Part shown: positions 1 to 64,000 of the stretch, piece by piece
Numbering within the stretch: the stretch's first letter is position 1
How the letters are laid out: every line of letters starts with the position of its first letter
Source: a virus
Virus record (IMG/VR): IMGVR_UViG_3300036770_007547
Span: 158,776-222,775 of that record
Reading direction: 5' to 3' (one strand)
DNA length: 64,000 nt
Notes under the pieces: generated by a model
The model's database searches: none
The model's input: only the letters and a program-made list of their open reading frames with translations
Told to the model about the DNA's origin: nothing
Program-made: the position numbers and the translations under genes

Positions 1-1
1 G

Positions 2-2317
2 AATCAACAAATTTCAGTGGCAGCCAAATCCACACAAGGTCCAGTGGTCAGTGCTGGTACTGTGGTGCGCGAGGGACAGGCAGCTCGCGACGACGGGGCT
101 GGCATCGCAAATCCATCACCCACGGTGGCCTCGGCCGCCGGTCCCGGCATCAGCAACGCCCAACCGTTCCAACCCAATCCCACCGAAGGCATCAATGCAC
201 AGACGCGCCCCATCTCTGCCACGCAGCAGATACCACCGCCTACCGCGCCTGATCCCATACCCAGCCAATGGGAGGCCGAGGGATTTGATGACCCCACAGC
301 CACATCAGTTGATGCCAATCAAACACCGCAGAGACCAACCCCAACACAGCAGCGCGGCACCGGTAGTCCAAGCGACGATGCAGTGCAACCGGCCACGCCC
401 ACATCCACAGTGGATTCTGCCGGATCCAGTTTGGTCAGTCGGTTTGATCGTGCCATCGTACCACAAGACAATGTGCTAGACAAATATGCCAGTTACACCT
501 ATAGCCTCAGCATCTACATCATGAGTCCTCAAGCCTATTCACAAATGCTGAGTAGCAAGCGTAAAACACTGAATGGGTCCAACCTATTGATACAAAGCGG
601 TGGTGCTCCCATCACAGGACGCAATCAAGAATTTCCCCTGGACTTTTACATCGATGACATGGAAATGGAACAAGTCATGCCCGGACGCGGCACACACATG
701 GCTCACAATGTCACCAAAATGAAGTTTCGTATATTTGAGCCCAATGGCATTTCATTGCTGCCTAGGCTGTATGCCGCTGCCAAAAAATACGTGGCCAACA
801 CAGCCACCACTGGTCAGACCGATCCCGGAGAAAATCCCTCCACAGTGAAATCCAGCAATGCCAATCAAAACTATGCCGCGCAAAACTATCTCATGGTGAT
901 ACGTTTTTATGGCTACGATGATCAAGGCAACATCATAACCGATCCCACTAGCTACGATGCAGCGCAACGCACCGATGCCAATGCCATCGTGGAAAAGTTC
1001 ATACCATTCCAATTCACCAACATACGATTCAAGATCGCCAACAAGATCACCGAGTACGATTGTGAATGCGTGTGTCCGCAAAATCAAGTGGCCATGGGAC
1101 AAGGTCGCGGCGTGATCCCTTTCAACATCGAGCTCACGGCCACCACATTGAAAAATCTATTGGGAGCCACGGTGCTCAACAATTCGGCACAGGATCCCGG
1201 AGCCAACGCACGCGATCAAAACACCACTGCTGGTGCTCCCGAGAAAGCCAACTCAGCACCAAGTCCCACGTTGGTGACTGGCCTGGCCGAGGCATTGAAT
1301 CGATTCCAAGACGAATTGGTGGCCAAGGGTGTGTACACCAAACCGGATCGATACAAGTTCGTGATCAGTCATTCCGAACTGGCCGAGTCATCGGTGGTGC
1401 CGCCCGGTCCCGTCGACAAGAAACTCACACCCAACGTGACCCCAAACACCGCGGGACAAGCCAAAGACCCCGACCAACAAAGCGTGAACAACAATGCCAA
1501 AACATCGTCGAGCACGGCTGGACAAAGCATCATGCAGTTCCTCAACATGGCAGTGCAAAGAACCGAGTTCATAACCAATCAGCAAACCAAACTCAAGACC
1601 AAGGACGAAAATGGCAATCCCAAAGAGCTGCCAGCAGCATCGGCATCGTCGGCCATGGCCTGGTTTCGCGTGGGCGTGCAAGCCAAGCCCATTGGTGATG
1701 TCATAGATCCCAAGCGCGGTGACTATCCCTACGAGATCACATACGAGATCGCGCCGTTTGGAATCAATGACATGAAAAGCGAATATTTTCCGGGTGGAAA
1801 ATTCCGAGGCACACAAAAACGCTATGCCTATTGGTTTTCGGGAGAAAACACACAGATATTGGATTTTGAACAGGATTTCAACTATCTCTACTACATCACT
1901 GTGACCGGCAGCCAGAAAGATCCTTCACAAAACACTGCCAGTTATCGCGAAGTCGAGCGCAGGATCTATGCAGCAGCCAGCCCGGAATCCACGCAAGGTG
2001 CTGAAAATGGTGTGTTTGATCCCGTGGCCACTGCCGCTGACTATCTCTACAGTCCCAGTGACTTTGCCAAAACACGCATGACCATACTGGGAGATCCGGC
2101 TTGGATCGCCCAAGGCGAAGTATGGTCGGGCATACGTGGACTCACCAACAACAGTTCGTCATCGGGACAAGATGCCTACTTTGATGCATTCTTGTCGGAT
2201 GGCACCATAAATTTTGACAGCCAGGAAGCACTGTTTGAGCTCAGCTGGAATCTGCCCGAAGACTACAATCTGTACACCGGTCTCATGGGCATACAAGGTG
2301 ACAGGACCAATCGATAA
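2..2317 (+). CDS. Tail/baseplate structural protein, 5' end cut by window edge
   Basis: The frame is open from the left edge. The first possible start is a GTG at 17 with no Shine-Dalgarno, so the gene probably begins outside the window. The first ~130 residues are rich in Pro, Thr, Gln and Ala, like a flexible linker. From about residue 140 a folded, beta-rich region follows (SYTYSLSIYIM, YLMVIRFYGYD), then a second Ala/Pro/Asn linker and a Tyr/Phe-rich C-terminal domain. The segment QGP-VVSAG-TVV near the visible N-terminus resembles a segment inside the next gene, so the two proteins appear to share a module. The stop overlaps the next start (TAATG). Its position directly before gp5-, gp25- and gp6-like genes suggests a baseplate or tail protein. 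I do not recognise the family; the structural role is inferred from context. Confidence 0.75.
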   Translation, partial: NQQISVAAKSTQGPVVSAGTVVREGQAARDDGAGIANPSPTVASAAGPGISNAQPFQPNPTEGINAQTRPISATQQIPPPTAPDPIPSQWEAEGFDDPTATSVDANQTPQRPTPTQQRGTGSPSDDAVQPATPTSTVDSAGSSLVSRFDRAIVPQDNVLDKYASYTYSLSIYIMSPQAYSQMLSSKRKTLNGSNLLIQSGGAPITGRNQEFPLDFYIDDMEMEQVMPGRGTHMAHNVTKMKFRIFEPNGISLLPRLYAAAKKYVANTATTGQTDPGENPSTVKSSNANQNYAAQNYLMVIRFYGYDDQGNIITDPTSYDAAQRTDANAIVEKFIPFQFTNIRFKIANKITEYDCECVCPQNQVAMGQGRGVIPFNIELTATTLKNLLGATVLNNSAQDPGANARDQNTTAGAPEKANSAPSPTLVTGLAEALNRFQDELVAKGVYTKPDRYKFVISHSELAESSVVPPGPVDKKLTPNVTPNTAGQAKDPDQQSVNNNAKTSSSTAGQSIMQFLNMAVQRTEFITNQQTKLKTKDENGNPKELPAASASSAMAWFRVGVQAKPIGDVIDPKRGDYPYEITYEIAPFGINDMKSEYFPGGKFRGTQKRYAYWFSGENTQILDFEQDFNYLYYITVTGSQKDPSQNTASYREVERRIYAAASPESTQGAENGVFDPVATAADYLYSPSDFAKTRMTILGDPAWIAQGEVWSGIRGLTNNSSSSGQDAYFDAFLSDGTINFDSQEALFELSWNLPEDYNLYTGLMGIQGDRTNR

Positions 2318-3777
2318 TGTCGGTCAATGAATTATTGATAGAGATAAGGAAACTGCAAGACCAAAAGCAGACACTGTCTGCCGAAGTCAATTCGGCCACC
2401 CAAGCTGCATTGGAGGCCTATGATCGTGTCAAGGCATCCTACAACGATCGCAACGATCCACCTTACAACGCCGACGGACAAAACTTCGCTGACAAGCAAG
2501 CCTACACCAATTATCTGCGCTCGCGTTACAACACGGCCATGTATCAACGACGGGTGTTGCAGAATCAACTCAATGATGTGACACGACAGATATCGCAGCT
2601 AGAACAACAGATCAACGAGACCCGTACCGATCAAGGCACCGGGGTCACTGCGTTGACTCTCAGAAACGGTGACGTGGTGGCAGTGTCCAGCCAAAGCCAG
2701 ATCGAAAATCTCCTGGATCAAGGTCGTATCAGTGAGGCTCAGGCCGAAACCGCGAGATCGGCATTGACCGAGTCCCAACGCGGCCAACCCGTGGCCAAGG
2801 CCCGCGCCGATCAAGGACCGGGCACAGTGTCAGCTGGCGAGATCGTGCTCGAAGATTCGCGAGCACGCGGAGAAAGTGCCACATATCAGGCTCCACCATT
2901 GCCGCAAGGATCGTCACAGCCCATAAACGAGGAAACGCTGGGAGAAAGCAATGCTGTTCCCAGCGTGTTGCCCCAGCCAACTCCGTTGTCTCCGCCAGCT
3001 GCATTGCCACCAGGCGGAGATCCTGATCTAGCGGCCCAGGCCAGACCCGAACCTTCGGTGACCACCAGCTCGGGTGTGGACAGCCTAGAAACTTACTTGC
3101 CATCAAGCACCACAGTCAACTACATTTACAAGGCCACGCTGTGTGTGAGCAAATTCAGCAAAGGGCGATTCACGCAGGATCTAGAAGGCGTGTTGTTGAC
3201 TTTTCCCGGACAAGACATCGGCAAAGACACCGGTACTTTCCAGACTTCGGCCACGGTCGACTCTGCAAGAGAGTCACAAACACCCAATGCCACGAACAAT
3301 CGTGCGGGCACTGGCACACAGGCCAATCCTCAGACCACCAGCGTGGGTTCCAGCAACGGTATCAGCTATCAAGGCACGCCCACGGGTACCACCCAAGGCG
3401 TGGTCAAACCAGCCGCTGTGGATGCGTCGCAGAGCGGCGATCCAACTGCCACTCGTGGATCGATCAACCCACGCACGCTGGCCCCAGCAGCCACAGCCAC
3501 ACCGCCCACCAGTGACAGCCAACCCGTGGGCTTACAAGCACCACCGGCGGTGGGCACCAACAGCGCCGATGTGTCTATACAGGTATTCTTGACCAACGGC
3601 AGCGTGAGAACCGCGACCACGGAAGCACAGATACAAGAACTTTTTATACAAGGTCAGATAACTGCCCTCGAGCGAACACAGGCCATAAATGGCCTGCAGA
3701 TCAAACAACGATCGGCGCAGAGTTCCAGCACAAACACAGTACCACAACGAATAGTAAAGGACGACAATGGCGGATAA
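2317..3777 (+). CDS. Structural protein with coiled-coil N-terminus and duplicated module
   Basis: 486 residues. Residues 1-105 are a predicted helical coiled coil (MSVNELLIEIRKLQDQK, then Gln/Glu/Arg heptad-like stretches). The rest is mostly low-complexity Pro/Thr/Ser/Gln linker around a short folded core (TVNYIYKATLCVSKFSK). A ~37-residue element occurs twice, near residues 113-149 and 425-462. It shares the pattern T-x-L-x-NG-x-V, then QI-x-x-L-x-x-QG-x-I, then an Ala-rich helix. The start overlaps the previous stop (TAATG), and the end overlaps the spike gene by 11 bp, so the three genes are probably co-translated. Its likely role is a baseplate-associated virion protein. No enzyme motif is seen, and the function is inferred only from neighbours. 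Confidence 0.8.
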   Translation: MSVNELLIEIRKLQDQKQTLSAEVNSATQAALEAYDRVKASYNDRNDPPYNADGQNFADKQAYTNYLRSRYNTAMYQRRVLQNQLNDVTRQISQLEQQINETRTDQGTGVTALTLRNGDVVAVSSQSQIENLLDQGRISEAQAETARSALTESQRGQPVAKARADQGPGTVSAGEIVLEDSRARGESATYQAPPLPQGSSQPINEETLGESNAVPSVLPQPTPLSPPAALPPGGDPDLAAQARPEPSVTTSSGVDSLETYLPSSTTVNYIYKATLCVSKFSKGRFTQDLEGVLLTFPGQDIGKDTGTFQTSATVDSARESQTPNATNNRAGTGTQANPQTTSVGSSNGISYQGTPTGTTQGVVKPAAVDASQSGDPTATRGSINPRTLAPAATATPPTSDSQPVGLQAPPAVGTNSADVSIQVFLTNGSVRTATTEAQIQELFIQGQITALERTQAINGLQIKQRSAQSSSTNTVPQRIVKDDNGG

Positions 3778-6469
3778 CATCATTCGCACCAAAGGACGTG
3801 GTGCCAGTTACAAGTTTGACAAAGGCGGTGTTCCCGCCGAATTTGGTCCCTATATTGGTGTGATCAAAAACAACATCGATCCCACGAGATCGGGTCGTTT
3901 GCAGGTGTACATCGAACAATTGGGCGGCAACAATCCTGATGATCCCAGTCTGTGGAGAACCGTGAGCTATTGCCCGCCTTTCTATGGTGTGACTCCCAGG
4001 AACAACGCCACAGGCAGTGCTGGTACCGGTACCTACAAAGGCAATCAGCAGAGTTACGGCATGTGGTTCACTCCGCCCGACCTCGGCGTGCAAGTGATAT
4101 GCTTTTTCGTGGCCGGAGATCCCAATCAAGGCTATTGGTTGGCCTGTGTGCCTGATCCAGGTGTCACCCACATGATCCCGGCCATTGGTGCCAGCCGTAA
4201 CTATATCACCAAAAACAGTCAGCAAGAAACTGAGATATCTGCTGCCGATGCAAAACAAATGCCGGTGGTAGAAATCAATCAGGACAATCCGGGTCTTGAA
4301 GAGAGTCCAAGATTTTTTGATCAAGAAAAACCCATACACGATTATGTTTACACAGTGTTGTTGAACCAAGGGTTGTTGGGTGACTATATCCGTGGTCCCA
4401 TATCAAGCTCGGCACAACGCGAAAGTCCCAGCTCGGTGTTTGGGATGAGCAGTCCCGGACGACCCATCTACCAAGGTGTGAGCGGCATACAAAGCGAAGA
4501 AGAAGTGCTGGCCAAGGTGCAGTCGGGTGCCATCAAGATCGAAGATGTCAAGATTGAAGGACGACGTGGTGGACACAGCATCATCATGGACGATGGTGAT
4601 CTGCGCGGTCGCGACAATCTCATACGCATACGCACAGCCAAGGGACATCAGATCACCATGAGCGATGAAGCTGATTGTCTCTACATCATCGCAGCCAATG
4701 GTCAGACCTGGATCGAGCTGGGCAGCGAGGGAACTGTGGACGTGTATTCCACCAATTCAGTGAACGTGCGCAGCCAAGGTGAGATCAATCTCCATGCTGA
4801 CAAAAACATCAACATCAATGCCGGTGAAAATCTCAACATCCGTGCCAAAAACATGCAGGTTGAGACCAAAGAAACATTGAACATGTCGGCCAGCACCGAT
4901 TTCACTCTTTACAGCAAAACCAAACTGGGCGTCAAAAGCGATGGTGGCATCAACCTGGATGCCAAGACCGGTGGCTGGAAAGCATCGGGTGGTCTCAAAC
5001 TGCGCGGCAGCCGTATCGACCTCAATGGAGGCAGCGCACCGGAATCTGTGACTGCTCCCAAGGTGTTGGTGGAATACAAGTTGGACGACACCAAGTTTGT
5101 GGCCGGCACCGGATGGCAAAAACAAGAAGGCACACTGGAAACCATAGTTCCGCGTGCGCCCACACACGAACCTTATCCCTATCACAATCGCGGCGTGCCC
5201 GTGGAAGTTGACCTGTCAGCATCGGCAAGTTCGCCACCGTCGCCGAGTGTGAGCCAGGCCCTGGGCACAGCATCTTCACAGGTACCATCGACCACGATCA
5301 ATGCCGCAGATGTTCTCAGCACACCACCGGCCAGTGTTGGTATCGGCAGCTTGGACAAATCACAAGTGAGTGGGCTGTTGGCCCAATCCAAGGCCATCAC
5401 CAATCAAAACAGCAGTGTGTTCAGCATCGACAAAGGCATCGGCGAATATGGACTGCAACCCGTGCAACTGGAATCCGCGGGCTATCTCAAACCCGGCACC
5501 ATGCAACAGGCCTTGGCTGCAGTACCATCGGCACCCACAGCCGCTGACATAGCCGAAGCCAATCGTCTCACCGGACTGGGACTCAATTATACCCCACAAC
5601 AAGTGGCACAACAGCGCACGGTGCAGGAAATATTGTCTGCTCCCACGTCCTGGACTGGAAAGAGCGGAGTCAGCAGCTTCTCGTCGTTGTTGGGCGACAG
5701 CAATCTACAAAATCAAGTACAGCAAGGTCTATTGCAAAACAGCCTCTCTGGTCTGCAAACATCGGGCTTGGCCAAGGGCACAGAAAGTGCATCGGTGCTG
5801 GCACCATTGTTGGCAGTGGCATCAAAATTTGGAATAGCAAACACATCGTCGTTTGTGAAGGGTGTGGCCGCTCCAGACATCAACAGTGCCATGTCATCGT
5901 TGACTCGCAACTCTCAGTTTACCACTTCTTTTATCACAGACAAGTTGGGCGCATTCACATCTTTGAGTCGGCGAGCAGCATCGGTGACCAATACTGTGAA
6001 CCGAGCAGCGGTGGACTCAGCATTGACAGCCAGCCTAGGCGATCCAAAAATCCCGGCTCCCAGTTACAAACCACAGGTACGCAAGGAAGATCAGCCGTCT
6101 CAGTTCCAAGATCAACGCGACTCGTTCCAAGACAAAGTAGATGAAGCATCGATATTTTTCAGCGGAGTCAAGACTCAGCTAGATGCTCTCTATGATTCGG
6201 CACAGGCCCTTAGATCCAGCGACAACATCAGTGCATCCCAAGTCGACGCACTTGAAAGCCGTCTCACCTCAGTGCGCAATCTTTACAACAACAACCGGGA
6301 AAAATATCTGCAGCCCATACAAGACGCAGTGAATTCGGCCCCCATCGAACTCCGCGATGAATTCAACAGCCAATATCTCGGTTACACGCGGCAAATACGC
6401 ATATTACAGGGATTGGTGGCCAGCGTGCGCGAGATCATAGCTGAACTACGGGCAAGACAGACCACATAA
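3767..6469 (+). CDS. gp5: Baseplate central spike protein, gp5-like, without lysozyme domain
   Basis: 900 residues. Residues ~25-140 look like the OB-fold of T4 gp5/VgrG-type spikes (GPYIGVIKNNIDPTRSGRLQVYI, then WFTPPDLGVQVICFFVAGDPNQGYWLACV). Residues ~265-420 contain repeated short beta strands (INLHADKNININAGENLNIRA), as in the triangular beta-helix needle of gp5. The T4 lysozyme domain is absent. A long Ala/Ser/Gln-rich C-terminal half follows, including IGEYGLQPVQLESAGYLKPGT, a motif I associate with cyanophage spike proteins, and it ends in helices. The gene overlaps the previous one by 11 bp and is followed 7 bp later by the gp25-like gene. This gp5-gp25-gp6 order is typical of T4-like phages. 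The spike would sit at the tail tip and pierce the outer membrane. Confidence 0.87.
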   Translation: MADNIIRTKGRGASYKFDKGGVPAEFGPYIGVIKNNIDPTRSGRLQVYIEQLGGNNPDDPSLWRTVSYCPPFYGVTPRNNATGSAGTGTYKGNQQSYGMWFTPPDLGVQVICFFVAGDPNQGYWLACVPDPGVTHMIPAIGASRNYITKNSQQETEISAADAKQMPVVEINQDNPGLEESPRFFDQEKPIHDYVYTVLLNQGLLGDYIRGPISSSAQRESPSSVFGMSSPGRPIYQGVSGIQSEEEVLAKVQSGAIKIEDVKIEGRRGGHSIIMDDGDLRGRDNLIRIRTAKGHQITMSDEADCLYIIAANGQTWIELGSEGTVDVYSTNSVNVRSQGEINLHADKNININAGENLNIRAKNMQVETKETLNMSASTDFTLYSKTKLGVKSDGGINLDAKTGGWKASGGLKLRGSRIDLNGGSAPESVTAPKVLVEYKLDDTKFVAGTGWQKQEGTLETIVPRAPTHEPYPYHNRGVPVEVDLSASASSPPSPSVSQALGTASSQVPSTTINAADVLSTPPASVGIGSLDKSQVSGLLAQSKAITNQNSSVFSIDKGIGEYGLQPVQLESAGYLKPGTMQQALAAVPSAPTAADIAEANRLTGLGLNYTPQQVAQQRTVQEILSAPTSWTGKSGVSSFSSLLGDSNLQNQVQQGLLQNSLSGLQTSGLAKGTESASVLAPLLAVASKFGIANTSSFVKGVAAPDINSAMSSLTRNSQFTTSFITDKLGAFTSLSRRAASVTNTVNRAAVDSALTASLGDPKIPAPSYKPQVRKEDQPSQFQDQRDSFQDKVDEASIFFSGVKTQLDALYDSAQALRSSDNISASQVDALESRLTSVRNLYNNNREKYLQPIQDAVNSAPIELRDEFNSQYLGYTRQIRILQGLVASVREIIAELRARQTT

Positions 6470-6472
6470 ATA
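6466..6472 (+). promoter_or_regulatory. Candidate T4-type late promoter before gp25
   Basis: ATAAATA lies over the stop codon of the spike gene and ends 4 nt before the ATG at 6477. In T4 the related TATAAATA element sits near -10, which would place the transcript start at about the start codon. No Shine-Dalgarno is visible in front of this ATG. It could be chance, because part of the motif is the TAA stop. Confidence 0.45.
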
Positions 6473-6476
6473 GTGC

Positions 6477-6851
6477 ATGCCTACGTTTATCGGTTTCAAC
6501 ACCATCAATCAATACAAAAAATTCACGCTCACTGACTTTGACTTGGTCAAGAGAGATCTTTCCAACGCTTTGAACATACAGCAAGGTGAGATTCCCGGGA
6601 GACCGCAATACGGCACCACCATATGGAGCTACATTTTTGAAAACCAAAGTCCCGAGACCAATCAAGCCATACTGCAAGAATTGCAACGAGTGATCGAGCT
6701 TGATCCTCGCATCTTTGTCAGCAACGCTCGGGTATATCCTCAGCAAAATGGGGTGCTAATCGAACTCGAAGTCACAGTGGCACCCACGACCACACCACAA
6801 CTGTTGCAACTGTTTTTTGATCAGCAGACACGACAAGCCATCGCTATCTAA
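6477..6851 (+). CDS. gp25: Baseplate wedge subunit, gp25-like
   Basis: 124 residues, the usual size for T4 gp25 (132 aa). The conserved core is present around residues 35-60: QGEIPGRPQYGTTIWSYIFE, matching the GE-x-x-x-R-P-x-(Y/F)-G pattern of gp25/type VI TssE proteins. An alternating strand region follows (VSNARVYPQQNGVLIELEV). gp25 joins the sheath-initiating wedge of the contractile baseplate. The ATG has no Shine-Dalgarno and stands 4 nt after an ATAAATA motif. The gene lies between the spike and the gp6-like gene, as expected. Confidence 0.92.
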   Translation: MPTFIGFNTINQYKKFTLTDFDLVKRDLSNALNIQQGEIPGRPQYGTTIWSYIFENQSPETNQAILQELQRVIELDPRIFVSNARVYPQQNGVLIELEVTVAPTTTPQLLQLFFDQQTRQAIAI

Positions 6852-6872
6852 AACTGTGTAGTTTATAGCGTC

Positions 6873-6880
6873 GATAAATA
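6873..6880 (+). promoter_or_regulatory. Candidate T4-type late promoter before gp6
   Basis: GATAAATA lies in the 49-bp gap between gp25 and gp6. The predicted start near 6886 leaves a ~15-nt leader containing AGGTAAAG as a weak Shine-Dalgarno ahead of the ATG at 6901. Confidence 0.6.
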
Positions 6881-6900
6881 TCGGATACACAGGTAAAGAC

Positions 6901-9900
6901 ATGGCCAAGACCACAAGACAGACCGCGATATTTGGTGTAGAGGATTGGAAAAGACTCTACCAGACCTATCGCGAAGCCGATTTCCAGAGCTACGATTTCG
7001 AGACTCTGCGCAAGAGCTTCGTTGATTATCTGCGTTTGTACTATCCCGAAAGCTTCAACGACTACATCGAAAGCAGCGAATTCATTGCCTTGCTGGATGT
7101 GATGGCGTTCATGGGACAGGCCCTGGCCTTCCGCAACGATCTCAATGCACGTGAAAACTTCCTAGACACCGCCGAGCGCCGAGACAGCGTGGTGAGACTG
7201 GCCAATCTCGTGGGTTATACACCCAAGCGCAACGTGCCAGCCGAAGGCTACATCAAGATCATGAGTGTGAGCACCTCGGAAAGCATCACCGATTTCAACG
7301 GAGTCAATCTCAGCAACGTGACCATAGACTGGGATGATCCTGCCAACCCCAATTGGCTTGAACAGTTTACTACGGTGGTAAACGCGGCCCTGGTGGACAG
7401 TCAAAAGTACGGGCGTCCCGGAAATCGCCAAACCATACAGGGCGTGGACACCGATGAATACACCATCAATCTGGTCCCGGGATTCTTGCCAGTGATCCCT
7501 TATGTGTCCATCGTTGACGGTGTCAGCATGCCATTTGAAGTGGTCAGTGCCACCAGTACCGGAAAAAATTTCATTTACGAGCCTGCACCACAACCGTCAG
7601 GCGCATTCAACATGCTGTATCGCAACGACGGCCAAGGGTTTGGCAGCAACGACACTGGGTTCTTCTTTTTGTTCAAGCAAGGCGTGTTGCAAAATCAAGA
7701 CTTCAATCTCGCCGAAGCTTTGCCCAACCGAGTGGTCAACATCAACATCGAAGGTTGTAATCAAAACGATCATTGGCTGTTCAAGCTCGATGATGTGGGC
7801 AGCATTGAAAGCGAATGGCAGTACGTGGACAATGTTTTTGCTGGTGCCACCGAACAGCTGGCGCCGGATCAGCGCAAATTCTACACCATCACCAGCCGCA
7901 CCAATGATCAGATCTCGCTGAGATTCGGTGACGGTGTGTTCAGCAGCATACCCGTGGGTATCTTCCGTGCCTATGTGCGTGCATCAAATGGATTGGAATA
8001 CATCATCAATCCCGAAGAGATGCAAAACATACTGTTGCCCATCAGCTACATCAGTCGTCGTGGTCGCTTGGAAACCATTACATTCACTTGCAGCGTGATG
8101 TCGCCGGTCACAAATGCTCAAGCCCGCGAAAGCATCGCTGAAATCAAGCAGCGTGCCCCGGCCCGTTACTACACGCAGAATCGTATGGTCAACGGCGAGG
8201 ACTACAACAATTTTCCATTTACACAATTCAACTCGATCATCAAGAGCAAGGCTGTGGCTCGCAGTTCTATTGGAACCAGCCGCTACGTAGATCTCACCGA
8301 CATCACTGGCAAATATTCCAGCACCAATATATTTGGCAGTGATGGCATGATCTATCGAGAAAATACACTGCCTTCAGTGGAGTTTACCTGGCTCAATCGC
8401 AACGACATCGTTGACACCATCAAGAATTCTGTGGAACCGTTGATCAGCAGCCGAGGCATGCTGCAATTTTACTATCAGAATTTCCCAAGACCTTCTCTGT
8501 CTGTGCTCAATGCCGGGTGGCAGCAAAGCACCACATTGGTGAACGAGACCACGGGATTTTTCTATCAAGGCAACAGCACGAGACCGCTGCCTATAGGTCC
8601 TTACACCAGCAACAATGCGCAATACGTGACTGTGGGCAGTCTAGTAAAGTTTGTTCCGCCTTCGGGCTACTTCTTTGATGCCAACAATCGACTGCGTGCT
8701 GGAACACCCACACGTGCCGATGAAAAATTGGTGGTCTGGGCCACAGTGACCAACGTGGTGCTTGAAGGGACCAATCAAGGTCTGGGCAACCTACCCAATG
8801 GTGTAGGTCCAGTCACGCTCAACAACTTTGTGCCCACGGGCGCTCTAGCCGAATTGGTGATTCCCAAGTTCTCCATAGATCTTCCCGACAGCCTCGAGCA
8901 ACAGATGATCCAACAGATCGAACTGTATCGTAATTTTGCCATTGGATACGACAATCTCAACAGCACTTGGTATCTCATCATTTCCAGCAATCTCAACGAA
9001 AATGCTGTGTTCAGCCGTACCTATGCAAAAAACACCCAGGGTCTCAATCTAGATGCATCCTGGTTGGTGCAATTTACCACCGACGGTGTCACATACACTG
9101 TGAACAGTCGCAGCCTTGACTACAAATTTGCCTCGGTGTTGCAGACACGATTCTTCTACGCAGGATCCGGACAAGTCTATGACAACAAGACCGGCAGCGT
9201 GATCAACGATTTCGTCAATGTGCTCAAGGTCAATGCCCTGCCCGACAGCAATCTCCCATTGCCCACCGACATCGTCATGGACATCATTGGACAGCCGTTG
9301 CAAAGCGATGGTTTTGTCAACGACTACGAAGTGGTGATCAGCTACAAAGACAGTGACGCAGATGGTGTGGCCGACGATCCTGATTTCTTTGAAACCATAG
9401 TGGCTCCCAATGTCAGTCCGGCCAACAAACTGGTGTTCTTCCAGCAGGTCACTGACTTTGACAATCTCGAACGCTACCTGCCTTTGACTCCCGGCGAAGT
9501 CAACAGCGGATTTGACACTGTGCAAGACATTGAGCTGGTAAAGGCCGAGTTCATCAACGGGCAAATATTTTATGCACGCACCCAAAACACGTTCTGGGAA
9601 CTCAAGATCGAACTGATCAATGGATTGATCACACGCACTTTGGTACCTCGTTTGGATTTCCTGGCACGCATTGGGCGCGGCGATCTCGCTTTCCAATACC
9701 GCCACAACAGTCCATTGACCAATGTGATTGATCCCGGAACCACGAACATCATTGATCTTTACTTGGTCACCGACAGCTACTACACACAGTATCAAAACTA
9801 CATCAAAGACACCACTGGTTCCGTGCCCGAGCCAGCACCGCCCACCATCTCGGACCTTACTGCGGCCTACAACACACTCAACGAATACAAGATGGTGTCA

Positions 9901-10416
9901 GACAACATCGTTCTCAATTCAGTGACGTTCAAGCCTTTGTTTGGTGCCAAGGCAGCCACCGAGCTGCGCGGTATCATCAAAGTGGTGCGTGCCCAAAACA
10001 CCGTGGCTTCGGACAGTGAAATCAAGAGCCAGGTCATATCAAACATCAACAACTATTTCACCATCGACAAATGGGACTTTGGCGACAGCTTTTTCTTCTC
10101 GGAACTGGCAGCATATTTGCACGAGCGCCTGGGCTCCATCATCAGTTCAGTGGTGCTGGTGCCATTGAATCCGCTCAAAACTTTTGGAGACTTGTACGAA
10201 ATACGTTCAGCGCCCAACGAAATTTTCGTCAGCGCAGCCACAGTCAGCGATGTGGAAGTCATTGATGCTCTCACACAAACCAACATCCGTAGTCAGACCA
10301 GCGTGGCTGGTTTGTATCCGGTAAGTACATTGGGATCACCGTCACAGACGGTGGGTCAAGCTGGAACCACACCGTTGGTGACTGGTAACAGCGGAACAGA
10401 TTACGGGACTATTTGA
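6901..10416 (+). CDS. gp6: Baseplate wedge subunit, gp6-like (enlarged)
   Basis: 1171 residues against 660 in T4 gp6. The N-terminus is characteristic of the family: YQTYREADFQSYDFETLRKS, then LRLYYPESFNDYIESSEFIA, LLDVMAFMGQALAFRNDLNA and ENFLDTAERRDSVVRLANLV. The middle and C-terminal parts are long beta-rich insertions, followed by a wedge-like end (NSVTFKPLFGAKAATELRGI and INNYFTIDKWDFGDSFFFSE). gp6 dimers form the inner iris of the baseplate. A short leader with AGGTAAAG precedes the ATG. The stop overlaps the next start in TGATG, so the giant downstream gene is probably translationally coupled. Confidence 0.92.
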   Translation: MAKTTRQTAIFGVEDWKRLYQTYREADFQSYDFETLRKSFVDYLRLYYPESFNDYIESSEFIALLDVMAFMGQALAFRNDLNARENFLDTAERRDSVVRLANLVGYTPKRNVPAEGYIKIMSVSTSESITDFNGVNLSNVTIDWDDPANPNWLEQFTTVVNAALVDSQKYGRPGNRQTIQGVDTDEYTINLVPGFLPVIPYVSIVDGVSMPFEVVSATSTGKNFIYEPAPQPSGAFNMLYRNDGQGFGSNDTGFFFLFKQGVLQNQDFNLAEALPNRVVNINIEGCNQNDHWLFKLDDVGSIESEWQYVDNVFAGATEQLAPDQRKFYTITSRTNDQISLRFGDGVFSSIPVGIFRAYVRASNGLEYIINPEEMQNILLPISYISRRGRLETITFTCSVMSPVTNAQARESIAEIKQRAPARYYTQNRMVNGEDYNNFPFTQFNSIIKSKAVARSSIGTSRYVDLTDITGKYSSTNIFGSDGMIYRENTLPSVEFTWLNRNDIVDTIKNSVEPLISSRGMLQFYYQNFPRPSLSVLNAGWQQSTTLVNETTGFFYQGNSTRPLPIGPYTSNNAQYVTVGSLVKFVPPSGYFFDANNRLRAGTPTRADEKLVVWATVTNVVLEGTNQGLGNLPNGVGPVTLNNFVPTGALAELVIPKFSIDLPDSLEQQMIQQIELYRNFAIGYDNLNSTWYLIISSNLNENAVFSRTYAKNTQGLNLDASWLVQFTTDGVTYTVNSRSLDYKFASVLQTRFFYAGSGQVYDNKTGSVINDFVNVLKVNALPDSNLPLPTDIVMDIIGQPLQSDGFVNDYEVVISYKDSDADGVADDPDFFETIVAPNVSPANKLVFFQQVTDFDNLERYLPLTPGEVNSGFDTVQDIELVKAEFINGQIFYARTQNTFWELKIELINGLITRTLVPRLDFLARIGRGDLAFQYRHNSPLTNVIDPGTTNIIDLYLVTDSYYTQYQNYIKDTTGSVPEPAPPTISDLTAAYNTLNEYKMVSDNIVLNSVTFKPLFGAKAATELRGIIKVVRAQNTVASDSEIKSQVISNINNYFTIDKWDFGDSFFFSELAAYLHERLGSIISSVVLVPLNPLKTFGDLYEIRSAPNEIFVSAATVSDVEVIDALTQTNIRSQTSVAGLYPVSTLGSPSQTVGQAGTTPLVTGNSGTDYGTI

Positions 10417-13400
10417 TGGCCAAGCGCAGGACCATAGACTTACTTCCTGAGATTTTCCAGACAGACACCAATCGTCAGTTCCTGTCGGCCACCTTGGATC
10501 AGATGATCCAAGAGCCCAGCGTACAACGAATACAAGGTTATGTGGGACGTCGCATCGGTCCAGGAGTGATACCCAGCGATCCATATGTCAACGAGCCCAC
10601 CAAATCTCGCACCGATTACCAGCTCGAGCCCGGTGTCATATTCCTCAAACCCGACACCTCCACTGCCACTGACACCATCACCTATCCCGGCATGTTGGAT
10701 GCTCTGCGATTGGACAACGGAATCACGGTTCGCCAGGATCGCATGTTCGAGAATCAGTACTACGCCTATGATCCCTTTGTAGATCTCGACAAGTTCAGCA
10801 ACTACAGCCAGTACTTTTGGTTGAGCGAAGGGCCCGATGCGGTCGATGTCAGCAGCACTGCCATCCCCATCACCGATGATTTCACAGTCACACGCGGCAG
10901 CAACGACTACACTTTTTCAGGAGTGGCCGGCGAAAATCCCATATTGACCCTGGCACGTGGCGGAACCTATAATTTTGCGGTAAATCAAAACGGTCACAAC
11001 TTTTGGATCCAAACAGCACCGGGAGTGAACGGTGTGAATCCCGACTTCCCCAATCTCAGTACTCGAGATGTGCTGGGCGTGATCAACAACGGCGAAGACA
11101 ACGGCACAGTGCAGTTCAACGTGCCCTACAAAGACGCACAGAATTTCTACTATGGTCTCAACACCATGGAGCCTGTGGATCTCTTGGGTCAGGGATTCAA
11201 GTTCAACGAGATCAACAACATCTATGTCAACGATTTCTTGGCCAAGCATCCCCAGGGCATCGACGGTATCACCGAACTCAACGGACTCACCATTGTTTTC
11301 CCCAGTCGCATCGGCGATGCCGATGATGGCGGTTGGCGCATAGACACACAGTTTGATCCACTGGTGCGTACCACGCCCGATCGTATTGGCACCTACTTCA
11401 GCTATGATCTAGTCACGAGAACCGTGGCCGATCGCACGTCAGAGACTCGCAGCTTTGACTTGGTCACACGCACCGTGCCCAATCAAGTGGTGCAAGAAGT
11501 GGGATTCGATGCCACAGTGCTACCGTTTGACGAGCAGCCATTTGGAGCCACCACCAATGTCGAGACCGGCGTACCTGATCCCTTGGATGGCACACCCGGC
11601 ACATTTGACTTTGATCCCGAGGACAGCAGCACCGATGATTGGGGCTTTGACGCTCCTGAAATCGAAGTCACTGCCGGTCCCACCGATCCCTTGGATGGCA
11701 CACCGGGCACGTTTGACGTCAGTGGATTTGAAGAGCCCCAGGTCCTGTCAGTATCGGGTCCACCCGATCCACTGGACGGTGCCGACGGTAGCTATGACAG
11801 CCTACCCTATGATCAAGACACCGACATCGTGTTGCGAGCACAGCGTTACAGCGTGTGGCAGATACAGTATGTCGAGGATGCCGACGGCGAATACTACATG
11901 ACACTGCGCAGCGTGGCACAGATACCCAATCTGTCGCGTTTCCGCATCAGCTACGGTGCCGAATACAGCAGCACCGAATGGTGGAAAGATGGTTCAGGAT
12001 TCTTGGATCGTGTTCCGCCCTTGAGTGCCGTGCTAGATGAGCTGTGGTATCAGGATTCCACCAATCCCGATATTTTTGGATTGATACGCTTGGTGGATGT
12101 GGCCGATGCCAACCCCATCAATGTCGACGACATAGTGGGGCAGACCAAATACACCAGTCCCAATGGTGTGATATTCACCAATGGACTCAAGATTAAGTTT
12201 CGAGGTCCCACCAATCCAGTTGAATATCAAAATCAAGAATTCTATGTAGAAGGTGTGGGCACTGGTCCAGGCAACGAACTCAAAGTGGGATTCGTTGATG
12301 GCGAAGCCTACTTTGGGCCGTTCCATGTGTTTGAGAATCGACGCATGACCGGTGCCGAACACAGCGACGAGGTGTTGCAGCAGTACATCTATGACACGCT
12401 GGAGGAAAGCATAGCCGCCGCTGGATCGGCTGGTCCGTTGTTGGCCACCCTAGGAACCGATCCCCAGCCCGGAGTGATCAAGAACAACGGCATCAAATTG
12501 ATACCGGTCACAGACATGGTCACTCCTGAGACTTACACTCTCAACGAACCCGTGCCCTACAGCGACTTTGGATTTGATGTTGGCAACTTTGATGCCACGC
12601 TGAATGCTCCGTTGTTGCCTGACTATATCACCATGAGTCGAGCAAGTCCGGATCAGAACCCCTGGAGTCGCAGCAATCGATGGTTCCACAAAGATGTGAT
12701 CGCTTACAGCGCCGAGCTCAACAATTCAGTACCAGTCTATGACAACGAGTATCGAGCGCAACGTCCCATTATCGAATTCCGTGCCGGACTCAAGCTCTGG
12801 AATTTTGGTTCGCAGTCACAGGGACAAGTCAATGTGATCGATTTCCTGGAAACTGATGCTCTCAGCAACATCAATGGGCAGATCGGTTATGGCTATGATG
12901 GATACGAATTCGTGGAAGGCACCCGTGTGGTGTTTGCGTCGGACCGAGATCGAGAAGTTCGCAATCGGATCTATCGTGTCACGTTTGTTGACAGCAACGA
13001 TGACGGCAATTCTCTGATAAGGCTGGTGGCCGAACCCAATGGCATAGCACAAGCCAATCAAACTTTGGTGTGTTTGAACGGTGTCCAACAACAAGGACAG
13101 GCATTCTGGTTTGACGGAAACAATTGGATACTGGGGCAACAAAAAACATCCATCAACCAGTCTCTGTTGTTTGATGTGTTTGATTCCGACGGTATCAGTT
13201 TTGGAAATCAAACTCGTTATCCCAGCAACACGTTTGTGGGCAATCGACTGTTTGGATATCGGCGCGACGAAACTGCCACAGTGGACTCGGTGCTGGGCTT
13301 TGGACTGACCTATCAAAACATCGAAAACATCGGCGACATCGTGTTTGAAAATTTCCTGTACACAGAAAATTTCCTCTACATCGAAGACAACGCCAGTATT

Positions 13401-16400
13401 GAAAAATCCGTGGGCGATGGCTATGTGCGGCAGTACCTAGATCGTGTGAGTTTCCTCAATCAGATCGGATGGCAACCTGCCCAGGCCGAAAGCCGCAGCC
13501 GCCAGGTGTTTAGATTCAATTTCACTGGTGCTGATCTCGTGTTGGATGTGCCGGTGTTGTTGGATTACACATATTCTTCCACGCAGATGTTCGTGGAAGG
13601 TGTGTTCTATGACACTGATCGATACACAGTATCGATACAAGGTGAAACCACACGCATCAGCTTTGTGGATGCACCTCCCGTGGGCAGCTTGATCGAACTC
13701 CAGGTCATCAGTGATTTTGCCAGCGAGTTGGCATACTATCAAATCCCAATCAATCTCGAAAACAACCCGCTCAATCTCGACAGCACTCGGTTTACCTTGG
13801 GCGGATTGCGCAATCACTACGACAGCATCGGGCAGAATCTCAGGGATCTAGAAGGACCGATCAACGGTGCCAACAACAGTCGCGACCTCGGCAACATACT
13901 TCGATATGGTACCAGCATCGTTCAGATGAGCGCACCCATGATACTCCCCGGCGTGTTTTTGCGCAAGCCCGAGTATGATGTGTTTGCATCCATCGAATAC
14001 AACAGCCGCGAGTACATCAAGTACAAGACACAGTTGCTGGATCTCGCAGCCAAAGGGGATTATGTCAATCTCACTCCCACTGAGATACTAGACAACGCAG
14101 TCGAAGAAATCACGCTGGGAAAGACCGAATCCTTCCCGTTCTACTGGAGTGACATGTTGCCGTCGGGCGATACCTTCACTCGTTTGCTTTATACAGTGTC
14201 GCCCATTACCACCAATGTGTTTGATACCACAAGAATTTTTGACTTGAACAGCTCCAACTTCCAAGGCGTTCTTGTGTTCTTGAACGGGCGCATACTCACA
14301 CGCAACTACGATTATCTAGTGCCCAACGATCGTGCAGTGGTCGAACTCTTGATCCCATTGGCCATCGGTGATGTCATTGAGATACGCGAGTATGACACCA
14401 CTTATGGCAGCTATGTACCAAACACGCCCACCAAGATGGGTTTGTATCCAGCCTTCAAGCCCGAGATATTCATAGACACCAGTTATGCCGAACCAACTGC
14501 TATGATACGCGGTCACGACGGTTCATTGACTGTGGCATTTGGTGATTTTCGTGACGATGTCTTGTTGCAGTTTGAAACCAGGATTTTCAACAACATCAAG
14601 ATCAATACTCCGGTTCCGCTAAAAGATGTTGATGTGATCCCCGGACAGTTCCGGGACACCGGATACAGCCTGGCCGAAATCAATTCTATATTGCTGCCTG
14701 ACTTTTTGTCATGGGTGGGGTACAACGGTCTCAATGCCAACGAACAAACATACATCGGCACCGATGAGTTTACCTACAATTACAGTCAATCCGGCAATCG
14801 ACTCACTGGTGAACCATTGCTGGGTGCCTGGCGAGGAATCTATGATTATTTCTTTGATACCTCGGCGCCCACCACACGTCCTTGGGAAATGCTGGGATTC
14901 AGCCAACGACCCGACTGGTGGGAATCGGTTTACGGCCCTGCGCCCTATACCTCGGGCAACTTGGTGTTGTGGCGAGATCTCGAACGAGGATACATCGCCG
15001 ATCCCAACGATCCAAGATTTGATGCTCGCTATGCCCGACCCGGTTTGACATCGGTGATACCAGCCGGCACCGAGGGACAACTCTTGAGTCCTTTGGGCAG
15101 CGTGGTTGGAAAATTTGACAAAAACAGTTTCCGACGCAGTTGGGTGTTTGGAGACAACGGCCCGGTGGAATATGCTTGGCGTACCAGCTCGAGCTGGCCG
15201 TTCGCTGTGATGCGCTTGCTGGCGCTCACCAAACCAGCCAAGTTTTTTGGACTGTTTGTGGATCGCGATCGTTATGCCTATGACAGCAATCTCGAACAGT
15301 ATCTTTGGAACGAAAGATATCGTCTCGATCCCGCAGACATAGCACCGTTGTACGGCAACGGAGTCAGTCGTGCCAGCTACATCAACTGGATCATTGACTA
15401 CAATCAACAGACTGGTGCAGACAGCACCACCAATCTCACAGTAGATCTCGCCAACTTGGATGTGAGATTGTGTTGGAGGTTGGCTGGATTCACATCCAAG
15501 ACTCTGCTCAAAGTGTTTACAGAGCGCTCCACTCCGCGCGGTGACAACCGTAGCTTGATGCTACCAGACGAAAGCTATCAACTGTTGCTGTATCAGAACG
15601 AAACCACCGAAGAAGTGGCCTACAGCAGCGTGATGGTACAGGTGTCCGATCAGGGCTGGACCGTGCTGGGCTACAATTTGCAAAAATCTTATTTTGAAAT
15701 TCTCACCAGCAATCCAGCCGGTACGTTCCGGACCATAGAAGCTGCCGGCACTACGGTGCGTGTGCCCGATGAATACACCGACATCGTGACACGAGTACCT
15801 TACGGATATACATTCACTAGTCGTGCTGCGGTGTGTGATTTCTTGTTGAGTTATGGTAGATTCTTGGGTGATCGAGGATTCCGATTCACCACCCAAGAAA
15901 ATGGCTATACCATGGATTGGTTCCAGATGGCCAACGAATTCTTGTACTGGAGCAACCAAGGATGGGGCACCGGCAGCGTGATCAATCTCAACCCTGGTGC
16001 CAACCTCCTGGAGTTCCAGCGCAGCGGCGAAGTAGTAGAAAGCGTCACTCCGTTCCGTCCCTACAGCATCGTACTGAATCAAGCACGACAGCCCATGGCA
16101 GCGTCTGACTTGGTGTTTGATCGCATCGAAGATCAATTCCGTATACGGAATCTCAGCGCAGTCAGCACCATAAACTTTGCCAATGTGCGACTGACCACTT
16201 ACGAGCACATGATCGTGCTCAACAACACCAGCATATTTGACGAATTGATCTACGATCCCAGCACCGGCAATCGTCAGAGTCGCATCCTGGTTTCGGGTTA
16301 CAAGAGCGCCGACTGGGACGGCACTGTGAATGCTCCTGGATTTGTGTTCAACATCAGCAACGTGCCCGAATGGCAGAGCAATCGCAAGTACACCAAAGGT

Positions 16401-19400
16401 GAGATCGTGCTGTTCAAAGACGAGTACTGGTCTGCTTCGACTATAATACAGCCCACCGAGACCTTTGACTACAGCAAATGGATCAAGAGCGACTATGCCG
16501 AGATCCAACGCGGGCTGTTGCCCAATGCTGCTTTGAGCAGCGACGAACTGTCCAACTCTTATGACATTTATTCAGCGAATCTAGAACAAGAAGTTGACTT
16601 GTTCAGCTACGGACTCATTGGATTCAGACCACGTGCTTACATGCAGTTCTTGGATCTCAATGATGTCAGCCAGGTCAATCTCTATCGACAGTTCCTTGAC
16701 AGCAAAGGCACACGCATCAGCACTGGTGTGTTCAACGAAGCTGACCTTGGTAAAGAAATAGCTCGCTACGACATCTATGAATACTGGGCCATGCTCCGCA
16801 ACAGCTACGGGGCCACTGCCAATCGCAGCTACTTTGAACTCTTGTTGAACGAAGGCAATCTGCAAAGCAATCCCAGCACCATACAAGTGGTACAGACAGT
16901 GGTCACTGACAGCGTGGCTGATCAGATAGTGACTGTGGATTCAATATGGAAAAGCAGCTACAAAATCACATCGCCGTCGATATTGCCCACCACGCTTTCT
17001 GCAGTTCGTCCCGACCAAGCACTGCCCAGCGCAGGATATGTCAATCTCGAAGACGTGGACATCACAGTGTTCAGCCTCGAAAACAATGTAGATCCTGACA
17101 TCATCAATCAAATCAACGTGGGCACCACGGTATGGGTAGCCAATGTCAATGTCTATGATTGGAACATCTATCGCACAGAAAAAGTAGATGCAGCAGTGAC
17201 ACGAGTGTCTGACAATCTAAACGGCACCAGCACAGTGACGTTTGATCGAGCTCACGATCTCGAGGTTGGCGACACACTGATCATCAAGTATTTCAACGAC
17301 GATGTCAATGGTTTCTATGTGGTACGAGGCACTCCGACATTGACCACTCTCACCATTGATTATGCATTTGATGGCAATGTTACCACGCTGACTGGAACCG
17401 GTCTTGGGCTGACCTTGTCAAGCTCGCGGGTGTCAGAACCCAGTCGTATCGCCCAGCTGCCCTATGCCACTCAGTTGTTTCCAGGAGTGCGAGCCTGGGT
17501 TGACACCAATCGTGACAATCGTTGGACAGTGTTGCAAAAGACCGAGCCCTTTACAGCGCAGGTGCCCCTCGCCCCCAGCGTGCCGGTGCGATACGAAAAC
17601 TTTGGAGCATCGATCAGCCAGGGACTTTACAATCTCAGTGCGTTGATCGGGGCTCCGGGATACAATCCTCTTGATCTAGCCGCAGCACCGGGTGCAGTCT
17701 ACAACTATGTTCGCAACGAAGAAGACGAATTCGAACAGCGCAGCGTCACCGAGCTCAATGCCATTGGTGTGCAAGGTTACGGAAACGCCATCGATGTGGG
17801 CAATCAGAACTGGGCCGTGGCCGGAGCCAGCGCCAGCAACAACAACATGGGCTATGTGACCACGGTGTATGTGGCACCTGGCACCGAAGATTTCCGACTC
17901 AAACAACTGTTGGTACCGCCCGATCAAGATTTTGGTGATCTAGAGTTTGGATACTCGGTGACCATGAGTCTCGACGAACAGTGGGTTTACATCGGTGCCC
18001 CGGGAAAAAACAAAGTTTATGCCTACACTCGAGTGGATCAACAGCCGCAGACTGTGAGCTACAACACCGACGGCGCTGCTAAAACGTTCAATTACAGCAA
18101 CCATCTCGTGGTCAACAGCAATGATCCTAGACAGATCGTTGTGTTGTACAATGACCAAGAGCTGGAGTACGCAACCAGTTGGACCGTGGACAGCAGCAAT
18201 GTGATCCTCACGTTCACACCACCGGCCGGACATGTTGTAACACTGAGCCGGCGAACCATACAACAGCTGGATCGAGCAGTATCTACCGATCTAATCCCCA
18301 CCAATATCGTGGGTTCGGGTTCGGGTGCTAGATTCACATGTGTGACCCAGCGTGGTGAATATCAAATCACTGCCACATCTGCAGGCATCGGATATGCAGT
18401 TGGTGATGTTCTCAGCATCGATCAAGACGACATCGACACCCGGGACGCACCAGCACCGGCCGCAGTGACCACAGCCTACACCGGAGGTAGTGGCACAACA
18501 GTGAATGTCACCAGCACCACCGGCATTGGCGTGGGCATGACCATCAGCGGCACAGGATTTGAAAGCGCACAGTATGTCACCGAAGTGGTGGACTCGACCA
18601 CCATCACGACAAATCTAGCCCCAGATAGCACACCGTCAGGCAATCTAGTGTTTAGCCACAATGCATTGTTGGTGATCACTGCCGTGGGACAAGAAACCTA
18701 TGAAGGTGACGGCAGCACAACAACATTCAGTATACTAGGTCGTTATACCACCACAACCGAAGTGTACGTGAACTCGGTGCAACAGACATTGGGCGTGGAC
18801 TACAACTTCAGCGACGACTATTCCAGCGTGATTTTTGTCACCGCACCGCTGTACGGTGATGCCATTGTGATCGACTTTGGCACACTAGAATCATTTACCA
18901 CCAACGGACACGGTGTGGCCGACCAAGCCAATTTCTCCATCGATGACTACTTGGCCACAGCCACTGACCTCTACAGTTTCTTGATCACAGTCAATGATCA
19001 AGTCTATCGGCCACATCTAGACTACGATCTCAACACAGACAGCTCGTTGGATCCTCCCGAACTGATATTCAACACTGTACCGGCCATAGGATCCAGTATC
19101 ACTGTGAGCACCGACAGCCATTTCAAATACGTGAACACTATCTCTGTGTCTGGTTTGGATGAGAACGCACGATTTGGTCACAGTGTGACCTGCAACACCA
19201 ATGGATCGGTGTTGATAGTCGGTGCGCCTAACCAAAGCGCTGATCAAGGGCGTGCCTACATATTCGATCGATCGGTACAGAGGTTCCTGGTCACCGATCC
19301 CACCGATCAAGTGTTTAGCACTGTGCGTGATCTAGAAGTTCCAGGCAACATCAGTGTCAGTGTCAATGGTAGATTTTTGTTGCCTGATACATTGAACATT

Positions 19401-22400
19401 GGCGGTCAGTTTTCGGTTGATGTGTCAAATCCTGCCAACCAAACCGTGACTTTGGATTACACACTCAATCTCGGTGACACAGTCGAGATCAACACCAATC
19501 AATTTGTGTTGGTAGAAACCGTGTCAGCCACACAATCAGCTGAAAAACCACAGTATGGATATCTAGTGGATCAGTGTATCAACGATTGCAGTCTTTACAT
19601 CAGTGCACCACGAGACAGCTACGAGATCAGCAATGGTGGCAGCGTTGAATTCTTGCGCAACCAAGCCCGCATATACGGTACCATCACCACAGATGTAGCC
19701 AATCCAGTTCTCACCATCGGCGATTACATACGCATCAACAATTATTTTGTGGAAGTCACTGGTGCCACAGTGAGCGATCTCGCCGATGACATCAATGCTG
19801 CTGCCATACCCAATGCAGTGGCCGCTGTCACACCGGATCTAGAATTTGCCGGCGATGGCGGTACCAAGATATTCAGCATAGGCAGCATTTATTCTGATGC
19901 CACCAGTTACACCACCGTGGTATATCTCGACGATGTTTTGCAAACCGAAGGCGTAGACTACACCTACGATGCCGACAACGAAAACATAGTGTTTGTGGTG
20001 GCTCCCATCATCACTTCGACTGTGCGTGTGGTGTCCGGGCGACTGACAATATCGGCCAAAAATATATCAGCAGCGCCCGAGTTAGACAAACTCAAGGTGT
20101 CACCGGGCACAGGATCTGTGTTCACAGATCTTGGAATAGAAACTTATGTGTATCAACAAACTGTGCGGCCACCGGTCAAGCAAGCATTTGCTGGATTCGG
20201 TGAAAGTATGTTTGTCAGCGACGACACCAGCACGCTGATCATTGGTGCTCCCAACGGTAGCACCATACTTGACACCAACTTTGATGATGGCAACACAGTG
20301 TTTGACAGCGACGGTACCAACTTTATCGATCCCATCGAGCAGAGTGGTGCTGTTTATTCCTACGATTTCTTGGACTCGGCTAACCCATCCATCACCAACC
20401 CAGGTCAACTGATTTTTGGGCAACAGTTCGTGATAGAAGGTCTACAGTCACTGGATCGTTTTGGAGCATCGGTGGACCTGACCACGGGCACACTGTTGAT
20501 CGGCGCCCCGGGCTACGATCTCGAGGACAGCGCATTGAGCGATTTTGGCCGTATAGCCCAGTTCCGCAACCTAGAAGATCAGCCGGCCTGGTTCCCGTTG
20601 AGACAGCAACAGCCCGTGGTCGATGTCAATCTCTTGAACACCATATTCATGTACGATCGTGCCAGTGGACAGCCCAGACAATACTTTGATTTCTTGGATC
20701 CCTTGCAAGGACGTTTGCTGGGTGCCGTGCAACAAAACATCGACTACATTGGTGCTGTGGATCCGGCTTTCTACAACCAAGGTGCTGTCAACAATCAAGG
20801 CAGCCGCTGGGGACAACAGCAAGTGGGACGGGTATGGTGGAACACTGCAAACGCTAGATTCATCGATCCCAACCAAGACGATATCATATATGCCAGCCGA
20901 CGCTGGGCCCAGCTCTTCCCGGGCAGCACAGTGGATGTTTATCAATGGGTAGTTAGTCCGGTGCCTCCCGCGCAGTATGCTGGAACCGGCACAGTGTTCA
21001 GCACACAGAGTTATGTGGTCAGCTCGTCTATCAACGAACAGGGATTCCTGCAGACACAGTACTACTTCTGGGTCACTGGTATCAGCACCATCGATCGAGA
21101 TGCCGGAAAGACCTTGAGCATCGACACTGTGCGACGCTACATTGAAAATCCAAGAGCCAGCGGCATCAGTTACATCGCTCCGTTGTCGGCATCGACCCTG
21201 GCCATCTACAACGGCAAAAACTATATTTCTGCCGAAGACACTGTGTTGCACGTCGAGTTCGACAAAGAACTCAACAACAGTGTGGTACACCAAGAATATC
21301 ATCTGATCGCTGAAGATCGCAGCGATGGCTTCTTGACACCGGTGTTGTACCGCAAGTTCCTGGACAGCATAAGCGGTGCCGACACGTTTGGTAATCAAGT
21401 TCCAGATCCTTTCTTGAGCCCCAGTGAAAGATACGGCATACAGTTCCGTCCGAGACAGAGCTTTTTTGCCAACCGCTTCCTGGCACTGAAAAACTATATC
21501 ACTCAGACCAACTCGGTGTTGGCACGAGTGCCCGTTGCCGAACAACGACGTTTTAGGCTGCTTGCCAGTTTTGATCCCACTCCGCCCGCTAGTTCGGGGC
21601 TGTGGAACCTAGAAGTGGCCACATACGATGAATTGCTGTATCAGGATCTACGCCAGGTATCCATGGGATATCGTTATCTAGTGGACACTGATCGCACCAA
21701 CAATGGTCTCTGGACCATATACGAAGTGGTACCGGGACTGACGCCCAGCGGCAAAGACCTGCAGATCAAGTTGGTGCAAAACTATGACACACGCAAATAC
21801 TGGACTCGAGTGCCCTGGTATCGTCCCGGTTACGATCCATTGAGTCGTATCTTTACCACTGTGCCCAATGTGGCCAGCCTGGATACCCTCACAGTGCCCG
21901 AAGGCACCAGCGTCAAAGTCGAAGCCAACCTCGATGCCAAGTGGGAGATCTATCTCCTAGAATCTGGCAGTTGGAACCGCGTGGCCGTGGAAGACGGTAC
22001 CATACAGATCAGCAACAGTCTATGGAACTATGGCATTGGAAACTTTGGTTTTGACCGTGAAGTGTTTGATGCACAGTACTTTGACCAGGCTCCGTTGATT
22101 GAAACACGCAATGTGATAGAAGGAATCAACCAAGAACTGTTCATAGACGATCTTGCCATCGAGCGCAATCGTCTCTTGATCATGATCTTCAATTTCATCC
22201 TCAGCGAGCAAGAAGCTCCCGAGTGGCTCACCAAGACCAGTCTCATCGACGTGGATCACATCGTGCGAGATCTCGTACCGTTCCAGAACTATCGCCGAGA
22301 CAATCAAGACTTTATCCAGGACTACATCGAAGAAGTCAAGCCCTATCACACACAGATCAAAGAATTCAATCTCAAGTATCAGGGCGCAGATGTCTATCAA

Positions 22401-25373
22401 GGCACCACCACAGACTTTGATGTACCGGCCTACTGGGATCAGACCGAACAGTTGTTCGTGAGTCCGGTGTTGGACAATACCGGAACACTGAGCCCCACCA
22501 GCAGCACTCCCAGCACCAGTGAGATATGGCAAACATCGCCTTGGGATCAATGGTATTCAAATTATCTACTCGGCATCGAAGAAGTCACTGTGCTGGATGG
22601 AGGATCTGGATACAACCTAGCCCCCGAGGTCATAGTCACCGGAGATTGCCAACGACAGGCTGTGATGCGTGCTCGCATCAACAGTGCTGGTCGAGTGGTC
22701 GATGTTGTTGTCCTGGATCCAGGCCAAGGATATCTCACCACAGCGACCATCACGTTCACGGGTGGCAATGGATCTGGCGCCAAAGCTGTGGCCTTGATGA
22801 ACAACAGCATGGTGCGAGGTATAACCACAAACATCAAGTACGATCGCTACGAATATCAGACATCGATACTGACATGGACCGCAGGCGTCACTTATGCACC
22901 GGGCAGCCGAGTTCGCTACGATGATCGTGTATGGACCAATTCTACCACAATCACCAGCTCTGAGTTTGATCCCACGCAGTGGACCTTGGTGGCAGCAGCT
23001 GATCTCAGTGGTGTGGATCGCACCATGGGATTCTATGTCCCAACCCCGACCACTCCGGGACTTGATCTTGCTCAGCTGATCACCGGAGTCGAGTATCCTG
23101 GCGTGCAAGTGGATGCTCCCGATTTCGATCAAGACACTGGTTTTGACCGTGGTAGATTTGACATCAATCCCTATGACAACATCAGCATCGACGAGACCGG
23201 ACAAACCACGTATGATGTGGCCATACTTGATGCCATCTATGAAAGCCAGTTTGATGATCCCTTCTTGGGCACACGCCCGTCGGACATCAACGTGGACGGC
23301 GGTGCATTCGTTGACACATACTCCAGTCATGCACCCGAAGAACTTGTGCCCGGCGCCAGTTTCGACACTCTAGACATGCGAGTGTATACCACTGCTGGTG
23401 ATGATTGGGCCCAGGACGGTCATGGATTCCCCATCGCCAGTCGCAATTTTATATTTGACAGCACCGAAGTCGAACTGTCGTTCTCGGGCGCTCTGCCATA
23501 CCCTGTGGGTGTAGCAGTCTACAACGCCACCAAGCGAGTCCAACTCAATCAAGGATTTGATTACACAGTTGATTGGGCCAACTTTACTGTGACCATACTT
23601 GACAACGCCGATGACAACAACATTTTGACCATCAATGTGTACGGTATTGGCGGTGGCAATCAGATACTCACCGAATCCTATCTTGGAACCGACAGTGGTG
23701 GCACACTGATATTCCCGGTCCAGACCAGCGTGATCGATGAACTTGTTGTGTTCGTCAACGGCGACAATGTCACTGATTTCACCTACGAGCAGTTCAATGT
23801 GGCTGACACCAAGATCATATTCAATGACAGCACTCTTTATGGTCCCAACGACCGCATCATAGTTTGTGCTCTTGGTGTATCTCCTTTGCGTGTTGGCACA
23901 TCCTGGAGCACACCAGTAACCGAATATGTGGTATCAGATGGCAGCATTGGATTCACACTCAGCGAGAGCATGTCTGGTACCAATCCAGCCAACCTCATAG
24001 TCAACAAAAACGGCGTGCGTGCCCGCCCACCACAGTCGGCCCGATACATCGGCGACAATACCACAGTCACTTACGATCTGCCACCGCCCGAAGGCTACAG
24101 CCAGATCGCTATGGCCGACAACGATGTCAGTGTTTATGTAGACAATCAACCATTGATACTGGGCGTGGATTTCGTGCTAGATCCACTAGACGACAGCACC
24201 CTATTGCGTACTGTGACCCTGACTGATGTGCCCGCAGCCGGTGCACAGATATTGATATCTGTGCGCACTGCCGCACAATACTGGGTGGTTGGAAACACCA
24301 TCACGTTCCAATCCCGACAAGGTCTGGTGCCCGTCGAGGGCGACATCATCAGCATAACTTCGTTCAACGACACTGCTTATCAAGACATACTCACACAGGT
24401 ATTTGTGGGCCCGGTAACACAGTCGTTTGGATTGGCACAGGCATTTGATGAGCGGCCATTCGACGAGGGCAACATCACCGATGATCCGGGATCTTATGAT
24501 TATTCATCGGGCAGTGATATATTGAGCAATCGATTCCCGTTGGGATTTGACATCACAGATTCCAATCGTTTGATAGTCACTTTGGACGGACGTTATCTGC
24601 AGCCCGATCGTGGTTACACCATCGACGGACAGGTTTTGGTGATTTCTGGACCCACCATCAACGCATCACAGACTGTTACTTGCACCAGCTTTACCATGAA
24701 GACTGTGCCCGCTCCGGTGGCATTCCGTATCTTCCAAGACATGCGTGGTGCACAACGGTTTTATCGCATAACCCCCAGTGCCAGCACCCGGCTCGCTCAG
24801 CCGCTCACAGCCACAGCTGATGTGATCTATGTGGACGATGTTACCAAACTCGATGACACCAATCCAGTTCGTGGTGTCCTAGGCACCATAACCATCAACG
24901 GTGAGCGCTTGCTGTATCGTTACAGAAATGTGGAAACCAACTCTGTGAGCGGACTGCGTCGAGGAACAGCTGGTACCGGAGCAGCCAATCATGCAGTTGA
25001 CAGCTGGGTCTATGACATAGGTCGGGGCAATCTGCTCCCGGCTTTCTATCAAGACACCATATTCCAGCAAGATTTCCTGGCCAACGGCACCAATCGAAGA
25101 TTTGTCACAGAAGGCATCAATCTCAATAGCCTGACTCCCGAGTTTTTCGACCAGGCCGTGCAGATTTATGTGGGCGGATTCTTGCAGACATCGGGCTACT
25201 ATTTCTTGAGCCAGAGTCCCATCGCAGTGGAATTTGATGTTGCGCCCCCAGCGGGCTATCAAGTCACTGTGATCGTGAGACAAGGACAAGAATTCTACGA
25301 ACCCGGACTAGAAAGCACCCTGCAAGATTCGGGATCTCTGGCCTCGGTGTTTTTGGCCAGCAATCGCACGTGA
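10416..25373 (+). CDS. Giant virion structural protein (4985 aa) with FG-GAP-like and CBM-like modules
   Basis: One uninterrupted 15-kb frame, nearly a quarter of the window. ATG at 10416 (overlapping TGA) is preferred over the TTG at 10413. The N-terminus (AKRRTIDLLPEIFQTDTNRQ, FLSATLDQM) resembles proteins placed after gp6 in T4-like cyanophages. Recognisable parts, in order: a triple PDPLDGTPGTFD-type repeat (nt 11575-11800); a chitin-binding-like segment W-x5-Y-x2-G-x2-V-x6-YW (nt ~16370-16485); five FG-GAP-like blades, each ending in GAP or GAS, as in integrin beta-propellers (nt ~17790-20520); several GDGSTTTFS...VYVN...Q..GVDY beta modules between blades and again at nt ~23650-24250; and a second CBM-like copy (nt ~22870-22990). 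It is probably a baseplate-anchored fibre or host-binding scaffold. No catalytic motif is seen. Adhesion is inferred from the modules. Confidence 0.88.
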   Translation: MAKRRTIDLLPEIFQTDTNRQFLSATLDQMIQEPSVQRIQGYVGRRIGPGVIPSDPYVNEPTKSRTDYQLEPGVIFLKPDTSTATDTITYPGMLDALRLDNGITVRQDRMFENQYYAYDPFVDLDKFSNYSQYFWLSEGPDAVDVSSTAIPITDDFTVTRGSNDYTFSGVAGENPILTLARGGTYNFAVNQNGHNFWIQTAPGVNGVNPDFPNLSTRDVLGVINNGEDNGTVQFNVPYKDAQNFYYGLNTMEPVDLLGQGFKFNEINNIYVNDFLAKHPQGIDGITELNGLTIVFPSRIGDADDGGWRIDTQFDPLVRTTPDRIGTYFSYDLVTRTVADRTSETRSFDLVTRTVPNQVVQEVGFDATVLPFDEQPFGATTNVETGVPDPLDGTPGTFDFDPEDSSTDDWGFDAPEIEVTAGPTDPLDGTPGTFDVSGFEEPQVLSVSGPPDPLDGADGSYDSLPYDQDTDIVLRAQRYSVWQIQYVEDADGEYYMTLRSVAQIPNLSRFRISYGAEYSSTEWWKDGSGFLDRVPPLSAVLDELWYQDSTNPDIFGLIRLVDVADANPINVDDIVGQTKYTSPNGVIFTNGLKIKFRGPTNPVEYQNQEFYVEGVGTGPGNELKVGFVDGEAYFGPFHVFENRRMTGAEHSDEVLQQYIYDTLEESIAAAGSAGPLLATLGTDPQPGVIKNNGIKLIPVTDMVTPETYTLNEPVPYSDFGFDVGNFDATLNAPLLPDYITMSRASPDQNPWSRSNRWFHKDVIAYSAELNNSVPVYDNEYRAQRPIIEFRAGLKLWNFGSQSQGQVNVIDFLETDALSNINGQIGYGYDGYEFVEGTRVVFASDRDREVRNRIYRVTFVDSNDDGNSLIRLVAEPNGIAQANQTLVCLNGVQQQGQAFWFDGNNWILGQQKTSINQSLLFDVFDSDGISFGNQTRYPSNTFVGNRLFGYRRDETATVDSVLGFGLTYQNIENIGDIVFENFLYTENFLYIEDNASIEKSVGDGYVRQYLDRVSFLNQIGWQPAQAESRSRQVFRFNFTGADLVLDVPVLLDYTYSSTQMFVEGVFYDTDRYTVSIQGETTRISFVDAPPVGSLIELQVISDFASELAYYQIPINLENNPLNLDSTRFTLGGLRNHYDSIGQNLRDLEGPINGANNSRDLGNILRYGTSIVQMSAPMILPGVFLRKPEYDVFASIEYNSREYIKYKTQLLDLAAKGDYVNLTPTEILDNAVEEITLGKTESFPFYWSDMLPSGDTFTRLLYTVSPITTNVFDTTRIFDLNSSNFQGVLVFLNGRILTRNYDYLVPNDRAVVELLIPLAIGDVIEIREYDTTYGSYVPNTPTKMGLYPAFKPEIFIDTSYAEPTAMIRGHDGSLTVAFGDFRDDVLLQFETRIFNNIKINTPVPLKDVDVIPGQFRDTGYSLAEINSILLPDFLSWVGYNGLNANEQTYIGTDEFTYNYSQSGNRLTGEPLLGAWRGIYDYFFDTSAPTTRPWEMLGFSQRPDWWESVYGPAPYTSGNLVLWRDLERGYIADPNDPRFDARYARPGLTSVIPAGTEGQLLSPLGSVVGKFDKNSFRRSWVFGDNGPVEYAWRTSSSWPFAVMRLLALTKPAKFFGLFVDRDRYAYDSNLEQYLWNERYRLDPADIAPLYGNGVSRASYINWIIDYNQQTGADSTTNLTVDLANLDVRLCWRLAGFTSKTLLKVFTERSTPRGDNRSLMLPDESYQLLLYQNETTEEVAYSSVMVQVSDQGWTVLGYNLQKSYFEILTSNPAGTFRTIEAAGTTVRVPDEYTDIVTRVPYGYTFTSRAAVCDFLLSYGRFLGDRGFRFTTQENGYTMDWFQMANEFLYWSNQGWGTGSVINLNPGANLLEFQRSGEVVESVTPFRPYSIVLNQARQPMAASDLVFDRIEDQFRIRNLSAVSTINFANVRLTTYEHMIVLNNTSIFDELIYDPSTGNRQSRILVSGYKSADWDGTVNAPGFVFNISNVPEWQSNRKYTKGEIVLFKDEYWSASTIIQPTETFDYSKWIKSDYAEIQRGLLPNAALSSDELSNSYDIYSANLEQEVDLFSYGLIGFRPRAYMQFLDLNDVSQVNLYRQFLDSKGTRISTGVFNEADLGKEIARYDIYEYWAMLRNSYGATANRSYFELLLNEGNLQSNPSTIQVVQTVVTDSVADQIVTVDSIWKSSYKITSPSILPTTLSAVRPDQALPSAGYVNLEDVDITVFSLENNVDPDIINQINVGTTVWVANVNVYDWNIYRTEKVDAAVTRVSDNLNGTSTVTFDRAHDLEVGDTLIIKYFNDDVNGFYVVRGTPTLTTLTIDYAFDGNVTTLTGTGLGLTLSSSRVSEPSRIAQLPYATQLFPGVRAWVDTNRDNRWTVLQKTEPFTAQVPLAPSVPVRYENFGASISQGLYNLSALIGAPGYNPLDLAAAPGAVYNYVRNEEDEFEQRSVTELNAIGVQGYGNAIDVGNQNWAVAGASASNNNMGYVTTVYVAPGTEDFRLKQLLVPPDQDFGDLEFGYSVTMSLDEQWVYIGAPGKNKVYAYTRVDQQPQTVSYNTDGAAKTFNYSNHLVVNSNDPRQIVVLYNDQELEYATSWTVDSSNVILTFTPPAGHVVTLSRRTIQQLDRAVSTDLIPTNIVGSGSGARFTCVTQRGEYQITATSAGIGYAVGDVLSIDQDDIDTRDAPAPAAVTTAYTGGSGTTVNVTSTTGIGVGMTISGTGFESAQYVTEVVDSTTITTNLAPDSTPSGNLVFSHNALLVITAVGQETYEGDGSTTTFSILGRYTTTTEVYVNSVQQTLGVDYNFSDDYSSVIFVTAPLYGDAIVIDFGTLESFTTNGHGVADQANFSIDDYLATATDLYSFLITVNDQVYRPHLDYDLNTDSSLDPPELIFNTVPAIGSSITVSTDSHFKYVNTISVSGLDENARFGHSVTCNTNGSVLIVGAPNQSADQGRAYIFDRSVQRFLVTDPTDQVFSTVRDLEVPGNISVSVNGRFLLPDTLNIGGQFSVDVSNPANQTVTLDYTLNLGDTVEINTNQFVLVETVSATQSAEKPQYGYLVDQCINDCSLYISAPRDSYEISNGGSVEFLRNQARIYGTITTDVANPVLTIGDYIRINNYFVEVTGATVSDLADDINAAAIPNAVAAVTPDLEFAGDGGTKIFSIGSIYSDATSYTTVVYLDDVLQTEGVDYTYDADNENIVFVVAPIITSTVRVVSGRLTISAKNISAAPELDKLKVSPGTGSVFTDLGIETYVYQQTVRPPVKQAFAGFGESMFVSDDTSTLIIGAPNGSTILDTNFDDGNTVFDSDGTNFIDPIEQSGAVYSYDFLDSANPSITNPGQLIFGQQFVIEGLQSLDRFGASVDLTTGTLLIGAPGYDLEDSALSDFGRIAQFRNLEDQPAWFPLRQQQPVVDVNLLNTIFMYDRASGQPRQYFDFLDPLQGRLLGAVQQNIDYIGAVDPAFYNQGAVNNQGSRWGQQQVGRVWWNTANARFIDPNQDDIIYASRRWAQLFPGSTVDVYQWVVSPVPPAQYAGTGTVFSTQSYVVSSSINEQGFLQTQYYFWVTGISTIDRDAGKTLSIDTVRRYIENPRASGISYIAPLSASTLAIYNGKNYISAEDTVLHVEFDKELNNSVVHQEYHLIAEDRSDGFLTPVLYRKFLDSISGADTFGNQVPDPFLSPSERYGIQFRPRQSFFANRFLALKNYITQTNSVLARVPVAEQRRFRLLASFDPTPPASSGLWNLEVATYDELLYQDLRQVSMGYRYLVDTDRTNNGLWTIYEVVPGLTPSGKDLQIKLVQNYDTRKYWTRVPWYRPGYDPLSRIFTTVPNVASLDTLTVPEGTSVKVEANLDAKWEIYLLESGSWNRVAVEDGTIQISNSLWNYGIGNFGFDREVFDAQYFDQAPLIETRNVIEGINQELFIDDLAIERNRLLIMIFNFILSEQEAPEWLTKTSLIDVDHIVRDLVPFQNYRRDNQDFIQDYIEEVKPYHTQIKEFNLKYQGADVYQGTTTDFDVPAYWDQTEQLFVSPVLDNTGTLSPTSSTPSTSEIWQTSPWDQWYSNYLLGIEEVTVLDGGSGYNLAPEVIVTGDCQRQAVMRARINSAGRVVDVVVLDPGQGYLTTATITFTGGNGSGAKAVALMNNSMVRGITTNIKYDRYEYQTSILTWTAGVTYAPGSRVRYDDRVWTNSTTITSSEFDPTQWTLVAAADLSGVDRTMGFYVPTPTTPGLDLAQLITGVEYPGVQVDAPDFDQDTGFDRGRFDINPYDNISIDETGQTTYDVAILDAIYESQFDDPFLGTRPSDINVDGGAFVDTYSSHAPEELVPGASFDTLDMRVYTTAGDDWAQDGHGFPIASRNFIFDSTEVELSFSGALPYPVGVAVYNATKRVQLNQGFDYTVDWANFTVTILDNADDNNILTINVYGIGGGNQILTESYLGTDSGGTLIFPVQTSVIDELVVFVNGDNVTDFTYEQFNVADTKIIFNDSTLYGPNDRIIVCALGVSPLRVGTSWSTPVTEYVVSDGSIGFTLSESMSGTNPANLIVNKNGVRARPPQSARYIGDNTTVTYDLPPPEGYSQIAMADNDVSVYVDNQPLILGVDFVLDPLDDSTLLRTVTLTDVPAAGAQILISVRTAAQYWVVGNTITFQSRQGLVPVEGDIISITSFNDTAYQDILTQVFVGPVTQSFGLAQAFDERPFDEGNITDDPGSYDYSSGSDILSNRFPLGFDITDSNRLIVTLDGRYLQPDRGYTIDGQVLVISGPTINASQTVTCTSFTMKTVPAPVAFRIFQDMRGAQRFYRITPSASTRLAQPLTATADVIYVDDVTKLDDTNPVRGVLGTITINGERLLYRYRNVETNSVSGLRRGTAGTGAANHAVDSWVYDIGRGNLLPAFYQDTIFQQDFLANGTNRRFVTEGINLNSLTPEFFDQAVQIYVGGFLQTSGYYFLSQSPIAVEFDVAPPAGYQVTVIVRQGQEFYEPGLESTLQDSGSLASVFLASNRT
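11575..11800 (+). repeat. Triplicated PDPLDG repeat inside the giant virion gene
   Basis: Three in-frame copies begin near 11575, 11687 and 11766. The first two share almost identical DNA (GATCCCTTGGATGGCACAC), while the third has diverged (GATCCACTGGACGGT). They encode P/T-DPLDG-T/A-x-G-T/S-F/Y-D. The near identity of the first two copies suggests recent duplication. Confidence 0.8.
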
Positions 25374-25379
25374 TAAATA
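25373..25379 (+). promoter_or_regulatory. Candidate late promoter before the 56-residue gene
   Basis: ATAAATA starts in the giant gene's stop codon. It ends 1 nt before ATG 25381 and 4 nt before the second in-frame ATG at 25384. There is no Shine-Dalgarno. A transcript start at the usual late-promoter distance would fall on the start codons. Confidence 0.5.
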
Positions 25380-25380
25380 G

Positions 25381-25551
25381 ATGATGCAAAATGAAACCAA
25401 AGATACCAAGCCCGAGCCGGTTGCCCAGCAATCTCAGCCAAAGACTGTGCGTCCCGGGCGCCCCGATGACTGGGGAGCCATACACATCGATGGCGTGGTA
25501 CGCATTTTCGATCCGAACACACAAGAAACCATAGTGAAGACACGCACATGA
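25381..25551 (+). CDS. Small 56-residue protein, relative of the next gene's N-terminus
   Basis: This frame is too short for most ORF callers. It starts ATG ATG 7 nt after the giant gene's stop and ends in an ATGA overlap with the next gene, which supports its being real. The protein has a polar N-terminus (NETKDTKPEPVAQQSQPK), a basic patch (TVRPGRPDDW) and a C-terminus GVVRIFDPNTQETIVKTR. That end matches the first residues of the next protein (GFLKIYDPNNREVFVDKR), so the two appear to be paralogous at this motif. It is probably a minor tail component or assembly partner. The function is not known to me. Confidence 0.75.
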   Translation: MMQNETKDTKPEPVAQQSQPKTVRPGRPDDWGAIHIDGVVRIFDPNTQETIVKTRT

Positions 25552-26150
25552 TTACCATGCCTGTATCAGTCGAGGGGTTTTTAAAGATATACGACCCCAA
25601 CAATCGCGAAGTCTTTGTAGACAAGCGCAATGCCATACATTACGAAAACATGAGTATCGCGCTGGCACAGAGCTTGGCCAATAAAAATCTCGGCTACATC
25701 TATGCCATGGCCTTTGGTAACGGCGGCAGTGCCGTGGATCAGACCGGCGTGATCACATATCTCCCGCCCAACACAGTGGGGCAGAACGCCAATCTCTACA
25801 ACCAGACATACCTCAAAGTGGTAGATGACAACAGCTCGGCCAACACCGATCCGAGTCGCAACAAACTCACTGTGTTGCACACAGCAGGAACAGTGTACAC
25901 GGACATTTTGGTAAGTTGTTTGCTTGATTACGGTGAACCCGCAGGACAGCAGGCATTTGATAATAGCACCAATTTCAATGGTGAATTCGTTTTTGACGAG
26001 TTGGGGTTGAAAGGCTGGGAAGGGTCGTCCAGTGAGCTTTTGTTGCTCACGCACGTGATTTTCCACCCGGTACAGAAGAGCTTAAACCGTCAGATACAGA
26101 TTGACTACACAGTGCGCATTCAAACTCTAACGAACTTGAGTGCGACATAA
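25548..26150 (+). CDS. Phage structural protein, conserved type
   Basis: 200 residues, starting in an ATGA overlap with the 56-residue gene. A second ATG three codons later (25557) is also possible. The N-terminal motif VEGFLKIYDPNNREVFVDKR is followed by HYENMSIALAQSLAN, a Gly/Ala-rich stretch (YAMAFGNGGSAVDQTGVITY) and a beta-rich C-terminus ending in a strand (IQIDYTVRIQTL). Similar proteins lie in tail-gene clusters of T4-like cyanophages, to my memory. There are no catalytic or membrane features. It is likely a tail or neck component. Confidence 0.75.
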   Translation: MITMPVSVEGFLKIYDPNNREVFVDKRNAIHYENMSIALAQSLANKNLGYIYAMAFGNGGSAVDQTGVITYLPPNTVGQNANLYNQTYLKVVDDNSSANTDPSRNKLTVLHTAGTVYTDILVSCLLDYGEPAGQQAFDNSTNFNGEFVFDELGLKGWEGSSSELLLLTHVIFHPVQKSLNRQIQIDYTVRIQTLTNLSAT

Positions 26151-26178
26151 ATATGTGTAGTTAAACTGATGGTAAATA
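26147..26178 (+). promoter_or_regulatory. Two candidate late promoter motifs before the fibre gene
   Basis: ATAAATA (26147-26153) and GTAAATA (26172-26178) precede the ATG at 26206. Starts near 26159 and 26184 would give leaders of ~47 and ~22 nt. Both include AAGGTAAGGTG as a Shine-Dalgarno, so this gene has a normal leader. Confidence 0.55.
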
Positions 26179-26205
26179 TCTTTTACAAGGTAAGGTGACA
26201 CAAGC

Positions 26206-27909
26206 ATGGCATATACGATTAACTTAACAGATGGCAGTATTTTTGCTACCATCGCCGACGGTACAATCAATACCAGCTCAAGCATGGTGCTTGTTGGTAA
26301 GAACTACGCTGGATACGGCGAGTTCCTCGACGAGAACTTTATACATCTGCTAGAGAATGGTGCTAACACCACTCCCCCTGGAGCTCCGCTCACTGGACAG
26401 TTGTGGTGGGACAAAACCAACAACGTGATGAAGGTCTATAACGGCACCACGTTCAAGGTTATTTCAGCGTCAACTGCTGCGGCCACACAGCCTACTTCAA
26501 ACGTGGCTGGTGACCTTTGGTTTGACACCGTCAATCAACAGCTCAAAGTCTACAACGGCGCCAACTTTATCCTGGTAGGACCAGCCAGCTCGGCCGGTGA
26601 GGGAACGTCAGGTGCGATCGTCACCACAATCACTGACAACCTCGCAGTCGATCACGTGGTGATCCAGCTGTATGTGCAGAACGTGTTGGTGGGTTTGATC
26701 AGCAAAGACCCCACATTTACACCGGTTCCCGCTATCTCGGGTTTTGCCACAGTGAGTCCTGGAATCCAGTTGTCGACCACTGTTTCCAGCGTGTTGTTCC
26801 GCGGAACTGCCACCAATAGCCAGACCTTGGACAGCCTAAACAGCACACAATTTTTGCGCAGCGACACCAACGATACCACGTCAGGCACCCTGGGCATTCT
26901 CAACGACACTGGTTTCACAGTGGGTCTAGACCAAGATGCCAAGATATCGGTCAACACCATTACTTCTGAAATCACATTACAGAACCAAACACAAGATGCC
27001 AACCTCAGCCTCAAGGTCAATGACGGTGGTGCAGTGACCACAGTGTTTTTTGCCAATGGCGCCACTGGTGAGGTCAGCATCCCCACCACAGTCACAGCCA
27101 CCGGCAACGTCACCGCACCTTACTTTATTGGTAACGTGATCGGTGGTATTTCGGGCAACATCGGTGCTCCAGGTAACACCACACAAGTGATCTACAATGA
27201 CACCGGGCTCCTGGCAGCTTCGTCGAGCTTCACGTTCAACAGCAGCACCAATGCTCTCACAGTGGCCGGCAATATTTCCGGCGGCAACCTTTATGCGTCT
27301 GGTGGTATCACCAGCACAGAGAGCTTGGTCAAAATCGGTGGCAACGGTGTTGGAAACATTGGTCAGAGCACCAACACGTTCAACACAGTGTTTTCGGCCA
27401 ATGGTGTGTTTACCGCAGCTTCGGTTGAATCCATCACCAAGACCGGTGCCAACGGTATCGGAAACATCGGATCTAGTACCAGCGTGTTCAACACAGTGTT
27501 CGCTAAAGCTACTTCAGCACAGTACGCTGACGTGGCCGAGCGTTTTGCTGCCGACGAAGTGTTGGAAGCTGGAACCGTGGTCGAGCTTGGTGGTCCAGCA
27601 GAGATCACTCGCTCCACCGAAGAACTCAGTGAAAGCGTGTTTGGCGTGATATCAACTCGTGCGGCCTATCTCATGAACTCGGCAGCAGGCGACGATGAAA
27701 CCCACCCACCAGTGGCTATGACAGGTCGAGTACCGGTCAAAGTCAAAGGCACGGTGCAAAAAGGTGATCGCTTGGTGTCAGCCGGCGAGGGTATGGCTCG
27801 AGCAGCTAAACGCGGCGAAGCCACACCGTTTAACACGATTGGTCGAGCTCTTGAAGACAAAACCACAAACGATATCGGAATGGTAGAGGCCATCGTTACT
27901 ATAAAATAA
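26206..27909 (+). CDS. Tail fibre-like protein
   Basis: 567 residues. The N-terminal region carries two copies of a phage-fibre motif: GQLWWDKTNNVMKVYNG and GDLWFDTVNQQLKVYNG (residues ~60-125). The middle is beta-rich with Asn/Thr/Gly repeats (NGVGNIGQSTNTFNTVF and NGIGNIGSSTSVFNTVF). The last ~135 residues (SAQYADVAERF, GTVVELGG, GVISTRAAYLMNS, MTGRVPVKVKG, GDRLVSAGEG) form a domain I know from the ends of many phage fibre or structural proteins. A good Shine-Dalgarno (AAGGTAAGGTG) precedes the ATG. It is likely part of the distal host-recognition structures. Confidence 0.82.
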   Translation: MAYTINLTDGSIFATIADGTINTSSSMVLVGKNYAGYGEFLDENFIHLLENGANTTPPGAPLTGQLWWDKTNNVMKVYNGTTFKVISASTAAATQPTSNVAGDLWFDTVNQQLKVYNGANFILVGPASSAGEGTSGAIVTTITDNLAVDHVVIQLYVQNVLVGLISKDPTFTPVPAISGFATVSPGIQLSTTVSSVLFRGTATNSQTLDSLNSTQFLRSDTNDTTSGTLGILNDTGFTVGLDQDAKISVNTITSEITLQNQTQDANLSLKVNDGGAVTTVFFANGATGEVSIPTTVTATGNVTAPYFIGNVIGGISGNIGAPGNTTQVIYNDTGLLAASSSFTFNSSTNALTVAGNISGGNLYASGGITSTESLVKIGGNGVGNIGQSTNTFNTVFSANGVFTAASVESITKTGANGIGNIGSSTSVFNTVFAKATSAQYADVAERFAADEVLEAGTVVELGGPAEITRSTEELSESVFGVISTRAAYLMNSAAGDDETHPPVAMTGRVPVKVKGTVQKGDRLVSAGEGMARAAKRGEATPFNTIGRALEDKTTNDIGMVEAIVTIK

Positions 27910-27924
27910 TTAGGACAAAGTAGC

Positions 27925-28908
27925 ATGACTTATTCTAGCCAGCAGTTAATTGAAGCCGCAGACTACAACGGATTTGTGTCCACCAACGCACAGAACATGA
28001 ATGGGTTGTTGGGCACAGGTTCTAGTGATCGTGGTCTTGGACAGACCACATTGAGCACGGTAGCGGCCGAAGAACTAGTCACTGCTACACAATGGGCCAC
28101 TCTCGTGAACTCTGTAGACAATCTTGCAGCACATCAGGGCACCACGATAACTGCCAGATCCGCACCGGTAACTGGTAACACCATTGAAATCTTGGCCAAC
28201 CTAGGTACCGACATCACCAGTCTAGACACCAATCGTGGCTGGGCCAACGTGGTTGGTACCACCATCAACACTTTCAGTGGCACCACTTCAAAAACCACCG
28301 ACACTGGTTCCGGTACATCTGCTTGGACCATAACCTTTACACACACCATCACTTTTGCCAGTGCCAATGCTGCTAGATACTTTTTCAACGCTGGTGGTCG
28401 CATCAAATGGGAAACGTCCAAGACATCCACGGGGCAGCAAGCTGACACCGAGTGGAATGATCTAGCCAATACCCTGGTGGGCGACATTTACATCACAGGT
28501 GGTGTCACTACACAGAACATCGTTGGTACCAACTATACTGGCACCACCAAAGTTGGCGGAACCGGCACACCCAACGTGTTGTTGACTGGCACGGGATGGT
28601 ACGATCTCACCACCAGTGACACACTGATCTATCGCCAATATGCTGATACTGCCCCCTATACCGGTCAGTACATAGCCATCAATGCCAAAACAGCAGCATC
28701 GGGCACTCAATTGGTGTTGACCACTACTTGGGTGGATCCGGGCGGTGGCACCTTCAACACCAGCGTGATAACTGGCGGTACAGCCACCAGCAGTCCGTTT
28801 ACTACATTTGGTACTGCTCCAGCCACAGTGGTTACCGTGATTCCTGCTGGCACCACTTATATCACCAATACTTGGGGTACACCCAGCATAGCAGCCTCGG
28901 TGGCCTGA
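27925..28908 (+). CDS. Virion structural protein, fibre-associated
   Basis: 327 residues. The N-terminal helix region (QQLIEAADYNGFVSTNAQNM, NGLLGTGSSDRGLGQTTLST) resembles structural proteins found beside fibre genes in T4-like cyanophages. The remainder is Thr/Gly/Ser-rich beta sequence (SAWTITFTHTITFASANAAR), typical of beta-sandwich appendage proteins. AGGACAAAG precedes the ATG as a Shine-Dalgarno, and the gap to the fibre gene is only 15 bp, so they are probably one transcript. It is the last gene of the morphogenesis block, before a new promoter. The function is inferred from context and composition. Confidence 0.8.
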   Translation: MTYSSQQLIEAADYNGFVSTNAQNMNGLLGTGSSDRGLGQTTLSTVAAEELVTATQWATLVNSVDNLAAHQGTTITARSAPVTGNTIEILANLGTDITSLDTNRGWANVVGTTINTFSGTTSKTTDTGSGTSAWTITFTHTITFASANAARYFFNAGGRIKWETSKTSTGQQADTEWNDLANTLVGDIYITGGVTTQNIVGTNYTGTTKVGGTGTPNVLLTGTGWYDLTTSDTLIYRQYADTAPYTGQYIAINAKTAASGTQLVLTTTWVDPGGGTFNTSVITGGTATSSPFTTFGTAPATVVTVIPAGTTYITNTWGTPSIAASVA

Positions 28909-28913
28909 TTGGC

Positions 28914-28943
28914 TTGACAATCTGCCCCGGCATCTAGTACAAT
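28914..28943 (+). promoter_or_regulatory. Sigma70-type promoter opening the radical SAM/glycosyltransferase operon
   Basis: TTGACA (28914-28919), an 18-bp spacer, then TACAAT (28938-28943), followed by AACTAG. The expected start is at about 28950, which is the A of the next gene's ATG. No Shine-Dalgarno precedes that ATG. The element resembles other TTGACM promoters in this window in having TAG just after the -10 box. Confidence 0.75.
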
Positions 28944-28949
28944 AACTAG

Positions 28950-29255
28950 ATGAATCCCGAAGACATCGTTGCTTTATCCCGCAGCAGATTCGATCATGAA
29001 TCTGCTCGCCGGGTGCTCAAAGAAAAATATCAAGCCAAACTTGTGTTTGCACATGCCGGCGGTATGTGGCAAGCTGGTCCAGAATTGCAGACCACTTTGC
29101 TGACTTGTCCAGAACCCGAAGCCGTGATACTAGATCTCTATGAAACACCGGTAAAAATCAATGTCCAGGATCTTATGACCAAAAGCCAAGAGCGTTGGCA
29201 AGAACAAATGACGGCTTGGCTGATCGAACATCAAAATCTGAGTCGGCAACGATGA
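28950..29255 (+). CDS. Conserved small phage protein (101 aa)
   Basis: First gene after the sigma70-type promoter, predicted to be on a leaderless transcript. The sequence is charged and soluble (EDIVALSRSRFDHESARRVL, KEKYQAKLVFAHAGGMWQAG), with a helical C-terminus. Proteins of this kind occur in T4-like cyanophages as far as I recall, without known function. The stop overlaps the next start in ATGA, so it is the leading member of the operon. No catalytic, metal-binding or membrane motif is visible. Confidence 0.7.
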   Translation: MNPEDIVALSRSRFDHESARRVLKEKYQAKLVFAHAGGMWQAGPELQTTLLTCPEPEAVILDLYETPVKINVQDLMTKSQERWQEQMTAWLIEHQNLSRQR

Positions 29256-30004
29256 ATCGTGGAGTAGTTATTTTCGCCACAGATTCAGACTCGATCAAAT
29301 ACACAGCCATGGCCCAGTGGAGCGCTGATCGTATACAACGACATCTCGGATTGCCAGTGACTGTGATCAATGGGCAAGACCTGTCACCGCAACAGCGTTG
29401 GTTTGACGATTTTGGCAGCAACGTGGATTGGTACAATTCGGATCGCAGCGATGCTTGGAATCTAAGTCCCTATGACGAGACCTTGGTGTTGGATGCCGAC
29501 TACGTGGTGTCCAGCGATTGTTTGATCAAGCTGTTTGAAACAAAGCAAGATTTTTTGGCCATGGGCGAGGCCTACGACGTGACCGGTCTACGAGAAAACA
29601 TCAACCAATTTGGCAGATACAACATGCCCATGGCCTGGGCCACAGTGATGTTTTTCCGTCGCAGTCGGCTGGCTCGGGCAGTGTTTGAAATGATGCAAAT
29701 GATACGCGAACACTGGCATCACTATCGCGATCTTTATGGGTTTCCGGGATCTTTGTTCCGCAACGACTACGCACTCAGTATCGCGCTCAATACCTTGCAC
29801 GGACATCAAGGGCGTTGGCCAGCCATACCTTGGAAGATGGCCAGCCTTGATCCCGAACACAAATTGACACAGCTCGATCAAGATCGTTTCGAAGTCATCT
29901 ATTCAAAACCCGATGGACGACGCAGCCGAATCATGATAGATGGACAGGATTTCCATGCCATGTGTAAACGCGACCTTGGAGCCATAGTCGATGCTGCGAT
30001 GTGA
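29252..30004 (+). CDS. Glycosyltransferase-like protein with DxD motif
   Basis: ATG at 29252 (ATGA overlap) is chosen over an in-frame start at 29195, because the resulting N-terminus MNRGVVIFATDSDSIKYTAM starts a nucleotide-binding-type strand. 250 residues. LVLDADYVVSSDC (DxD at 81-83) fits the metal/nucleotide-sugar site of GT-A glycosyltransferases. Upstream, LGLPVTVINGQDL resembles the sugar-nucleotide fold core. It has no signal peptide or membrane segment and is probably cytoplasmic. The next gene has a related layout. The exact donor and acceptor cannot be told. It most likely acts in the glycan pathway suggested by the operon. Confidence 0.7.
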   Translation: MNRGVVIFATDSDSIKYTAMAQWSADRIQRHLGLPVTVINGQDLSPQQRWFDDFGSNVDWYNSDRSDAWNLSPYDETLVLDADYVVSSDCLIKLFETKQDFLAMGEAYDVTGLRENINQFGRYNMPMAWATVMFFRRSRLARAVFEMMQMIREHWHHYRDLYGFPGSLFRNDYALSIALNTLHGHQGRWPAIPWKMASLDPEHKLTQLDQDRFEVIYSKPDGRRSRIMIDGQDFHAMCKRDLGAIVDAAM

Positions 30005-30719
30005 ACGTGGGTACCTCATTCCAGCCATTGGTCAGGAATACCTGATTTGCGCACAACGGTTGAAGCAGAGCCTGCTGGATTGGAATCCCGGAGCAGATGT
30101 CACTATAATCACTGCCGAAGATCTGCCACACGGTGACCAGGGTGGTCAAGCCAATGATTGGCAGATGTTCTATGTTTCGCCTTACCGCCAGACCATAAAA
30201 CTCGAATCCGACATGTTGTGCACCAGCCAATTCGATCACTGGTGGTCACTGTTTGAAAACCTAGATGTGGTCATCAGCCAAGGCTGCCGCGATTGGAAAG
30301 GGCAACACAGCCCGGTGCGACGATACCGAAGATTCTTGGACGCCAACCATCTACCAGATGTCTACAATGCCATCACCTATTGGCGTCTCAGCGACACTGC
30401 CCGCGATTTTTTCGATCTCACCCGAGTGATCTGGCAGAACTGGAAATCGATTTCTTCCAATTTGAAATTCGCTGACCAAGAACCCAGCACCGACTTTGTT
30501 TATGCTGTGGCAGCCGAGACCATGGGAAGACAGCGTGTGACTTTGCCAGTGGGCATCGGCCCCACGATCACGCACATGAAACCAGTGATAGGTGGTTCTT
30601 TGACCGGGCCTTGGACACGAGAAATGATGTGGGAAAAAGTCGATGGTGAGTTGCGTATAAACACCATAAGCCAACACGGCATGTTCCATTATCAGATCAA
30701 GGACTGGGATCCATCATGA
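29991..30719 (+). CDS. Glycosyltransferase-like protein, paralog of the preceding gene
   Basis: 242 residues, overlapping the upstream gene by 14 bp and the next by 4 bp. The layout parallels the previous protein: an N-terminal strand (GYLIPAIGQEYLICAQRLKQ), DVTIITAEDLPHGDQGG, then IKLESDMLCTSQFDHWW where the DxD is replaced by E-S-D (72-74). C-terminal Trp-rich segments follow (GPWTREMMWEKVDGELRIN). The changed motif may mean altered metal use or a non-catalytic partner. The family assignment is by fold-like pattern only. Confidence 0.62.
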   Translation: MLRCERGYLIPAIGQEYLICAQRLKQSLLDWNPGADVTIITAEDLPHGDQGGQANDWQMFYVSPYRQTIKLESDMLCTSQFDHWWSLFENLDVVISQGCRDWKGQHSPVRRYRRFLDANHLPDVYNAITYWRLSDTARDFFDLTRVIWQNWKSISSNLKFADQEPSTDFVYAVAAETMGRQRVTLPVGIGPTITHMKPVIGGSLTGPWTREMMWEKVDGELRINTISQHGMFHYQIKDWDPS

Positions 30720-31060
30720 AACAATACCCTGCATTGATCCAGGCCATGCAGCAACGCATGCCTTTGCCTGCACCGCCGCAGTATCGTCTCTATTACGACG
30801 ATCTAGGAAGGCCGATAACTTACACCACCGAAGATTTGCCCGGTAATTATGTGGTGCTCACTGTGGACGAGTATGCGTTTGCCAGCCCACATGTGCGTGT
30901 GAAAAACGGCAAGTTGATCACAGTGTCGCGGCGCCCGGCCGAGAAACTGATATCAGTGTCGGATCACGGACAAAGATGTCATCCCTGTGATGTCACAGTG
31001 ATAGTGTCTGAATCAATGCCAGCAAGATTATGGAGATTACAAGATGAATCCACGATATGA
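30716..31060 (+). CDS. Conserved phage protein of unknown function (114 aa)
   Basis: The start overlaps the previous stop in ATGA and the end overlaps the next gene by 17 bp. The sequence includes YRLYYDDLGRPITYTTEDLP, NYVVLTVDEYAFASPHVRVK and a C-terminal QRCHPCDVTVIV with a CxxC-like CHPC pair. No known enzyme motif stands out. The CHPC could bind metal or form a disulfide. It is embedded in the glycosyltransferase/radical SAM operon and is probably an accessory to that pathway. Confidence 0.65.
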   Translation: MKQYPALIQAMQQRMPLPAPPQYRLYYDDLGRPITYTTEDLPGNYVVLTVDEYAFASPHVRVKNGKLITVSRRPAEKLISVSDHGQRCHPCDVTVIVSESMPARLWRLQDESTI

Positions 31061-31973
31061 CATCGCGGACCTAGATTGCATATTCCTCACCTACGACGAA
31101 CCACAACGCGAAGAATTTTGGGTGAAAATCAAAAACATGATCCCTTGGGCTCAACGAGTGGATGGTGTCAAGGGATCGGATGCTGCACACAAGGCCGCGG
31201 CCGATGCCAGCCAAACCGAACGGTTCGTCCTCATCGACGGGGACAACATACCCGACATGGAGTTTTTTAATTTGATACTAGAGTTCCCCACATTGGAACA
31301 TCAACAAGCAGTGTATCGATGGCGGGCCAGGAATCACATCAATGGATTGATGTACGGCAACGGGGGCATCAGTTCATGGACACGCGAATTCGCATGGAAC
31401 ATGCGCACACATGAAAACACCGACGGTCGAGAAGAAACACAGGTGGAATTTTGTTTCGATCCCCTTTACTGGTCCATGCATGATTGTTATTCGACCACAT
31501 ACCCCAACGGCAGTGCTTTCCAGGCCTGGCGTGCGGGGTTCCGAGAAGGTGTCAAGATGTGCTTGGATCAAGGACGCCGACCTACAGTCGCAGAATTCCG
31601 CGAACGAGTACACAGTCGAAATCTCGACAATCTCACTGTATGGCACAATGTGGGCGACGATGTCGAACATGGTATCTGGGCCATCATGGGCGCCAGGATG
31701 GGAACTTATCTGACCATGTTGGATGATTGGGACTATCGAGAGGTACAGAGCTTTGACGCTCTAGCCAAACTTTGGGAAGTGGAACAATACGTGGATCCCT
31801 ACGAAGCCGCCGATACCTATGCCAAAGGTTTGCGAACACGGTTGGATCTTCCCACGTGCAGACTTGACCCCGAACAAAGCCGATTCTTCAAGCATCATTA
31901 TCGCAGCAATTGGTCGAACCTGGGTGTGATGGTGCGCGAGATCGATGTCATACGTCGCCAGGAAGGATGGTAA
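31044..31973 (+). CDS. Glycosyltransferase-like protein with DGD motif
   Basis: 309 residues. FVLIDGDNIPDMEFF (DGD at 65-67) sits after GVKGSDAAHKAAADASQTER, a layout I associate with T4-like cyanophage proteins annotated as glycosyltransferase-like. The Trp/His-rich middle (HNVGDDVEHGIWAIMGARMG) and the C-terminus are soluble. It overlaps its upstream neighbour by 17 bp, and its TAA abuts the TTG start of the first radical SAM gene. The module around T-x-R/P-F/W-x-x-x-D resembles repeated segments in the 531-residue protein at 46938, so the two may be related. Confidence 0.65.
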   Translation: MNPRYDIADLDCIFLTYDEPQREEFWVKIKNMIPWAQRVDGVKGSDAAHKAAADASQTERFVLIDGDNIPDMEFFNLILEFPTLEHQQAVYRWRARNHINGLMYGNGGISSWTREFAWNMRTHENTDGREETQVEFCFDPLYWSMHDCYSTTYPNGSAFQAWRAGFREGVKMCLDQGRRPTVAEFRERVHSRNLDNLTVWHNVGDDVEHGIWAIMGARMGTYLTMLDDWDYREVQSFDALAKLWEVEQYVDPYEAADTYAKGLRTRLDLPTCRLDPEQSRFFKHHYRSNWSNLGVMVREIDVIRRQEGW

Positions 31974-33005
31974 TTGAACATAATCGGTCTCGATGATGGC
32001 TATCGATTCAAACTCGAAAGCATGCCACGTGGCGCACACAAGTCCCAACCCATAACACATCGTTGCAATCGACCCAGTCGTGTGGTCACTGTGGACTTCA
32101 ACGGCAACTGTCTGGTGTGTAGCTGTGATGGATGGTTACCGGTACCAGTGGGGCAGGTACAAGATTTCAGCACACTGGATTCGGTATGGGCTTCGTCGCG
32201 GGCACAGATGTTGCAACAAGACATAGACCAAGGAAGGTTCACCTGGTGCGCTGTGGAACACTGTGGCATCAAGCACAACGACATTGACCATGGCATGTAC
32301 GAACTCGCCATCAACATCGATGAAAGCTGCAACCTTTCCTGCGCCAGCTGCCGACGTGACACCATCATGCATACCACCGGTGCTGTGGTCGAGAAAAAAC
32401 AACAAGACATGCAGCGCATACTGGAATGGTTGGAGGATTTTGATCGACCTTTGCATGTGGTGACTTCGGGCAACGGAGATCCGTTGGCCAGCGTGGTCAT
32501 GCGTAAATTCCTGCAGAATTATCAACCTCGCCCGGCACAGTTTTGGACCATGTTCACCAACGGACTGTTGATCAAAAAACAGCTGGAACGACTGCCTGTG
32601 CTGGCAGCTATAAAAAATTTCCGCATCAGCGTGGATGCAGCCCGTGCCGACACATATGCTCGCGTGCGTCGCGGTGGACATTGGCCCACGCTCATGGAAA
32701 ACTTTGAATTCCTGCAAAATTTTGACGGCGACTTTGAAGTCACTGTGAATTTTTGTGTGCAACAAGCCAACTATCAAGAGATACCCGAGTTCATCGCACT
32801 GTGCCAAACGCATGGATTCAAGCCACACATACACGAACTCGATGACTGGGGCACCTGGGATCGATTCCACGAACACAATGTGTTGGACCTCCGTCATCCC
32901 GACCATGTGGCTTGTCGGAACATCGTGGAATCCAGCCTGGGTAAAAATCACAAACGTCGATGGTTTTTCAGCACAAGACTCTTGGAGCTATTGTCACTGA
33001 CATGA
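31974..33005 (+). CDS. Radical SAM enzyme with N-terminal twitch domain (array member 1)
   Basis: 343 residues from a TTG start directly after the previous stop. No ATG gives a complete N-terminus. C119-x3-C123-x2-C126 (CNLSCASC) is the 4Fe-4S/SAM site. Ahead of it lies a twitch/SPASM-like half-domain with Cys 46, 49, 51, 92 and 97 and the pattern LDSVW-x-SSRAQML, suggesting an auxiliary cluster. The usual GGEP SAM-amine motif is replaced by SGNGDP. Conserved radical SAM strands follow (FRISVDAARADTYARVRRGG). Such N-twitch proteins are known in phages. The substrate is unknown, and a glycan or peptide precursor is inferred from neighbours. Confidence 0.82.
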   Translation: MNIIGLDDGYRFKLESMPRGAHKSQPITHRCNRPSRVVTVDFNGNCLVCSCDGWLPVPVGQVQDFSTLDSVWASSRAQMLQQDIDQGRFTWCAVEHCGIKHNDIDHGMYELAINIDESCNLSCASCRRDTIMHTTGAVVEKKQQDMQRILEWLEDFDRPLHVVTSGNGDPLASVVMRKFLQNYQPRPAQFWTMFTNGLLIKKQLERLPVLAAIKNFRISVDAARADTYARVRRGGHWPTLMENFEFLQNFDGDFEVTVNFCVQQANYQEIPEFIALCQTHGFKPHIHELDDWGTWDRFHEHNVLDLRHPDHVACRNIVESSLGKNHKRRWFFSTRLLELLSLT

Positions 33006-34393
33006 CCAACAAAAGCCATTTCATGAACGCGGCCGAAGAGATGCAGAAGAAACTGGCGGCTGTGAGTCCCAGTCTTTGCCTGGCCAAATGGAAACAGACC
33101 AGCCTGCATCTCACCACAGGACACACCAACTCGTGCTATCATCCACCCCTGCATCGCATACCCATCGAGCCCTTGGCCCAGGATCCCGGTGCCTTGCACA
33201 ACACAGATCACAAGCGACAGCAGCGAGTGATGATGCTGAAGGGAGAACGTCCTGCAGAATGCCAGTACTGCTGGAACATGGAAGACCTGGGCCATCTCAG
33301 TGATCGTCATTATCGCAGTGGCGAACCCTGGGCAGCCATAGACTTTGATCGCATCGCCAACAGCCAAGGAGACGAACTTGATGTTATCCCCAGTTATGTT
33401 GAAGTCAATTTTAGCCATGCTTGCAATCTTAAATGCAGTTATTGTAGTCCGCAATTCTCATCGACTTGGGGCGACGAAGTGGCCAGACTGGGCGGCTATC
33501 CTACTAGCACTCCTCATAATGCACCTGAGTATTTTCATGGTGATCGCCGACCTATTCCGTTACGGGAGCATAATCCCTATGTAGAGGCCTTCTGGCAGTG
33601 GTGGCCAACACTGTATCCCCGCCTGCAACATTTCCGCATGACCGGAGGCGAACCGCTCATGGACCGGAACACCTACCGAGTGTTTGACTATGTGTTGGCC
33701 ATGCCCAAGCCTGACCTGCATCTCAATGTCACGTCGAATTTCAGCGTGGAACCAGGCCTGTGGGTCAAATATTTAGATTATGTTGAGCGCCTGTGTGCCA
33801 CCAACATCGAACATTTCATGCAGTACGTGAGCCTGGATTCGGGCATACGAGAACATGCTGAATACATACGTCATGGACTCAGCATGGGTAGGATTCATAC
33901 TTACGTGGATGAATACCTAGAACGTGTGCCGGGACGTAACAGTCTCACTTTCATCATCACCATGAACAATCTATCGGTGTTGGGACTGCAACGTCTGTTA
34001 GAATATATACTGGAGTTGAGACAGACACACAGCAAGACCTATCAAAAGATCTGGTTTGATACTCCCGTATTGCGTCAACCCGCATGGCAGAGCCTGCAGA
34101 TCTTGCCCGAGAGTTATGCTGCCACCCTGGAGCGCACTGCTGACTGGATGGAGCTGAACATGGAAACGCCGGATGACCCATTCCATGGATTCAAAGACTT
34201 CGAAGTGCAGCGCCTGCGCCGCGACATAGCCTGGATGCGCGAAGGTCAGCGACTGGACCATGACCAGGCCCAAGCCGACTTTTACAGATTCTTTGCCGAA
34301 CACGACCGCCGCCGCGGCACTGATTTTTTACAGACCTTTCCCGAAATGCGCGAGTGGTGGAAACACTGTGAACGTCTCTCCAATCAAACATAG
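33002..34393 (+). CDS. Radical SAM enzyme with N-terminal Cys-rich domain (array member 2)
   Basis: ATG at 33002 (ATGA overlap) is preferred over an in-frame start at 32960. 463 residues. The core motif is C141-x3-C145-x2-C148 (CNLKCSYC), followed by SPQFSSTW and TGGEPLM (GGEP at 215-218). The N-terminal domain has C26, C45, C87 and C90 (CQYCW) and the phrase ALHNT, shared with the gene at 35503. These two form a sub-family distinct from the other array members. A likely auxiliary Fe-S cluster sits in this N-terminal part. The end overlaps the next GTG start by 26 bp. Confidence 0.85.
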   Translation: MTNKSHFMNAAEEMQKKLAAVSPSLCLAKWKQTSLHLTTGHTNSCYHPPLHRIPIEPLAQDPGALHNTDHKRQQRVMMLKGERPAECQYCWNMEDLGHLSDRHYRSGEPWAAIDFDRIANSQGDELDVIPSYVEVNFSHACNLKCSYCSPQFSSTWGDEVARLGGYPTSTPHNAPEYFHGDRRPIPLREHNPYVEAFWQWWPTLYPRLQHFRMTGGEPLMDRNTYRVFDYVLAMPKPDLHLNVTSNFSVEPGLWVKYLDYVERLCATNIEHFMQYVSLDSGIREHAEYIRHGLSMGRIHTYVDEYLERVPGRNSLTFIITMNNLSVLGLQRLLEYILELRQTHSKTYQKIWFDTPVLRQPAWQSLQILPESYAATLERTADWMELNMETPDDPFHGFKDFEVQRLRRDIAWMREGQRLDHDQAQADFYRFFAEHDRRRGTDFLQTFPEMREWWKHCERLSNQT

Positions 34394-35510
34394 ACTTTTT
34401 CTAGATGAGTTCAGCAACGTACAAAGCTGTCTACGGCCCTGGGCCCACCACACTTTCCATGACCTAGCTGCCAGCTATCACGGACCTGGGTGCTATGTAC
34501 TGAGTCGTCAACAGTTGGTGCAGAACATCGAACTGGTACGCAAGTTATGCGAGCTCGATGATCATGTCATGGTGTTGGAAAATTCTTCGGAAGGATCGGA
34601 GACACTCACTGGCCATTTCCGACAAATGGGCATCGAAGAATTGGTACGATCTCGACGCTTGCTGGTGATCGCGGGCGGAGACATGGATCACACATATCCA
34701 CATCTGCTTTATCAGCATTTTTTGTGTTGTGTGCTTGATTATCCGGAAAATCGTCTGGCGCAACAACGCACACAAGACATATTTGACCACAAGTCCCGGC
34801 CCTACGACTTCATGTTCCTGAACGGTCGTGGCCGCGGGCATCGACGCTATCTATGGCATCGATTCCAACAGTTGGGTCTGCTGGATCGTGCCTTGTGGAC
34901 CATGCTGGATGGCCGCCCCATATACCCCACTGGACTGACTTTGCACCACAGCGGACATGATCTCATGAGCGATGTCATACCCTTGCAGTGGTTGCCGACA
35001 AAGTATGAATATCATGAATTCCGAGACTCGCAAGTGATTCCTGGCCCGCCCAATCGCACCTTTGTCAAGCCCGAACTGTTCAAACACACCTGGGGCGACA
35101 TTTATCTGGAACCACAGGGCTATGTTGACACCTATTTCAGTGTGGTCACCGAAACTGTGTTTGAATCGCAACACAGTTTTTTCACTGAAAAGATAGCCAA
35201 GCCCTTGGCCCAGGGCCATCCCTGGATAGCAGTGGCCAATCCTGGATTCTACCGGGATTTGCGTGCCCTGGGATTCAGAACTTTTTCACATGTGATAGAC
35301 GAAAGTTTTGATGCCATCCAGGATCATCAGACTCGTCTAGAGCGCATAGTTGCCGTGGTGCAAGACATTTGCCGACAGGACCTTTCGGCTTTTGTGGATG
35401 CCTGCCAGGAGGTGTGTAAATACAATCAGCGCCATCTAGCAGCATTTTCACAATCACATCGCCGGAAATTGCCCCGACGATTTTTTGATTTCATAAAAAC
35501 CAATGAATGA
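34368..35510 (+). CDS. Glycosyltransferase-like protein, TEK-KP family (paralog A)
   Basis: GTG at 34368 is chosen: the upstream part of the frame is the antiphase of the radical SAM gene, and the next in-frame ATG would remove a conserved region. 380 residues. The C-terminal block VVTETVFESQHSFFTEKIAK, then KPLAQGHPWIAVANPGFYRD, LRALGFRTFSHVIDESFD, is shared with the proteins at 44650 and 45833. The block resembles the nucleotide-sugar-binding half of exostosin/GT-B-like enzymes, but I cannot prove activity. It is flanked on both sides by paired radical SAM genes, with overlaps of 26 and 8 bp, so it is probably translated together with them. Confidence 0.68.
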   Translation: MNVSPIKHRLFLDEFSNVQSCLRPWAHHTFHDLAASYHGPGCYVLSRQQLVQNIELVRKLCELDDHVMVLENSSEGSETLTGHFRQMGIEELVRSRRLLVIAGGDMDHTYPHLLYQHFLCCVLDYPENRLAQQRTQDIFDHKSRPYDFMFLNGRGRGHRRYLWHRFQQLGLLDRALWTMLDGRPIYPTGLTLHHSGHDLMSDVIPLQWLPTKYEYHEFRDSQVIPGPPNRTFVKPELFKHTWGDIYLEPQGYVDTYFSVVTETVFESQHSFFTEKIAKPLAQGHPWIAVANPGFYRDLRALGFRTFSHVIDESFDAIQDHQTRLERIVAVVQDICRQDLSAFVDACQEVCKYNQRHLAAFSQSHRRKLPRRFFDFIKTNE

Positions 35511-36840
35511 CATCGAGTATCGCCAACAAATCCTGGACAATATATCCGCCAGCTTTTGTGCAGCCAAATGGTACAACGCCACGATATGGTTGGGATCGGG
35601 CCAGACCACGTCGTGCCATCACCCGCCCGCTCATGCCATAGACATCACAGCCATCCATGACAATCCCAAGGCCTTACATAACACGTCCGCTAAAAAACAA
35701 GACCGCGCTGACATGCAGGCTGGTCGTAGACCCGCTGGTTGCGAGTATTGCTGGAAGATCGAAGACATGGGCAGAGACGCTGTGTCGGATCGTGTATACA
35801 AGAGCCGCATATACCCGATCCAGGCTATATATGATGCAAGCGAGATGGATCCGAATGTGGACGTCGATCTCCGCACGCTGGAGATTGCCTTTGACCGCAC
35901 TTGTCAGCTGGCTTGTTCTTACTGTAATCCTGCTTTTAGCTCTACCTGGGTTAAAGACATCCGGACTCATGGACCATATCTGGCCCTGGAATCTGATGGT
36001 CGAAACCATTTTACTCACGCTCATGATCATGCCCAGTTGTATCGCTTCGGTGAGGATAATCCATATATCAGCGCGTTTTTTCGGTGGTGGGAAACGGACC
36101 TCCACCGCACCTTGGACGAGCTGCGCATCACTGGTGGCGAACCGCTCATGTCGGGATATACATGGCAATTGCTGGAATGGTTCAAGGCGAATCAGGGTCG
36201 TTCCAAGACGCGTCTAGCCATCAACTCAAATCTCAGCATCACACGTCAGCGTCTCCGGGAATTCATTGAAGCCACGCAGTACATAGAAAATCTCGATGTT
36301 TACACCAGCAACGAAAGTGTTGGCGGCCAGGCCGAGTACATACGTGACGGACTTGACTATGATCTCTGGATGCACAATGTACAAGAACTCCTGGAACATC
36401 AACACATCCGCGCAGTACACAGCATGTGTACCATCAATGCACTTTGCTTGGACAGTCTGCCGGAATATCTGGACCAACTGATACAGCTGAAAAAACACTA
36501 CGGACGAGATCGAGTCAATTTCACTCTCAACATACTGAGATTTCCCAGCTTCCAATCACCGTTGGTGTTGCCCGATGACTTGCGAACATGCTATCGTGAT
36601 CGTTTGGTCCAGTTCATGGTCAAACACAAAGGATGTTCGTATCTGCACGAACACGAATGGCGGCATCTGCAACGACTGGTAGACTATCTAGACGTGGTCA
36701 AAACTCCGCACGCTGGCGCACGTGAACGATCGGTGTTGCAAAATGATTTCGCCAAGTTTTATCAACAGTATGATCAGCGACGCGGCAAATGCTTTGTCGA
36801 AACTTTTCCGGGAATGGCCCAATGGTACAGTCAACTATAG
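35503..36840 (+). CDS. Radical SAM enzyme with N-terminal Cys-rich domain (array member 3)
   Basis: 445 residues. C134-x3-C138-x2-C141 (CQLACSYC), then NPAFSSTW and a GGEPLMSG motif, as in array member 2. The N-terminal Cys set (C19, C38, C80, C83, with CEYCWKIEDMG) and ALHNTSAKK match that protein, showing a recent paralogous pair. The first overlap is 8 bp with the GT-like gene. The last is 19 bp with the next radical SAM. Differences lie mainly in the C-terminal substrate region. Confidence 0.85.
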   Translation: MNDIEYRQQILDNISASFCAAKWYNATIWLGSGQTTSCHHPPAHAIDITAIHDNPKALHNTSAKKQDRADMQAGRRPAGCEYCWKIEDMGRDAVSDRVYKSRIYPIQAIYDASEMDPNVDVDLRTLEIAFDRTCQLACSYCNPAFSSTWVKDIRTHGPYLALESDGRNHFTHAHDHAQLYRFGEDNPYISAFFRWWETDLHRTLDELRITGGEPLMSGYTWQLLEWFKANQGRSKTRLAINSNLSITRQRLREFIEATQYIENLDVYTSNESVGGQAEYIRDGLDYDLWMHNVQELLEHQHIRAVHSMCTINALCLDSLPEYLDQLIQLKKHYGRDRVNFTLNILRFPSFQSPLVLPDDLRTCYRDRLVQFMVKHKGCSYLHEHEWRHLQRLVDYLDVVKTPHAGARERSVLQNDFAKFYQQYDQRRGKCFVETFPGMAQWYSQL

Positions 36841-38528
36841 ATTTTTCACACATCGGGATTCTCCGAGATCGCGAGATATTGGCATCGATAAATCTCGACG
36901 AGTTTGAATATTCGGCCATGACATGGCCGGGTTGGATCGAACAAAAATTGCGCAGTCTCCATCGACCAGTTTTTGACGATCATCAGAGATTGGTGTTTTA
37001 TTATCACGAAGATTACTACACTGATCACAGTGTGGTAGGCAAAAAAATCAAGTGTCTACAGGAAAAGCTGAATCTAGTGGACATCTCGAATTTTTTCTGT
37101 GTGATCATCAGCAGCAATCCTGCACTGGATCAAGAGATCCAAGAGTTGAAACAGATCTCGACAGATCCAACGCCGTTGGGTCATGCCACTGTGGCTGGAT
37201 CTTACAATAGATCACAGCTGGAGTCCAAACGTCGTTACTCGTACTCCAGTCCCGAACCAGTTGGAGTCAGCCTGGACAGCCTCTCGCCCCGGCATCAATA
37301 TCTGCTGTCAGAGAGCCAGTATTTTTGCATGTATCCTTGGACGCATCTTCATGCTTGGCCCACCGGTGAAGTGTGGCCATGCTGCATGGCCGATTCCAAG
37401 CCGGGTCCCTTGGGCAATTCAAAGACCCAGGAGCTGAAGATGATCTGGAACGGCGATAAAATGAAACAACTGCGCCTCGACATGCTGAACGAAAAACCCA
37501 ACGATCTTTGTGTGCGCTGTTACGAAAAAGAACAGAGTGGATTTTTCAGCGGACGTCGCAGCGCCAACAAGCATCAGGGACACCACATCTCCAAGATAGA
37601 CAGCACCGGCATTGATGGGTCAGTGGAAGACTTCCAGATGGTGTATTGGGACATAAGATTCAGTAATCTTTGCAATCTCCGGTGTCGCACTTGTGGATAT
37701 ATCTTCAGCAGCCAATGGTGGAAAGATCAAAAGAAACTCATGGGCGAGTGGGGTGACAAATGGGCTCGGGAAACTCCGGTGTTGAACTATGCTGGACGGC
37801 ACGAAACTGACATGTGGGAACAGATGATGCCACATCTTGACTACGTAGAACAGATCTACTTTGCTGGCGGCGAACCCTTGCTCATGGAAGAACACTATCT
37901 CATATTAGACGAACTGGTCCGACGCGAGCGATTTGATGTGAGATTGATATACAACACCAATTTCACCGAAACCAGACTGAAAGATCGTTTGGTTTTCGAG
38001 TATTGGAAGAAATTTGATTCAGTGAGCGTGGGCGCCAGCCTTGATGCCATGGGCCCACGTGCAGAATACATCCGCAAAGGCACTGACTGGTACCAGATCG
38101 AATCCAATCGTGAAAAGATGTTGGAGATATGTCCCGACGTGGATTTCTATGTCAGTCCCACGCTCAGTATATTGAATGCATATCATATCTCAGAATTCCA
38201 TAGAGATTGGACCCAGCGTGGATTGATACAAGCGCAAGATCTCAATGTCAACATCTTGCAAGATCCCCTGCACTATCGAATCGATGTGGCCACACAGCCG
38301 ATGAAACTCGAACTCAGTGCCATGTGGAAAGATCACCTGGACTGGTTAGAACCACAGGACTCGCTCAAGCGAGCCACGAACGGATTCAAGAGTGCGATAT
38401 CTTTCTTGAACAACATCGATAACTCACACATGATTCCAGTGTTCTGGGCCAAGACCAACGAACTAGATGCCATACGCAACGAACGTTTGTTGGACCATGT
38501 TCCTGAATTGAAGGCATTACAAGCATGA
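36822..38528 (+). CDS. Radical SAM enzyme with extra N-terminal domain and twitch (array member 4)
   Basis: ATG at 36822 is preferred over one at 36789, since it starts 19 bp before the upstream stop. 568 residues, the longest of the array. Residues 1-~160 are an extra domain of unknown fold (FDDHQRLVFYYHEDYYTDHS). The twitch half-domain then gives FCMYPWTHLHAWPTGEVWPC with C169, C187, C188, C230 and C233, and LKMIWNGDKMKQLRL. C284-x3-C288-x2-C291 (CNLRCRTC), IFSSQW and AGGEPLLME follow. The SPASM-like order is reversed relative to ordinary SPASM enzymes. Confidence 0.86.
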   Translation: MVQSTIDFSHIGILRDREILASINLDEFEYSAMTWPGWIEQKLRSLHRPVFDDHQRLVFYYHEDYYTDHSVVGKKIKCLQEKLNLVDISNFFCVIISSNPALDQEIQELKQISTDPTPLGHATVAGSYNRSQLESKRRYSYSSPEPVGVSLDSLSPRHQYLLSESQYFCMYPWTHLHAWPTGEVWPCCMADSKPGPLGNSKTQELKMIWNGDKMKQLRLDMLNEKPNDLCVRCYEKEQSGFFSGRRSANKHQGHHISKIDSTGIDGSVEDFQMVYWDIRFSNLCNLRCRTCGYIFSSQWWKDQKKLMGEWGDKWARETPVLNYAGRHETDMWEQMMPHLDYVEQIYFAGGEPLLMEEHYLILDELVRRERFDVRLIYNTNFTETRLKDRLVFEYWKKFDSVSVGASLDAMGPRAEYIRKGTDWYQIESNREKMLEICPDVDFYVSPTLSILNAYHISEFHRDWTQRGLIQAQDLNVNILQDPLHYRIDVATQPMKLELSAMWKDHLDWLEPQDSLKRATNGFKSAISFLNNIDNSHMIPVFWAKTNELDAIRNERLLDHVPELKALQA

Positions 38529-39736
38529 TACCGCACGACAAATTTTGCGTGTTGCCCTGGATCAGTCTAGAGACTTCACCTGTGGGCACAGTGCGGCCTT
38601 GCTGTCTGGCCGAACACGAGATCGTGGATGATCTCGGCTGCAAATTCAATCTTGATCGCGCAAATCTCCATGAGATCCAACACAGCGCACACATGCGTCG
38701 ACTGCGACAACAGTTCCTGGACGGTGAGAAACCCACCACATGTCGCAAGTGCTGGAGCGAAGAAGACGCTGGTCGCACCAGCAAACGCATGCACACCTTG
38801 GATCGTCTCAAGCACATCGTCAAAGATGAAGAATGGACTGTGGATGCCCGGCCTTTGATGTTCCTTGATCTCAAGCTGGGCAACATCTGCAATCTCAAAT
38901 GCAGGATCTGCGGATCATGGAGCAGCTCTTCGTTTGCCACTGAAGAAATATCAAACATACCCGATCCGGCATTCCGCAAAAGCAGTGTCCACTATCAGAT
39001 GCTGAAGCAAGGCGCCTGGCCCCGAGAGAATCCCACATTCTGGGCGCAGATCGACGGATTACTAGATCAGATCCGCTACATCGAATTCACCGGCGGTGAA
39101 CCTTTCATGATCCAAGAACACTTTGACATGCTGCAAGGCATGGTGGATCGTGGCATCGCTCACAACGTAGAGATACACTACAATACCAATGGCACACAAT
39201 GGCCCGAGGGTGCCGAAGCGATATGGCAGCACTTCCGGACTGTGGAAATCGCATTCAGCATCGACGATCTTGATCAACGATTCGAATATCAAAGAACCAA
39301 TGCAGCGTGGACCGAAGTCGTGGCCAATCTAAGTCGTTTCCGCGAGCTGCGGTCACGGCACCGGAACATACAGTTACAGGTGTGTAGCACAGTCAACATC
39401 TTCAATGTATGGCACCTCGAAGGCCTGGCCGAATGGATCGACCAGCAGGATTTCGATTTCATTTACTGGAACATGTTACACGAAGCCCGACATTTCAGTA
39501 TATCAGCTCTGCCGCCCGGAGCCAAGATGTTGGCAGCCCAGAGATTGGACACAGCCACAGTCAGCGATTTCCATCGCAGAGAATTTGATTTGATCCGGGA
39601 TTTCATGATGGCCGGAGAAAGCATGCCCGTGGAAACCATCCGCGAACAGATCCGGAGACTGGATCAGCGACGCGACCAGGACTTGAGATCCACGATCTGG
39701 GAATTGGCCGAGGCCCTGGACTATGACCCGACCTGA
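38525..39736 (+). CDS. Radical SAM enzyme with N-terminal twitch (array member 5)
   Basis: 403 residues, ATGA overlap with the previous gene. The twitch region KFCVLPWISLETSPVGTVRP has C8, C26, C27, C73 and C76 (CRKCW). The SAM-cluster motif is C122-x3-C126-x2-C129 (CNLKCRIC), followed by FTGGEPFMIQ. Later core strands include VEIHYNTNGTQWPEGAEAIW and VEIAFSIDDLDQRFEYQRTN. The protein is compact and lacks the N-terminal extension of array member 4. The start of the next gene overlaps its end by 14 bp. Confidence 0.87.
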   Translation: MIPHDKFCVLPWISLETSPVGTVRPCCLAEHEIVDDLGCKFNLDRANLHEIQHSAHMRRLRQQFLDGEKPTTCRKCWSEEDAGRTSKRMHTLDRLKHIVKDEEWTVDARPLMFLDLKLGNICNLKCRICGSWSSSSFATEEISNIPDPAFRKSSVHYQMLKQGAWPRENPTFWAQIDGLLDQIRYIEFTGGEPFMIQEHFDMLQGMVDRGIAHNVEIHYNTNGTQWPEGAEAIWQHFRTVEIAFSIDDLDQRFEYQRTNAAWTEVVANLSRFRELRSRHRNIQLQVCSTVNIFNVWHLEGLAEWIDQQDFDFIYWNMLHEARHFSISALPPGAKMLAAQRLDTATVSDFHRREFDLIRDFMMAGESMPVETIREQIRRLDQRRDQDLRSTIWELAEALDYDPT

Positions 39737-41018
39737 CTCTTTTTGTATGGCACCGTGGACTCACACTTATGTGAGCCCACAGACTGAGCGCAGGATGTGC
39801 TGTGCCAGCCGCGAGCCTGCGCAGAATTTCCAGCAGTACATAGACACAGCCGCAGGCACAGGCCAGTACATCCCCATCACCCTAGACGAACACTGGAACA
39901 GCGATCACATGCGCAGCGTGCGTCGCAGGATGATGGCCGGGGACACCTTGCCTGAATGCGAAGTATGCAACAATCAACTGCTCAACACCGCGGTCTATCG
40001 CGACTATTTCAATCAGCTGTTTGGTCACAAGTATGCGGAGGCCATAGCCAGAACAGACACAGACGGACGCACCGACATGCAGCCCGTGAGCTGGGATTAT
40101 AGATTTTCAAATCTCTGCAATTTCAAATGTAGGATGTGTGGCGACATGCTGAGTTCGAGCTGGGAAACCGAACAGCGCCAGCATGACATGATCGATTGGA
40201 GCAATCCCAAGAACGCTTGGATGCAACCCCACACACGCCAGGAAATAAGTAAGTTCCAAGACACTGTGATCGAGCGCGAGTTCGCTGCGGCAGTGGAACA
40301 ACATCGTGTGGAAGAAGTGTATTGGGTGGGTGGAGAACCGCTCATGTACGAGCAACACTGGCGCTACATGCAACGCATCATTGAACTGGGAGACGGTCCA
40401 CGTGTCTATGCTAGGTATAATACTAATCTTAGTCGTTGCCATTATCGCGGCGTGGATCTTTTTCGCGACATCCTCGATCATTTACGAGATTACCAGATCT
40501 GCGCCAGCCTTGACGGAACTGGAGCCACAGGAGAATACATCCGAACCGGACTGCGCTACGACCAATGGCTTGAAAACTTCCAACGAGGTGTGGACCACCG
40601 AAGACACAGCCGCCAATTTAGACTCGACTTCACGCTCACCCTACCCGGTTTATACGAAGTCGGAAATATACAGGAATTGGCAGACACACACCAAGTAGAA
40701 GTTTTGGCCAAAGTGGTATTCAGTTTCACTCCCGACATCGTCATGAGTCCGCTGTGCTTGCCAAGGTCGTTGCTGGAGCCGAGACTGCGGAGTCTCATGT
40801 CACAAACACACGGGGCCATGCGAGATGTGCTCGAACAATTGATAAAACGTCCCACGTTCCAGGAATCTTGGCCTGACACCTGGCAAATGGGTCTTGCTAA
40901 AGGCAAGGCTCGTGTGTTAAAATTAGAGTCCATACGCAACGACAGTTATACCATGGCCGATATTTTACGCAAGGATCCCGAAGTCCATGAATGGTGGCAA
41001 CAAATCCCAACGCATTGA
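39723..41018 (+). CDS. Radical SAM enzyme with N-terminal twitch (array member 6)
   Basis: 431 residues. Twitch: SFCMAPWTHTYVSPQTERRM with C8, C26, C27, C79 and C82. The core motif is C132-x3-C136-x2-C139 (CNFKCRMC), with SSSWETE, then WVGGEPLMYEQHW and ICASLDGTGATGEYIRTGLR, a common radical SAM strand. It overlaps the previous gene by 14 bp and the next by 32 bp. It is the last in the tandem array. Whether the six enzymes act on one substrate in turn or on different ones cannot be told. Confidence 0.87.
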   Translation: MTRPDSFCMAPWTHTYVSPQTERRMCCASREPAQNFQQYIDTAAGTGQYIPITLDEHWNSDHMRSVRRRMMAGDTLPECEVCNNQLLNTAVYRDYFNQLFGHKYAEAIARTDTDGRTDMQPVSWDYRFSNLCNFKCRMCGDMLSSSWETEQRQHDMIDWSNPKNAWMQPHTRQEISKFQDTVIEREFAAAVEQHRVEEVYWVGGEPLMYEQHWRYMQRIIELGDGPRVYARYNTNLSRCHYRGVDLFRDILDHLRDYQICASLDGTGATGEYIRTGLRYDQWLENFQRGVDHRRHSRQFRLDFTLTLPGLYEVGNIQELADTHQVEVLAKVVFSFTPDIVMSPLCLPRSLLEPRLRSLMSQTHGAMRDVLEQLIKRPTFQESWPDTWQMGLAKGKARVLKLESIRNDSYTMADILRKDPEVHEWWQQIPTH

Positions 41019-42060
41019 AATCGATCTCACAGATCATCACGAACACATCATCACTCTCTACATCGATGTGGGAGACACCAGTCTCGGTCACAAATGGTTG
41101 TGCGCCCTAGAGCATTTGATCAGCGGTGAGTATCACCTAGAGAAAAACTACTGTTTCTTGGGATTTCCCGATGGTGCACGCGATGGCAACTACATCCTAG
41201 ATCAAGTCAATCACAGCATACAAGCCATCAACACCGCTGATTTGGGATATCGCATACAGGATCGGTTTGACATGGCCACCATGTTTGAACACCAACCAAG
41301 ACCACGCACCATGCGCCAGGAGCGCATGAATGACTTGCATAGATACTTTGAAGAATTACAGGGCGTGAGTGGTTCCATGAGTGTGTACTATCAAAGGGCC
41401 GATGCTGCCACGCGGTGGCACATCAGACAACTCAATCTCTTGTGTCACGAGTTCGAATCATGGGCATTGAGCTGGCGCAAACAGCTGGAAGCACCAGACT
41501 GGATCCGCCCCAGCCAGCTCATGTGTTGGTTGGGGGCTCCGAGATTCAAGCTCGAACCCCAAGACTTTGAACTGTTTGGGGTCGACACCATAAGTCGCCG
41601 CCTGGGCGGTGTGTATGTGGGTGTGAACAAAGCAGTTGGAAAGCATCACTGGGAAGTGTTCCACGACGAGGGCCGTGACAGCAGGATCGGTGAGTTGACC
41701 ACCACAGTGTTGAAGGGACAGACCGAGGCCGCCGGGGACTTTGACATCGAATGGGGCCGCTATGCCGGGGACCAACCTTGGCAACTGGCCGAGCTGGAGG
41801 CTTTCCGTGATTGGCTGAGAGACAACGGGTTTGATCCCGAAGACAAAAGTCTCACTATCGGTCATCCCTGTGTGGCGCAAGTGGATCTCCAGCGCAGCTT
41901 TGGTTCAGAACATTATCGCGACATTTGGCAGCAATTAAATACGCATCTAAACGTGGCAGAGATACGAACTCCAAATGCAAGAACCACGTACCAGTATCGT
42001 TGGAGCGACACTGGATATGCTCAAAAACAAATTGATGTGATCAGCAAGGAAATGTCATGA
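40987..42060 (+). CDS. Conserved phage protein of unknown function (357 aa)
   Basis: Overlaps the end of the last tandem radical SAM gene by 32 bp and the next small gene by 4 bp. The sequence is soluble and Trp/His-rich: IEIDLTDHHEHIITLYIDVG near the N-terminus, a HRYFEELQGVSGSMSVYYQR helix region, a middle block FELFGVDTISRRLGGVYVGV, and WGRYAGDQPWQLAELEAFRD. I know similar proteins only as hypothetical cyanophage proteins. The tight overlaps suggest a partner of the radical SAM enzymes, such as a carrier or substrate-presenting protein. That is a guess from position. Confidence 0.65.
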   Translation: MNGGNKSQRIEIDLTDHHEHIITLYIDVGDTSLGHKWLCALEHLISGEYHLEKNYCFLGFPDGARDGNYILDQVNHSIQAINTADLGYRIQDRFDMATMFEHQPRPRTMRQERMNDLHRYFEELQGVSGSMSVYYQRADAATRWHIRQLNLLCHEFESWALSWRKQLEAPDWIRPSQLMCWLGAPRFKLEPQDFELFGVDTISRRLGGVYVGVNKAVGKHHWEVFHDEGRDSRIGELTTTVLKGQTEAAGDFDIEWGRYAGDQPWQLAELEAFRDWLRDNGFDPEDKSLTIGHPCVAQVDLQRSFGSEHYRDIWQQLNTHLNVAEIRTPNARTTYQYRWSDTGYAQKQIDVISKEMS

Positions 42061-42158
42061 CATGGTTGAAACGATTGATCGGATGGATCAAACTAGAAAT
42101 ACGTTATCGCAGGAAACTGCGCGAGTTACGCAAACGCGACCCTTTCATTTATAAATGA
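42057..42158 (+). CDS. Small basic 33-residue peptide
   Basis: This frame is too short for most ORF callers. It begins ATGACATGG in an ATGA overlap with the previous gene and ends in an ATGA overlap with the carbamoyltransferase gene. Both junctions are exact, which strongly supports a real gene. The peptide (MTWLKRLIGWIKLEIRYRRK, LRELRKRDPFIYK) has net charge about +9 and an amphipathic helix. Short Arg/Lys-rich peptides with a conserved DPFIYK-like end occur in related phages, as I recall. Possible roles include RNA or membrane binding, or a modification substrate for the neighbouring radical SAM enzymes. All are speculative. Confidence 0.72.
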   Translation: MTWLKRLIGWIKLEIRYRRKLRELRKRDPFIYK

Positions 42159-43642
42159 ACATACTAGGAATCAGTGCGGGTTTCCATGACGGTTCAGTGA
42201 GCCTGGTGTCCCCGAACGGCGACATATTGTTTGCTGCCCACAGCGAAAGATACAGCCGTGTCAAAAACGATGATGGTATATCACCAGACATGCTGGCCGA
42301 AATCGACGGTACACAAATTGGCACACTGGCCTTTTACGAACGACCTTGGATGCATGGTTTGCAGCGAGCAGTGAGTGGGCAGACTCCTTTGCCACCCTTG
42401 AGCCTATCAGGCACGTTGTCCCAACATCTCAATGGCTGGTATCTGAAAAATGCCGTGGAAGATCGTAGATGCTTCTCGCATCATCTCAGTCATGCCGCTG
42501 CGGGTTTCCAGACATCACCGTTTGATGACGCCACTGTGGTGGTGATAGATGCCATTGGAGAACTTGACACTGTTTCCATCTATCGTGCCTGTTACGATGA
42601 CCAGGGCCAGGCACAGTATCAACGACTGTGGCGGCAAAGGTATCCACACAGCATTGGATTATTCTACAGTGCCGTGACCAAAGCCGTGGGACTCAAGCCC
42701 ATGGAAGAAGAATATATAACCATGGGCATGGCTGCTTATGGCAGCGATCTCGGTGCCGCCTGGATGCGCGAGCATCTCGTCGAGGATCTACAACAAGTGA
42801 GATTCCACAAGAATCTGCACATTGGATTCGATGAATACGAGTTGCCATTCACCCACAACGAAGATATCGCGGCTTCGGCCCAGGCCCTGACCGAGCAGTT
42901 GATCATGTCAGTGATGCGACGTGCTCGCGATCTCACCGGTGGTGGCAATCTCGTTTACATGGGTGGTGTGGCCTTGAATTGCCTGGCCAATCGTTTGTTG
43001 GGAGACTATTTTGATGACATTTGGATCATGCCCAATCCCGGAGATGCTGGATCGAGTCTTGGTGCAGCCGCTCTTGCTTATGGTCAGCGCCTGCGCTGGC
43101 GTGACCCTTATCTTGGTCACACTATCACTGGCGATTATCCTGTTCGTGCCCTACTCGATGATCTTGCTGACGGGGGTATTGCTGCTGTGGCTAGCGGACC
43201 AGCTGAGTTTGGTCCTCGTGCCCTAGGCAACCGTAGTCTATTAGCAGATCCTCGCGGAGAGGATATCAAGGATAGAGTCAATGAAATTAAGCGACGTCAA
43301 AAATTTAGACCCTTTGCCCCGGTCATACTGGCCGAGATGGTCAATGACTACTTTGATATGCCACCTGTTTGGCACCGCAGCGATTACATGCAAGTGGTCG
43401 CCCGGTGCCGTCGCCCTGATCTTTTTCCTGCTATATGTCATGTTGATGGCACCAGCCGAGTACAGACAGTTCCAAAGAATTCGCGATCGGGCATCCGCCA
43501 ACTCCTAGAACAATGGTATGCCCAGACCGGCTGTCCCATGTTATTGAACACCAGTCTCAATGTGCGCGGGGAACCCATGATCAACACTCGAGACGATGCT
43601 GATAGATTCACTAGATTTTACGGCGTGCCCGTGAGATCATAG
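42155..43642 (+). CDS. Carbamoyltransferase, NodU/TobZ/CmcH family
   Basis: 495 residues, a little shorter than the ~570 of typical NodU/TobZ proteins. N-terminal YrdC/Kae1-like features are AHSERYSRVKND, HHLSHAAAGFQTSPFDDATV, YITMGMAAYGSD and YMGGVALNCLANR. C-terminal features include SGPAEFGPRALGNRSLLADP and NTSLNVRGEPM. These proteins carry out carbamoyl-phosphate-dependent O-carbamoylation, usually of sugars. In an operon of glycosyltransferase-like and radical SAM genes it probably carbamoylates a glycan or nucleotide sugar. The start forms an ATGA junction with the basic peptide gene, and its end overlaps the convergent amidinotransferase by 6 bp. Confidence 0.86.
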   Translation: MNILGISAGFHDGSVSLVSPNGDILFAAHSERYSRVKNDDGISPDMLAEIDGTQIGTLAFYERPWMHGLQRAVSGQTPLPPLSLSGTLSQHLNGWYLKNAVEDRRCFSHHLSHAAAGFQTSPFDDATVVVIDAIGELDTVSIYRACYDDQGQAQYQRLWRQRYPHSIGLFYSAVTKAVGLKPMEEEYITMGMAAYGSDLGAAWMREHLVEDLQQVRFHKNLHIGFDEYELPFTHNEDIAASAQALTEQLIMSVMRRARDLTGGGNLVYMGGVALNCLANRLLGDYFDDIWIMPNPGDAGSSLGAAALAYGQRLRWRDPYLGHTITGDYPVRALLDDLADGGIAAVASGPAEFGPRALGNRSLLADPRGEDIKDRVNEIKRRQKFRPFAPVILAEMVNDYFDMPPVWHRSDYMQVVARCRRPDLFPAICHVDGTSRVQTVPKNSRSGIRQLLEQWYAQTGCPMLLNTSLNVRGEPMINTRDDADRFTRFYGVPVRS

Positions 43643-44659
43643 ATAGGTTTCCAGTGGCCCACGACGACGTATGTCCTGGGTCACACAAGAAATCCCGCCA
43701 TCCCAAAAGTATCGATGCCGCAAAGGAGCGATTATGGGTTCGATCCTGTGGCGTTGACAGAACTCAAACACTTCTTTGTTGTAGCTGGAAAATATCACAT
43801 GATGCTCGTCGAGCACCAGGCAGTTGACATCAAACACAGTTTCGCTGACAAATCCGGTCCAGTGCGAGAGATACTGATCCACATAAGCAGCAAAGGCCGG
43901 ATCATCGTGGCTGCCTTCCACCCACCATCTTCCATTGAACGAAGACTCTTTGAATTGTCCCACGGCCAAGCTGGCTTCGATGTTGCTGAGTGGTACACGG
44001 CAAACTTCCCAGCCCGGGAACGTGTCTCGATAATTGATGTCAGCATCGTGTTTGCTTGACAATATCACTCCGGGTCGCAATATGGCAAACACAGCATCTC
44101 CGTGACCGTTGGTCTGACAACGGCGCACACGGAACCTTGAATCCAATGCATGCTGTTGTATCCACTCCATCTGCTGACTGGTCATGTATTCGCTGTTGTC
44201 AAACAGCACATCGGTGCCAACTCGAACTATGCAGCTGGCCACAGCGCCCGCCATCACAGCATCACGTGCCTGCAACACCGAGCCCGGTTGTAAACGCTGA
44301 TATTCGGTGATGATTCCGTTGTACTCGTAGTCATCGTTGAATCGCAACAAACGCTCGCCCAGGGTTATCTGTGTGTCTCTGGGGGTTATGGGTGGAGTAG
44401 GTGGACGCATGCCACGCGACAGCATGTCCTGGAAACTGAGAACTCCGGTGGGTTCAGGTCTGCGCACCCGGGCACCGAATCTTTGTATGACTCGAGCCAG
44501 ATTGTCCAGGTCTTCTTCGGTCTCTTCCATGATACGCTGTAGTTGTTTGCGTACCCGGCGGTCCGGTATCGAAGAAAAATGTTTTTTGCTATAGACGCGC
44601 CCCACTATCACTTCTTCCAAGGGCTGCCAACTGGTGTAAGATTGTACGGTCAATTCCAT
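43637..44659 (-). CDS. Amidinotransferase-family protein (guanidino group modifying)
   Basis: 340 residues, minus strand. The N-terminus WQPLEEVIVGRVYS is the W-x-P-L-x-E-V-(I/V)-V-G pattern of the amidinotransferase/arginine deiminase superfamily. Candidate catalytic residues are H186 in NGHGDAV and C325 in GGISCVTQDIRR. A plausible acidic site and the substrate block VFDVNCLVLDEHHVIFSSYN also fit. Glycine amidinotransferase moves an amidino group from arginine to an amine. Here it could amidinate an amino sugar. Arginine deiminase-like chemistry is also possible. It converges with the carbamoyltransferase gene and is the last gene of a minus-strand transcript. Confidence 0.78.
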   Translation of the reverse strand: MELTVQSYTSWQPLEEVIVGRVYSKKHFSSIPDRRVRKQLQRIMEETEEDLDNLARVIQRFGARVRRPEPTGVLSFQDMLSRGMRPPTPPITPRDTQITLGERLLRFNDDYEYNGIITEYQRLQPGSVLQARDAVMAGAVASCIVRVGTDVLFDNSEYMTSQQMEWIQQHALDSRFRVRRCQTNGHGDAVFAILRPGVILSSKHDADINYRDTFPGWEVCRVPLSNIEASLAVGQFKESSFNGRWWVEGSHDDPAFAAYVDQYLSHWTGFVSETVFDVNCLVLDEHHVIFSSYNKEVFEFCQRHRIEPIIAPLRHRYFWDGGISCVTQDIRRRGPLETYL

Positions 44660-45840
44660 GTCAGGCTTTCAAGTAAGCTATTTAAACGCGGAGTGAGATC
44701 TCCGGTGAATAATCTCTGATTGTGTTCGAGATCAGGCCAACAGCGTTGATACCAATCGCGTAGATTTTTTTGTTGCATGATACCTTGTATGGCATCAAAC
44801 ACCTTCTCCCAGCGACGGTTGTTGTCAAGTTCTTGATCGTAGCTGTTGTCGATCACAGAATCAAACGTGCGGTAACCTAGACCTCTCAAGGCAGACAAGG
44901 TACCAGCAGCACCAAATATCACGAAAGGCTGTGCATGCTTGATGGGCTTGAAGGTTTTTTCTGTGACAAAGGCTCCCCGAGATCCGTCTGCGTCAAAGTG
45001 TGTCTCGAGTACGACCTGGAAGTAGCTGTTGGTGTAGTGTTCGCGCACATGGTGTGTGTGATCATTGTGCGCCTGATGATCCAAGGCATCGGCCCGGTAA
45101 GGACCGTTTTCCATGAATAGCTCGAGGCTTTGCTTCAGCCCCGGACGATACCAGAAACGTATGGGGTTGTCGGTAAAAGGTTCGTCTAGGGCCACTTGGG
45201 TGTTGTAGCTCCATATGGCTCGTTGCAACCATCCACGGCGCTGCATTTCGGTCATGGTAGTGGCCCGCCACCATTTGTGTGTGCGTACCAAGCTGGTGAA
45301 CGCATGCGGTCTTTTTCTTTTGTTGTCCGGAGCCACAGCCGGATGTTGTTGATTGCGCAAACGGAACAACAGCTCGTCGTCGGCAAAGTAACGACAGTTT
45401 TGCATGGTACTGGCCTCGGTGTTGGCCGATATCAATATCACACTTTCTGGTGGCAATGAATTGTTGAGGCATTGTTGATCCAGGCTCTGTCTTATACGGC
45501 CGGGATTGTCGCCTTCGCTGTAGAATATCAGTATCTTCACACGACACTGTTGACATAGCTGTTTCACTGCCTGGGGCACGAGATCGAGATGCTGTGTGTC
45601 ATGATCGAAAAATGTGAGAGCTATGGGATAGAACGCCTGATGTCTGACTTGATCATGAGTGATGGCTCTTACTGCTATGCCATGCACACGGCAATATTCA
45701 TAAAACATCACCGGCTCGCTCCAAGGCCAATGCTGGCTGAATTGATGCCACTCGGGTGTGTATGGTCGGGCCTGCCATCGTGCGATGTTTGGTGCTGGCC
45801 TTGCTTGATCCCAGACATGATCAAAAACAAAATCAATCAT
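44650..45840 (-). CDS. Glycosyltransferase-like protein, TEK-KP family (paralog B)
   Basis: ATG at 45840 (8-bp overlap with the previous minus gene) is preferred over an in-frame start at 45912. 396 residues. The C-terminal block VVLETHFDADGSRGAFVTEK, TFKPIKHAQPFVIFGAAGTL, LRGLGYRTFDSVIDNSYD matches the proteins at 34368 and 45833. The N-terminal half (VFDHVWDQARPAPNIARWQA) differs, as expected of an acceptor-binding half. The C-terminal end (YQRCWPDLEHNQRLF) is shared with the 45833 gene. The family resembles exostosin/GT-B enzymes; the activity is inferred. Confidence 0.66.
   Translation of the reverse strand: MIDFVFDHVWDQARPAPNIARWQARPYTPEWHQFSQHWPWSEPVMFYEYCRVHGIAVRAITHDQVRHQAFYPIALTFFDHDTQHLDLVPQAVKQLCQQCRVKILIFYSEGDNPGRIRQSLDQQCLNNSLPPESVILISANTEASTMQNCRYFADDELLFRLRNQQHPAVAPDNKRKRPHAFTSLVRTHKWWRATTMTEMQRRGWLQRAIWSYNTQVALDEPFTDNPIRFWYRPGLKQSLELFMENGPYRADALDHQAHNDHTHHVREHYTNSYFQVVLETHFDADGSRGAFVTEKTFKPIKHAQPFVIFGAAGTLSALRGLGYRTFDSVIDNSYDQELDNNRRWEKVFDAIQGIMQQKNLRDWYQRCWPDLEHNQRLFTGDLTPRLNSLLESLTWN
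44679..44685 (-). promoter_or_regulatory. Possible weak late promoter before the amidinotransferase
   Basis: TTAAATA on the minus strand lies inside the upstream gene's C-terminal coding region. A start near 44673 would leave a 14-nt leader before the ATG at 44659. The 6-base core is common by chance, so this is weak. Confidence 0.25.
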
Positions 45841-46939
45841 TGAAATCTCGTCGCATTTTTTCCAGCATGCATGAAACTTCGTCCCATAACACACGTTCAA
45901 AGCCGCCACCATAAAAATGTCGATGATTGTGTTCGATCACTGGCAAGCAGCGTTGGTACATGTCGTTGAGTTGTTGATGATCCAGGCTGTCCATCCAACA
46001 CAACAGTTGCGATATCTTTGATAACCTCACAGCATCGTCGACTTCGCTGTCATAGCTTTCGTCCCAGACGTCATGAAAGGTGTGGAATCCATATCTGCGA
46101 AGATATTCGAGACTGCCAGCACAGCTTACCATCACAAACGGCATCTTGAGGCAGATGGGTTTGAATGTTTTTTCAGTGAGATGCTGTCGTGTGCCGCTGA
46201 ACACAGTTTCTGTGATCACGTAGGCTAGACTACTCGCAGTCTCGTGGAATTGTGTGAGACAATAGCTTTTCATGGGATGCCCGGTTTCCCCGGAAAAATT
46301 CCAGGGCAGTTGGGCTTGTCGTACCAGCTCACGTGCCTGGTCCCCGCCCAGGGCATGTGCTAGATCCAGCACAGACTGGCCCTCTACGGGACATTGATCC
46401 GGAAAGCTGATACAGGCATTGTGGACGTTGTGTTCCAACAGTTTCAGCAAAAGTCGCACTCGATGTTCGCGGCGTCCCCCGACTATGCGATTGGCACTGA
46501 AAAAACTGTGAGTTATATCCCGCTTGTTGGGGTCGGTGATCAACCATGTGCGGTCGTAGCCACGGAACCAATCCAAAGCAGCCCATCCGTGGAAAAAATA
46601 ATAGTAGTCTTTGAGGCGGTATCTTTCACACAGTTCACGCACATTGTCGCTTTGGTATTCGCTGTGTATCATGGCTCGATGCCTGGGACCTATCCTGTGA
46701 TTGAGATCACGATTGCGGATCTGTAGATCATCAAACAGCGGAGCATGCATGTCCAAATATATTGGCTCTTGATCGTGAAAGTAAGTATAATTTAGTTCAA
46801 AGCCATTGGCTGCGACCTTGACGAGATTTTCGGGTCGTGAGCTACCAAACGGATCGCAATAAAACATGCGTGTGGCGGGAACATGTTTCTGTATATAGGG
46901 CCAGAACAGGTAATGATAGATTTCATCGATCTTGATCAT
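45833..46939 (-). CDS. Glycosyltransferase-like protein, TEK-KP family (paralog C)
   Basis: 368 residues. C-terminal block: YVITETVFSGTRQHLTEK, TFKPICLKMPFVMVSCAGSL, LRRYGFHTFHDVWDESYD, as in the paralogs at 34368 and 44650, then YQRCLPVIEHNHRHFYGG. The N-terminal half has YYYFFHGWAALDWFRGYDRT. The ATG at 46939-46937 shares the CATG tetranucleotide with the ATG of the divergent plus-strand gene at 46938, so there is no room for a standard intergenic promoter. It is the first gene of a minus-strand run with the paralog at 44650 and the amidinotransferase. Confidence 0.66.
   Translation of the reverse strand: MIKIDEIYHYLFWPYIQKHVPATRMFYCDPFGSSRPENLVKVAANGFELNYTYFHDQEPIYLDMHAPLFDDLQIRNRDLNHRIGPRHRAMIHSEYQSDNVRELCERYRLKDYYYFFHGWAALDWFRGYDRTWLITDPNKRDITHSFFSANRIVGGRREHRVRLLLKLLEHNVHNACISFPDQCPVEGQSVLDLAHALGGDQARELVRQAQLPWNFSGETGHPMKSYCLTQFHETASSLAYVITETVFSGTRQHLTEKTFKPICLKMPFVMVSCAGSLEYLRRYGFHTFHDVWDESYDSEVDDAVRLSKISQLLCWMDSLDHQQLNDMYQRCLPVIEHNHRHFYGGGFERVLWDEVSCMLEKMRRDFND
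46762..46791 (+). promoter_or_regulatory. Possible sigma70-like promoter inside an antisense gene
   Basis: TTGGCT (46762-46767), 18 bp, TATAAT (46786-46791) on the plus strand. A start near 46798 would give a ~140-nt leader to the ATG at 46938, antisense to the gene at 45833-46939. The -35 box is a weak match, so confidence is low. Confidence 0.3.
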
Positions 46940-48533
46940 GTTTGACGTTTTTTACATCAGTGAACCCACGGGATTGTTCCCACACGAAAAACCAGCGCGG
47001 GATCTAGAACATGCCAGACAGCAGTCTCGCACCCGATATTTATGGGTGGTCCATGGTGCCAATGATTATAGCACGTTTGACTGGTACTGGGAGCCACCGC
47101 CTGGACAGAAACACCAAGCACATGTGTGGCCCAGTCAACATCAAGCCAATGGAGGCACATGGTTGATACCACGCGAAGGTTATCAAGACATCAATCGCGA
47201 TCATGCAACCATAACACGCTGCAAGTCTGTGCCCAGGCTACACATCAAGCATTCATCCAGTGCCGATGTCGGTGATGTCAACACACGCTATATTGGTTCT
47301 TATCTGGGCACCTTGCGACGAGCCTTGTCTCACGTGACATGGACCTGGTGCTGGGTCACTGCCGATGTGTGTGACTATCAACATTTTGATTTCACTTGGC
47401 ATCCCAGTGAATGGCAAGATCACATGTTGTCTGTGTTTGCCAGTGGTTCTCAAAAGTTCGGAGACACATTCTATGTGCATGTGCCCACGTTCTTGGAAAA
47501 AAGCCAGAACCTAGCTCTGTTGGAGTGGTTCGACACCTTGAATTTCATACAAGATCCCTGTGTTCCTCGACATGCTGTGCCACGCATCAAGTATCACAGC
47601 GATTCCGTGGTACCGGCAGTGCTCGCACATGATTTTTCACAGCCAATCGCGGAATTCTATTGCCAACAACCGGCCACCAAGCTCGTGGATCTCAATCTTT
47701 GGCGCGATGAAACCAAAGCAGTGACTCTGTTGCGCACCGGGGGGACCAGTGTGTTGGTGCCACGTGAAGCCAAAAATCATCTGCGCACACAGATGTATGA
47801 CTATCCTGTGATAGATCGAGGCCAGGACCTAGAACCTTCAGAGGCATTGGACATCGTGTACATCTCCAACGGAGAACCCGACGCTGATCGAAACTGGGCC
47901 AGCCTGATGTTGCGCAAACAAGGACAGCCCAACCGCTTGGTGCGGGTGGATCGAGTGCCAGGTCGTGCTGCTGCCTATCATGCTGCTGCTCGAGCCAGTG
48001 AGACGCCGTGGTTCTTTGCTGTGTTTGCCAAGCTGGATGTGCTGGCCGACTTTGATTGGTCGTGGCAGCCGGATCGCCTGCAACAGCCCAAGCACTATAT
48101 CTTCCATGCACTCAATCCCGTGAACATGCTGGAATACGGGCACCAGGCCATGATCGCCTACAATCGTGATCTAGTGTTGGCCAATCCCGGTCGTGGTCTG
48201 GACTTTACCTTGGATGACGCACACGAAGTGGTGCCCATACTGTCGGGCGTGGCACGCTACAACACCGATGCCTGGACTGCTTGGCGTACTGCTTTCCGAG
48301 AAGTGATCAAACTGCAGGCCAGCCTGCCCGATGTCGAAAACGAATATCGCTTGCGCCAATGGTTGACCAAGGGACAAGGTCCCTATGGCGAATGGTCAGT
48401 GTACGGTGCCGAGGATGGCGTGGCCTACTACCAAGAAGTTGCGGGAGATTTTGATGAACTGCGCAAGAGCTACGAGTGGTCCTGGTTGGCCAGTTACTTG
48501 TTCTTCAAACGTGGGATTTCACCGACTCGGTGA
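46938..48533 (+). CDS. Phage protein with three copies of a Trp-rich FD-W module, GT-like
   Basis: ATG at 46938 is chosen over the TTG at 46932, because it shares the CATG with the divergent start. 531 residues. A module recurs three times (nt ~47031, ~47335 and ~48001): T-x-W/Y-x-(W/F)-(A/V)-V-x-A-x-D-x-x-x-FD-(W/F)-x-W-x-P. Copy 1 has RYLWVVHGANDYSTFDWYWE, copy 2 TWTWCWVTADVCDYQHFDFT and copy 3 ETPWFFAVFAKLDVLADFDW. The central segment DIVYISNGEPDADRNWASLM also resembles the N-terminus (FDVFYISEPTG). This suggests fused GT-like units, related to the protein at 31044. The end overlaps the convergent aminotransferase gene by 29 bp. Confidence 0.68.
   Translation: MFDVFYISEPTGLFPHEKPARDLEHARQQSRTRYLWVVHGANDYSTFDWYWEPPPGQKHQAHVWPSQHQANGGTWLIPREGYQDINRDHATITRCKSVPRLHIKHSSSADVGDVNTRYIGSYLGTLRRALSHVTWTWCWVTADVCDYQHFDFTWHPSEWQDHMLSVFASGSQKFGDTFYVHVPTFLEKSQNLALLEWFDTLNFIQDPCVPRHAVPRIKYHSDSVVPAVLAHDFSQPIAEFYCQQPATKLVDLNLWRDETKAVTLLRTGGTSVLVPREAKNHLRTQMYDYPVIDRGQDLEPSEALDIVYISNGEPDADRNWASLMLRKQGQPNRLVRVDRVPGRAAAYHAAARASETPWFFAVFAKLDVLADFDWSWQPDRLQQPKHYIFHALNPVNMLEYGHQAMIAYNRDLVLANPGRGLDFTLDDAHEVVPILSGVARYNTDAWTAWRTAFREVIKLQASLPDVENEYRLRQWLTKGQGPYGEWSVYGAEDGVAYYQEVAGDFDELRKSYEWSWLASYLFFKRGISPTR
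47037..47043 (-). promoter_or_regulatory. Candidate late promoter for the 46939-43637 minus run
   Basis: ATAAATA on the minus strand, about 100 nt upstream of the ATG at 46939 and inside the coding region of the divergent gene. It could provide transcription of the three minus-strand genes. The same 7-mer occurs elsewhere by chance, so this is moderate to weak evidence. Confidence 0.4.
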
Positions 48534-49587
48534 TGTATTCGACTTCGAGGTCAGTGAGCTCGGGATAAAAAGGCAAGCTCAATACACGACGGCTCAGCGC
48601 ACTGGCCGAACTCAGGAATCCCGGCCCCGGAAACTGATGGAACTCGGGTATTTCGTGCAACGGAGTACGATAATGCACACGGGCCTCGATGTGGGCCTGC
48701 AAAAGCGATTGCTCCAAGTCATCGCGATGATCCACATCGATCACAAACTTGTGCAAGGCATGTTCGTGTAAATTGTGTTCGGTGATCAAACAGCGCATGG
48801 ATCCTCGGAACTCTTTGATCCAATGTTCGGCGATCTTGGCCCGGCGTTGTTGCCATTGGTCCAGATACCTAGTCTTGACCATGAGATGCGCGGCATCTAT
48901 TTCACTGATGCGACTGTTTGTACCCCAAGTGCGATGACGGTTGTATTTGCCATTGTCGCGCCAAGCCCGTGCATAGTCGGCCAGTCTGGGATCGTTGGTG
49001 ACCACGGCACCACCGTTTCCGTATGCACTGAGATTTTTCATGGGATCAAAACTGATGGCAGCACCAGATCCGATCCTGCCACAATCGTCACTGATCCAAT
49101 GCTGGGCAGCATCTTCTATCACAGCGATGTGAGTGAATTTTTGCCAATCTCGCACCGAACCATGGTGTGTGATTGGATGTCCATAAAGCCCGACCAGACA
49201 CATGGCATTGATGCTGGAACGATCTGGAAGTTTTCTGAGATCCATGATACCGTCTGAATCCACATCGCACAATATCACATCCCAGCCCGCTCGCAGCCAG
49301 GCATTGATGGTGGCCACATATGTCATGGAAGGCACAGCCACCGTGGGTTGGGCGTCGGTTGTTTCGTGTCGCAAGAATTCAGCGATGATTTCCAGGGCTT
49401 GTGTGCCTGAATGACAGGTTATGGCCCATTTGCATCGATTTTTTCGTGCCAGCCAGTGTTCAAACTCTTCGGTCCAGTTTCCACTCATGACCTGCCCAGA
49501 TCTCAACACCTCATCGGTGACATCCAGGATTTCCTGGCGCAAGTTGTTGTACTGTTTCTTGATTCCAGTGAACGGGATTTTGATCAT
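48505..49587 (-). CDS. DegT/DnrJ/EryC1/StrS-family PLP aminotransferase
   Basis: 360 residues, the normal family length. Signature segments: ITCHSGTQALEIIAEFLR (substrate/PLP binding), AVPSMTYVATINAWLRAGWD, VIEDAAQHWISDDCGRIGSG, SFDPMKNLSAYGNGGAVVTN with the PLP-linking Lys in PMKNL, and ISEIDAAHLMVKTRYLDQWQ. Members transaminate keto sugars on nucleotides. With the adjacent NAD-dependent epimerase and the NeuD/PglD-like acyltransferase at 56217, this suggests an N-acylated amino sugar. It is last in a minus-strand operon starting at 52701. Confidence 0.9.
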   Translation of the reverse strand: MIKIPFTGIKKQYNNLRQEILDVTDEVLRSGQVMSGNWTEEFEHWLARKNRCKWAITCHSGTQALEIIAEFLRHETTDAQPTVAVPSMTYVATINAWLRAGWDVILCDVDSDGIMDLRKLPDRSSINAMCLVGLYGHPITHHGSVRDWQKFTHIAVIEDAAQHWISDDCGRIGSGAAISFDPMKNLSAYGNGGAVVTNDPRLADYARAWRDNGKYNRHRTWGTNSRISEIDAAHLMVKTRYLDQWQQRRAKIAEHWIKEFRGSMRCLITEHNLHEHALHKFVIDVDHRDDLEQSLLQAHIEARVHYRTPLHEIPEFHQFPGPGFLSSASALSRRVLSLPFYPELTDLEVEYITESVKSHV

Positions 49588-49593
49588 GATCGG

Positions 49594-50580
49594 TCACAAT
49601 GCCAGTCGTTGACGCCAGTAATCGCTGTTGATGATCCAGTTGTGATAGATTTGGAATCCTTGGTCAATGTCGACTTTGGGATTGAAATCCAGTAGTTGCT
49701 GTGCTAGAGTGATGTCGAGTCTTCCGCGACTGGGAAAATCCTGATCACGATCGCGCACTTCGATGTCACCACGGCCCACTAGTTTTTGTGCCAGTTGAGC
49801 TGCTTCTAGCAGTGTCCATGCATGACTCTTGGTTATGTTGAAGGTGTGATTGTTGGCTTGATCTCTCAGGCACGCAGCCACGATGCCATCGGCAGCATCA
49901 TCCACGTAGGTAAAATCCAAGCGCTCGTTGGCACCGTTGACGCGTATGGTTTCTCCGCGCATGGCAGTGATCAAGAAACGACTGATCACGCGATCCTCCA
50001 CGTCCAAGGGTCCGTATACTGCACTGGGACGGATCACCACATGCGCCATTCCATACTTGCGGGTGTAATCTCGCACCAACCATTCGCCGGCCAGCTTCAT
50101 GATGCCGTATTGACCTTGTGGACGGCATTCGGCATCTTCGGTCACTGCATCACGGAAGTCGCCATAGACCATGCTGGATGATATGTAAACAAACTTTTTC
50201 ACGCCCGACAGTCTCGCTGCTTCCAAGAGATTCAAAAGACCTTCCATCATGGTACGCGAGCCCAGCGCCGGCGCAGCATTCACCACTTTCTGTCTCGGGA
50301 AACTGGCCATGTGTATCACAGTGTCGGGCTGTTCTTGGCGAAACACATAATCCACATTGTGTGACACAGAGATATCGCCCACATACAATGGTGTATCGGG
50401 TGCGATGCGTTTTTCTCTTTCTTGGAACAGATACTGCATCTCATCTTCGGGTATGATACCGTAGTTGGTTTTGTTGTCCATGACCGTGGTCCAATGTCCC
50501 AGTGCTTGCAGACGATTCACCACATTGTGACCGATGAGACCAAGCCCACCTGTAACTAAGATTTTTCTTGATTGTTCCAT
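49594..50580 (-). CDS. NAD-dependent sugar epimerase/dehydratase (extended SDR)
   Basis: 328 residues. N-terminal Rossmann motif GGLGLIG (residues ~11-17), catalytic Y-x-x-x-K in YGIMK, preceded by SSSMVYGDF with the conserved Ser, and the family strand RPSAVYGPLDVEDRVISRFL. Acts on nucleotide sugars with bound NAD; subtype (epimerase or dehydratase) cannot be told. Only 6 bp separate it from the aminotransferase, supporting a shared amino-sugar pathway. The start overlaps the upstream small gene by 25 bp. Confidence 0.88.
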   Translation of the reverse strand: MEQSRKILVTGGLGLIGHNVVNRLQALGHWTTVMDNKTNYGIIPEDEMQYLFQEREKRIAPDTPLYVGDISVSHNVDYVFRQEQPDTVIHMASFPRQKVVNAAPALGSRTMMEGLLNLLEAARLSGVKKFVYISSSMVYGDFRDAVTEDAECRPQGQYGIMKLAGEWLVRDYTRKYGMAHVVIRPSAVYGPLDVEDRVISRFLITAMRGETIRVNGANERLDFTYVDDAADGIVAACLRDQANNHTFNITKSHAWTLLEAAQLAQKLVGRGDIEVRDRDQDFPSRGRLDITLAQQLLDFNPKVDIDQGFQIYHNWIINSDYWRQRLAL

Positions 50581-50807
50581 CTCAAGTAGTACTCCGTGAC
50601 TTTTCGTGGATCTGAAATTTCGCCTCGTATGGCCACATCATATCCCCAGTAATTTTCATCGGGTTGTGTATGATAGGTGAGATTGTGCGCATGCTCCATG
50701 ACCCATCGTCCTTGCTCGGTCTGTTGCCACTGGTATATGGGTTGTGCCGCATAGATGTCTACATCATCTACATCGCCCAGATTGAAGCGATAGAAAGTGA
50801 TCTTCAC
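50556..50807 (-). CDS. Conserved small phage protein (83 aa)
   Basis: Starts within a 4-bp overlap with the end of thyX and overlaps the epimerase start by 25 bp. The sequence MKITFYRFNLGDVDDVDIYA, QPIYQWQQTEQGRWVMEHAH, NLTYHTQPDENYWGYDVAIR is acidic, aromatic-rich and without membrane features. I recall similar small proteins in T4-like cyanophages, of unknown function. Confidence 0.7.
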   Translation of the reverse strand: MKITFYRFNLGDVDDVDIYAAQPIYQWQQTEQGRWVMEHAHNLTYHTQPDENYWGYDVAIRGEISDPRKVTEYYLRWNNQEKS

Positions 50808-51487
50808 GATTGTACGAAATCAGAAACCATGGGAAAGATACGTGAAATGGCCTCTGCACAGGCCCGAGCCACTTCTTGATGCTCTCGTTGTGTGCCATTG
50901 GCACTCCTGAGCTCGATGAAATGTGCCCATGATCTCAGGGTACCATTCATGTAGATCCTGCTTTCGATCAATCCCTCGGGCAACACGGCACGAGCCTGTT
51001 CCTTGGCGATGCCTTTGGTGATGGCCCATTCGTAGTTGCGTCGAGCCAGTTCGATCACTTCGAGTTGTTTTATGTGCCAGGTCTTGGCCAGCTCTTGCGC
51101 TTCGATATCGGAATCATCGATGCTGATGCTGTTTTGCCGATTCTTTTGATCCTGCATGCGTAGCTCGCGCACTGTGAAATCTAGATCACGTGTGGGGTCG
51201 GCATACCTTTGGCTGAACTCTTGGAACGAGAAACTGCGATGTCTCAGTATCTGCCGTGCGATGTCTCGAGTGGTAGTGATTTCCATGCAGGCCGACACCA
51301 TTTCTAACGGACTCCAATGCTGATGTTTTACCAGGTAGCGTATGAGACGTTCCGAGGTCTCGGTGTTGAACTGATTGGCTGGATTGGAAACACGGGCACA
51401 GTACGCGATGAGTTCTTGTGCATCCGAGATGCCTTGATCTGCAAATTCAGTGCAAGGCTGTGAATAAGAAACCAGGCGTACTTTCAT
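50804..51487 (-). CDS. thyX: Flavin-dependent thymidylate synthase ThyX
   Basis: 227 residues, the normal size. The ThyX signature R-H-R-x-x-S-x-x-x-x-S-x-R-Y is intact at 82-95 (RHRSFSFQEFSQRY). Further family segments are PLEMVSACMEITTTRDIARQ, the active-site ARAVLPEG and a C-terminal helix RSWAHFIELRSANGTQREHQ. It methylates dUMP using FAD and methylenetetrahydrofolate, independent of ThyA, supplying dTMP for phage DNA. It overlaps its neighbours by 4 bp on both sides and is part of the 52701-48505 operon. Confidence 0.95.
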   Translation of the reverse strand: MKVRLVSYSQPCTEFADQGISDAQELIAYCARVSNPANQFNTETSERLIRYLVKHQHWSPLEMVSACMEITTTRDIARQILRHRSFSFQEFSQRYADPTRDLDFTVRELRMQDQKNRQNSISIDDSDIEAQELAKTWHIKQLEVIELARRNYEWAITKGIAKEQARAVLPEGLIESRIYMNGTLRSWAHFIELRSANGTQREHQEVARACAEAISRIFPMVSDFVQS

Positions 51488-51789
51488 GCAATACCTTTGA
51501 GTAGTTTGTCGGTTTCGGGTTGCAAAATACCGGCCACAGTCTCGATGTCCAGCACGAACTCCATGCTCACGATGTCTTCCTCATTGGACCGTATGAACGT
51601 GTTGACCATTTGCTCGATGACATCTTCATCAAAGCCCTGTTCTCGGAGACGCTTTAGATTGATGGTTCGTTGGCGCCGTTCGCGTGTACGGAACACCACC
51701 TTTTTCACACAATCTATCGGTACATGCTGCTTGTCGACTTGGTCAACTATGGATTCCCAATTTTTTAGGAAGTCGTTAGTGAGCAGCAT
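51484..51789 (-). CDS. Conserved T4-like cyanophage-type protein (101 aa)
   Basis: ATG at 51789 is preferred over a start at 51849, since MLLTNDFLKNWESIVDQVDK matches the N-terminus I recall for this family. The C-terminal block VSMEFVLDIETVAGILQPET is also typical. Acidic and helical. No enzyme motif. Overlaps the upstream gene by 14 bp and thyX by 4 bp. Function unknown. Confidence 0.78.
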   Translation of the reverse strand: MLLTNDFLKNWESIVDQVDKQHVPIDCVKKVVFRTRERRQRTINLKRLREQGFDEDVIEQMVNTFIRSNEEDIVSMEFVLDIETVAGILQPETDKLLKGIA

Positions 51790-52471
51790 CCGCCACCACC
51801 TGTTTCTTGGGGCGACCCCGAGTGGTTTTCTTGGCGGTGGCTGGCTCACCCAGCATCTCCCGAGCTTCCTTCAGCAATCTGGCACTCTCGGCCATGAGTC
51901 CTTTGGCTTCGTTTTCCATGCGTTGAGCTTGTTGCAAGAGATTCTGTGCGAGGCTTTGATCATCCAAGGCCATGGAAGCATCACTGCCTGCGATGGTTTT
52001 GGAACCTTGTCGGACTTGATCGGTGGGAGCGCCGATCTCTCGACCATAATCGTCACGTGGACGCACCTTGCCGGTCATGCCACGATTGTTGTCTAGGTCA
52101 GCCATTTCGCGAATGGCATCTTCGCCCAGCTTCATTTTACGGATGATCTCGTTCATCTCTTCGAGGTTGACATGACTACTGGGGTTGGGTGTGACCACGA
52201 TCTGTTTGGTTTGTACTTTTTTCAGCATGCCCTCGGCATGGAGAGTCTGTAGCATGGGTCTGCCATCATTGAACAGTTCGCGAAACAGTGCATCACCGAG
52301 GTTTTCCGCAGTCTGTGCTGGTGCACTTTCGATCACTCGCATCAAGGCATCGTGCATGGCCACTGGTAGAACATCGGGATATACTACCAAGCACATGTGC
52401 TCTTCGGCTGGAATCTCTCGGAACACGATGGCCACCTTTCGGTCTCCGTGTTTGCCCACGTGTTTGATCAT
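51776..52471 (-). CDS. Conserved phage protein with AT-hook-like tail (231 aa)
   Basis: The N-terminus MIKHVGKHGDRKVAIVFREI, HMCLVVYPDVLPVAMHDALM is the conserved part of a cyanophage family of unknown function as I recall it. The middle has TKQIVVTPNPSSHVNLEEMN and an acidic, Asp/Glu-rich helix. The C-terminus ends in the basic stretch KKTTRGRPKK, where RGRPKK resembles an AT-hook that could bind the DNA minor groove. A long helical segment (LLQQAQRMENEAKGLMAESA) precedes it. Overlaps neighbours by 4 and 14 bp. Confidence 0.8.
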   Translation of the reverse strand: MIKHVGKHGDRKVAIVFREIPAEEHMCLVVYPDVLPVAMHDALMRVIESAPAQTAENLGDALFRELFNDGRPMLQTLHAEGMLKKVQTKQIVVTPNPSSHVNLEEMNEIIRKMKLGEDAIREMADLDNNRGMTGKVRPRDDYGREIGAPTDQVRQGSKTIAGSDASMALDDQSLAQNLLQQAQRMENEAKGLMAESARLLKEAREMLGEPATAKKTTRGRPKKQVVADAAH

Positions 52472-52701
52472 GATGCTTCTCCTTGTTCGGGTTGTGATTC
52501 GGGTCCGGGTTCTTCGCCGGCAGCCTGTTGTGACTGTGCCTGGTTCAAAACACCAGCCAGGAAAGTGTCCAGGCGTTGGTAAGCTTCACCCACAGCAGTC
52601 ATTTCAGATGCACGGAAGGCACCCCGTGTACATGCCAGTTCAATGATGTTTTTGAGGCTGGCAAGATCGTTGATGTTGAATTCAGAGCGTTGATTTTCCA
52701 T
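52468..52701 (-). CDS. Conserved small phage protein (77 aa), first in operon
   Basis: The N-terminal sequence MENQRSEFNINDLASLKNII and LACTRGAFRASEMTAVGEAY match a small cyanophage-type protein as I recall it. The C-terminal third is Gln/Glu/Pro-rich. The ATG at 52701 follows a GTAAATA motif by 5 nt with no Shine-Dalgarno, which suggests a leaderless start. The end overlaps the next gene in ATGA. It leads the minus operon including thyX and the amino-sugar genes. Confidence 0.75.
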   Translation of the reverse strand: MENQRSEFNINDLASLKNIIELACTRGAFRASEMTAVGEAYQRLDTFLAGVLNQAQSQQAAGEEPGPESQPEQGEAS

Positions 52702-52706
52702 GCAAT

Positions 52707-52713
52707 TATTTAC
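52707..52713 (-). promoter_or_regulatory. Candidate late promoter of the thyX operon
   Basis: GTAAATA on the minus strand just downstream of the terminator at 52722-52751. Predicted transcript start at 52701 is the A of the ATG. No Shine-Dalgarno is visible. Confidence 0.5.
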
Positions 52714-52721
52714 TACAAAGA

Positions 52722-52751
52722 AAACCCTGGATCAAATAAAATCCAGGGTTT
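52722..52751 (-). terminator. Rho-independent terminator after the VWA gene
   Basis: A perfect 11-bp inverted repeat (AAACCCTGGAT / ATCCAGGGTTT, 8-nt loop) is followed on the minus strand by TTTTCTTT. It lies 19 bp beyond the stop of the VWA gene and would separate it from the thyX operon. Confidence 0.82.
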
Positions 52752-52770
52752 GACAGTGATTCTGGAGAAA

Positions 52771-54048
52771 TTACTTGTCTTCGCCGTACAAAGCCCACTG
52801 ACCAAATGGTGGGTGTGGGTCGCGATCACCGTGGATGATCCATACAGTGTCGCAGTAGTTGGGATCGCCCCACGAACCAAACGGATAGCCATCTGTGAAA
52901 ACCACCAAGCGCCGGGGTTCAATCTCTTCGCGTTTGAGATACTCAAAGATGCAATCAAAATCGGTACCACCACCGCCCTTGAGTTCGTAGTTGGCAACAT
53001 CTTCGAGATTTTCGCTGGTGTAGATGCATACATTGTAAACTTCGGTGTCGAACGACGCCATGATGATGCGATAGCTGGAAAATTGTTCCATGATACCAGC
53101 CACTTCGGAGATAAAGTCTCGAGCCTGGGAGTCGGAGATCGAACCCGACATGTCATTCATGATCACGATATCGATCATGTCATCGTTGCGCATGCCCGGC
53201 ATCACCGCATCCATGTCCCAACCTTTGCGGCTGGTCTTCATCCAAGAATAGTCGCTCTTGATAGTGGATTCTAATTGCATGCGGAGCAGTTCACGCCAGT
53301 TCATCTTGGGCTCGGTGAGGTCCTGGATCAGTCGTCGCACACCCAAGGGCAAGTTGCCGGCATCGGATACCTGGGCGGCATTGAGCATGGCTTCTTTGAT
53401 CTCGTCTCGGATCTGATCTCGTTCTTCTTTGCTGAGCCGAGCTGGTCCTTTACCTTTGCCGTCTTGATCACCATCGCTGTTGCCGCCATCTTCGTCACCG
53501 TCCATGTGCTCGTCGATCATGCGATCGATCAATTGGTCAAGATCGATCTTTTCGGCATTTTCATAGATGTCGTCATAGATTTCTTCACTGCTCATGCCCT
53601 CGTATTTGGAGTCATAAAGGCAGGGCACCGAAGTGATGAATTCGCCCACTCGGTGTTTCTTGAGATCGGCATTGACTGCAAAGTCATTGGCGATGTTCCA
53701 CAGTTGTGGATCACGACTGCCGCGTCGTCCAAAATGGTCGTAGACACAATGCAGGACTTCGTGTCCAAACAAGAACTCAATCTCTTTGGGCCGTAGCATC
53801 TTGATGAATCGACTGTTGTAATAGAAATGGCGCCCATCAGTGGCGGCAGTGGCACACCATTCGTCGGCGTTGACCAGTTTGAGTCGCGTGGCTAGATTAC
53901 CAAAAAACGAAGCTCGAAGCAACATACCAATCCGGGCAGTGACCAACATCTCGCGCACTTCTCGATCCAACTTGGCATCCATGGGACCAATTAGATTGGC
54001 AAATTTTTTGGCATCATCTTTGTTCTGGGTACTGGTTGCAGTAGTCAT
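52771..54048 (-). CDS. Metallopeptidase/VWA-domain protein (CobT/DUF2201-like)
   Basis: 425 residues. The N-terminal half contains HEVLH at 96-100 with H105 (HExxH-x4-H), a zinc-protease-like site, typical of putative metallopeptidase/DUF2201 proteins. The C-terminal half is a von Willebrand A fold: IVIMNDMSGSIS gives a MIDAS-like D-x-S-x-S, later GGGGTDFDCIF and LVVFTDGYPFG. The linker near 180-215 is Asp/Glu/Gly-rich. Such VWA proteins work with MoxR-like AAA ATPases, as encoded at 54743. GGAG precedes the ATG, behind a clear sigma70-type promoter. A chaperone-like or remodelling function is inferred. Confidence 0.82.
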   Translation of the reverse strand: MTTATSTQNKDDAKKFANLIGPMDAKLDREVREMLVTARIGMLLRASFFGNLATRLKLVNADEWCATAATDGRHFYYNSRFIKMLRPKEIEFLFGHEVLHCVYDHFGRRGSRDPQLWNIANDFAVNADLKKHRVGEFITSVPCLYDSKYEGMSSEEIYDDIYENAEKIDLDQLIDRMIDEHMDGDEDGGNSDGDQDGKGKGPARLSKEERDQIRDEIKEAMLNAAQVSDAGNLPLGVRRLIQDLTEPKMNWRELLRMQLESTIKSDYSWMKTSRKGWDMDAVMPGMRNDDMIDIVIMNDMSGSISDSQARDFISEVAGIMEQFSSYRIIMASFDTEVYNVCIYTSENLEDVANYELKGGGGTDFDCIFEYLKREEIEPRRLVVFTDGYPFGSWGDPNYCDTVWIIHGDRDPHPPFGQWALYGEDK

Positions 54049-54072
54049 TCGCGCTCCTTCATTGTATTCTAT

Positions 54073-54101
54073 ATTATACGATAATCATGATTTCTGGTCA
54101 A
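54073..54101 (-). promoter_or_regulatory. Sigma70-type promoter of the VWA gene
   Basis: Minus strand TTGACC (54101-54096), 17-bp spacer, TATAAT (54078-54073), then ATAG. A GGAG Shine-Dalgarno follows before the ATG at 54048. It matches the other TTGACC promoters upstream of the AAA ATPase. Confidence 0.85.
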
Positions 54102-54462
54102 CCGGATGCGCCAGCTGGAAAAAAGCCAGTTCTGCGTCGGTGGCCACGTAGATACGCAGATCATCGTAGCCGTTGGTCCATGACCAGTGTGGGTTGCAAT
54201 GATCAGGACGCTCAGTTAGTATGCTCTGTGCGATTCGGAAAGGTTGTGTTTTTATCCCGGGAAAGACAGTGACCCACTTCTGCATCTTGCTGTAATCGCG
54301 AATCTCGGCACTCCAGCCATAGGTGTCAAAGAACCATTTCAGTGCATCGTTGAATTGCAGTGGACCGTGATTCACGGCCATACGGTTGGAGAACTTGATG
54401 CAGTATTCAAACAAGTCTCGGTAGGTATAGCGACCATCCAATCGTATGATTTCGTATTTCAT
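54085..54462 (-). CDS. Hypothetical phage protein (125 aa) in the AAA/VWA module
   Basis: Starts in an ATGA overlap with the preceding gene. The sequence [60 protein letters not shown] is soluble and aromatic-rich, with [14 protein letters not shown] near the C-terminus. No family recognised. A TTAAATA motif 6 nt upstream lies in coding sequence of the previous gene and may be chance. It is placed between the AAA ATPase and its VWA partner. Confidence 0.65.
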
Positions 54463-54698
54463 CGTTGGTATTTAAGACTGAACATGATGGCATCACGACT
54501 GTCACGGAAATGGAAGTCCACGACCCAGAGGTTGCTTTGGGTGTCGGGTGTGTTGGCAGTGACGAACTGCCATTTGCGACGATCACCAGGCGGGCCAAAA
54601 TCTCGGGCAACATTTCGCAGTAGATCCTGTACCTGTTGATGCGAGTAAGGTACGAATTCGTACTGGACCACGGTGGTGGGAGGGACGGGATCTGACAT
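54459..54698 (-). CDS. Hypothetical phage protein (79 aa) with structured start region
   Basis: ATG at 54698 is preferred over one at 54740: it starts [20 protein letters not shown] and shares the context TAG(G/C)(G/C)CTATGTC with the AAA gene start. The start codon lies inside a nested inverted repeat (see the operator entry). The soluble product contains [20 protein letters not shown] and [20 protein letters not shown]. No known family. It follows the AAA gene by 45 bp and overlaps the next gene in ATGA. Confidence 0.6.
54469..54475 (-). promoter_or_regulatory. Possible weak late promoter motif
   Basis: TTAAATA on the minus strand ends 6 nt before the ATG at 54462, but it lies in the coding frame of the preceding gene. 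An ATGA coupling explains the gene's translation equally well, so this is kept at low confidence. Confidence 0.25.
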
Positions 54699-54733
54699 AG
54701 CCCTATGTCCGCTCACGCGATAGATCCCGTCCC
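54682..54733 (-). promoter_or_regulatory. Nested inverted repeat over the start of the 79-residue gene
   Basis: A perfect 12-bp inverted repeat (GGGACGGGATCT / AGATCCCGTCCC) encloses a perfect 7-bp one (GACATAG / CTATGTC, 2-nt loop). The inner hairpin covers the AGGG and the ATG at 54698. As RNA it could hide the start site and act as a translational switch. Not a terminator, because no U-run follows. Confidence 0.6.
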
Positions 54734-54742
54734 GGTTCAACC

Positions 54743-55831
54743 TTAATTGTTGGCTTGAAGGATGTACTTGCCGTATTTCTGATGGAACTCATCAAAGTGC
54801 TTGAGCTTGGTGGGCTGGAATGGTAGACCATATGTGGTCAGCGCGATCCTGGCACCCATGACAACGATCTCGGTCTCAAAATTGTCCATCATGAACTTGA
54901 AGAAGTTATCGGCCATGGCATGGAACTCTTTGTCCGGAGACTTGTTTTCGATGGCTGCCTTGAGTTCGTAGCACAACGAAGTCACGAGACTGTACATGGC
55001 CGAAACTTCTTTGACTTTGAGCTCTTTTTCTTTGCCGGCTAGAATGGCTTCGGGCTTGGGCAGTTTACTTGAAATCTTGCGGTGAGCCATGAACTTGACT
55101 GCGAGACCCTCGCCCACAGTACCAGCGATGAGATCGGTGGCAGTGACATCATCGAGGTCCTCGTCTTTGAGCAGTTCGCTGACAAAATGCCACGAGCGTG
55201 GGGTAGCGAACGCACGGCTGGCGCTCTTGCTGTCAAAGTCGTAGAGATCTTGTTTGGCGAACGTGATATAACCCACCACATCCTTGTGCTCGTTGTTGAG
55301 CACTGCCCACTCATGCCATGCGGCAAAGTCGGGACGCATTTCCACATGCACGAAACGGTTGCTCAGCGGAGTGGGCATGCGATAAGTGACACCTTTGTCG
55401 CTCTCGCGATTGCCCGCGGCGATCATCACCACATTGTCGGGTAGCACATACCGACCAACACGACGATTCAGCACCAACTGATAGGCCGCAGCCTGCACCG
55501 CCGGTGGTGCCGAATTCATCTCGTCCATGAATAACACAACGATGGGATACTGGCTGGCCAATTCCTCATCGGGCAGATCGATGGGCGGTGCCCAATCCAT
55601 TTTACCGGCGTCTTTGTTGTAGAACGGAATACCACGGATGTCAGTGGGATCCATCTGACCCAGACGGAGATCGATCATGAGCCCGCCCAATTCTTGAGCG
55701 ATCTCGGCCACCACTTCACTCTTGCCGATGCCGGGAGGGCCCCAGAGAAAAATCGGACGTTTCACAGCGAAACATTTTTGGATGGTTTTGCGAGCACCAA
55801 TCGCGGTAACGGTGCGATGTTCTACGGACAT
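54743..55831 (-). CDS. MoxR-like AAA ATPase
   Basis: 362 residues. Walker A GPPGIGKS at 31-38, Walker [10 protein letters not shown] at 98-106, and sensor-like [20 protein letters not shown] followed by the arginine-rich RFVHVEM. The C-terminal domain is helical. The family forms hexameric unfolding or remodelling machines that work with VWA proteins, here at 52771. A Shine-Dalgarno-like AGAGGAA precedes the ATG. Two sigma70-type promoters lie upstream. A related gene occurs in T4-like cyanophages. Its target in the infected cell is unknown. Confidence 0.9.
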
Positions 55832-55868
55832 AGGGCTATTCCTCTTGGTTGATTGCTACAGTCACTAA

Positions 55869-55897
55869 ATTATACAATATCTCGATATATTGGTCAA
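55869..55897 (-). promoter_or_regulatory. Sigma70-type promoter 1 of the AAA ATPase
   Basis: Minus strand TTGACC (55897-55892), 17-bp spacer, TATAAT (55874-55869), then TTAG. About 38 bp upstream of the ATG at 55831. Confidence 0.83.
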
Positions 55898-55944
55898 CTA
55901 CGAAAGTCAATGAATTTGTGGGCCTTGTTGTTTACTGTTCTAGT

Positions 55945-55973
55945 ATTGTATGAAAATGGGATTTTCTGGTCAA
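55945..55973 (-). promoter_or_regulatory. Sigma70-type promoter 2 of the AAA ATPase
   Basis: Minus strand TTGACC (55973-55968), 17-bp spacer, TACAAT (55950-55945), then ACTAG. Tandem with the promoter at 55869. The 5' part GGTTGACCAGAAA is shared with the VWA promoter. Confidence 0.78.
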
Positions 55974-55989
55974 CCTCGAGCATTGTAGC

Positions 55990-55996
55990 GTAAATA
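55990..55996 (+). promoter_or_regulatory. Candidate late promoter of the DUF6356 gene
   Basis: GTAAATA on the plus strand ends 4 nt before the ATG at 56001. No Shine-Dalgarno follows, and the predicted start falls on the start codon. Confidence 0.5.
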
Positions 55997-56000
55997 CCAC

Positions 56001-56234
56001 ATGATTTCGGCCAAACAACATCTCAAAGACAGCAACATGACCTACTGGTATCACTTCCGTCACAGCATGGCCAATGGTGGAAGATTGCTGTGGCTGGCCA
56101 TCAGCAGTTTCGTGCATGCTGTGTTTCCGCAGATAGCGCCACAACATGCCGCTCGCGGCATCATCCGCATCTACAATCGCATGCGTGAATACCGCCACCT
56201 CAGGCGATTGATGAAGTCAGTAGACTCGACTTGA
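56001..56234 (+). CDS. DUF6356-like small protein (77 aa)
   Basis: The pattern QHLKDSNMTYWYHFRHSMAN, GGRLLWLAISSFVHAVFPQI, then IIRIYNRM matches the DUF6356 family of proteobacteria and marine phages, as I recall it: Y-x-x-H, a hydrophobic helix, then HA-x-x-P. The LLWLAISSFVHAVF segment is a likely membrane or membrane-associated helix. Function unknown. It is plus-strand, convergent with the acyltransferase gene (18-bp overlap). Confidence 0.78.
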   Translation: MISAKQHLKDSNMTYWYHFRHSMANGGRLLWLAISSFVHAVFPQIAPQHAARGIIRIYNRMREYRHLRRLMKSVDST

Positions 56235-56906
56235 TGTGCCGGGCCGGGCTCGTGAGTTTTCGGGCAAATCTTCAAACACCGTGACGCTGGGTGCAATCAC
56301 TGTTCCGTTGCCAATCTTCATGTGTCGACCGTCTTGATGTCGATTGACGATGGTGCTTTTGACTCCCACAAAGCAATCTTCCCCCACTTCGCATCCGCCA
56401 GTCACGCAGGCACCGATTTGTATCAATGATCGAGATCCCACCACGACGTCGTGGCTGATGTAGGCCTGATCCTTGACTGTGACATGATCATGTATCACAG
56501 CACCGTGATTGATCTGGGCTCGTGATCCTATGATGACGTTGTGTCCCAATCGCGCTCGTGGACTGATCTGTGCCGAAGGATGTGCCACAGTGGCACCCAC
56601 CAATCTATGGTCCTGCATGATGCCTATCAGTCCCAGTCGTTTGTTGCGTGTGCGTCGACTTATCGGATGCTGCCCCGGTACCCAGGTGGTACCCACTAGG
56701 TATTCACAATCGGCTCTTTCATCCAGGGCTTCGTCGAGCGTGATATCTTCTAGACCCAAGTCATTGGGGATACCATCGGGATCGTACACACCTCTTATGG
56801 GACGTTGTGTGGCCGATACAAGTTCTACTAGATGTGGAAGGCTGGCGGCCCATCCCAAGATCACGATGGGTCGGCGATTGTAGGTCAAGTCAAGTGTGAA
56901 TCTCAT
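56217..56906 (-). CDS. NeuD/PglD-like sugar O/N-acyltransferase (left-handed beta-helix)
   Basis: 229 residues. The N-terminal ~90 residues form a Rossmann-like domain (RPIVILGWAASLPHLVELVS). The remainder is hexapeptide repeats (I-x-P-x-A-x-L-G pattern: ISPRARLGHNVIIGSRAQIN, HDVVVGSRSLIQIGACVTGG). NeuD/PglD proteins acylate amino groups or hydroxyls of nucleotide amino sugars using acyl-CoA, with a His in the HGAVIHDHVT region. It could finish the product of the epimerase and aminotransferase at 49.6 and 48.5 kb. The ATG follows an ATAAATA motif by 6 nt, with no Shine-Dalgarno. Confidence 0.85.
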   Translation of the reverse strand: MRFTLDLTYNRRPIVILGWAASLPHLVELVSATQRPIRGVYDPDGIPNDLGLEDITLDEALDERADCEYLVGTTWVPGQHPISRRTRNKRLGLIGIMQDHRLVGATVAHPSAQISPRARLGHNVIIGSRAQINHGAVIHDHVTVKDQAYISHDVVVGSRSLIQIGACVTGGCEVGEDCFVGVKSTIVNRHQDGRHMKIGNGTVIAPSVTVFEDLPENSRARPGTSSRVY

Positions 56907-56912
56907 GTTGGA

Positions 56913-56919
56913 TATTTAT
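56913..56919 (-). promoter_or_regulatory. Late promoter of the acyltransferase gene
   Basis: ATAAATA on the minus strand in the short gap between the tmRNA terminator and the ATG at 56906. The predicted transcript start is at or 1 nt before the ATG. Confidence 0.6.
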
Positions 56920-56940
56920 TGGTTGATGACATGGTCATGA

Positions 56941-56965
56941 AAAAGCCCGCCGAAGCGGGCTTTTG
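56941..56965 (-). terminator. Rho-independent terminator of tmRNA
   Basis: A 10-bp stem (AAAAGCCCGC / GCGGGCTTTT) with a TTCG tetraloop on the minus strand, followed by a T-run. The symmetric flanks mean it may work in both directions. Confidence 0.9.
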
Positions 56966-57265
56966 GTGGGTTTGATAACAAGGCCTGTCCTGCCCCGTCT
57001 AGCCTTAGGCGGCTAGAGCAAACACCTCATCGTTGGCATTTGTAGGTTTCGCTTCTACGGCCGGGAAATCCCAACCCTAAGGGCTTCTGCCTTGCCCCGC
57101 TGTCCACTCTGCTACTCCTTGCACTGTCGAAACTATTTCGGGCCCATCAGAAGCATACTAGCAACACCGACCATAAAGGTTCTCTTTACGATGTTTACAG
57201 TCTAATATGCTTCTGGTGGACCCGGCCGGTACCGCCCCGGCGTCCAGAACACATTTTGCATCGCT
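56966..57265 (-). ncRNA. ssrA: Permuted two-piece tmRNA
   Basis: On the minus strand the acceptor piece comes first. It has a T-arm GCCGG/CCGGC with loop GGCGGTA and ends CGGGTCC-ACCA (A at 57215). After a spacer, the coding piece begins GGGCCCG (57146-57140). GGGCCCG pairs with CGGGTCC as the acceptor stem. The spacer ends GAAGCATATTAG / CTAGTATGCTTC are complementary, extending the precursor stem. CAGAGT in the coding piece can pair with GTTCTG in the acceptor piece (helix P2). The tag reads AKPTNANDEVFALAA from resume codon GCG (57053) to TAA (57008-57006), with the stop in the loop of the CTAGCC/GGCTAG hairpin. Ends are approximate. tmRNA rescues stalled ribosomes with SmpB. Permuted ssrA genes are known from alphaproteobacteria, some betaproteobacteria and cyanobacteria. 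Confidence 0.9.
57006..57053 (-). other. tmRNA tag reading frame (proteolysis tag)
   Basis: Fifteen codons plus TAA in the coding piece encode AKPTNANDEVFALAA. The last residues ALAA and the core ANDE-x-FALAA are like proteobacterial tags recognised by ClpXP and related proteases. The first Ala codon GCG follows TAGAA, like the TAGTC found before the resume codon in many tmRNAs. Confidence 0.88.
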
Positions 57266-57283
57266 TCATACAGCGATAATACT

Positions 57284-57290
57284 ATTTACT
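57284..57290 (-). promoter_or_regulatory. Candidate late promoter of tmRNA
   Basis: GTAAATA on the minus strand overlaps the pstS stop codon, with a predicted start near 57278. A 6-bp hairpin (ATCGCT/AGCGAT, 57261-57278) follows, just before the acceptor piece. tmRNA may also be read from the pstS transcript. Confidence 0.4.
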
Positions 57291-58293
57291 TGATCTGTGA
57301 CCAAACTTTTTGACGAATATCATCCTGCAGTTTTGTGGGAAGATGCACATAGTCGAGTTCAGCACTCAGCTTGGCACCGTTCTTGAAAGCCCAATCAAAG
57401 AACTTGATGACTTCTTGGCTTTCTTTCTTGTTCACAGGTTCTTTGTACATAAGGATGAAGCTGGCAGTGGTGATGGGCCATGAGTCTTTGCCGGGTTGAT
57501 TGACAATGCTGAGTCCCATACCAGGAACTGAGAACCAATCGGCACCTGCTGCGGCCGCTGCGAATGTAGCATCATCAGGCCGGACGAACTTGCCATCTTT
57601 GTTCTGAAGTTGGAAGTAAGGGATGCTGTTCTTCTTAGCATAGGCATATTCTACATAACCGATGCTACCTTTGATACGACCAACATTTGCTGCCACGCCT
57701 TCATTGCCCTTACCGCCAACAGACGACGCTGCGGGCCACTTGACAGCAGCACCTTTGCCTACCTTTTCAGCCCAGAGCTTTGAAGCTTCGGTGAGGTAAT
57801 CGGTAAAGTTGAAGGTTGTGCCTGAACCGTCTGCACGATGGACTACTGTGATATTGAGATCGGGCAGTTTCTTGCCAGGGTTCAGTGCAGCGATCTTGGG
57901 ATCGTTCCAGTTAACGATCCAGCCCATGAACATCTCTGCCAGCACTTCGCCAGTTACTTTGAGTTCACCCTGCTTAAAACCATCAAGGTTGAACACGGGC
58001 ACAGTGCCGCCAATGATCGCGGGGAACTGCACCATGCCATCCTTGTCTAAGTCTACACCTTTGACGGGTGCATCGCTGGCACCAAATGTAACTGTCTTGG
58101 CACGGATCTGACGCAGGCCGCCACTTGAACCAATACTCTGATAGTTGAGGCTGACACCGGTTTCTTTCTTGTAGGCTTCAGCCCACTTGGCGTATACAGG
58201 ATAGGGAAATGTTGCGCCTGCACCTGTGATAGTCTGTGCTTGCGCTGATACAACAAATAGTGCCGCCAGCATGGAAATTACAAATTGTTTCAC
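57286..58293 (-). CDS. pstS: Phosphate ABC transporter periplasmic binding protein PstS
   Basis: GTG at 58293 is chosen: an AAGGAG Shine-Dalgarno lies 6 nt upstream and it yields a signal peptide VKQFVISMLAALFVVSAQAQ, cleaved about residue 19-20. 335 residues. The mature protein begins TITGAGATFPYPVYAKWAEA, the PstS fingerprint, with SIGSSGGLRQIRAKTVTFGA (phosphate-binding SGG) and SIGYVEYAYA. PstS catches phosphate in the periplasm for the host PstCAB transporter. No transporter subunits are seen here, so the phage protein would feed the host system. A Pho-box-like repeat lies upstream. Confidence 0.93.
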   Translation of the reverse strand: MKQFVISMLAALFVVSAQAQTITGAGATFPYPVYAKWAEAYKKETGVSLNYQSIGSSGGLRQIRAKTVTFGASDAPVKGVDLDKDGMVQFPAIIGGTVPVFNLDGFKQGELKVTGEVLAEMFMGWIVNWNDPKIAALNPGKKLPDLNITVVHRADGSGTTFNFTDYLTEASKLWAEKVGKGAAVKWPAASSVGGKGNEGVAANVGRIKGSIGYVEYAYAKKNSIPYFQLQNKDGKFVRPDDATFAAAAAGADWFSVPGMGLSIVNQPGKDSWPITTASFILMYKEPVNKKESQEVIKFFDWAFKNGAKLSAELDYVHLPTKLQDDIRQKVWSQIK

Positions 58294-58328
58294 TGTGGTC
58301 TCCTTGTGAGTGTGATAGTGATTGTGTG

Positions 58329-58378
58329 CTTTATACACCAACCTATTTAATTACGTTGATATTACAATCTTGTTACAA
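58329..58378 (-). promoter_or_regulatory. Pho-box-like direct repeats and promoter of pstS
   Basis: Three heptamers on the minus strand, TTGTAAC (58378-58372), TTGTAAT (58367-58361) and ACGTAAT (58356-58350), are spaced exactly 11 nt, the period of PhoB binding boxes. TATAAA (58335-58330) follows 14 nt later as a -10 candidate, and TTAAATA (58350-58344) is a possible late element. Suggests control of pstS by host PhoB under phosphate starvation. Confidence 0.7.
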
Positions 58379-58384
58379 CTATCA

Positions 58385-58558
58385 TCAATGCGGTATCTGT
58401 CGGGGAAGATAGGGCACTGACCTAGGACCGTGTAATTGTTGCAGTAGCAGTCGAGCCTCTTCTGCGGTCTCGGCTGCCACTCTGGCCTTGGTCTCGATGC
58501 TGCCAGGACCGGGAGGTCGGATCACGGCCTCCCACAATCGTAACTTAGAACTGGACAT
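58385..58558 (-). CDS. Small conserved protein (57 aa)
   Basis: ATG at 58558 overlaps the end of the glycine-zipper gene by 14 bp. An in-frame start at 58582 exists. Sequence: MSSSKLRLWEAVIRPPGPGS, IETKARVAAETAEEARLLLQ, QLHGPRSVPYLPRQIPH. The pattern W-E-A-V-I-R-P-P then ARVAAETAEEARLLLQQ resembles short phage proteins with a beta-strand then a helix. Function unknown. Confidence 0.6.
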   Translation of the reverse strand: MSSSKLRLWEAVIRPPGPGSIETKARVAAETAEEARLLLQQLHGPRSVPYLPRQIPH

Positions 58559-58940
58559 TGAACCTGCGACCGCGATATTCAAAGGTCACTGTCTCACCTA
58601 TTTGTTGGGTGATGGGCACGGAACGGCAGACCTGGCGTTGTTCGTACCCGGCTTGATCTTGACCGATGCGACTGCCCACGCTGGCTCCCACCACTGCACC
58701 CAGCACCGTGGCCACATCCTTGCCGGTGCCCTTGCCCACCTGGTTGCCCACGATGCCACCAGTGACACCACCGATCACGGTGCCCACACCCGAGTTGTCT
58801 ACTCGAACTTGTTCGATGTGGCACTGTTGTTGCAACGTGGTGGTATAACGCGGTTGGATGTCAACCACCCGAGCCACATCGTCTGCGGCTAAAGCTGTTG
58901 TTGATGCCAGAGTGGCCAAACACAAAAACAATTTTTTCAT
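58545..58940 (-). CDS. Glycine-zipper 2TM outer-membrane-type protein
   Basis: ATG at 58940 with Shine-Dalgarno AAAGGAT. 131 residues. Signal peptide MKKLFLCLATLASTTALA, cleaved before ADD. A later Gly-rich region GTVIGGVTGGIVGNQVGKGT, ATVLGAVVGASVGSRIGQDQ is a glycine-zipper 2TM domain (Rick_17kDa/SlyB type). The C-terminus is beta-like (ETVTFEYRGRRFNVQF). Such proteins sit in the cell envelope. There is no lipobox Cys at the cleavage site. It might change the host envelope during infection; this is unproven. Confidence 0.82.
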   Translation of the reverse strand: MKKLFLCLATLASTTALAADDVARVVDIQPRYTTTLQQQCHIEQVRVDNSGVGTVIGGVTGGIVGNQVGKGTGKDVATVLGAVVGASVGSRIGQDQAGYEQRQVCRSVPITQQIGETVTFEYRGRRFNVQF

Positions 58941-59072
58941 GATGTATCCTTTGGAATCCCGCGACTGCCAGGGCGTGTGGGTCCCGCGGGTAGACGTTGA
59001 GCCTTTCACTGCAACAACCTTGCCAGAGCATCTGGGAGCGGCTCTGGGGGTTTACCCCTGCACAGCATACGG
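58941..59072 (-). other. Non-coding 132-bp gap with hairpins
   Basis: Between the glycine-zipper gene and the omega gene. No convincing frame. On the minus strand it contains CCAGAGC / GCTCTGG (7-bp perfect hairpin) and GC-rich CCCGCGGG stems. No U-run follows them, so they are not clear terminators. It may be a structured leader or decoy for the glycine-zipper gene. Confidence 0.4.
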
Positions 59073-59327
59073 TTACTTATCTTGGTTTTCGCGCAGATGC
59101 GGCGGTTTTTCACGGCGATCTATGTTGGGATTTTTCAACAGATAGTCGCGACCAACTTTGTGTTCCTCGATCTCGCGCAGAGCTGTGACCACGGGTCCCG
59201 TGGCCTCCGCCACTTGTGGCAACCATCCCGAGTTCAACTCACGTGCTCGCCGGGCACCGATCAAGATCAGATCATATCTACTGCCCACGGCTGCGACTGC
59301 TGCTTCGCTGGTGATGCCTTTGGTCAT
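59073..59327 (-). CDS. rpoZ: RNA polymerase omega subunit homolog
   Basis: 84 residues. ATG at 59327 (6 nt from GGAG) is preferred over the ATG at 59330. The core SRYDLILIGARRARELNSGW matches the conserved omega helix (N/S-R-Y/F-x-L-V/I-L-x-A-x-x-RAR-x-L), and PVVTALREIEEHKVGRDYLL matches the K/P-x-V-x-ALREI-x-E block. Omega binds beta-prime and helps assemble or modify RNA polymerase. The N-terminus is shortened relative to the bacterial MARITVEDC-type. The C-terminus is charged (NIDRREKPPHLRENQDK). A strong sigma70-type promoter precedes it. It may influence host polymerase in favour of phage. Confidence 0.85.
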   Translation of the reverse strand: MTKGITSEAAVAAVGSRYDLILIGARRARELNSGWLPQVAEATGPVVTALREIEEHKVGRDYLLKNPNIDRREKPPHLRENQDK

Positions 59328-59348
59328 CATGGTCTCCTATAAAACTAC

Positions 59349-59377
59349 AGTATACACTTGAGAGTGTTAGATGTCAA
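59349..59377 (-). promoter_or_regulatory. Sigma70-type promoter of the omega gene
   Basis: Minus strand TTGACA (59377-59372), 17-bp spacer, TATACT (59354-59349), then GTAG. It starts a transcript with a ~15-nt leader carrying GGAG. It shares the TAG after the -10 box with other promoters here. Confidence 0.82.
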
Positions 59378-60114
59378 CACTGGATGCCCAGTCTGGAAAG
59401 ATATTCCAGGATCTGATCCACTATCAAGGCTTTGCCGGTGGCATCGGGATGATATCCATTTTCGGTGTTGTATCCGGATTTTGTGGCAAAATCATGCAGT
59501 CCCGGACCCGGGGTCAATTCCAACATGCGGTCTTCGCGACCTTGCAGCAATTTCTGGAATCTCGTGTCATCGAGGTCGTGGTGTTCGGTGAGCATGAACG
59601 CATAAACATAGCCGCGATTTTCTAGATAGTTGAACAAAAAGTCCAGTGCCGAATATCCAAGTCCGGGCACAATGTCCAGCCCCACTTGCCGTTCTATGGC
59701 TCGGTGCTGGCGACTTTCACGATGTAGGTATGTGTGTGCGCACAGATCATGGTTCCAGGGCACCCTGGGACTCGCGGCTGGATTGTCAAATTCGCAGGGC
59801 ACATCCAGTCGCATGGCGATGCTGATGTTGAACATTATCAGAGTGTTGTGCCTGGGATACTGGTAACGCTCCAGCACCGATCTCAAGGATTCGGCGATCA
59901 AGATGTTGCCGTGACTGGCTGCAGCCATGTTCACCAAACTCTGCACATGCAACCGTTGCGCCAACATTCCGGCCCAACTGGCCGGCTGAGACACCGATCC
60001 CTGCCCTTGATCGATGAACGAACATCCGCCCATGCTGTTGCTCGTGGGTGGACACCCGCCCACACCATCTTGTGTAAAGCTGTTGCCTCCGATCAAGAGA
60101 TTTTCGATGCGCAT
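59374..60114 (-). CDS. SGNH/GDSL-like hydrolase
   Basis: ATG at 60114 is chosen since MRIENLLIGGNSFTQDGVGG places the G-x-N/D-S block (Ser 12) at the N-terminus. An in-frame start at 60201 would run into the divergent desaturase gene. 246 residues. The C-terminal block NGYHPDATGKALIVDQILEY puts His 222 where the SGNH catalytic His is expected, but with N-G-x-H instead of D-x-x-H. Likely a secreted or cytoplasmic esterase or acyl-hydrolase; substrate unknown. It is divergent from the desaturase by 28 bp, which hints at lipid modification. Confidence 0.7.
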   Translation of the reverse strand: MRIENLLIGGNSFTQDGVGGCPPTSNSMGGCSFIDQGQGSVSQPASWAGMLAQRLHVQSLVNMAAASHGNILIAESLRSVLERYQYPRHNTLIMFNISIAMRLDVPCEFDNPAASPRVPWNHDLCAHTYLHRESRQHRAIERQVGLDIVPGLGYSALDFLFNYLENRGYVYAFMLTEHHDLDDTRFQKLLQGREDRMLELTPGPGLHDFATKSGYNTENGYHPDATGKALIVDQILEYLSRLGIQC

Positions 60115-60131
60115 GCGATTAGTTATCGCAG

Positions 60132-60138
60132 ATAAATA
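60132..60138 (+). promoter_or_regulatory. Late promoter of the desaturase gene
   Basis: ATAAATA on the plus strand ends 4 nt before the ATG at 60143. No Shine-Dalgarno. The predicted transcript start falls on or next to the start codon. Confidence 0.6.
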
Positions 60139-60142
60139 CTTG

Positions 60143-60868
60143 ATGCTTGAATTGCTGGTGGTACTCGTGAGTACCCATATAACAATAGCATCAGTCACCA
60201 TCTATCTGCATCGTTGCCAAGCCCATAGATCAGTAGAATTGCATCCCATCGTGAGCCATTTCATGCGATTCTGGCTGTGGCTCACGACTGGCATGGTGAC
60301 CCGAGAGTGGGTGGCCATACATCGCAAACATCATCAGGCCTGCGAAACCGCGCAAGATCCACACAGCCCACAAGTGCATGGCATCCTCAAGGTGCTGTTT
60401 GCTGGTGCTTGGTTGTATGCCGACGCTACCAAAAATCGCCGGATGATCGAGCAGTACGGACGAGGCACACCCGACGACTGGATCGAGCGCAATGTCTACA
60501 GCCGGCACAGCAGCCTCGGCTTCCTGTTGCTGTTGATCGTGGAAGTGGCCCTGTTCCACGGTTGGGGTCTGGTAATGTGGCTGGTTCAGATGTTCTGGAT
60601 TCCGTTCTGGGCCGCAGGTGTCATCAACGGATTGGGACACTGGTGGGGCTATCGCAACACTGACACCCGAGATTGCAGTCGCAACATCTTTCCCTGGGGC
60701 ATCATTGTGGGCGGCGAGGAATTACACAACAATCATCACGATGCACCGGCATCGGCTCGACTCAGTCAGAAATGGTGGGAGTTTGACATCGGCTATTTGT
60801 ACATACAGATCTTGAGCCGTGCCGGACTGGCACGGATACGTGTGATAGATCAACCCGTGGTGCCGTAA
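60143..60868 (+). CDS. Fatty acid (acyl-lipid/acyl-CoA) desaturase
   Basis: ATG at 60143 is chosen: the preceding frame is antisense to the SGNH gene, and the ATAAATA motif is just upstream. 241 residues. Three His boxes: H23RCQAH28 (HX4H), HRKHH at 60-64 (HxxHH), and HNNHH near the end (LHNNHHDAP). These bind the di-iron centre of membrane desaturases. Hydrophobic helices at about 1-20, 30-55, 130-165. It introduces double bonds in membrane acyl chains. Desaturase genes occur in some T4-like phages. It would modify host lipid during infection. Confidence 0.9.
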   Translation: MLELLVVLVSTHITIASVTIYLHRCQAHRSVELHPIVSHFMRFWLWLTTGMVTREWVAIHRKHHQACETAQDPHSPQVHGILKVLFAGAWLYADATKNRRMIEQYGRGTPDDWIERNVYSRHSSLGFLLLLIVEVALFHGWGLVMWLVQMFWIPFWAAGVINGLGHWWGYRNTDTRDCSRNIFPWGIIVGGEELHNNHHDAPASARLSQKWWEFDIGYLYIQILSRAGLARIRVIDQPVVP

Positions 60869-61323
60869 CGACCTATGCGGTCCGCGGCATACGAAGCCGC
60901 GAATGCCTGGGGCTTGACAAAGGGTACCACGTTGCAAACTCCTCGAATATAACCGATGGCCTGGGAGATCACGCAGCTAGAACCAGCCAGCTCGGAAGGA
61001 TTGATGTCGAGATGTACCTGTATGTCTCGATCCAGTATACGAGGCGCCAGTGCCAAGTACATTTCACTCACACGATACACTTCGTTCATGAGTCTCATGC
61101 TGGGTCGATCGGCCCGCTGATCGAAATCGCGTTCGCGAGTGATGTCTCCAAATATGCGGCAACCACGACAGCCATCGATGTGAACCACCACAGCCACTGT
61201 GTATTCGGCCCACCATTCTCGTCTTATTTTGAAGCGCACGCTGTCGGCACCGAGATAGATGCGTGTGTTCGGTCCCGTGGAATTGATGTAATCAACGACT
61301 TGATCTAGGTCAATGCGTGCCAT
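60850..61323 (-). CDS. RNase H-like protein, DUF458/YkuK-like
   Basis: ATG at 61323 with AAGGAG upstream. In-frame starts at 61353 and 61458 lie before the promoter. 157 residues. NTRIYLGADSVRFKIRREWW, then YTVAVVVHIDGCRGCRIFGD, and LDINPSELAGSSCVISQAIG are typical of the DUF458/YkuK family, which has an RNase H-like fold and is conserved in T4-like phages as I recall. Acidic residues in ADS and LDINP could be the metal ligands. Function in phage unknown. Confidence 0.82.
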   Translation of the reverse strand: MARIDLDQVVDYINSTGPNTRIYLGADSVRFKIRREWWAEYTVAVVVHIDGCRGCRIFGDITRERDFDQRADRPSMRLMNEVYRVSEMYLALAPRILDRDIQVHLDINPSELAGSSCVISQAIGYIRGVCNVVPFVKPQAFAASYAADRIGRYGTTG

Positions 61324-61337
61324 ATCTTCTCCTTTGA

Positions 61338-61345
61338 TATTTATA
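61338..61345 (-). promoter_or_regulatory. Late promoter of the RNase H-like gene
   Basis: TATAAATA, the full T4 late consensus, on the minus strand. The start is expected near 61332. The short leader contains AAGGAG before the ATG at 61323. Confidence 0.7.
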
Positions 61346-61368
61346 ACCGGCATTGTTGCATTTGTATG

Positions 61369-61449
61369 TGGTGCCCCTGCTCGGATTCGAACCGAGAACT
61401 TCACCACTCCTTTTGAGAGAGCTGCCTTTACCAATTTGGCCACAGGGGC
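61369..61449 (-). tRNA. tRNA-Leu(CAA)
   Basis: Acceptor GCCCCTG/CAGGGGC with encoded ACCA. Loop CTCAAAA gives anticodon CAA (codon UUG). T-arm CTCGG-TTCGAAT-CCGAG. The variable region is short for tRNA-Leu (~9 nt), but the 3-bp D stem (GCC/GGC) is class-like. Between the RNase H-like gene and the radical SAM gene. Confidence 0.85.
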
Positions 61450-61458
61450 GGGAATCAA

Positions 61459-61465
61459 TTAAATA
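61459..61465 (+). promoter_or_regulatory. Candidate late promoter of the stand-alone radical SAM gene
   Basis: TTAAATA on the plus strand ends 5 nt before the ATG at 61471. No Shine-Dalgarno. The predicted start falls on the start codon. Confidence 0.5.
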
Positions 61466-61470
61466 TTTCC

Positions 61471-62358
61471 ATGAACAAGCTAACGATGGATCGCACCATG
61501 GTAGATGTGTACATCACCAACGTGTGCAATCTTACCTGTGAGGACTGCCGGAGTTTCAACAACTACCGGTTCAAAGGACACATCCAGTACGATCATGCCG
61601 TGCACCAGGCCTGGGCCTCGCGCTTGGATATTCCTGATTTTGGTGTGCTGGGTGGGGAACCCTGTCTCCATCCCGATCTATTTGATTGGTTACATGGACT
61701 GCGTGAATGCTGGCCGCGATCTCGGGGACTATTGATCACCAACGGTACACACATGTCCCGGGTCAAGAATCTCCATGAAACCTTGGCCGAGCTTGATTAC
61801 GAAGTTCAGATATCTATACACAGTCCTCGCATGCGGGGATTCGTGGCCGATCAGATTCTCCAAACTTTCGGCATCTGTGAAGTGGTACCGCCACGCATCG
61901 ACGACGACTGGAAACACAACACAAATTTTTATCTCATGTCTAGCCTAGGTGTCAAACTAGAGATACAGAACACCTGGAACTTTCAAACATCACCATTTGC
62001 TGGTCCGGGATTCCAGTTGCATCGCAGCGACCCATATCGAGCTCATGCCAATTGCAACATAAAACACTGCACGCATTTTATTGCAGGGAAATTTTACAAA
62101 TGTGCCGTGGTGGGCTTGATGCCTGAATTTTTGAAACAACAAGGAAAACCCGTGCCAGAAATCCTGGAATCCTACCAGCCGTTGACATTGGAAAATCTCA
62201 GTCAGGCCAAGCTGGATGAGCTGCTTGATCCCATACCACAATGCCAGGTTTGTCCGGAAAACTATACCAAACAACACATCATGGCCGATTTCAAACAACC
62301 ACAGATACTAAAACGCTACGAAAAGTATCAACCGTCGCTTTCCTGCCAGCAACCATGA
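61471..62358 (+). CDS. Radical SAM enzyme (stand-alone, C-terminal Cys domain)
   Basis: 295 residues. C19-x3-C23-x2-C26 (CNLTCEDC) near the N-terminus and LGGEPCLHPDL (GGEP 61-64). Unlike the six array enzymes, its Cys-rich part is at the C-terminus: NCNIKHCTHFIAGKFYKCAV and QCQVCPENY, like SPASM/twitch domains in the usual order. It probably binds one extra Fe-S cluster. Substrate unknown. It stands apart from the array and may act on a different target. Its end overlaps the convergent gene by 31 bp. Confidence 0.85.
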   Translation: MNKLTMDRTMVDVYITNVCNLTCEDCRSFNNYRFKGHIQYDHAVHQAWASRLDIPDFGVLGGEPCLHPDLFDWLHGLRECWPRSRGLLITNGTHMSRVKNLHETLAELDYEVQISIHSPRMRGFVADQILQTFGICEVVPPRIDDDWKHNTNFYLMSSLGVKLEIQNTWNFQTSPFAGPGFQLHRSDPYRAHANCNIKHCTHFIAGKFYKCAVVGLMPEFLKQQGKPVPEILESYQPLTLENLSQAKLDELLDPIPQCQVCPENYTKQHIMADFKQPQILKRYEKYQPSLSCQQP

Positions 62359-62789
62359 GGGAATGATTCTATCATCCATGAAGCTAAAGGTGTAACAAAT
62401 TTGAATCGCAATTCACCATCCCACCCTATGTCTCGACTGGGAAATGCTGTGTCTACTGGACCAAACCCATTGTTGTCATGATGGAATCGAGCACGATAGC
62501 GTATCAATGGCCATATGTTGATGTCGTTGAATTTCAGCTCTTCGATGTGATATGACTGATTCACGACTAGATCTGCTGCCTCGGGGCTTGGTTGATCATC
62601 TATGTGAAGGCGTTTACCGCTGAGCGCCAACGCGAAGTCGTGTGTTTGGCGTTGGTCGCTGTGTTCCCAATCCACCACATGCAATTGATGTGTCACAGGC
62701 GAACTCAAAATCTCGACACCGTTGATGTTCAGACAAAATTTGCTGGGAATACAGGTCTTGAACTTTATGCTGATTTTGATTTTATTCAC
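62328..62789 (-). CDS. Hypothetical phage protein (153 aa)
   Basis: GTG at 62789, 4 nt after an ATAAATA motif, with no Shine-Dalgarno. The N-terminus KIKISIKFKTCIPSKFCLNI resembles a T4-like cyanophage protein of unknown function as I recall it. The middle includes IEELKFNDINIWPLIRYRAR. Beta-rich and soluble. Convergent with the radical SAM gene (31-bp overlap). Confidence 0.65.
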   Translation of the reverse strand: MNKIKISIKFKTCIPSKFCLNINGVEILSSPVTHQLHVVDWEHSDQRQTHDFALALSGKRLHIDDQPSPEAADLVVNQSYHIEELKFNDINIWPLIRYRARFHHDNNGFGPVDTAFPSRDIGWDGELRFKFVTPLASWMIESFPHGCWQESDG

Positions 62790-62793
62790 GCGA

Positions 62794-62800
62794 TATTTAT
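62794..62800 (-). promoter_or_regulatory. Late promoter of the 153-residue gene
   Basis: ATAAATA on the minus strand ends 4 nt before the GTG at 62789. The flanking TT at the 5' side makes it close to the consensus TATAAATA. Confidence 0.6.
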
Positions 62801-62883
62801 AAAGTCATGTGCTACACAGGTTGGAACTTACAGAAGAAATCGTCGAGTGACCCATCGGTGCAGGACAGGTATCGACGATATCG

Positions 62884-62957
62884 TGGTCTCGGTGGGAGGA
62901 ATCGAACCTCCGCCACATGCTCCCAAAGCACGCATGATACCATTTCACCACACCGAG
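62884..62957 (-). tRNA. tRNA-Pro(UGG)
   Basis: Acceptor CTCGGTG/CACCGAG with encoded ACCA. Loop TTTGGGA gives anticodon TGG (codon CCA), with G37 typical of Pro. T-arm GGAGG-TTCGATT-CCTCC. Confidence 0.95.
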
Positions 62958-62959
62958 TC

Positions 62960-63012
62960 TCGGGGCCGGGGATCGAAGATTTGAGCTTCGGGCTCACTTG
63001 GCAAATCCCCAA
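62960..63012 (-). pseudogene. tRNA remnant, probably Gln type, lacking an anticodon arm
   Basis: Minus strand 5' end TTGGGGATTTGCCAAG resembles the first part of tRNA-Gln (TGGGG-x-x-x-x-GCCAAG). After a short stretch it ends with TCTTCGATCCCCGGCCCCGA, like a T-loop and acceptor end. The anticodon arm is missing and there is no CCA. It looks like a deleted tRNA gene. Confidence 0.45.
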
Positions 63013-63016
63013 TGAT

Positions 63017-63105
63017 TGGAGGAGGGATGGTAGAATCGAACTCCAACCGCTCTCGCAGTCCATCTGTTTTCAAGACAGTGCTGGGCCCAGCCCAGATAAC
63101 CCTCC
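63017..63105 (-). tRNA. tRNA-Ser(UGA), slightly degenerate
   Basis: 89 nt, class II. Acceptor GGAGGG/CCCTCC and encoded CCA. Loop CTTGAAA gives anticodon TGA (codon UCA). Variable arm ACTGC-GAGA-GCGGT. The T-stem TGGAG pairs with CTACCA only with a bulged A, and the seventh acceptor pair is T-T. Either a true phage variant or a sequence error. Confidence 0.7.
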
Positions 63106-63217
63106 AGTGATTGACCGGTTACCGGATCCGGTTCGGGCTTTTGGTCCCCGAGGCTCGTAAACTCACCCACCCTTGATGTCGTGCCTGCGCAGAGGACCGG
63201 CCGGGCATCGCCGTGTG
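63106..63217 (-). other. 112-bp gap without an assigned gene
   Basis: Between tRNA-Ser and tRNA-Thr. GC-rich, with inverted elements (CCGGATCCGG, GGTTACC), but no T-loop and no convincing coding frame. Probably tRNA precursor spacer. Confidence 0.4.
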
Positions 63218-63292
63218 TGGTGCTGATGAGAGGAATCGAACCTCCGACTTACGCCTTACCAAGGCGTTACTCTACCCCTGAGTTACATCAGC
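63218..63292 (-). tRNA. tRNA-Thr(GGU)
   Basis: Acceptor GCTGATG/CATCAGC with encoded ACCA. Loop TTGGTAA gives anticodon GGT (codons ACU/ACC). T-arm GGAGG-TTCGATT-CCTCT. Confidence 0.95.
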
Positions 63293-63401
63293 TGGGATCA
63301 GTCGCACCAGGTCTCATAGGCATTGACCAACATCACGCATTCTAGGACTTCGCCGGTGACGATCAGTGCCAAAGCAGACAAGGCCAGTGCTGCAAGATAT
63401 A

Positions 63402-63479
63402 TGGTGGCAGTGGAGGGATTCGAGCCCCCGATCTTCCGCGTATGAAGCGGCTGCATTGGACCAGCTATGCTACACTGCC
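63402..63479 (-). tRNA. tRNA with CAT anticodon (elongator Met or Ile2)
   Basis: Acceptor GGCAGTG/CACTGCC with encoded ACCA. Loop TTCATAC gives anticodon CAT. The paired G1-C72 excludes an initiator tRNA. If the C34 is modified by TilS it reads AUA as Ile; the sequence alone does not decide. Confidence 0.9.
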
Positions 63480-63558
63480 TGGATTGATTTGTGTTCATCA
63501 TGTATTATATGACACTAGCATGGAAATGTGTTTGCACTTTCATACATGAGCTTATTAC

Positions 63559-63633
63559 TGGCCCGACCGGCAGGAATCGAACCCGCATCGTACGCTTTAG
63601 AAGAGCGTTGCCTTTCCGTTAGACTACGGTCGG
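63559..63633 (-). tRNA. tRNA-Arg(UCU)
   Basis: Acceptor CCGACCG/CGGTCGG with encoded GCCA. Loop CTTCTAA gives anticodon TCT (codon AGA, rare in many proteobacteria). T-arm GCGGG-TTCGATT-CCTGC. Confidence 0.95.
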
Positions 63634-63642
63634 TAATTGTAT

Positions 63643-63717
63643 TGGTGGGTGCGGGGAGTTTCGAAATCCCGACTCTCTGGTTAAAAGCCAGATACTCTTC
63701 CTCTGAGTTACGCACCC
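63643..63717 (-). tRNA. tRNA-Lys(UUU)
   Basis: Acceptor GGGTGCG/CGCACCC with encoded ACCA. Loop CTTTTAA gives anticodon TTT (AAA). One mismatch is present in the T-stem (T53-C61). Confidence 0.9.
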
Positions 63718-63723
63718 CGGATT

Positions 63724-63799
63724 TGGTAGCCACAGCTGGGTTCGAACCAGCGACCACCGCGTTATCAACACGGTGCTCTACCTGCTGAGCTATGTGGCT
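63724..63799 (-). tRNA. tRNA-Ile(GAU)
   Basis: Acceptor AGCCACA/TGTGGCT with encoded ACCA. Loop TTGATAA gives anticodon GAT (codons AUU/AUC). T-arm GCTGG-TTCGAAC-CCAGC. Confidence 0.95.
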
Positions 63800-63802
63800 A
63801 GA

Positions 63803-63991
63803 TCACATGGTAGGGCCGTTGCCGTTGCGAAAACCTACCTCACCTCCTTCGGCTTCGATCCTCTTTATCACATCTTCAAAAAGAATGGGCGCGAAATTGG
63901 GAGTTTGTTCTACACACACGCAATGGTAACGGACATCGATCTTATCGCCGTAGGCGATTTCTCCGGTCTTGGTCACACCACGAGCTCGCAT
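63803..63991 (-). CDS. Small hypothetical protein (62 aa), may be partial
   Basis: ATG at 63991; a GTG at 63994 and continuation beyond the window are also possible, as the frame stays open to the edge. It ends 3 bp before tRNA-Ile. The sequence MRARGVTKTGEIAYGDKIDV, RYHCVCVEQTPNFAPILFED and KRIEAEGGEVGFRNGNGPTM has no known motif. Weak evidence for a gene. Confidence 0.45.
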   Translation of the reverse strand: MRARGVTKTGEIAYGDKIDVRYHCVCVEQTPNFAPILFEDVIKRIEAEGGEVGFRNGNGPTM

Positions 63992-64000
63992 CACACGATT

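Follow-up and report, generated by a model that had tools for sequence, protein, structure and literature searches.

In the 64,000-nucleotide stretch of DNA analysed here (the window), the giant phage IMGVR_UViG_3300036770_007547 encodes five different radical SAM enzymes of one unusual family in an unbroken operon. This raises the question as to whether these enzymes form a dedicated pathway and, if they do, whether that pathway makes a sugar, modifies a protein or yields a small molecule.

The array and its five-enzyme core

The initial annotation placed six radical SAM genes here, overlapping end to end, and this layout is borne out: intergenic space is absent throughout the block 28950-43642, and the refined starts (33002, 34368, 36822 and others) are consistent with ATGA-type overlaps. 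Its picture of six like members holds for five of them. In a profile search of the six proteins, rS2 (33002..34393, 309 bits), rS3 (35503..36840, 296 bits), rS4 (36822..38528, 385 bits), rS5 (38525..39736, 332 bits) and rS6 (39723..41018, 288 bits), all on the plus strand, exceed the curated 170-bit cutoff of NF033640 (N_Twi_rSAM) and are genuine radical SAM enzymes of the N-terminal-twitch type. By contrast, rS1 (31974..33005, plus strand) reaches only 46.4 bits; it is an accessory radical SAM protein of a different family, with an N-terminal SPASM-like cysteine set, that just 12 of the 80 related loci encode. Six equal members are thereby ruled out. The family name conveys neither function nor arrangement, and no function for NF033640 turned up in the analysis; here, five fixed paralogues constitute a conserved operon.

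The motif C-x3-C-x2-C, reported for all six proteins, and GGEP, reported for five, are both confirmed, with rS1 carrying GNGDP. C-x3-C-x2-C has a frequency of 1.00 in the orthologues of each array member, and the auxiliary-cluster cysteines (C40, C59, C101 and C104 in rS2; C8, C26/27, C73 and C76 in rS5) have a frequency of 0.98-1.00 across the orthologues of rS2-rS6; in rS2, all twitch and SAM cysteines are invariant among 45 non-redundant orthologues. Judged from their sequences, rS2-rS6 each keep the cysteine sets predicted to hold two Fe-S clusters, a SAM-cleaving and an auxiliary one. The auxiliary cysteines do lie ahead of the SAM domain, as had been proposed: the Pfam SPASM model matches the N-termini of the products of 31974 (rS1, residues 31-97), 36789, 38525 and 39723, and residues 10-85 of the N-twitch family profile align weakly (E 0.004-0.006) to the C-terminal twitch of BtrN. 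BtrN is an aminocyclitol dehydrogenase that shares the twitch domain with rS2-rS6; its twitch is C-terminal, whereas theirs is N-terminal, and the likeness does not amount to orthology.

The extra N-terminal domain of about 160 residues described for rS4 is real but optional, being found in only 13 of 95 orthologues; it is homologous to the N-terminal half of a phage protein whose C-terminal half belongs to the family of the 34368 and 45833 products. The AlphaFold2 model of rS5 (pLDDT 91.5) has as fold neighbours the peptide maturases CteB, SkfB and anSME together with viperin, MoaA and BlsE, all at low TM-scores. Like the array enzymes, the RiPP maturases CteB and SkfB, which are among the best of these matches, combine a radical SAM core with an auxiliary cluster; however, they have a C-terminal SPASM/twitch domain and an adjacent precursor peptide, neither of which was found in the array. 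Against the viperin models NF038283 and TIGR04278 (cutoff 180 or 450 bits), window members score at most 28.6 bits, below cutoff.

Conservation and bacterial counterparts

The gene-neighbourhood survey suggested by the initial annotation was carried out on 80 related loci collected with rS5 as bait, per-gene counts being limited to loci with enough flank, and the five-gene set, its order and its companions are conserved among them. The core genes rS2 (75/75), rS3 (77/77), rS4 (78/78) and rS6 (75/75) are never missing; all five occur in 70 of 70 sufficiently long rS5-carrying environmental phage contigs, in identical order in 67. The array recurs in dozens of uncultured aquatic phages; it is confirmed as real and, with dN/dS of about 0.045-0.08, as strongly selected. 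Unrelated families, broken cysteine motifs or single degenerate copies, any of which would have counted against a joint function, are not what is seen for rS2-rS6.

In the tree, the array members fall into five old, separate paralogue clades, and for every one of them a single chromosomal cluster of the Bdellovibrionota holds a counterpart; support is 1.0 for rS2, rS3 and rS6, 0.92 for rS5 and 0.70 for rS4. The two sub-families discerned earlier, {33002, 35503} and {36822, 38525, 39723}, are true clades. The phylogeny had also been called for as a check on duplication; since the five paralogues are ancient and have bacterial counterparts, a recent tandem duplication of the array is ruled out.

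The same N-twitch genes are expanded in Bdellovibrionota, a lineage of predatory bacteria, where relatives of rS3 reach 53% identity. No close rS5 relative was found in GTDB genomes by a single-protein query, its detection requiring a profile with the conserved motifs. Sugar-nucleotidyltransferase-like and GT2 genes lie near the N-twitch relatives in bacterial loci, and homologues of the phage amidinotransferase, carbamoyltransferase and putative glycosyltransferase GTc are found there, those of GTc (in L266 and L268) adjoining N-twitch genes as they do in phage. L232/L254, the bacterial locus in which all five enzymes have counterparts, contains no carbamoyltransferase, no amidinotransferase and no member of the GTa-d families. 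In another bacterial locus, L260, a gene for PqqD, which assists radical SAM peptide maturases by binding peptides, adjoins rS3-like genes. Elsewhere, N-twitch genes occur as fused pairs.

A second phage lineage (L290) carries relatives of rS2, rS3, rS6 and rS5 inside a deoxysugar cluster, among genes for a C-methyltransferase, TylF, a UDP-sugar dehydrogenase, an epimerase and DegT. Cultured relatives are limited to the Vibrio phages K566/K567 (OZ196521, OZ196593), beside single-cell marine virus fragments. As in the array, their genes are clustered, two of three exceeding the NF033640 cutoff and the third reaching 154 bits, but they share only about 24% identity with the window array and form a separate group in the tree. 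A K566 relative scores 49.8 bits with the viperin model, below cutoff, and none of the partner families tested was found in the 37 kb of K566 examined, despite its three N-twitch-like genes.

Neighbouring genes and the candidate product

Directly upstream of the cassette lies a gene for a tail-fibre/virion-type protein (26206..27909, plus strand) with weak to moderate matches to PHROG tail-fibre and virion families and with syntenic homologues. It is followed, on the same strand, by two putative GT-A glycosyltransferases homologous to each other, GTa (29252..30004), syntenic upstream of the array, and GTb (29991..30719), and by the conserved putative glycosyltransferase GTc (31044..31973; 63/70 loci). 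The putative GT-B-like protein GTd (34368..35510, plus strand; 57/77 loci) is encoded within the array; its relatives, the likewise putative GT-B-like proteins h420 (44650..45912, hhalign E 6.5e-25) and h368 (45833..46939, E 3e-20 over the C-terminal 104 residues), are on the minus strand, and h533 (46932..48533, plus strand) is a relative of GTc (E 1e-18). The glycosyltransferase-like character claimed for these neighbours is weakly supported, GTb having glycogenin as its top PDB profile match (E 0.04) and the others matching each other only: the products of 34368, 44650, 45833, 31044 and 46932 have no Pfam match, and no meaningful PDB profile match was obtained for GTd, h533, h420 or GTc. 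Further along lie the genes for a DegT/StrS-family sugar aminotransferase (48505..49587; PF01041, 3.7e-62) and an NAD-dependent sugar epimerase/dehydratase (49594..50580; PF01370, 6.6e-47), both on the minus strand.

In related loci, three plus-strand genes always follow the five-enzyme core. The first, h357 (40987..42060; 67/67 loci; AlphaFold2 pLDDT 78.6), is unrelated to the N-terminal domain of rS4 and has no Pfam, PDB-sequence or significant PDB-fold match, its matches in BFVD being ten phage proteins. The second encodes p33 (42057..42158; 65/65 loci), a basic 33-residue peptide with the near-invariant C-terminus RKRDPFIYK, and the third a NodU/TobZ-like carbamoyltransferase (42155..43642; 65/65 loci; phrog_1601, 5e-91) with both Pfam domains (PF16861, 1e-49; PF02543, 1e-36). 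The gene at 43637..44659 (minus strand; 51/61 loci) is confirmed, at the level of sequence prediction, as an AGAT/StrB/SxtG-type amidinotransferase (2e-25 to human AGAT, 5e-22 to SxtG, 2e-21 to inosamine-phosphate amidinotransferase). The carbamoyltransferase and amidinotransferase named by the initial annotation are thus indeed beside the array. In antibiotic pathways, twitch radical SAM enzymes acting on aminocyclitols or sugars have aminotransferases, amidinotransferases and carbamoyltransferases as companions.

The proposal of a dedicated modification pathway is well supported as far as a multi-enzyme pathway is concerned, because co-occurrence and order are strict, the paralogues are ancient, selection is purifying, the cysteines are invariant and the phage encodes IscU and IscA; as for glycan or virion protein as its target, more of the evidence favours a sugar-type product. 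We see about an even chance that the array tailors an unusual sugar or glycan in several steps, with the product probably carried by the virion. This reading rests on the carbamoyltransferase, amidinotransferase, DegT and epimerase genes of the window, on the second phage lineage that sets relatives of four core enzymes among sugar genes, on the sugar-type, GTc, amidino- and carbamoyltransferase homologues in bacterial loci, and on the resemblance of the twitch to that of BtrN and the tail genes directly upstream. Against it stand the full bacterial set devoid of carbamoyl- and amidinotransferase and of GTa-d, the weak or internal similarity behind the glycosyltransferase assignments, the peptide maturases among the rS5 fold neighbours with PqqD beside some bacterial relatives, and K566, whose N-twitch-like genes have none of the tested partners in the 37 kb examined.

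In the main rival reading, the five enzymes work on a virion protein itself, for instance by introducing epimerised, cross-linked or thioether residues into a tail-fibre-type protein, and the sugar genes independently add their own decoration to it. The best-known SPASM/twitch enzymes act on peptides (PMC11002830), and the sactipeptide maturases among the top fold matches of rS5, PqqD in L260, the synteny of the array with tail-type genes and the full bacterial set without adjacent carbamoyl- or amidinotransferase point the same way; yet such fold matches are common to the radical SAM superfamily as a whole, the phage cassette lacks a conserved dedicated precursor and sugar-tailoring neighbours recur in two phage lineages, so that we regard this rival as rather unlikely. 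A free small molecule directed, viperin-like, against the host or competing phages (a nucleotide analogue, a signal or an inhibitor) would fit the faint resemblance to viperin in family and fold, the expanded N-twitch genes of Bdellovibrionota and the aminoglycoside-like tailoring enzymes nearby, but it is distinctly improbable given scores far under the viperin cutoff, the adjoining tail genes and putative glycosyltransferases in most loci.

The small peptide, which the initial annotation listed as a possible target, fares worse still. As a basic peptide of 33 residues with a near-invariant C-terminal half, always encoded between array and carbamoyltransferase, p33 could pass for a RiPP precursor; however, conservation extends over most of the peptide, where a typical core would vary, and in the loci retrieved by a pattern scan of viral contigs the carbamoyltransferase follows p33 wherever the flank suffices, although many of these loci yielded no radical SAM gene. 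It is therefore rejected as substrate of the array, a role to which we attach very little probability, and is better described as a carbamoyltransferase partner. With p33 the sole conserved peptide beside the array, no dedicated precursor was found there; h101 and h114, small ORFs lying upstream, stay candidates. The tandem repetition of related genes might finally suggest that they were duplicated locally and are neutral or in decay, without forming a pathway; dN/dS below 0.1, invariant cysteines, deep paralogy, bacterial counterparts and fixed order refute this, leaving it a vanishingly small probability.

In the favoured sugar pathway, rS2-rS6 would transform a single sugar or sugar-nucleotide scaffold one after the other, by radical dehydrogenation, deoxygenation, epimerisation or the formation of carbon-carbon or carbon-sulfur bonds, after which neighbouring enzymes would aminate, carbamoylate and, in most relatives, amidinate the scaffold. 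The putative glycosyltransferases may then attach the product either to the host envelope or to a virion surface protein, for which the product of the tail-fibre-type gene immediately upstream is the likeliest candidate; such a decoration could alter host recognition or shield the particle. If so, phages run multi-step radical chemistry to decorate surfaces, a point of relevance to how hosts are recognised and to the reason for IscU and IscA in large phages.

Iron-sulfur assembly proteins and the phage genome

The same phage encodes IscU and an IscA-like protein (iscU-iscA); its IscU exceeds the NCBIfam equivalog cutoff (TIGR01999, 222 bits versus 192) and is found in seven of eight array-bearing records longer than 300 kb. 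About eleven or twelve radical SAM genes are present in the annotated stretches of its genome, and IscU and IscA may supply clusters for these roughly twelve enzymes.

Radical SAM genes are less unusual in phages than had been supposed, as large aquatic phages carry 1-21 of them and an aquatic T4-like genome reported by Nishimura et al. in 2017, TARA_ERS488813_N000010, has twelve together with an Fe-S A-type carrier (PMC5332604). That genome, whose genes are listed there as Fe-S related, resembles the present phage at the level of gene content, and the passage of PMC5332604 concerned mentions neither an array nor a gene order, an N-twitch family or a sugar cassette. The five-enzyme array was not found described in the literature searched; earlier work had established the N-twitch family and the existence of T4-like phages rich in radical SAM genes, and it is the conserved five-enzyme unit that seems undescribed. 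That it is a five-step pathway, which jumbo phages and Bdellovibrionota have passed between them as a unit and which makes a new radical-tailored sugar or virion modification with Fe-S assembly proteins supplied by the phage, is a tentative view that we hold at slightly less than even. The fixed N-twitch set, common to many uncultured jumbo phages and Bdellovibrionota, is a defined unit to express and assay. The phage also has a beta-type permuted tmRNA, which gives no more than a hint of a host among the Betaproteobacteria.

The radical SAM array and its conservation

The virus record is 222,775 bases long, and the window is its final 64 kb. Within the window, fifteen plus-strand genes (28950 to 43642) all overlap or abut, with no intergenic gap; the block follows directly on genes for baseplate and tail-fibre-type proteins, which lie upstream. 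The initial annotation described six tandem radical SAM genes in this block; the array itself stands, but it is better counted as five family members and one accessory gene, since the products of 33002, 35503, 36822, 38525 and 39723 (rS2 to rS6) score above the curated cutoff of NF033640, the NCBIfam family of N-terminal-twitch radical SAM proteins, whereas that of 31974, a radical SAM protein with a SPASM-like Cys set in N-terminal position, scores only 46 bits.

A search baited with rS5 retrieved 80 viral-contig loci, most of them at 51-79% identity; being conditioned on rS5, this sample represents relatives of this lineage and not phages at large. All five core genes are present in 70/70 of the loci having sufficient flank, 67 of which keep the exact order rS2-rS3-rS4-rS5-rS6. 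The companion gene h357 (40987) comes next in 67/67 loci, and the basic peptide p33 and the carbamoyltransferase are found in 65/65. The interrupting gene GTd (34368), a putative glycosyltransferase, occurs in 57/77 loci and the amidinotransferase in 51/61, but just 12/80 have the accessory radical SAM gene. For each core member, 15 to 73 non-redundant orthologues were compared: the three radical SAM cysteines have a frequency of 1.00 and the four twitch cysteines of 0.98-1.00; dN/dS is 0.045 to 0.08 in close pairs. The enzyme family and radical-SAM-rich T4-like phages are already known; the open-licence papers searched contained no description of the fixed unit of five genes, of its counterparts in bacteria or of its sugar context, and the unit has real potential for defining a new pathway.

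Bacterial counterparts and the reversed twitch

A tree of 108 sequences places each phage paralogue in a separate clade, and every such clade has a counterpart within one Bacteriovoracaceae genome cluster (L232), firmly for rS2, rS3 and rS6 (support 1.0) and less firmly for rS5 (0.92) and rS4 (0.70). The five enzymes are thus old and distinct, and were probably transferred as a set, in either direction. The L232 cluster is chromosomal: by our reading of the sequences, the gene starts on its flanks are recognisable as rplU, rpmA and obgE; the obgE neighbourhood is seen again beside rS2-like genes in two further loci (L264, L283). Relatives of rS3 occur in 56 of 192 sampled Bdellovibrionota genomes, several with six to ten matches. 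Five loci filed under bacterial bins (L213-L217) carry the putative glycosyltransferases GTa-GTb-GTc (29252, 29991, 31044) with array members, and look like phage contigs despite this filing. Fusions of two N-twitch units into a single polypeptide occur in a phage (L289:8670-11219) and in a bacterium (L259:10448-13078).

Residues 10-85 of the family profile align with the C-terminal twitch of BtrN, with a weak E-value (0.004-0.006) and at what would be exactly the position expected of a permuted twitch. AlphaFold2 models rS5 with high confidence (pLDDT 91.5); the best PDB matches of the model, all of low TM-score, are a mixed set (CteB, SkfB, anSME, viperin and BlsE), and the substrate is therefore undecided by fold.

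Candidate products of the array

A surface glycan, a virion protein and the small peptide had each been put forward as what the array modifies. That it is a sugar or glycan tailoring pathway, its product displayed on the virion or envelope, has about an even chance of being right. This reading draws on sugar-type neighbours: in the window, the carbamoyltransferase, an AGAT/StrB-type amidinotransferase, a DegT aminotransferase and a sugar epimerase/dehydratase; in a second lineage (L290), a sugar-type C-methyltransferase, TylF, a UDP-sugar dehydrogenase, an epimerase and DegT amid relatives of rS2, rS3, rS6 and rS5; in Bdellovibrionota, sugar-nucleotidyltransferase-like and GT2 genes or, at other loci, homologues of GTc, the amidinotransferase and the carbamoyltransferase. 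It draws also on a phage protein of two halves: the C-half is a member of the GTd/h368 family (h368, 45833), and the N-half shares homology with the N-terminal domain that rS4 optionally carries, which indirectly connects the radical SAM enzymes with proteins of that family. Against it, the carbamoyl- and amidinotransferases are absent from the complete bacterial set, PqqD adjoins some relatives and the "glycosyltransferase" identities are weakly supported; the main rival is direct modification of a virion protein.

The small peptide fares differently. The C-terminal half of p33 (42057-42158) is near-invariant and ends in RKRDPFIYK, a pattern found in at least 120 loci; in the listed loci with enough downstream sequence (a few are too short), a p33-type peptide lies directly 5' of the carbamoyltransferase (42155 in the window). 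Many of these show no radical SAM gene locally, a statement of local context, N-twitch genes lying elsewhere on some of the contigs. Because the pairing persists there, p33 is more likely to partner the carbamoyltransferase than to be the array's target. Peptides with this ending span 33 to 45 residues in many uncultured phages (L090-L209), array present or absent, and neither these nor p33 match any Pfam family.

At a polysaccharide locus, a PqqD-family protein (L260:9008-9289; PF05402, 4e-9) lies near an rS3-like gene, and similar proteins occur in L261, L262 and L280. Bdellovibrionota proteins with a DLWxRNS...SDxDxT motif, presumably nucleotidyltransferase-like and without a match in Pfam, adjoin rS2/rS3-like genes (L254, L264, L283; L262:3667-6006); in one case the protein forms a fusion with an rS6-like enzyme.

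Iron-sulfur supply and other features

The same phage encodes IscU, which exceeds the equivalog cutoff, and an IscA-like protein, which exceeds that of the TIGR00049 subfamily; the two genes overlap each other (L287:4384-5173, at about 42.4-43.2 kb in the record). IscU is present in 9/26 other large records, including 7/8 array-bearing ones above 300 kb, one copy among those of large records being interrupted; N-twitch genes number 1 to 21 per large record. Nishimura et al. 2017 (PMC5332604) already described a T4-like genome that encodes an A-type carrier along with twelve radical SAM genes, and argued that such assembly proteins serve not only Fe-S proteins of the host but also those of the virus; their paper supports the link between Fe-S assembly and radical SAM enzymes and is prior art for it.

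The cultured Vibrio phage K566 (L009) has four radical SAM genes, three of them N-twitch-like and clustered. The phage studied here carries additional N-twitch or radical SAM genes in L006, L007, L008 and L212, beside genes that we read as uvsX, clpP and gp46/gp47. Between the baseplate and fibre genes, one uninterrupted reading frame encoding 4,986 residues (10413-25373) gave zero matches in a PDB sequence search. Another short radical SAM-like protein, weakly similar to HxsC, is encoded at 61471-62358, close to the tRNA cluster. A permuted tmRNA of betaproteobacterial type (56938-57328, minus strand), with seven tRNAs nearby, overlaps at its end the listed start of a PstS gene (57286-58341).

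Follow-up and report, generated by a model that had tools for sequence, protein, structure and literature searches.

Two-piece forms of tmRNA, the RNA that frees stuck ribosomes and marks unfinished proteins for degradation, have been described in phages before: a survey of 18,146 phage genomes counted 53 of them, 50 of the 53 being marine or aquatic (PMC9004378). In phage Melnitz and the pelagimyophages, a permuted two-piece tmRNA is encoded by a phage without an integrase; the Melnitz tmRNA groups with those of alphaproteobacteria, is linked to a glutamine riboswitch, and is reported to belong to a lineage other than that of the host (PMC9004378). Clp genes are known in jumbo phages (PMC7824862, PMC6102473), and a single phage, the Sinorhizobium jumbo phage AP-J-162, is reported to have a tmRNA together with ClpX and other Clp genes (PMC11242549).

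The tmRNA gene analysed here lies in a 64,000-nt window, the whole stretch of DNA under study, which is the end (positions 158776-222775) of a 222,775-base IMG/VR virus record. It resembles the Melnitz gene in being phage-encoded, permuted and two-piece, in a phage without integrase, and in an apparent difference of lineage from the host; unlike that gene, it has a beta-like body, adjoins a pstS gene, and is accompanied by no riboswitch match in an Rfam cmscan of the whole window. With betaproteobacterial permuted tmRNAs (RF01850, the best subfamily model) it shares gene order and tag style (AND...ALAA), but its T-loop is GGCGGTA and its D-loop carries AG, where the sampled beta forms have TTCRANY and GG. 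The combination of GGCGGTA with AAATAG is instead that of alphaproteobacterial permuted tmRNAs (RF01849), from which the gene differs in that their model is not the best match, the tag is not of the ANDN type, and TTTCGAC replaces the usual GATCGAC. The likeness to AP-J-162 is in the joint presence of tmRNA and Clp genes; the phage and its host are different. What is new here is the mosaic elbow, the probable mismatch with the host's tmRNA form, and the fact that the phage with this tmRNA also encodes ClpX, a ClpS-like protein and two proteins of ClpP type; the two-piece phage tmRNA itself was known.

Anatomy and setting of the tmRNA gene

An Rfam cmscan of the whole window matched RF04321 (tmRNA_permuted) at 57275-57005 on the minus strand, with 123.5 bits (cutoff 47; E 1.2e-23), and RF01850 (beta_tmRNA) at 57328-56938(-), with 116.1 bits (cutoff 84; E 1.2e-34). 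The latter was the best model of its clan, ahead of alpha_tmRNA (RF01849) as subfamily model. ARAGORN reported a permuted tmRNA at 56914-57306(-) with the tag ANDEVFALAA. A reading made earlier from the sequence only had proposed a phage-encoded permuted two-piece tmRNA, with a host from a lineage such as some beta- or alphaproteobacteria, and had named the lack of a covariance score as grounds for dropping the idea; all three calls are positive, the score is strong, and the best Rfam subfamily is of beta type. The minus strand of the window, at about 57306-56914, is thus confirmed to carry a complete and real permuted two-piece tmRNA gene, extending past both ends of the interval 56966-57265 originally assigned to it.

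All parts of the gene lie on the minus strand. The acceptor (3') half (57217..57275; ARAGORN, Rfam and direct reading), which comprises the T-arm, the acceptor 3' strand and the discriminator A, precedes the coding half. By direct reading, CGGGTCC, the 3' strand of the acceptor stem, is followed by A73 and by a CCA end that the gene itself encodes (57224-57214, the CCA at 57214..57216), all upstream of the acceptor 5' strand GGGCCCG (57139..57145), where the coding half begins; the two strands form seven of seven pairs, including G3.U70. The T-arm, GCCGG-GGCGGTA-CCGGC (57225..57241; direct reading and loop comparison), has all five pairs of its stem (GCCGG/CCGGC), and loop comparison located the D-loop region, AAATAG-TTTCGAC, at 57126..57138, with A where beta tmRNAs carry G. 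Between the halves lies a 68-nt intervening spacer (57146..57213) predicted to form a long hairpin with its ends paired (folding z -3.93), whose removal would be expected during maturation. The tag frame identified by ARAGORN, GCC...TAA (57037-57005), has the conserved GCN-AAC-GAY start and a stop, and encodes ANDEVFALAA; the 15-residue tag AKPTNANDEVFALAA proposed earlier begins too early. The stop codon occupies the loop of a hairpin, CTAGCC/GGCTAG (56999..57016; direct reading and folding), and an intrinsic terminator follows downstream of the gene (56938..56964; folding z -5.57). The remaining anatomy of the sequence-only reading (acceptor half before coding half, seven-base acceptor stem, stop-codon hairpin, spacer) holds on direct reading.

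A sigma-70-like site is present at 57303-57276(-), the number of such sites being no better than chance. The T4 late promoter type, TATAAATA, is matched at only six of eight positions in the window, at a similar place upstream of the tmRNA, and no T4 late promoter is claimed there. An exact copy (8/8) stands 45-47 nt ahead of the T-stem in three other phage tmRNA loci (L034, L050 and L086).

The record encodes a Gp23 major capsid protein (PF07068, 333.6 bits) as well as tail sheath, RecA-like, AAA recombination and ribonucleotide reductase proteins. Judging from its T4-type capsid, sheath and recombination genes, the source virus is a large T4-like phage of bacteria. Among annotated relatives, its capsid protein is closest to those of PA5oct, Phosso and similar large T4-like phages (about 66% identity); blastn at word size 11 detected no similar DNA in annotated phage records. 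Directly upstream of the tmRNA, on the same strand, is a gene for a pstS-like phosphate-binding protein (57286..58341), the best bacterial relatives of which are from Burkholderiales, and in many related phage contigs the distance between tmRNA and pstS is about 3 kb or less. A hexapeptide transferase gene (56217..56906, minus strand) lies downstream, past the terminator. Elsewhere, the window contains a 4986-codon open frame (10413-25373, plus strand), probably for a giant structural protein, and radical SAM-like genes, a Nol-like carbamoyltransferase gene and a fatty acid desaturase-like gene (36789-43642 and 60014-60868, both plus strand); genes resembling those for a sodium:solute symporter and an MFS transporter are found further up the record (G000:C1:76181-77554 and 80298-81557).

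Occurrence among phages and predicted function

Searches with the pstS protein and with a 15-base pattern from the tag region yielded about 60 loci with an ARAGORN tmRNA, nearly all of them permuted and many tagged ANDEVFALAA. Of 46 viral records, picked mostly for having tmRNA calls, 34 scored above the cutoff of the beta_tmRNA model, and 15 of 34 further records above that of RF04321. Given the published cases and about 50 more IMG/VR loci, two-piece phage tmRNAs form a class already known, and their rarity had been overstated in the sequence-only reading. That reading had also held that a lack of complementary acceptor ends in related genomes would count against it. Such ends were found: nine distinct phage acceptor stems are each fully paired (63 of 63 pairs, against a mean of 49.8 and a maximum of 61 with shuffled partners), as read by a parser that favours paired stems, since it accepted only sequences with GGG, U70 and six or more pairs in the acceptor. 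Position 3:70 is G.U in all 71 distinct phage and bacterial sequences, which is a consistency check rather than an independent test, G3 and U70 having been required by the parser.

Some of the loci depart from the common form. The spacer measures 121-226 nt in L154, L178 and L393 and contains a 37-61-codon open frame, possibly a nested small gene. Longer, divergent tags, among them ANDDYFYQDLKLAA, ANDAFFGGELRLVA and ANDAYFGEERLAA, occur in L126, L179, L189, L194 and L393, still with LAA or LVA at the end. For L159, L160, L188 and L190, ARAGORN gave a 28-residue tag lacking the LAA end and followed by two stops, which may be a misread frame. The acceptor end of the permuted tmRNA is ACCC or ACCT in L128 and L167, CCA seemingly not being fully encoded. 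Genes for tRNAs with a CTA anticodon (tRNA-Pyl in ARAGORN) are present in L141, L144 and L145 and could be amber suppressors in related phages.

The window gene is complete and has all the pairing and coding signatures; many related phages retain it, their copies showing compensatory changes. It is genuine and phage-borne and probably functional; the reading that we favour, and hold to be rather likely, is that this phage gene yields a working tmRNA of the permuted two-piece kind, predicted to be used with host SmpB. The RNA would be transcribed with pstS or alone, and its spacer would be cut out by tRNA-processing enzymes, leaving two pieces that remain paired. Host AlaRS would charge it via G3.U70, and host SmpB and ribosomes would use it, the record having no SmpB. 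Proteins on stalled ribosomes would then receive ANDEVFALAA; since this tag ends in LAA, which is recognised by ClpX, the products would pass to host ClpXP and possibly to phage ClpX-ClpP. The phage would benefit in that ribosomes are kept cycling and truncated proteins are cleared during infection.

A different role would be that of an interfering decoy, the phage tmRNA competing for SmpB, AlaRS or ribosomes and thereby blunting or redirecting host trans-translation. The tag-less tmRNA of phage DS6A is reported to inhibit endogenous tmRNA in E. coli (cited in PMC11915505), and the elbow loops of the window tmRNA are unlike those of the probable host. A decoy would need neither tag frame nor stop, however, and both are intact here, with LAA ends retained in most phage tmRNA copies, making this role improbable. 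A literature search found no test of phage tmRNA use beyond DS6A. The tmRNA might also be part of a translation kit, carried like phage tRNAs and replacing RNAs lost to host defences or shut-off. Seven tRNA genes (Leu, Pro, Thr, Met, Arg, Lys and Ile; 61369..63799, ARAGORN and Rfam) do occur on this strand at a distance of 4-7 kb upstream, and several related phages have large tRNA arrays, but many tmRNA-bearing phage contigs have few or no tRNAs nearby. We consider this explanation, too, unlikely; it overlaps with that of a functional tmRNA and does not exclude it. Although tmRNA genes are common attachment sites (PMC11915505, PMC9004378), a passenger, that is, a host tmRNA acquired at an integration site and now decaying, is very improbable for a full-length gene retained across many phages. 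Full pairing of the phage stems despite differences at several positions in both strands also speaks against a passenger, as does the one-piece form of the gene in the probable host family.

The tRNA-like elbow

The elbow of the window tmRNA combines the T-loop GGCGGTA with the D-loop AAATAG. Guanines in the T-loop have been noted before, one in the tmRNA of Caulobacter and two in that of Reclinomonas mitochondria (PMC1168896); a literature search found no description of an accompanying change in the D-loop partner. Among 50 parsed bacterial permuted tmRNAs, 39 had G55, all with AG in the D-loop, and the remaining 11 had U55, all with GG; standard tmRNA genes were U55/GG in 47 of 47 cases. The phage permuted copies, which are not all independent, paired G55 with AG in 29 of 30 and U55 with GG in 20 of 23, the deviants carrying extra bases. 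T-loop position 55 and D-loop position 18 therefore switch together across phages and bacteria. All 11 sampled U55 (beta) bacterial permuted genes have TTCRANY and GG, a pair absent from the window tmRNA, which has the G55-type T-loop and A18-type D-loop characteristic of alpha_tmRNA. GGCGGTA with AAATAG is in fact the commonest type among the sampled G55 bacterial genes. That the odd T-loop marks a decayed gene was considered and rejected, the loop being common among sampled bacterial permuted tmRNAs. We refer to G55 bacterial sequences as alpha-type; the label is ours, and the comparison with all Rfam subfamilies covers five of them, each of which matched alpha_tmRNA best.

Both the acceptor and the coding half of the window tmRNA find their best matches in other phages. 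The nearest acceptor half overall, from phage locus L392, is 88% identical and yet has the loop TTCGAAT. Against bacteria, the coding body is nearer to beta sequences (best 0.68, versus 0.59 for the G55 type) and the acceptor half to the G55 type (0.76, versus 0.71 for beta). Since the body is thus nearer to one lineage and the acceptor half to the other, the window tmRNA is a mosaic of a beta-like body and a T-loop/D-loop pair typical of alphaproteobacterial tmRNA. Recombination and stepwise compensation both fit this pattern. In the latter case, compensatory evolution within phage tmRNAs, rather than recombination with a gene from alphaproteobacteria, would have produced the G55/A18 elbow. 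We regard such an origin as a serious possibility, somewhat short of an even chance: intermediate loop types (TGCRAYT, TGCGAAT and GGCAGTN, nearly always with AG) exist among phages, but the window has exactly the combination most common among sampled G55 bacteria. The linked 55/18 switch would allow the working of the tRNA-like elbow in tmRNA to be tested cleanly through a tertiary contact.

Host form and protein partners

The best pstS relatives among GTDB genomes belong to Burkholderiales, many of them to Comamonadaceae (Hydrogenophaga, Limnohabitans, Acidovorax). From pstS alone, a transferable gene, the probable host family is Burkholderiaceae. None of 32 genomes taken from the list of pstS relatives passed the beta_tmRNA cutoff, and 27 of 28 loci examined from such genomes have a one-piece tmRNA, mostly with the tag ANDERFALAA (ARAGORN); in the order Burkholderiales as a whole, 10 of 250 genomes were above the cutoff. 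The permutation had been taken to point to a host from a lineage with permuted tmRNA. It is no guide to the host, since the Burkholderiales genomes related by pstS carry the one-piece form; if pstS does indicate the host, the phage would supply a tmRNA form that the host lacks. The exact DNA pattern for the ANDEVFA tag had no match in GTDB genomes, so that no host was found by tag.

A search for SmpB (PF01668) gave no match in the 222,775-base record, so a complete phage set for trans-translation and degradation is wanting in this component; SspB was not found in the record either. Outside the window, the record does encode ClpX (G000:C1:25506-26702; NF003745, 519.9 bits, cutoff 359), in which the GYVG loop is aligned and MGF replaces IGF, and ClpP (G000:C1:10202-10792; 305.5 bits, cutoff 249), with its active-site motifs aligned. 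A second ClpP-like protein (G000:C1:10811-11404; 97.0 bits, Pfam cutoff 20.2) and a ClpS-like protein (G000:C1:24158-24472; 83.7 bits, cutoff 23) are both below their NCBIfam cutoffs. An Hsp20-like protein is encoded within G000:C1:24158-24987 and forms with ClpX, the two ClpP-like proteins and the ClpS-like protein a phage proteostasis set. Phages with ClpX have ClpP in seven of seven cases and tmRNA in only three (G000, G034 and G707), and many tmRNA phages are without ClpX. Coupling of ClpX and ClpP to the tmRNA was therefore rejected: among related phages, the presence of the one does not follow that of the other. A joint pathway of the Clp proteins and the tmRNA is possible.

Such a pathway would be a semi-private tag-and-destroy branch, in which a mosaic tmRNA of foreign lineage would work around host SmpB and its tag would be read by phage ClpX-ClpP. 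We think this doubtful. Were it true, incomplete proteins would be tagged and degraded during infection by parts supplied by the phage, in a host with a one-piece tmRNA. Because the tmRNA of the probable host differs in structure, the two tags, ANDEVFALAA from the phage and ANDERFALAA from the host, could be distinguished by mass spectrometry. With genes for both ClpX and ClpP in the phage, the question can be put whether one virus provides a degradation tag as well as the protease that reads it.
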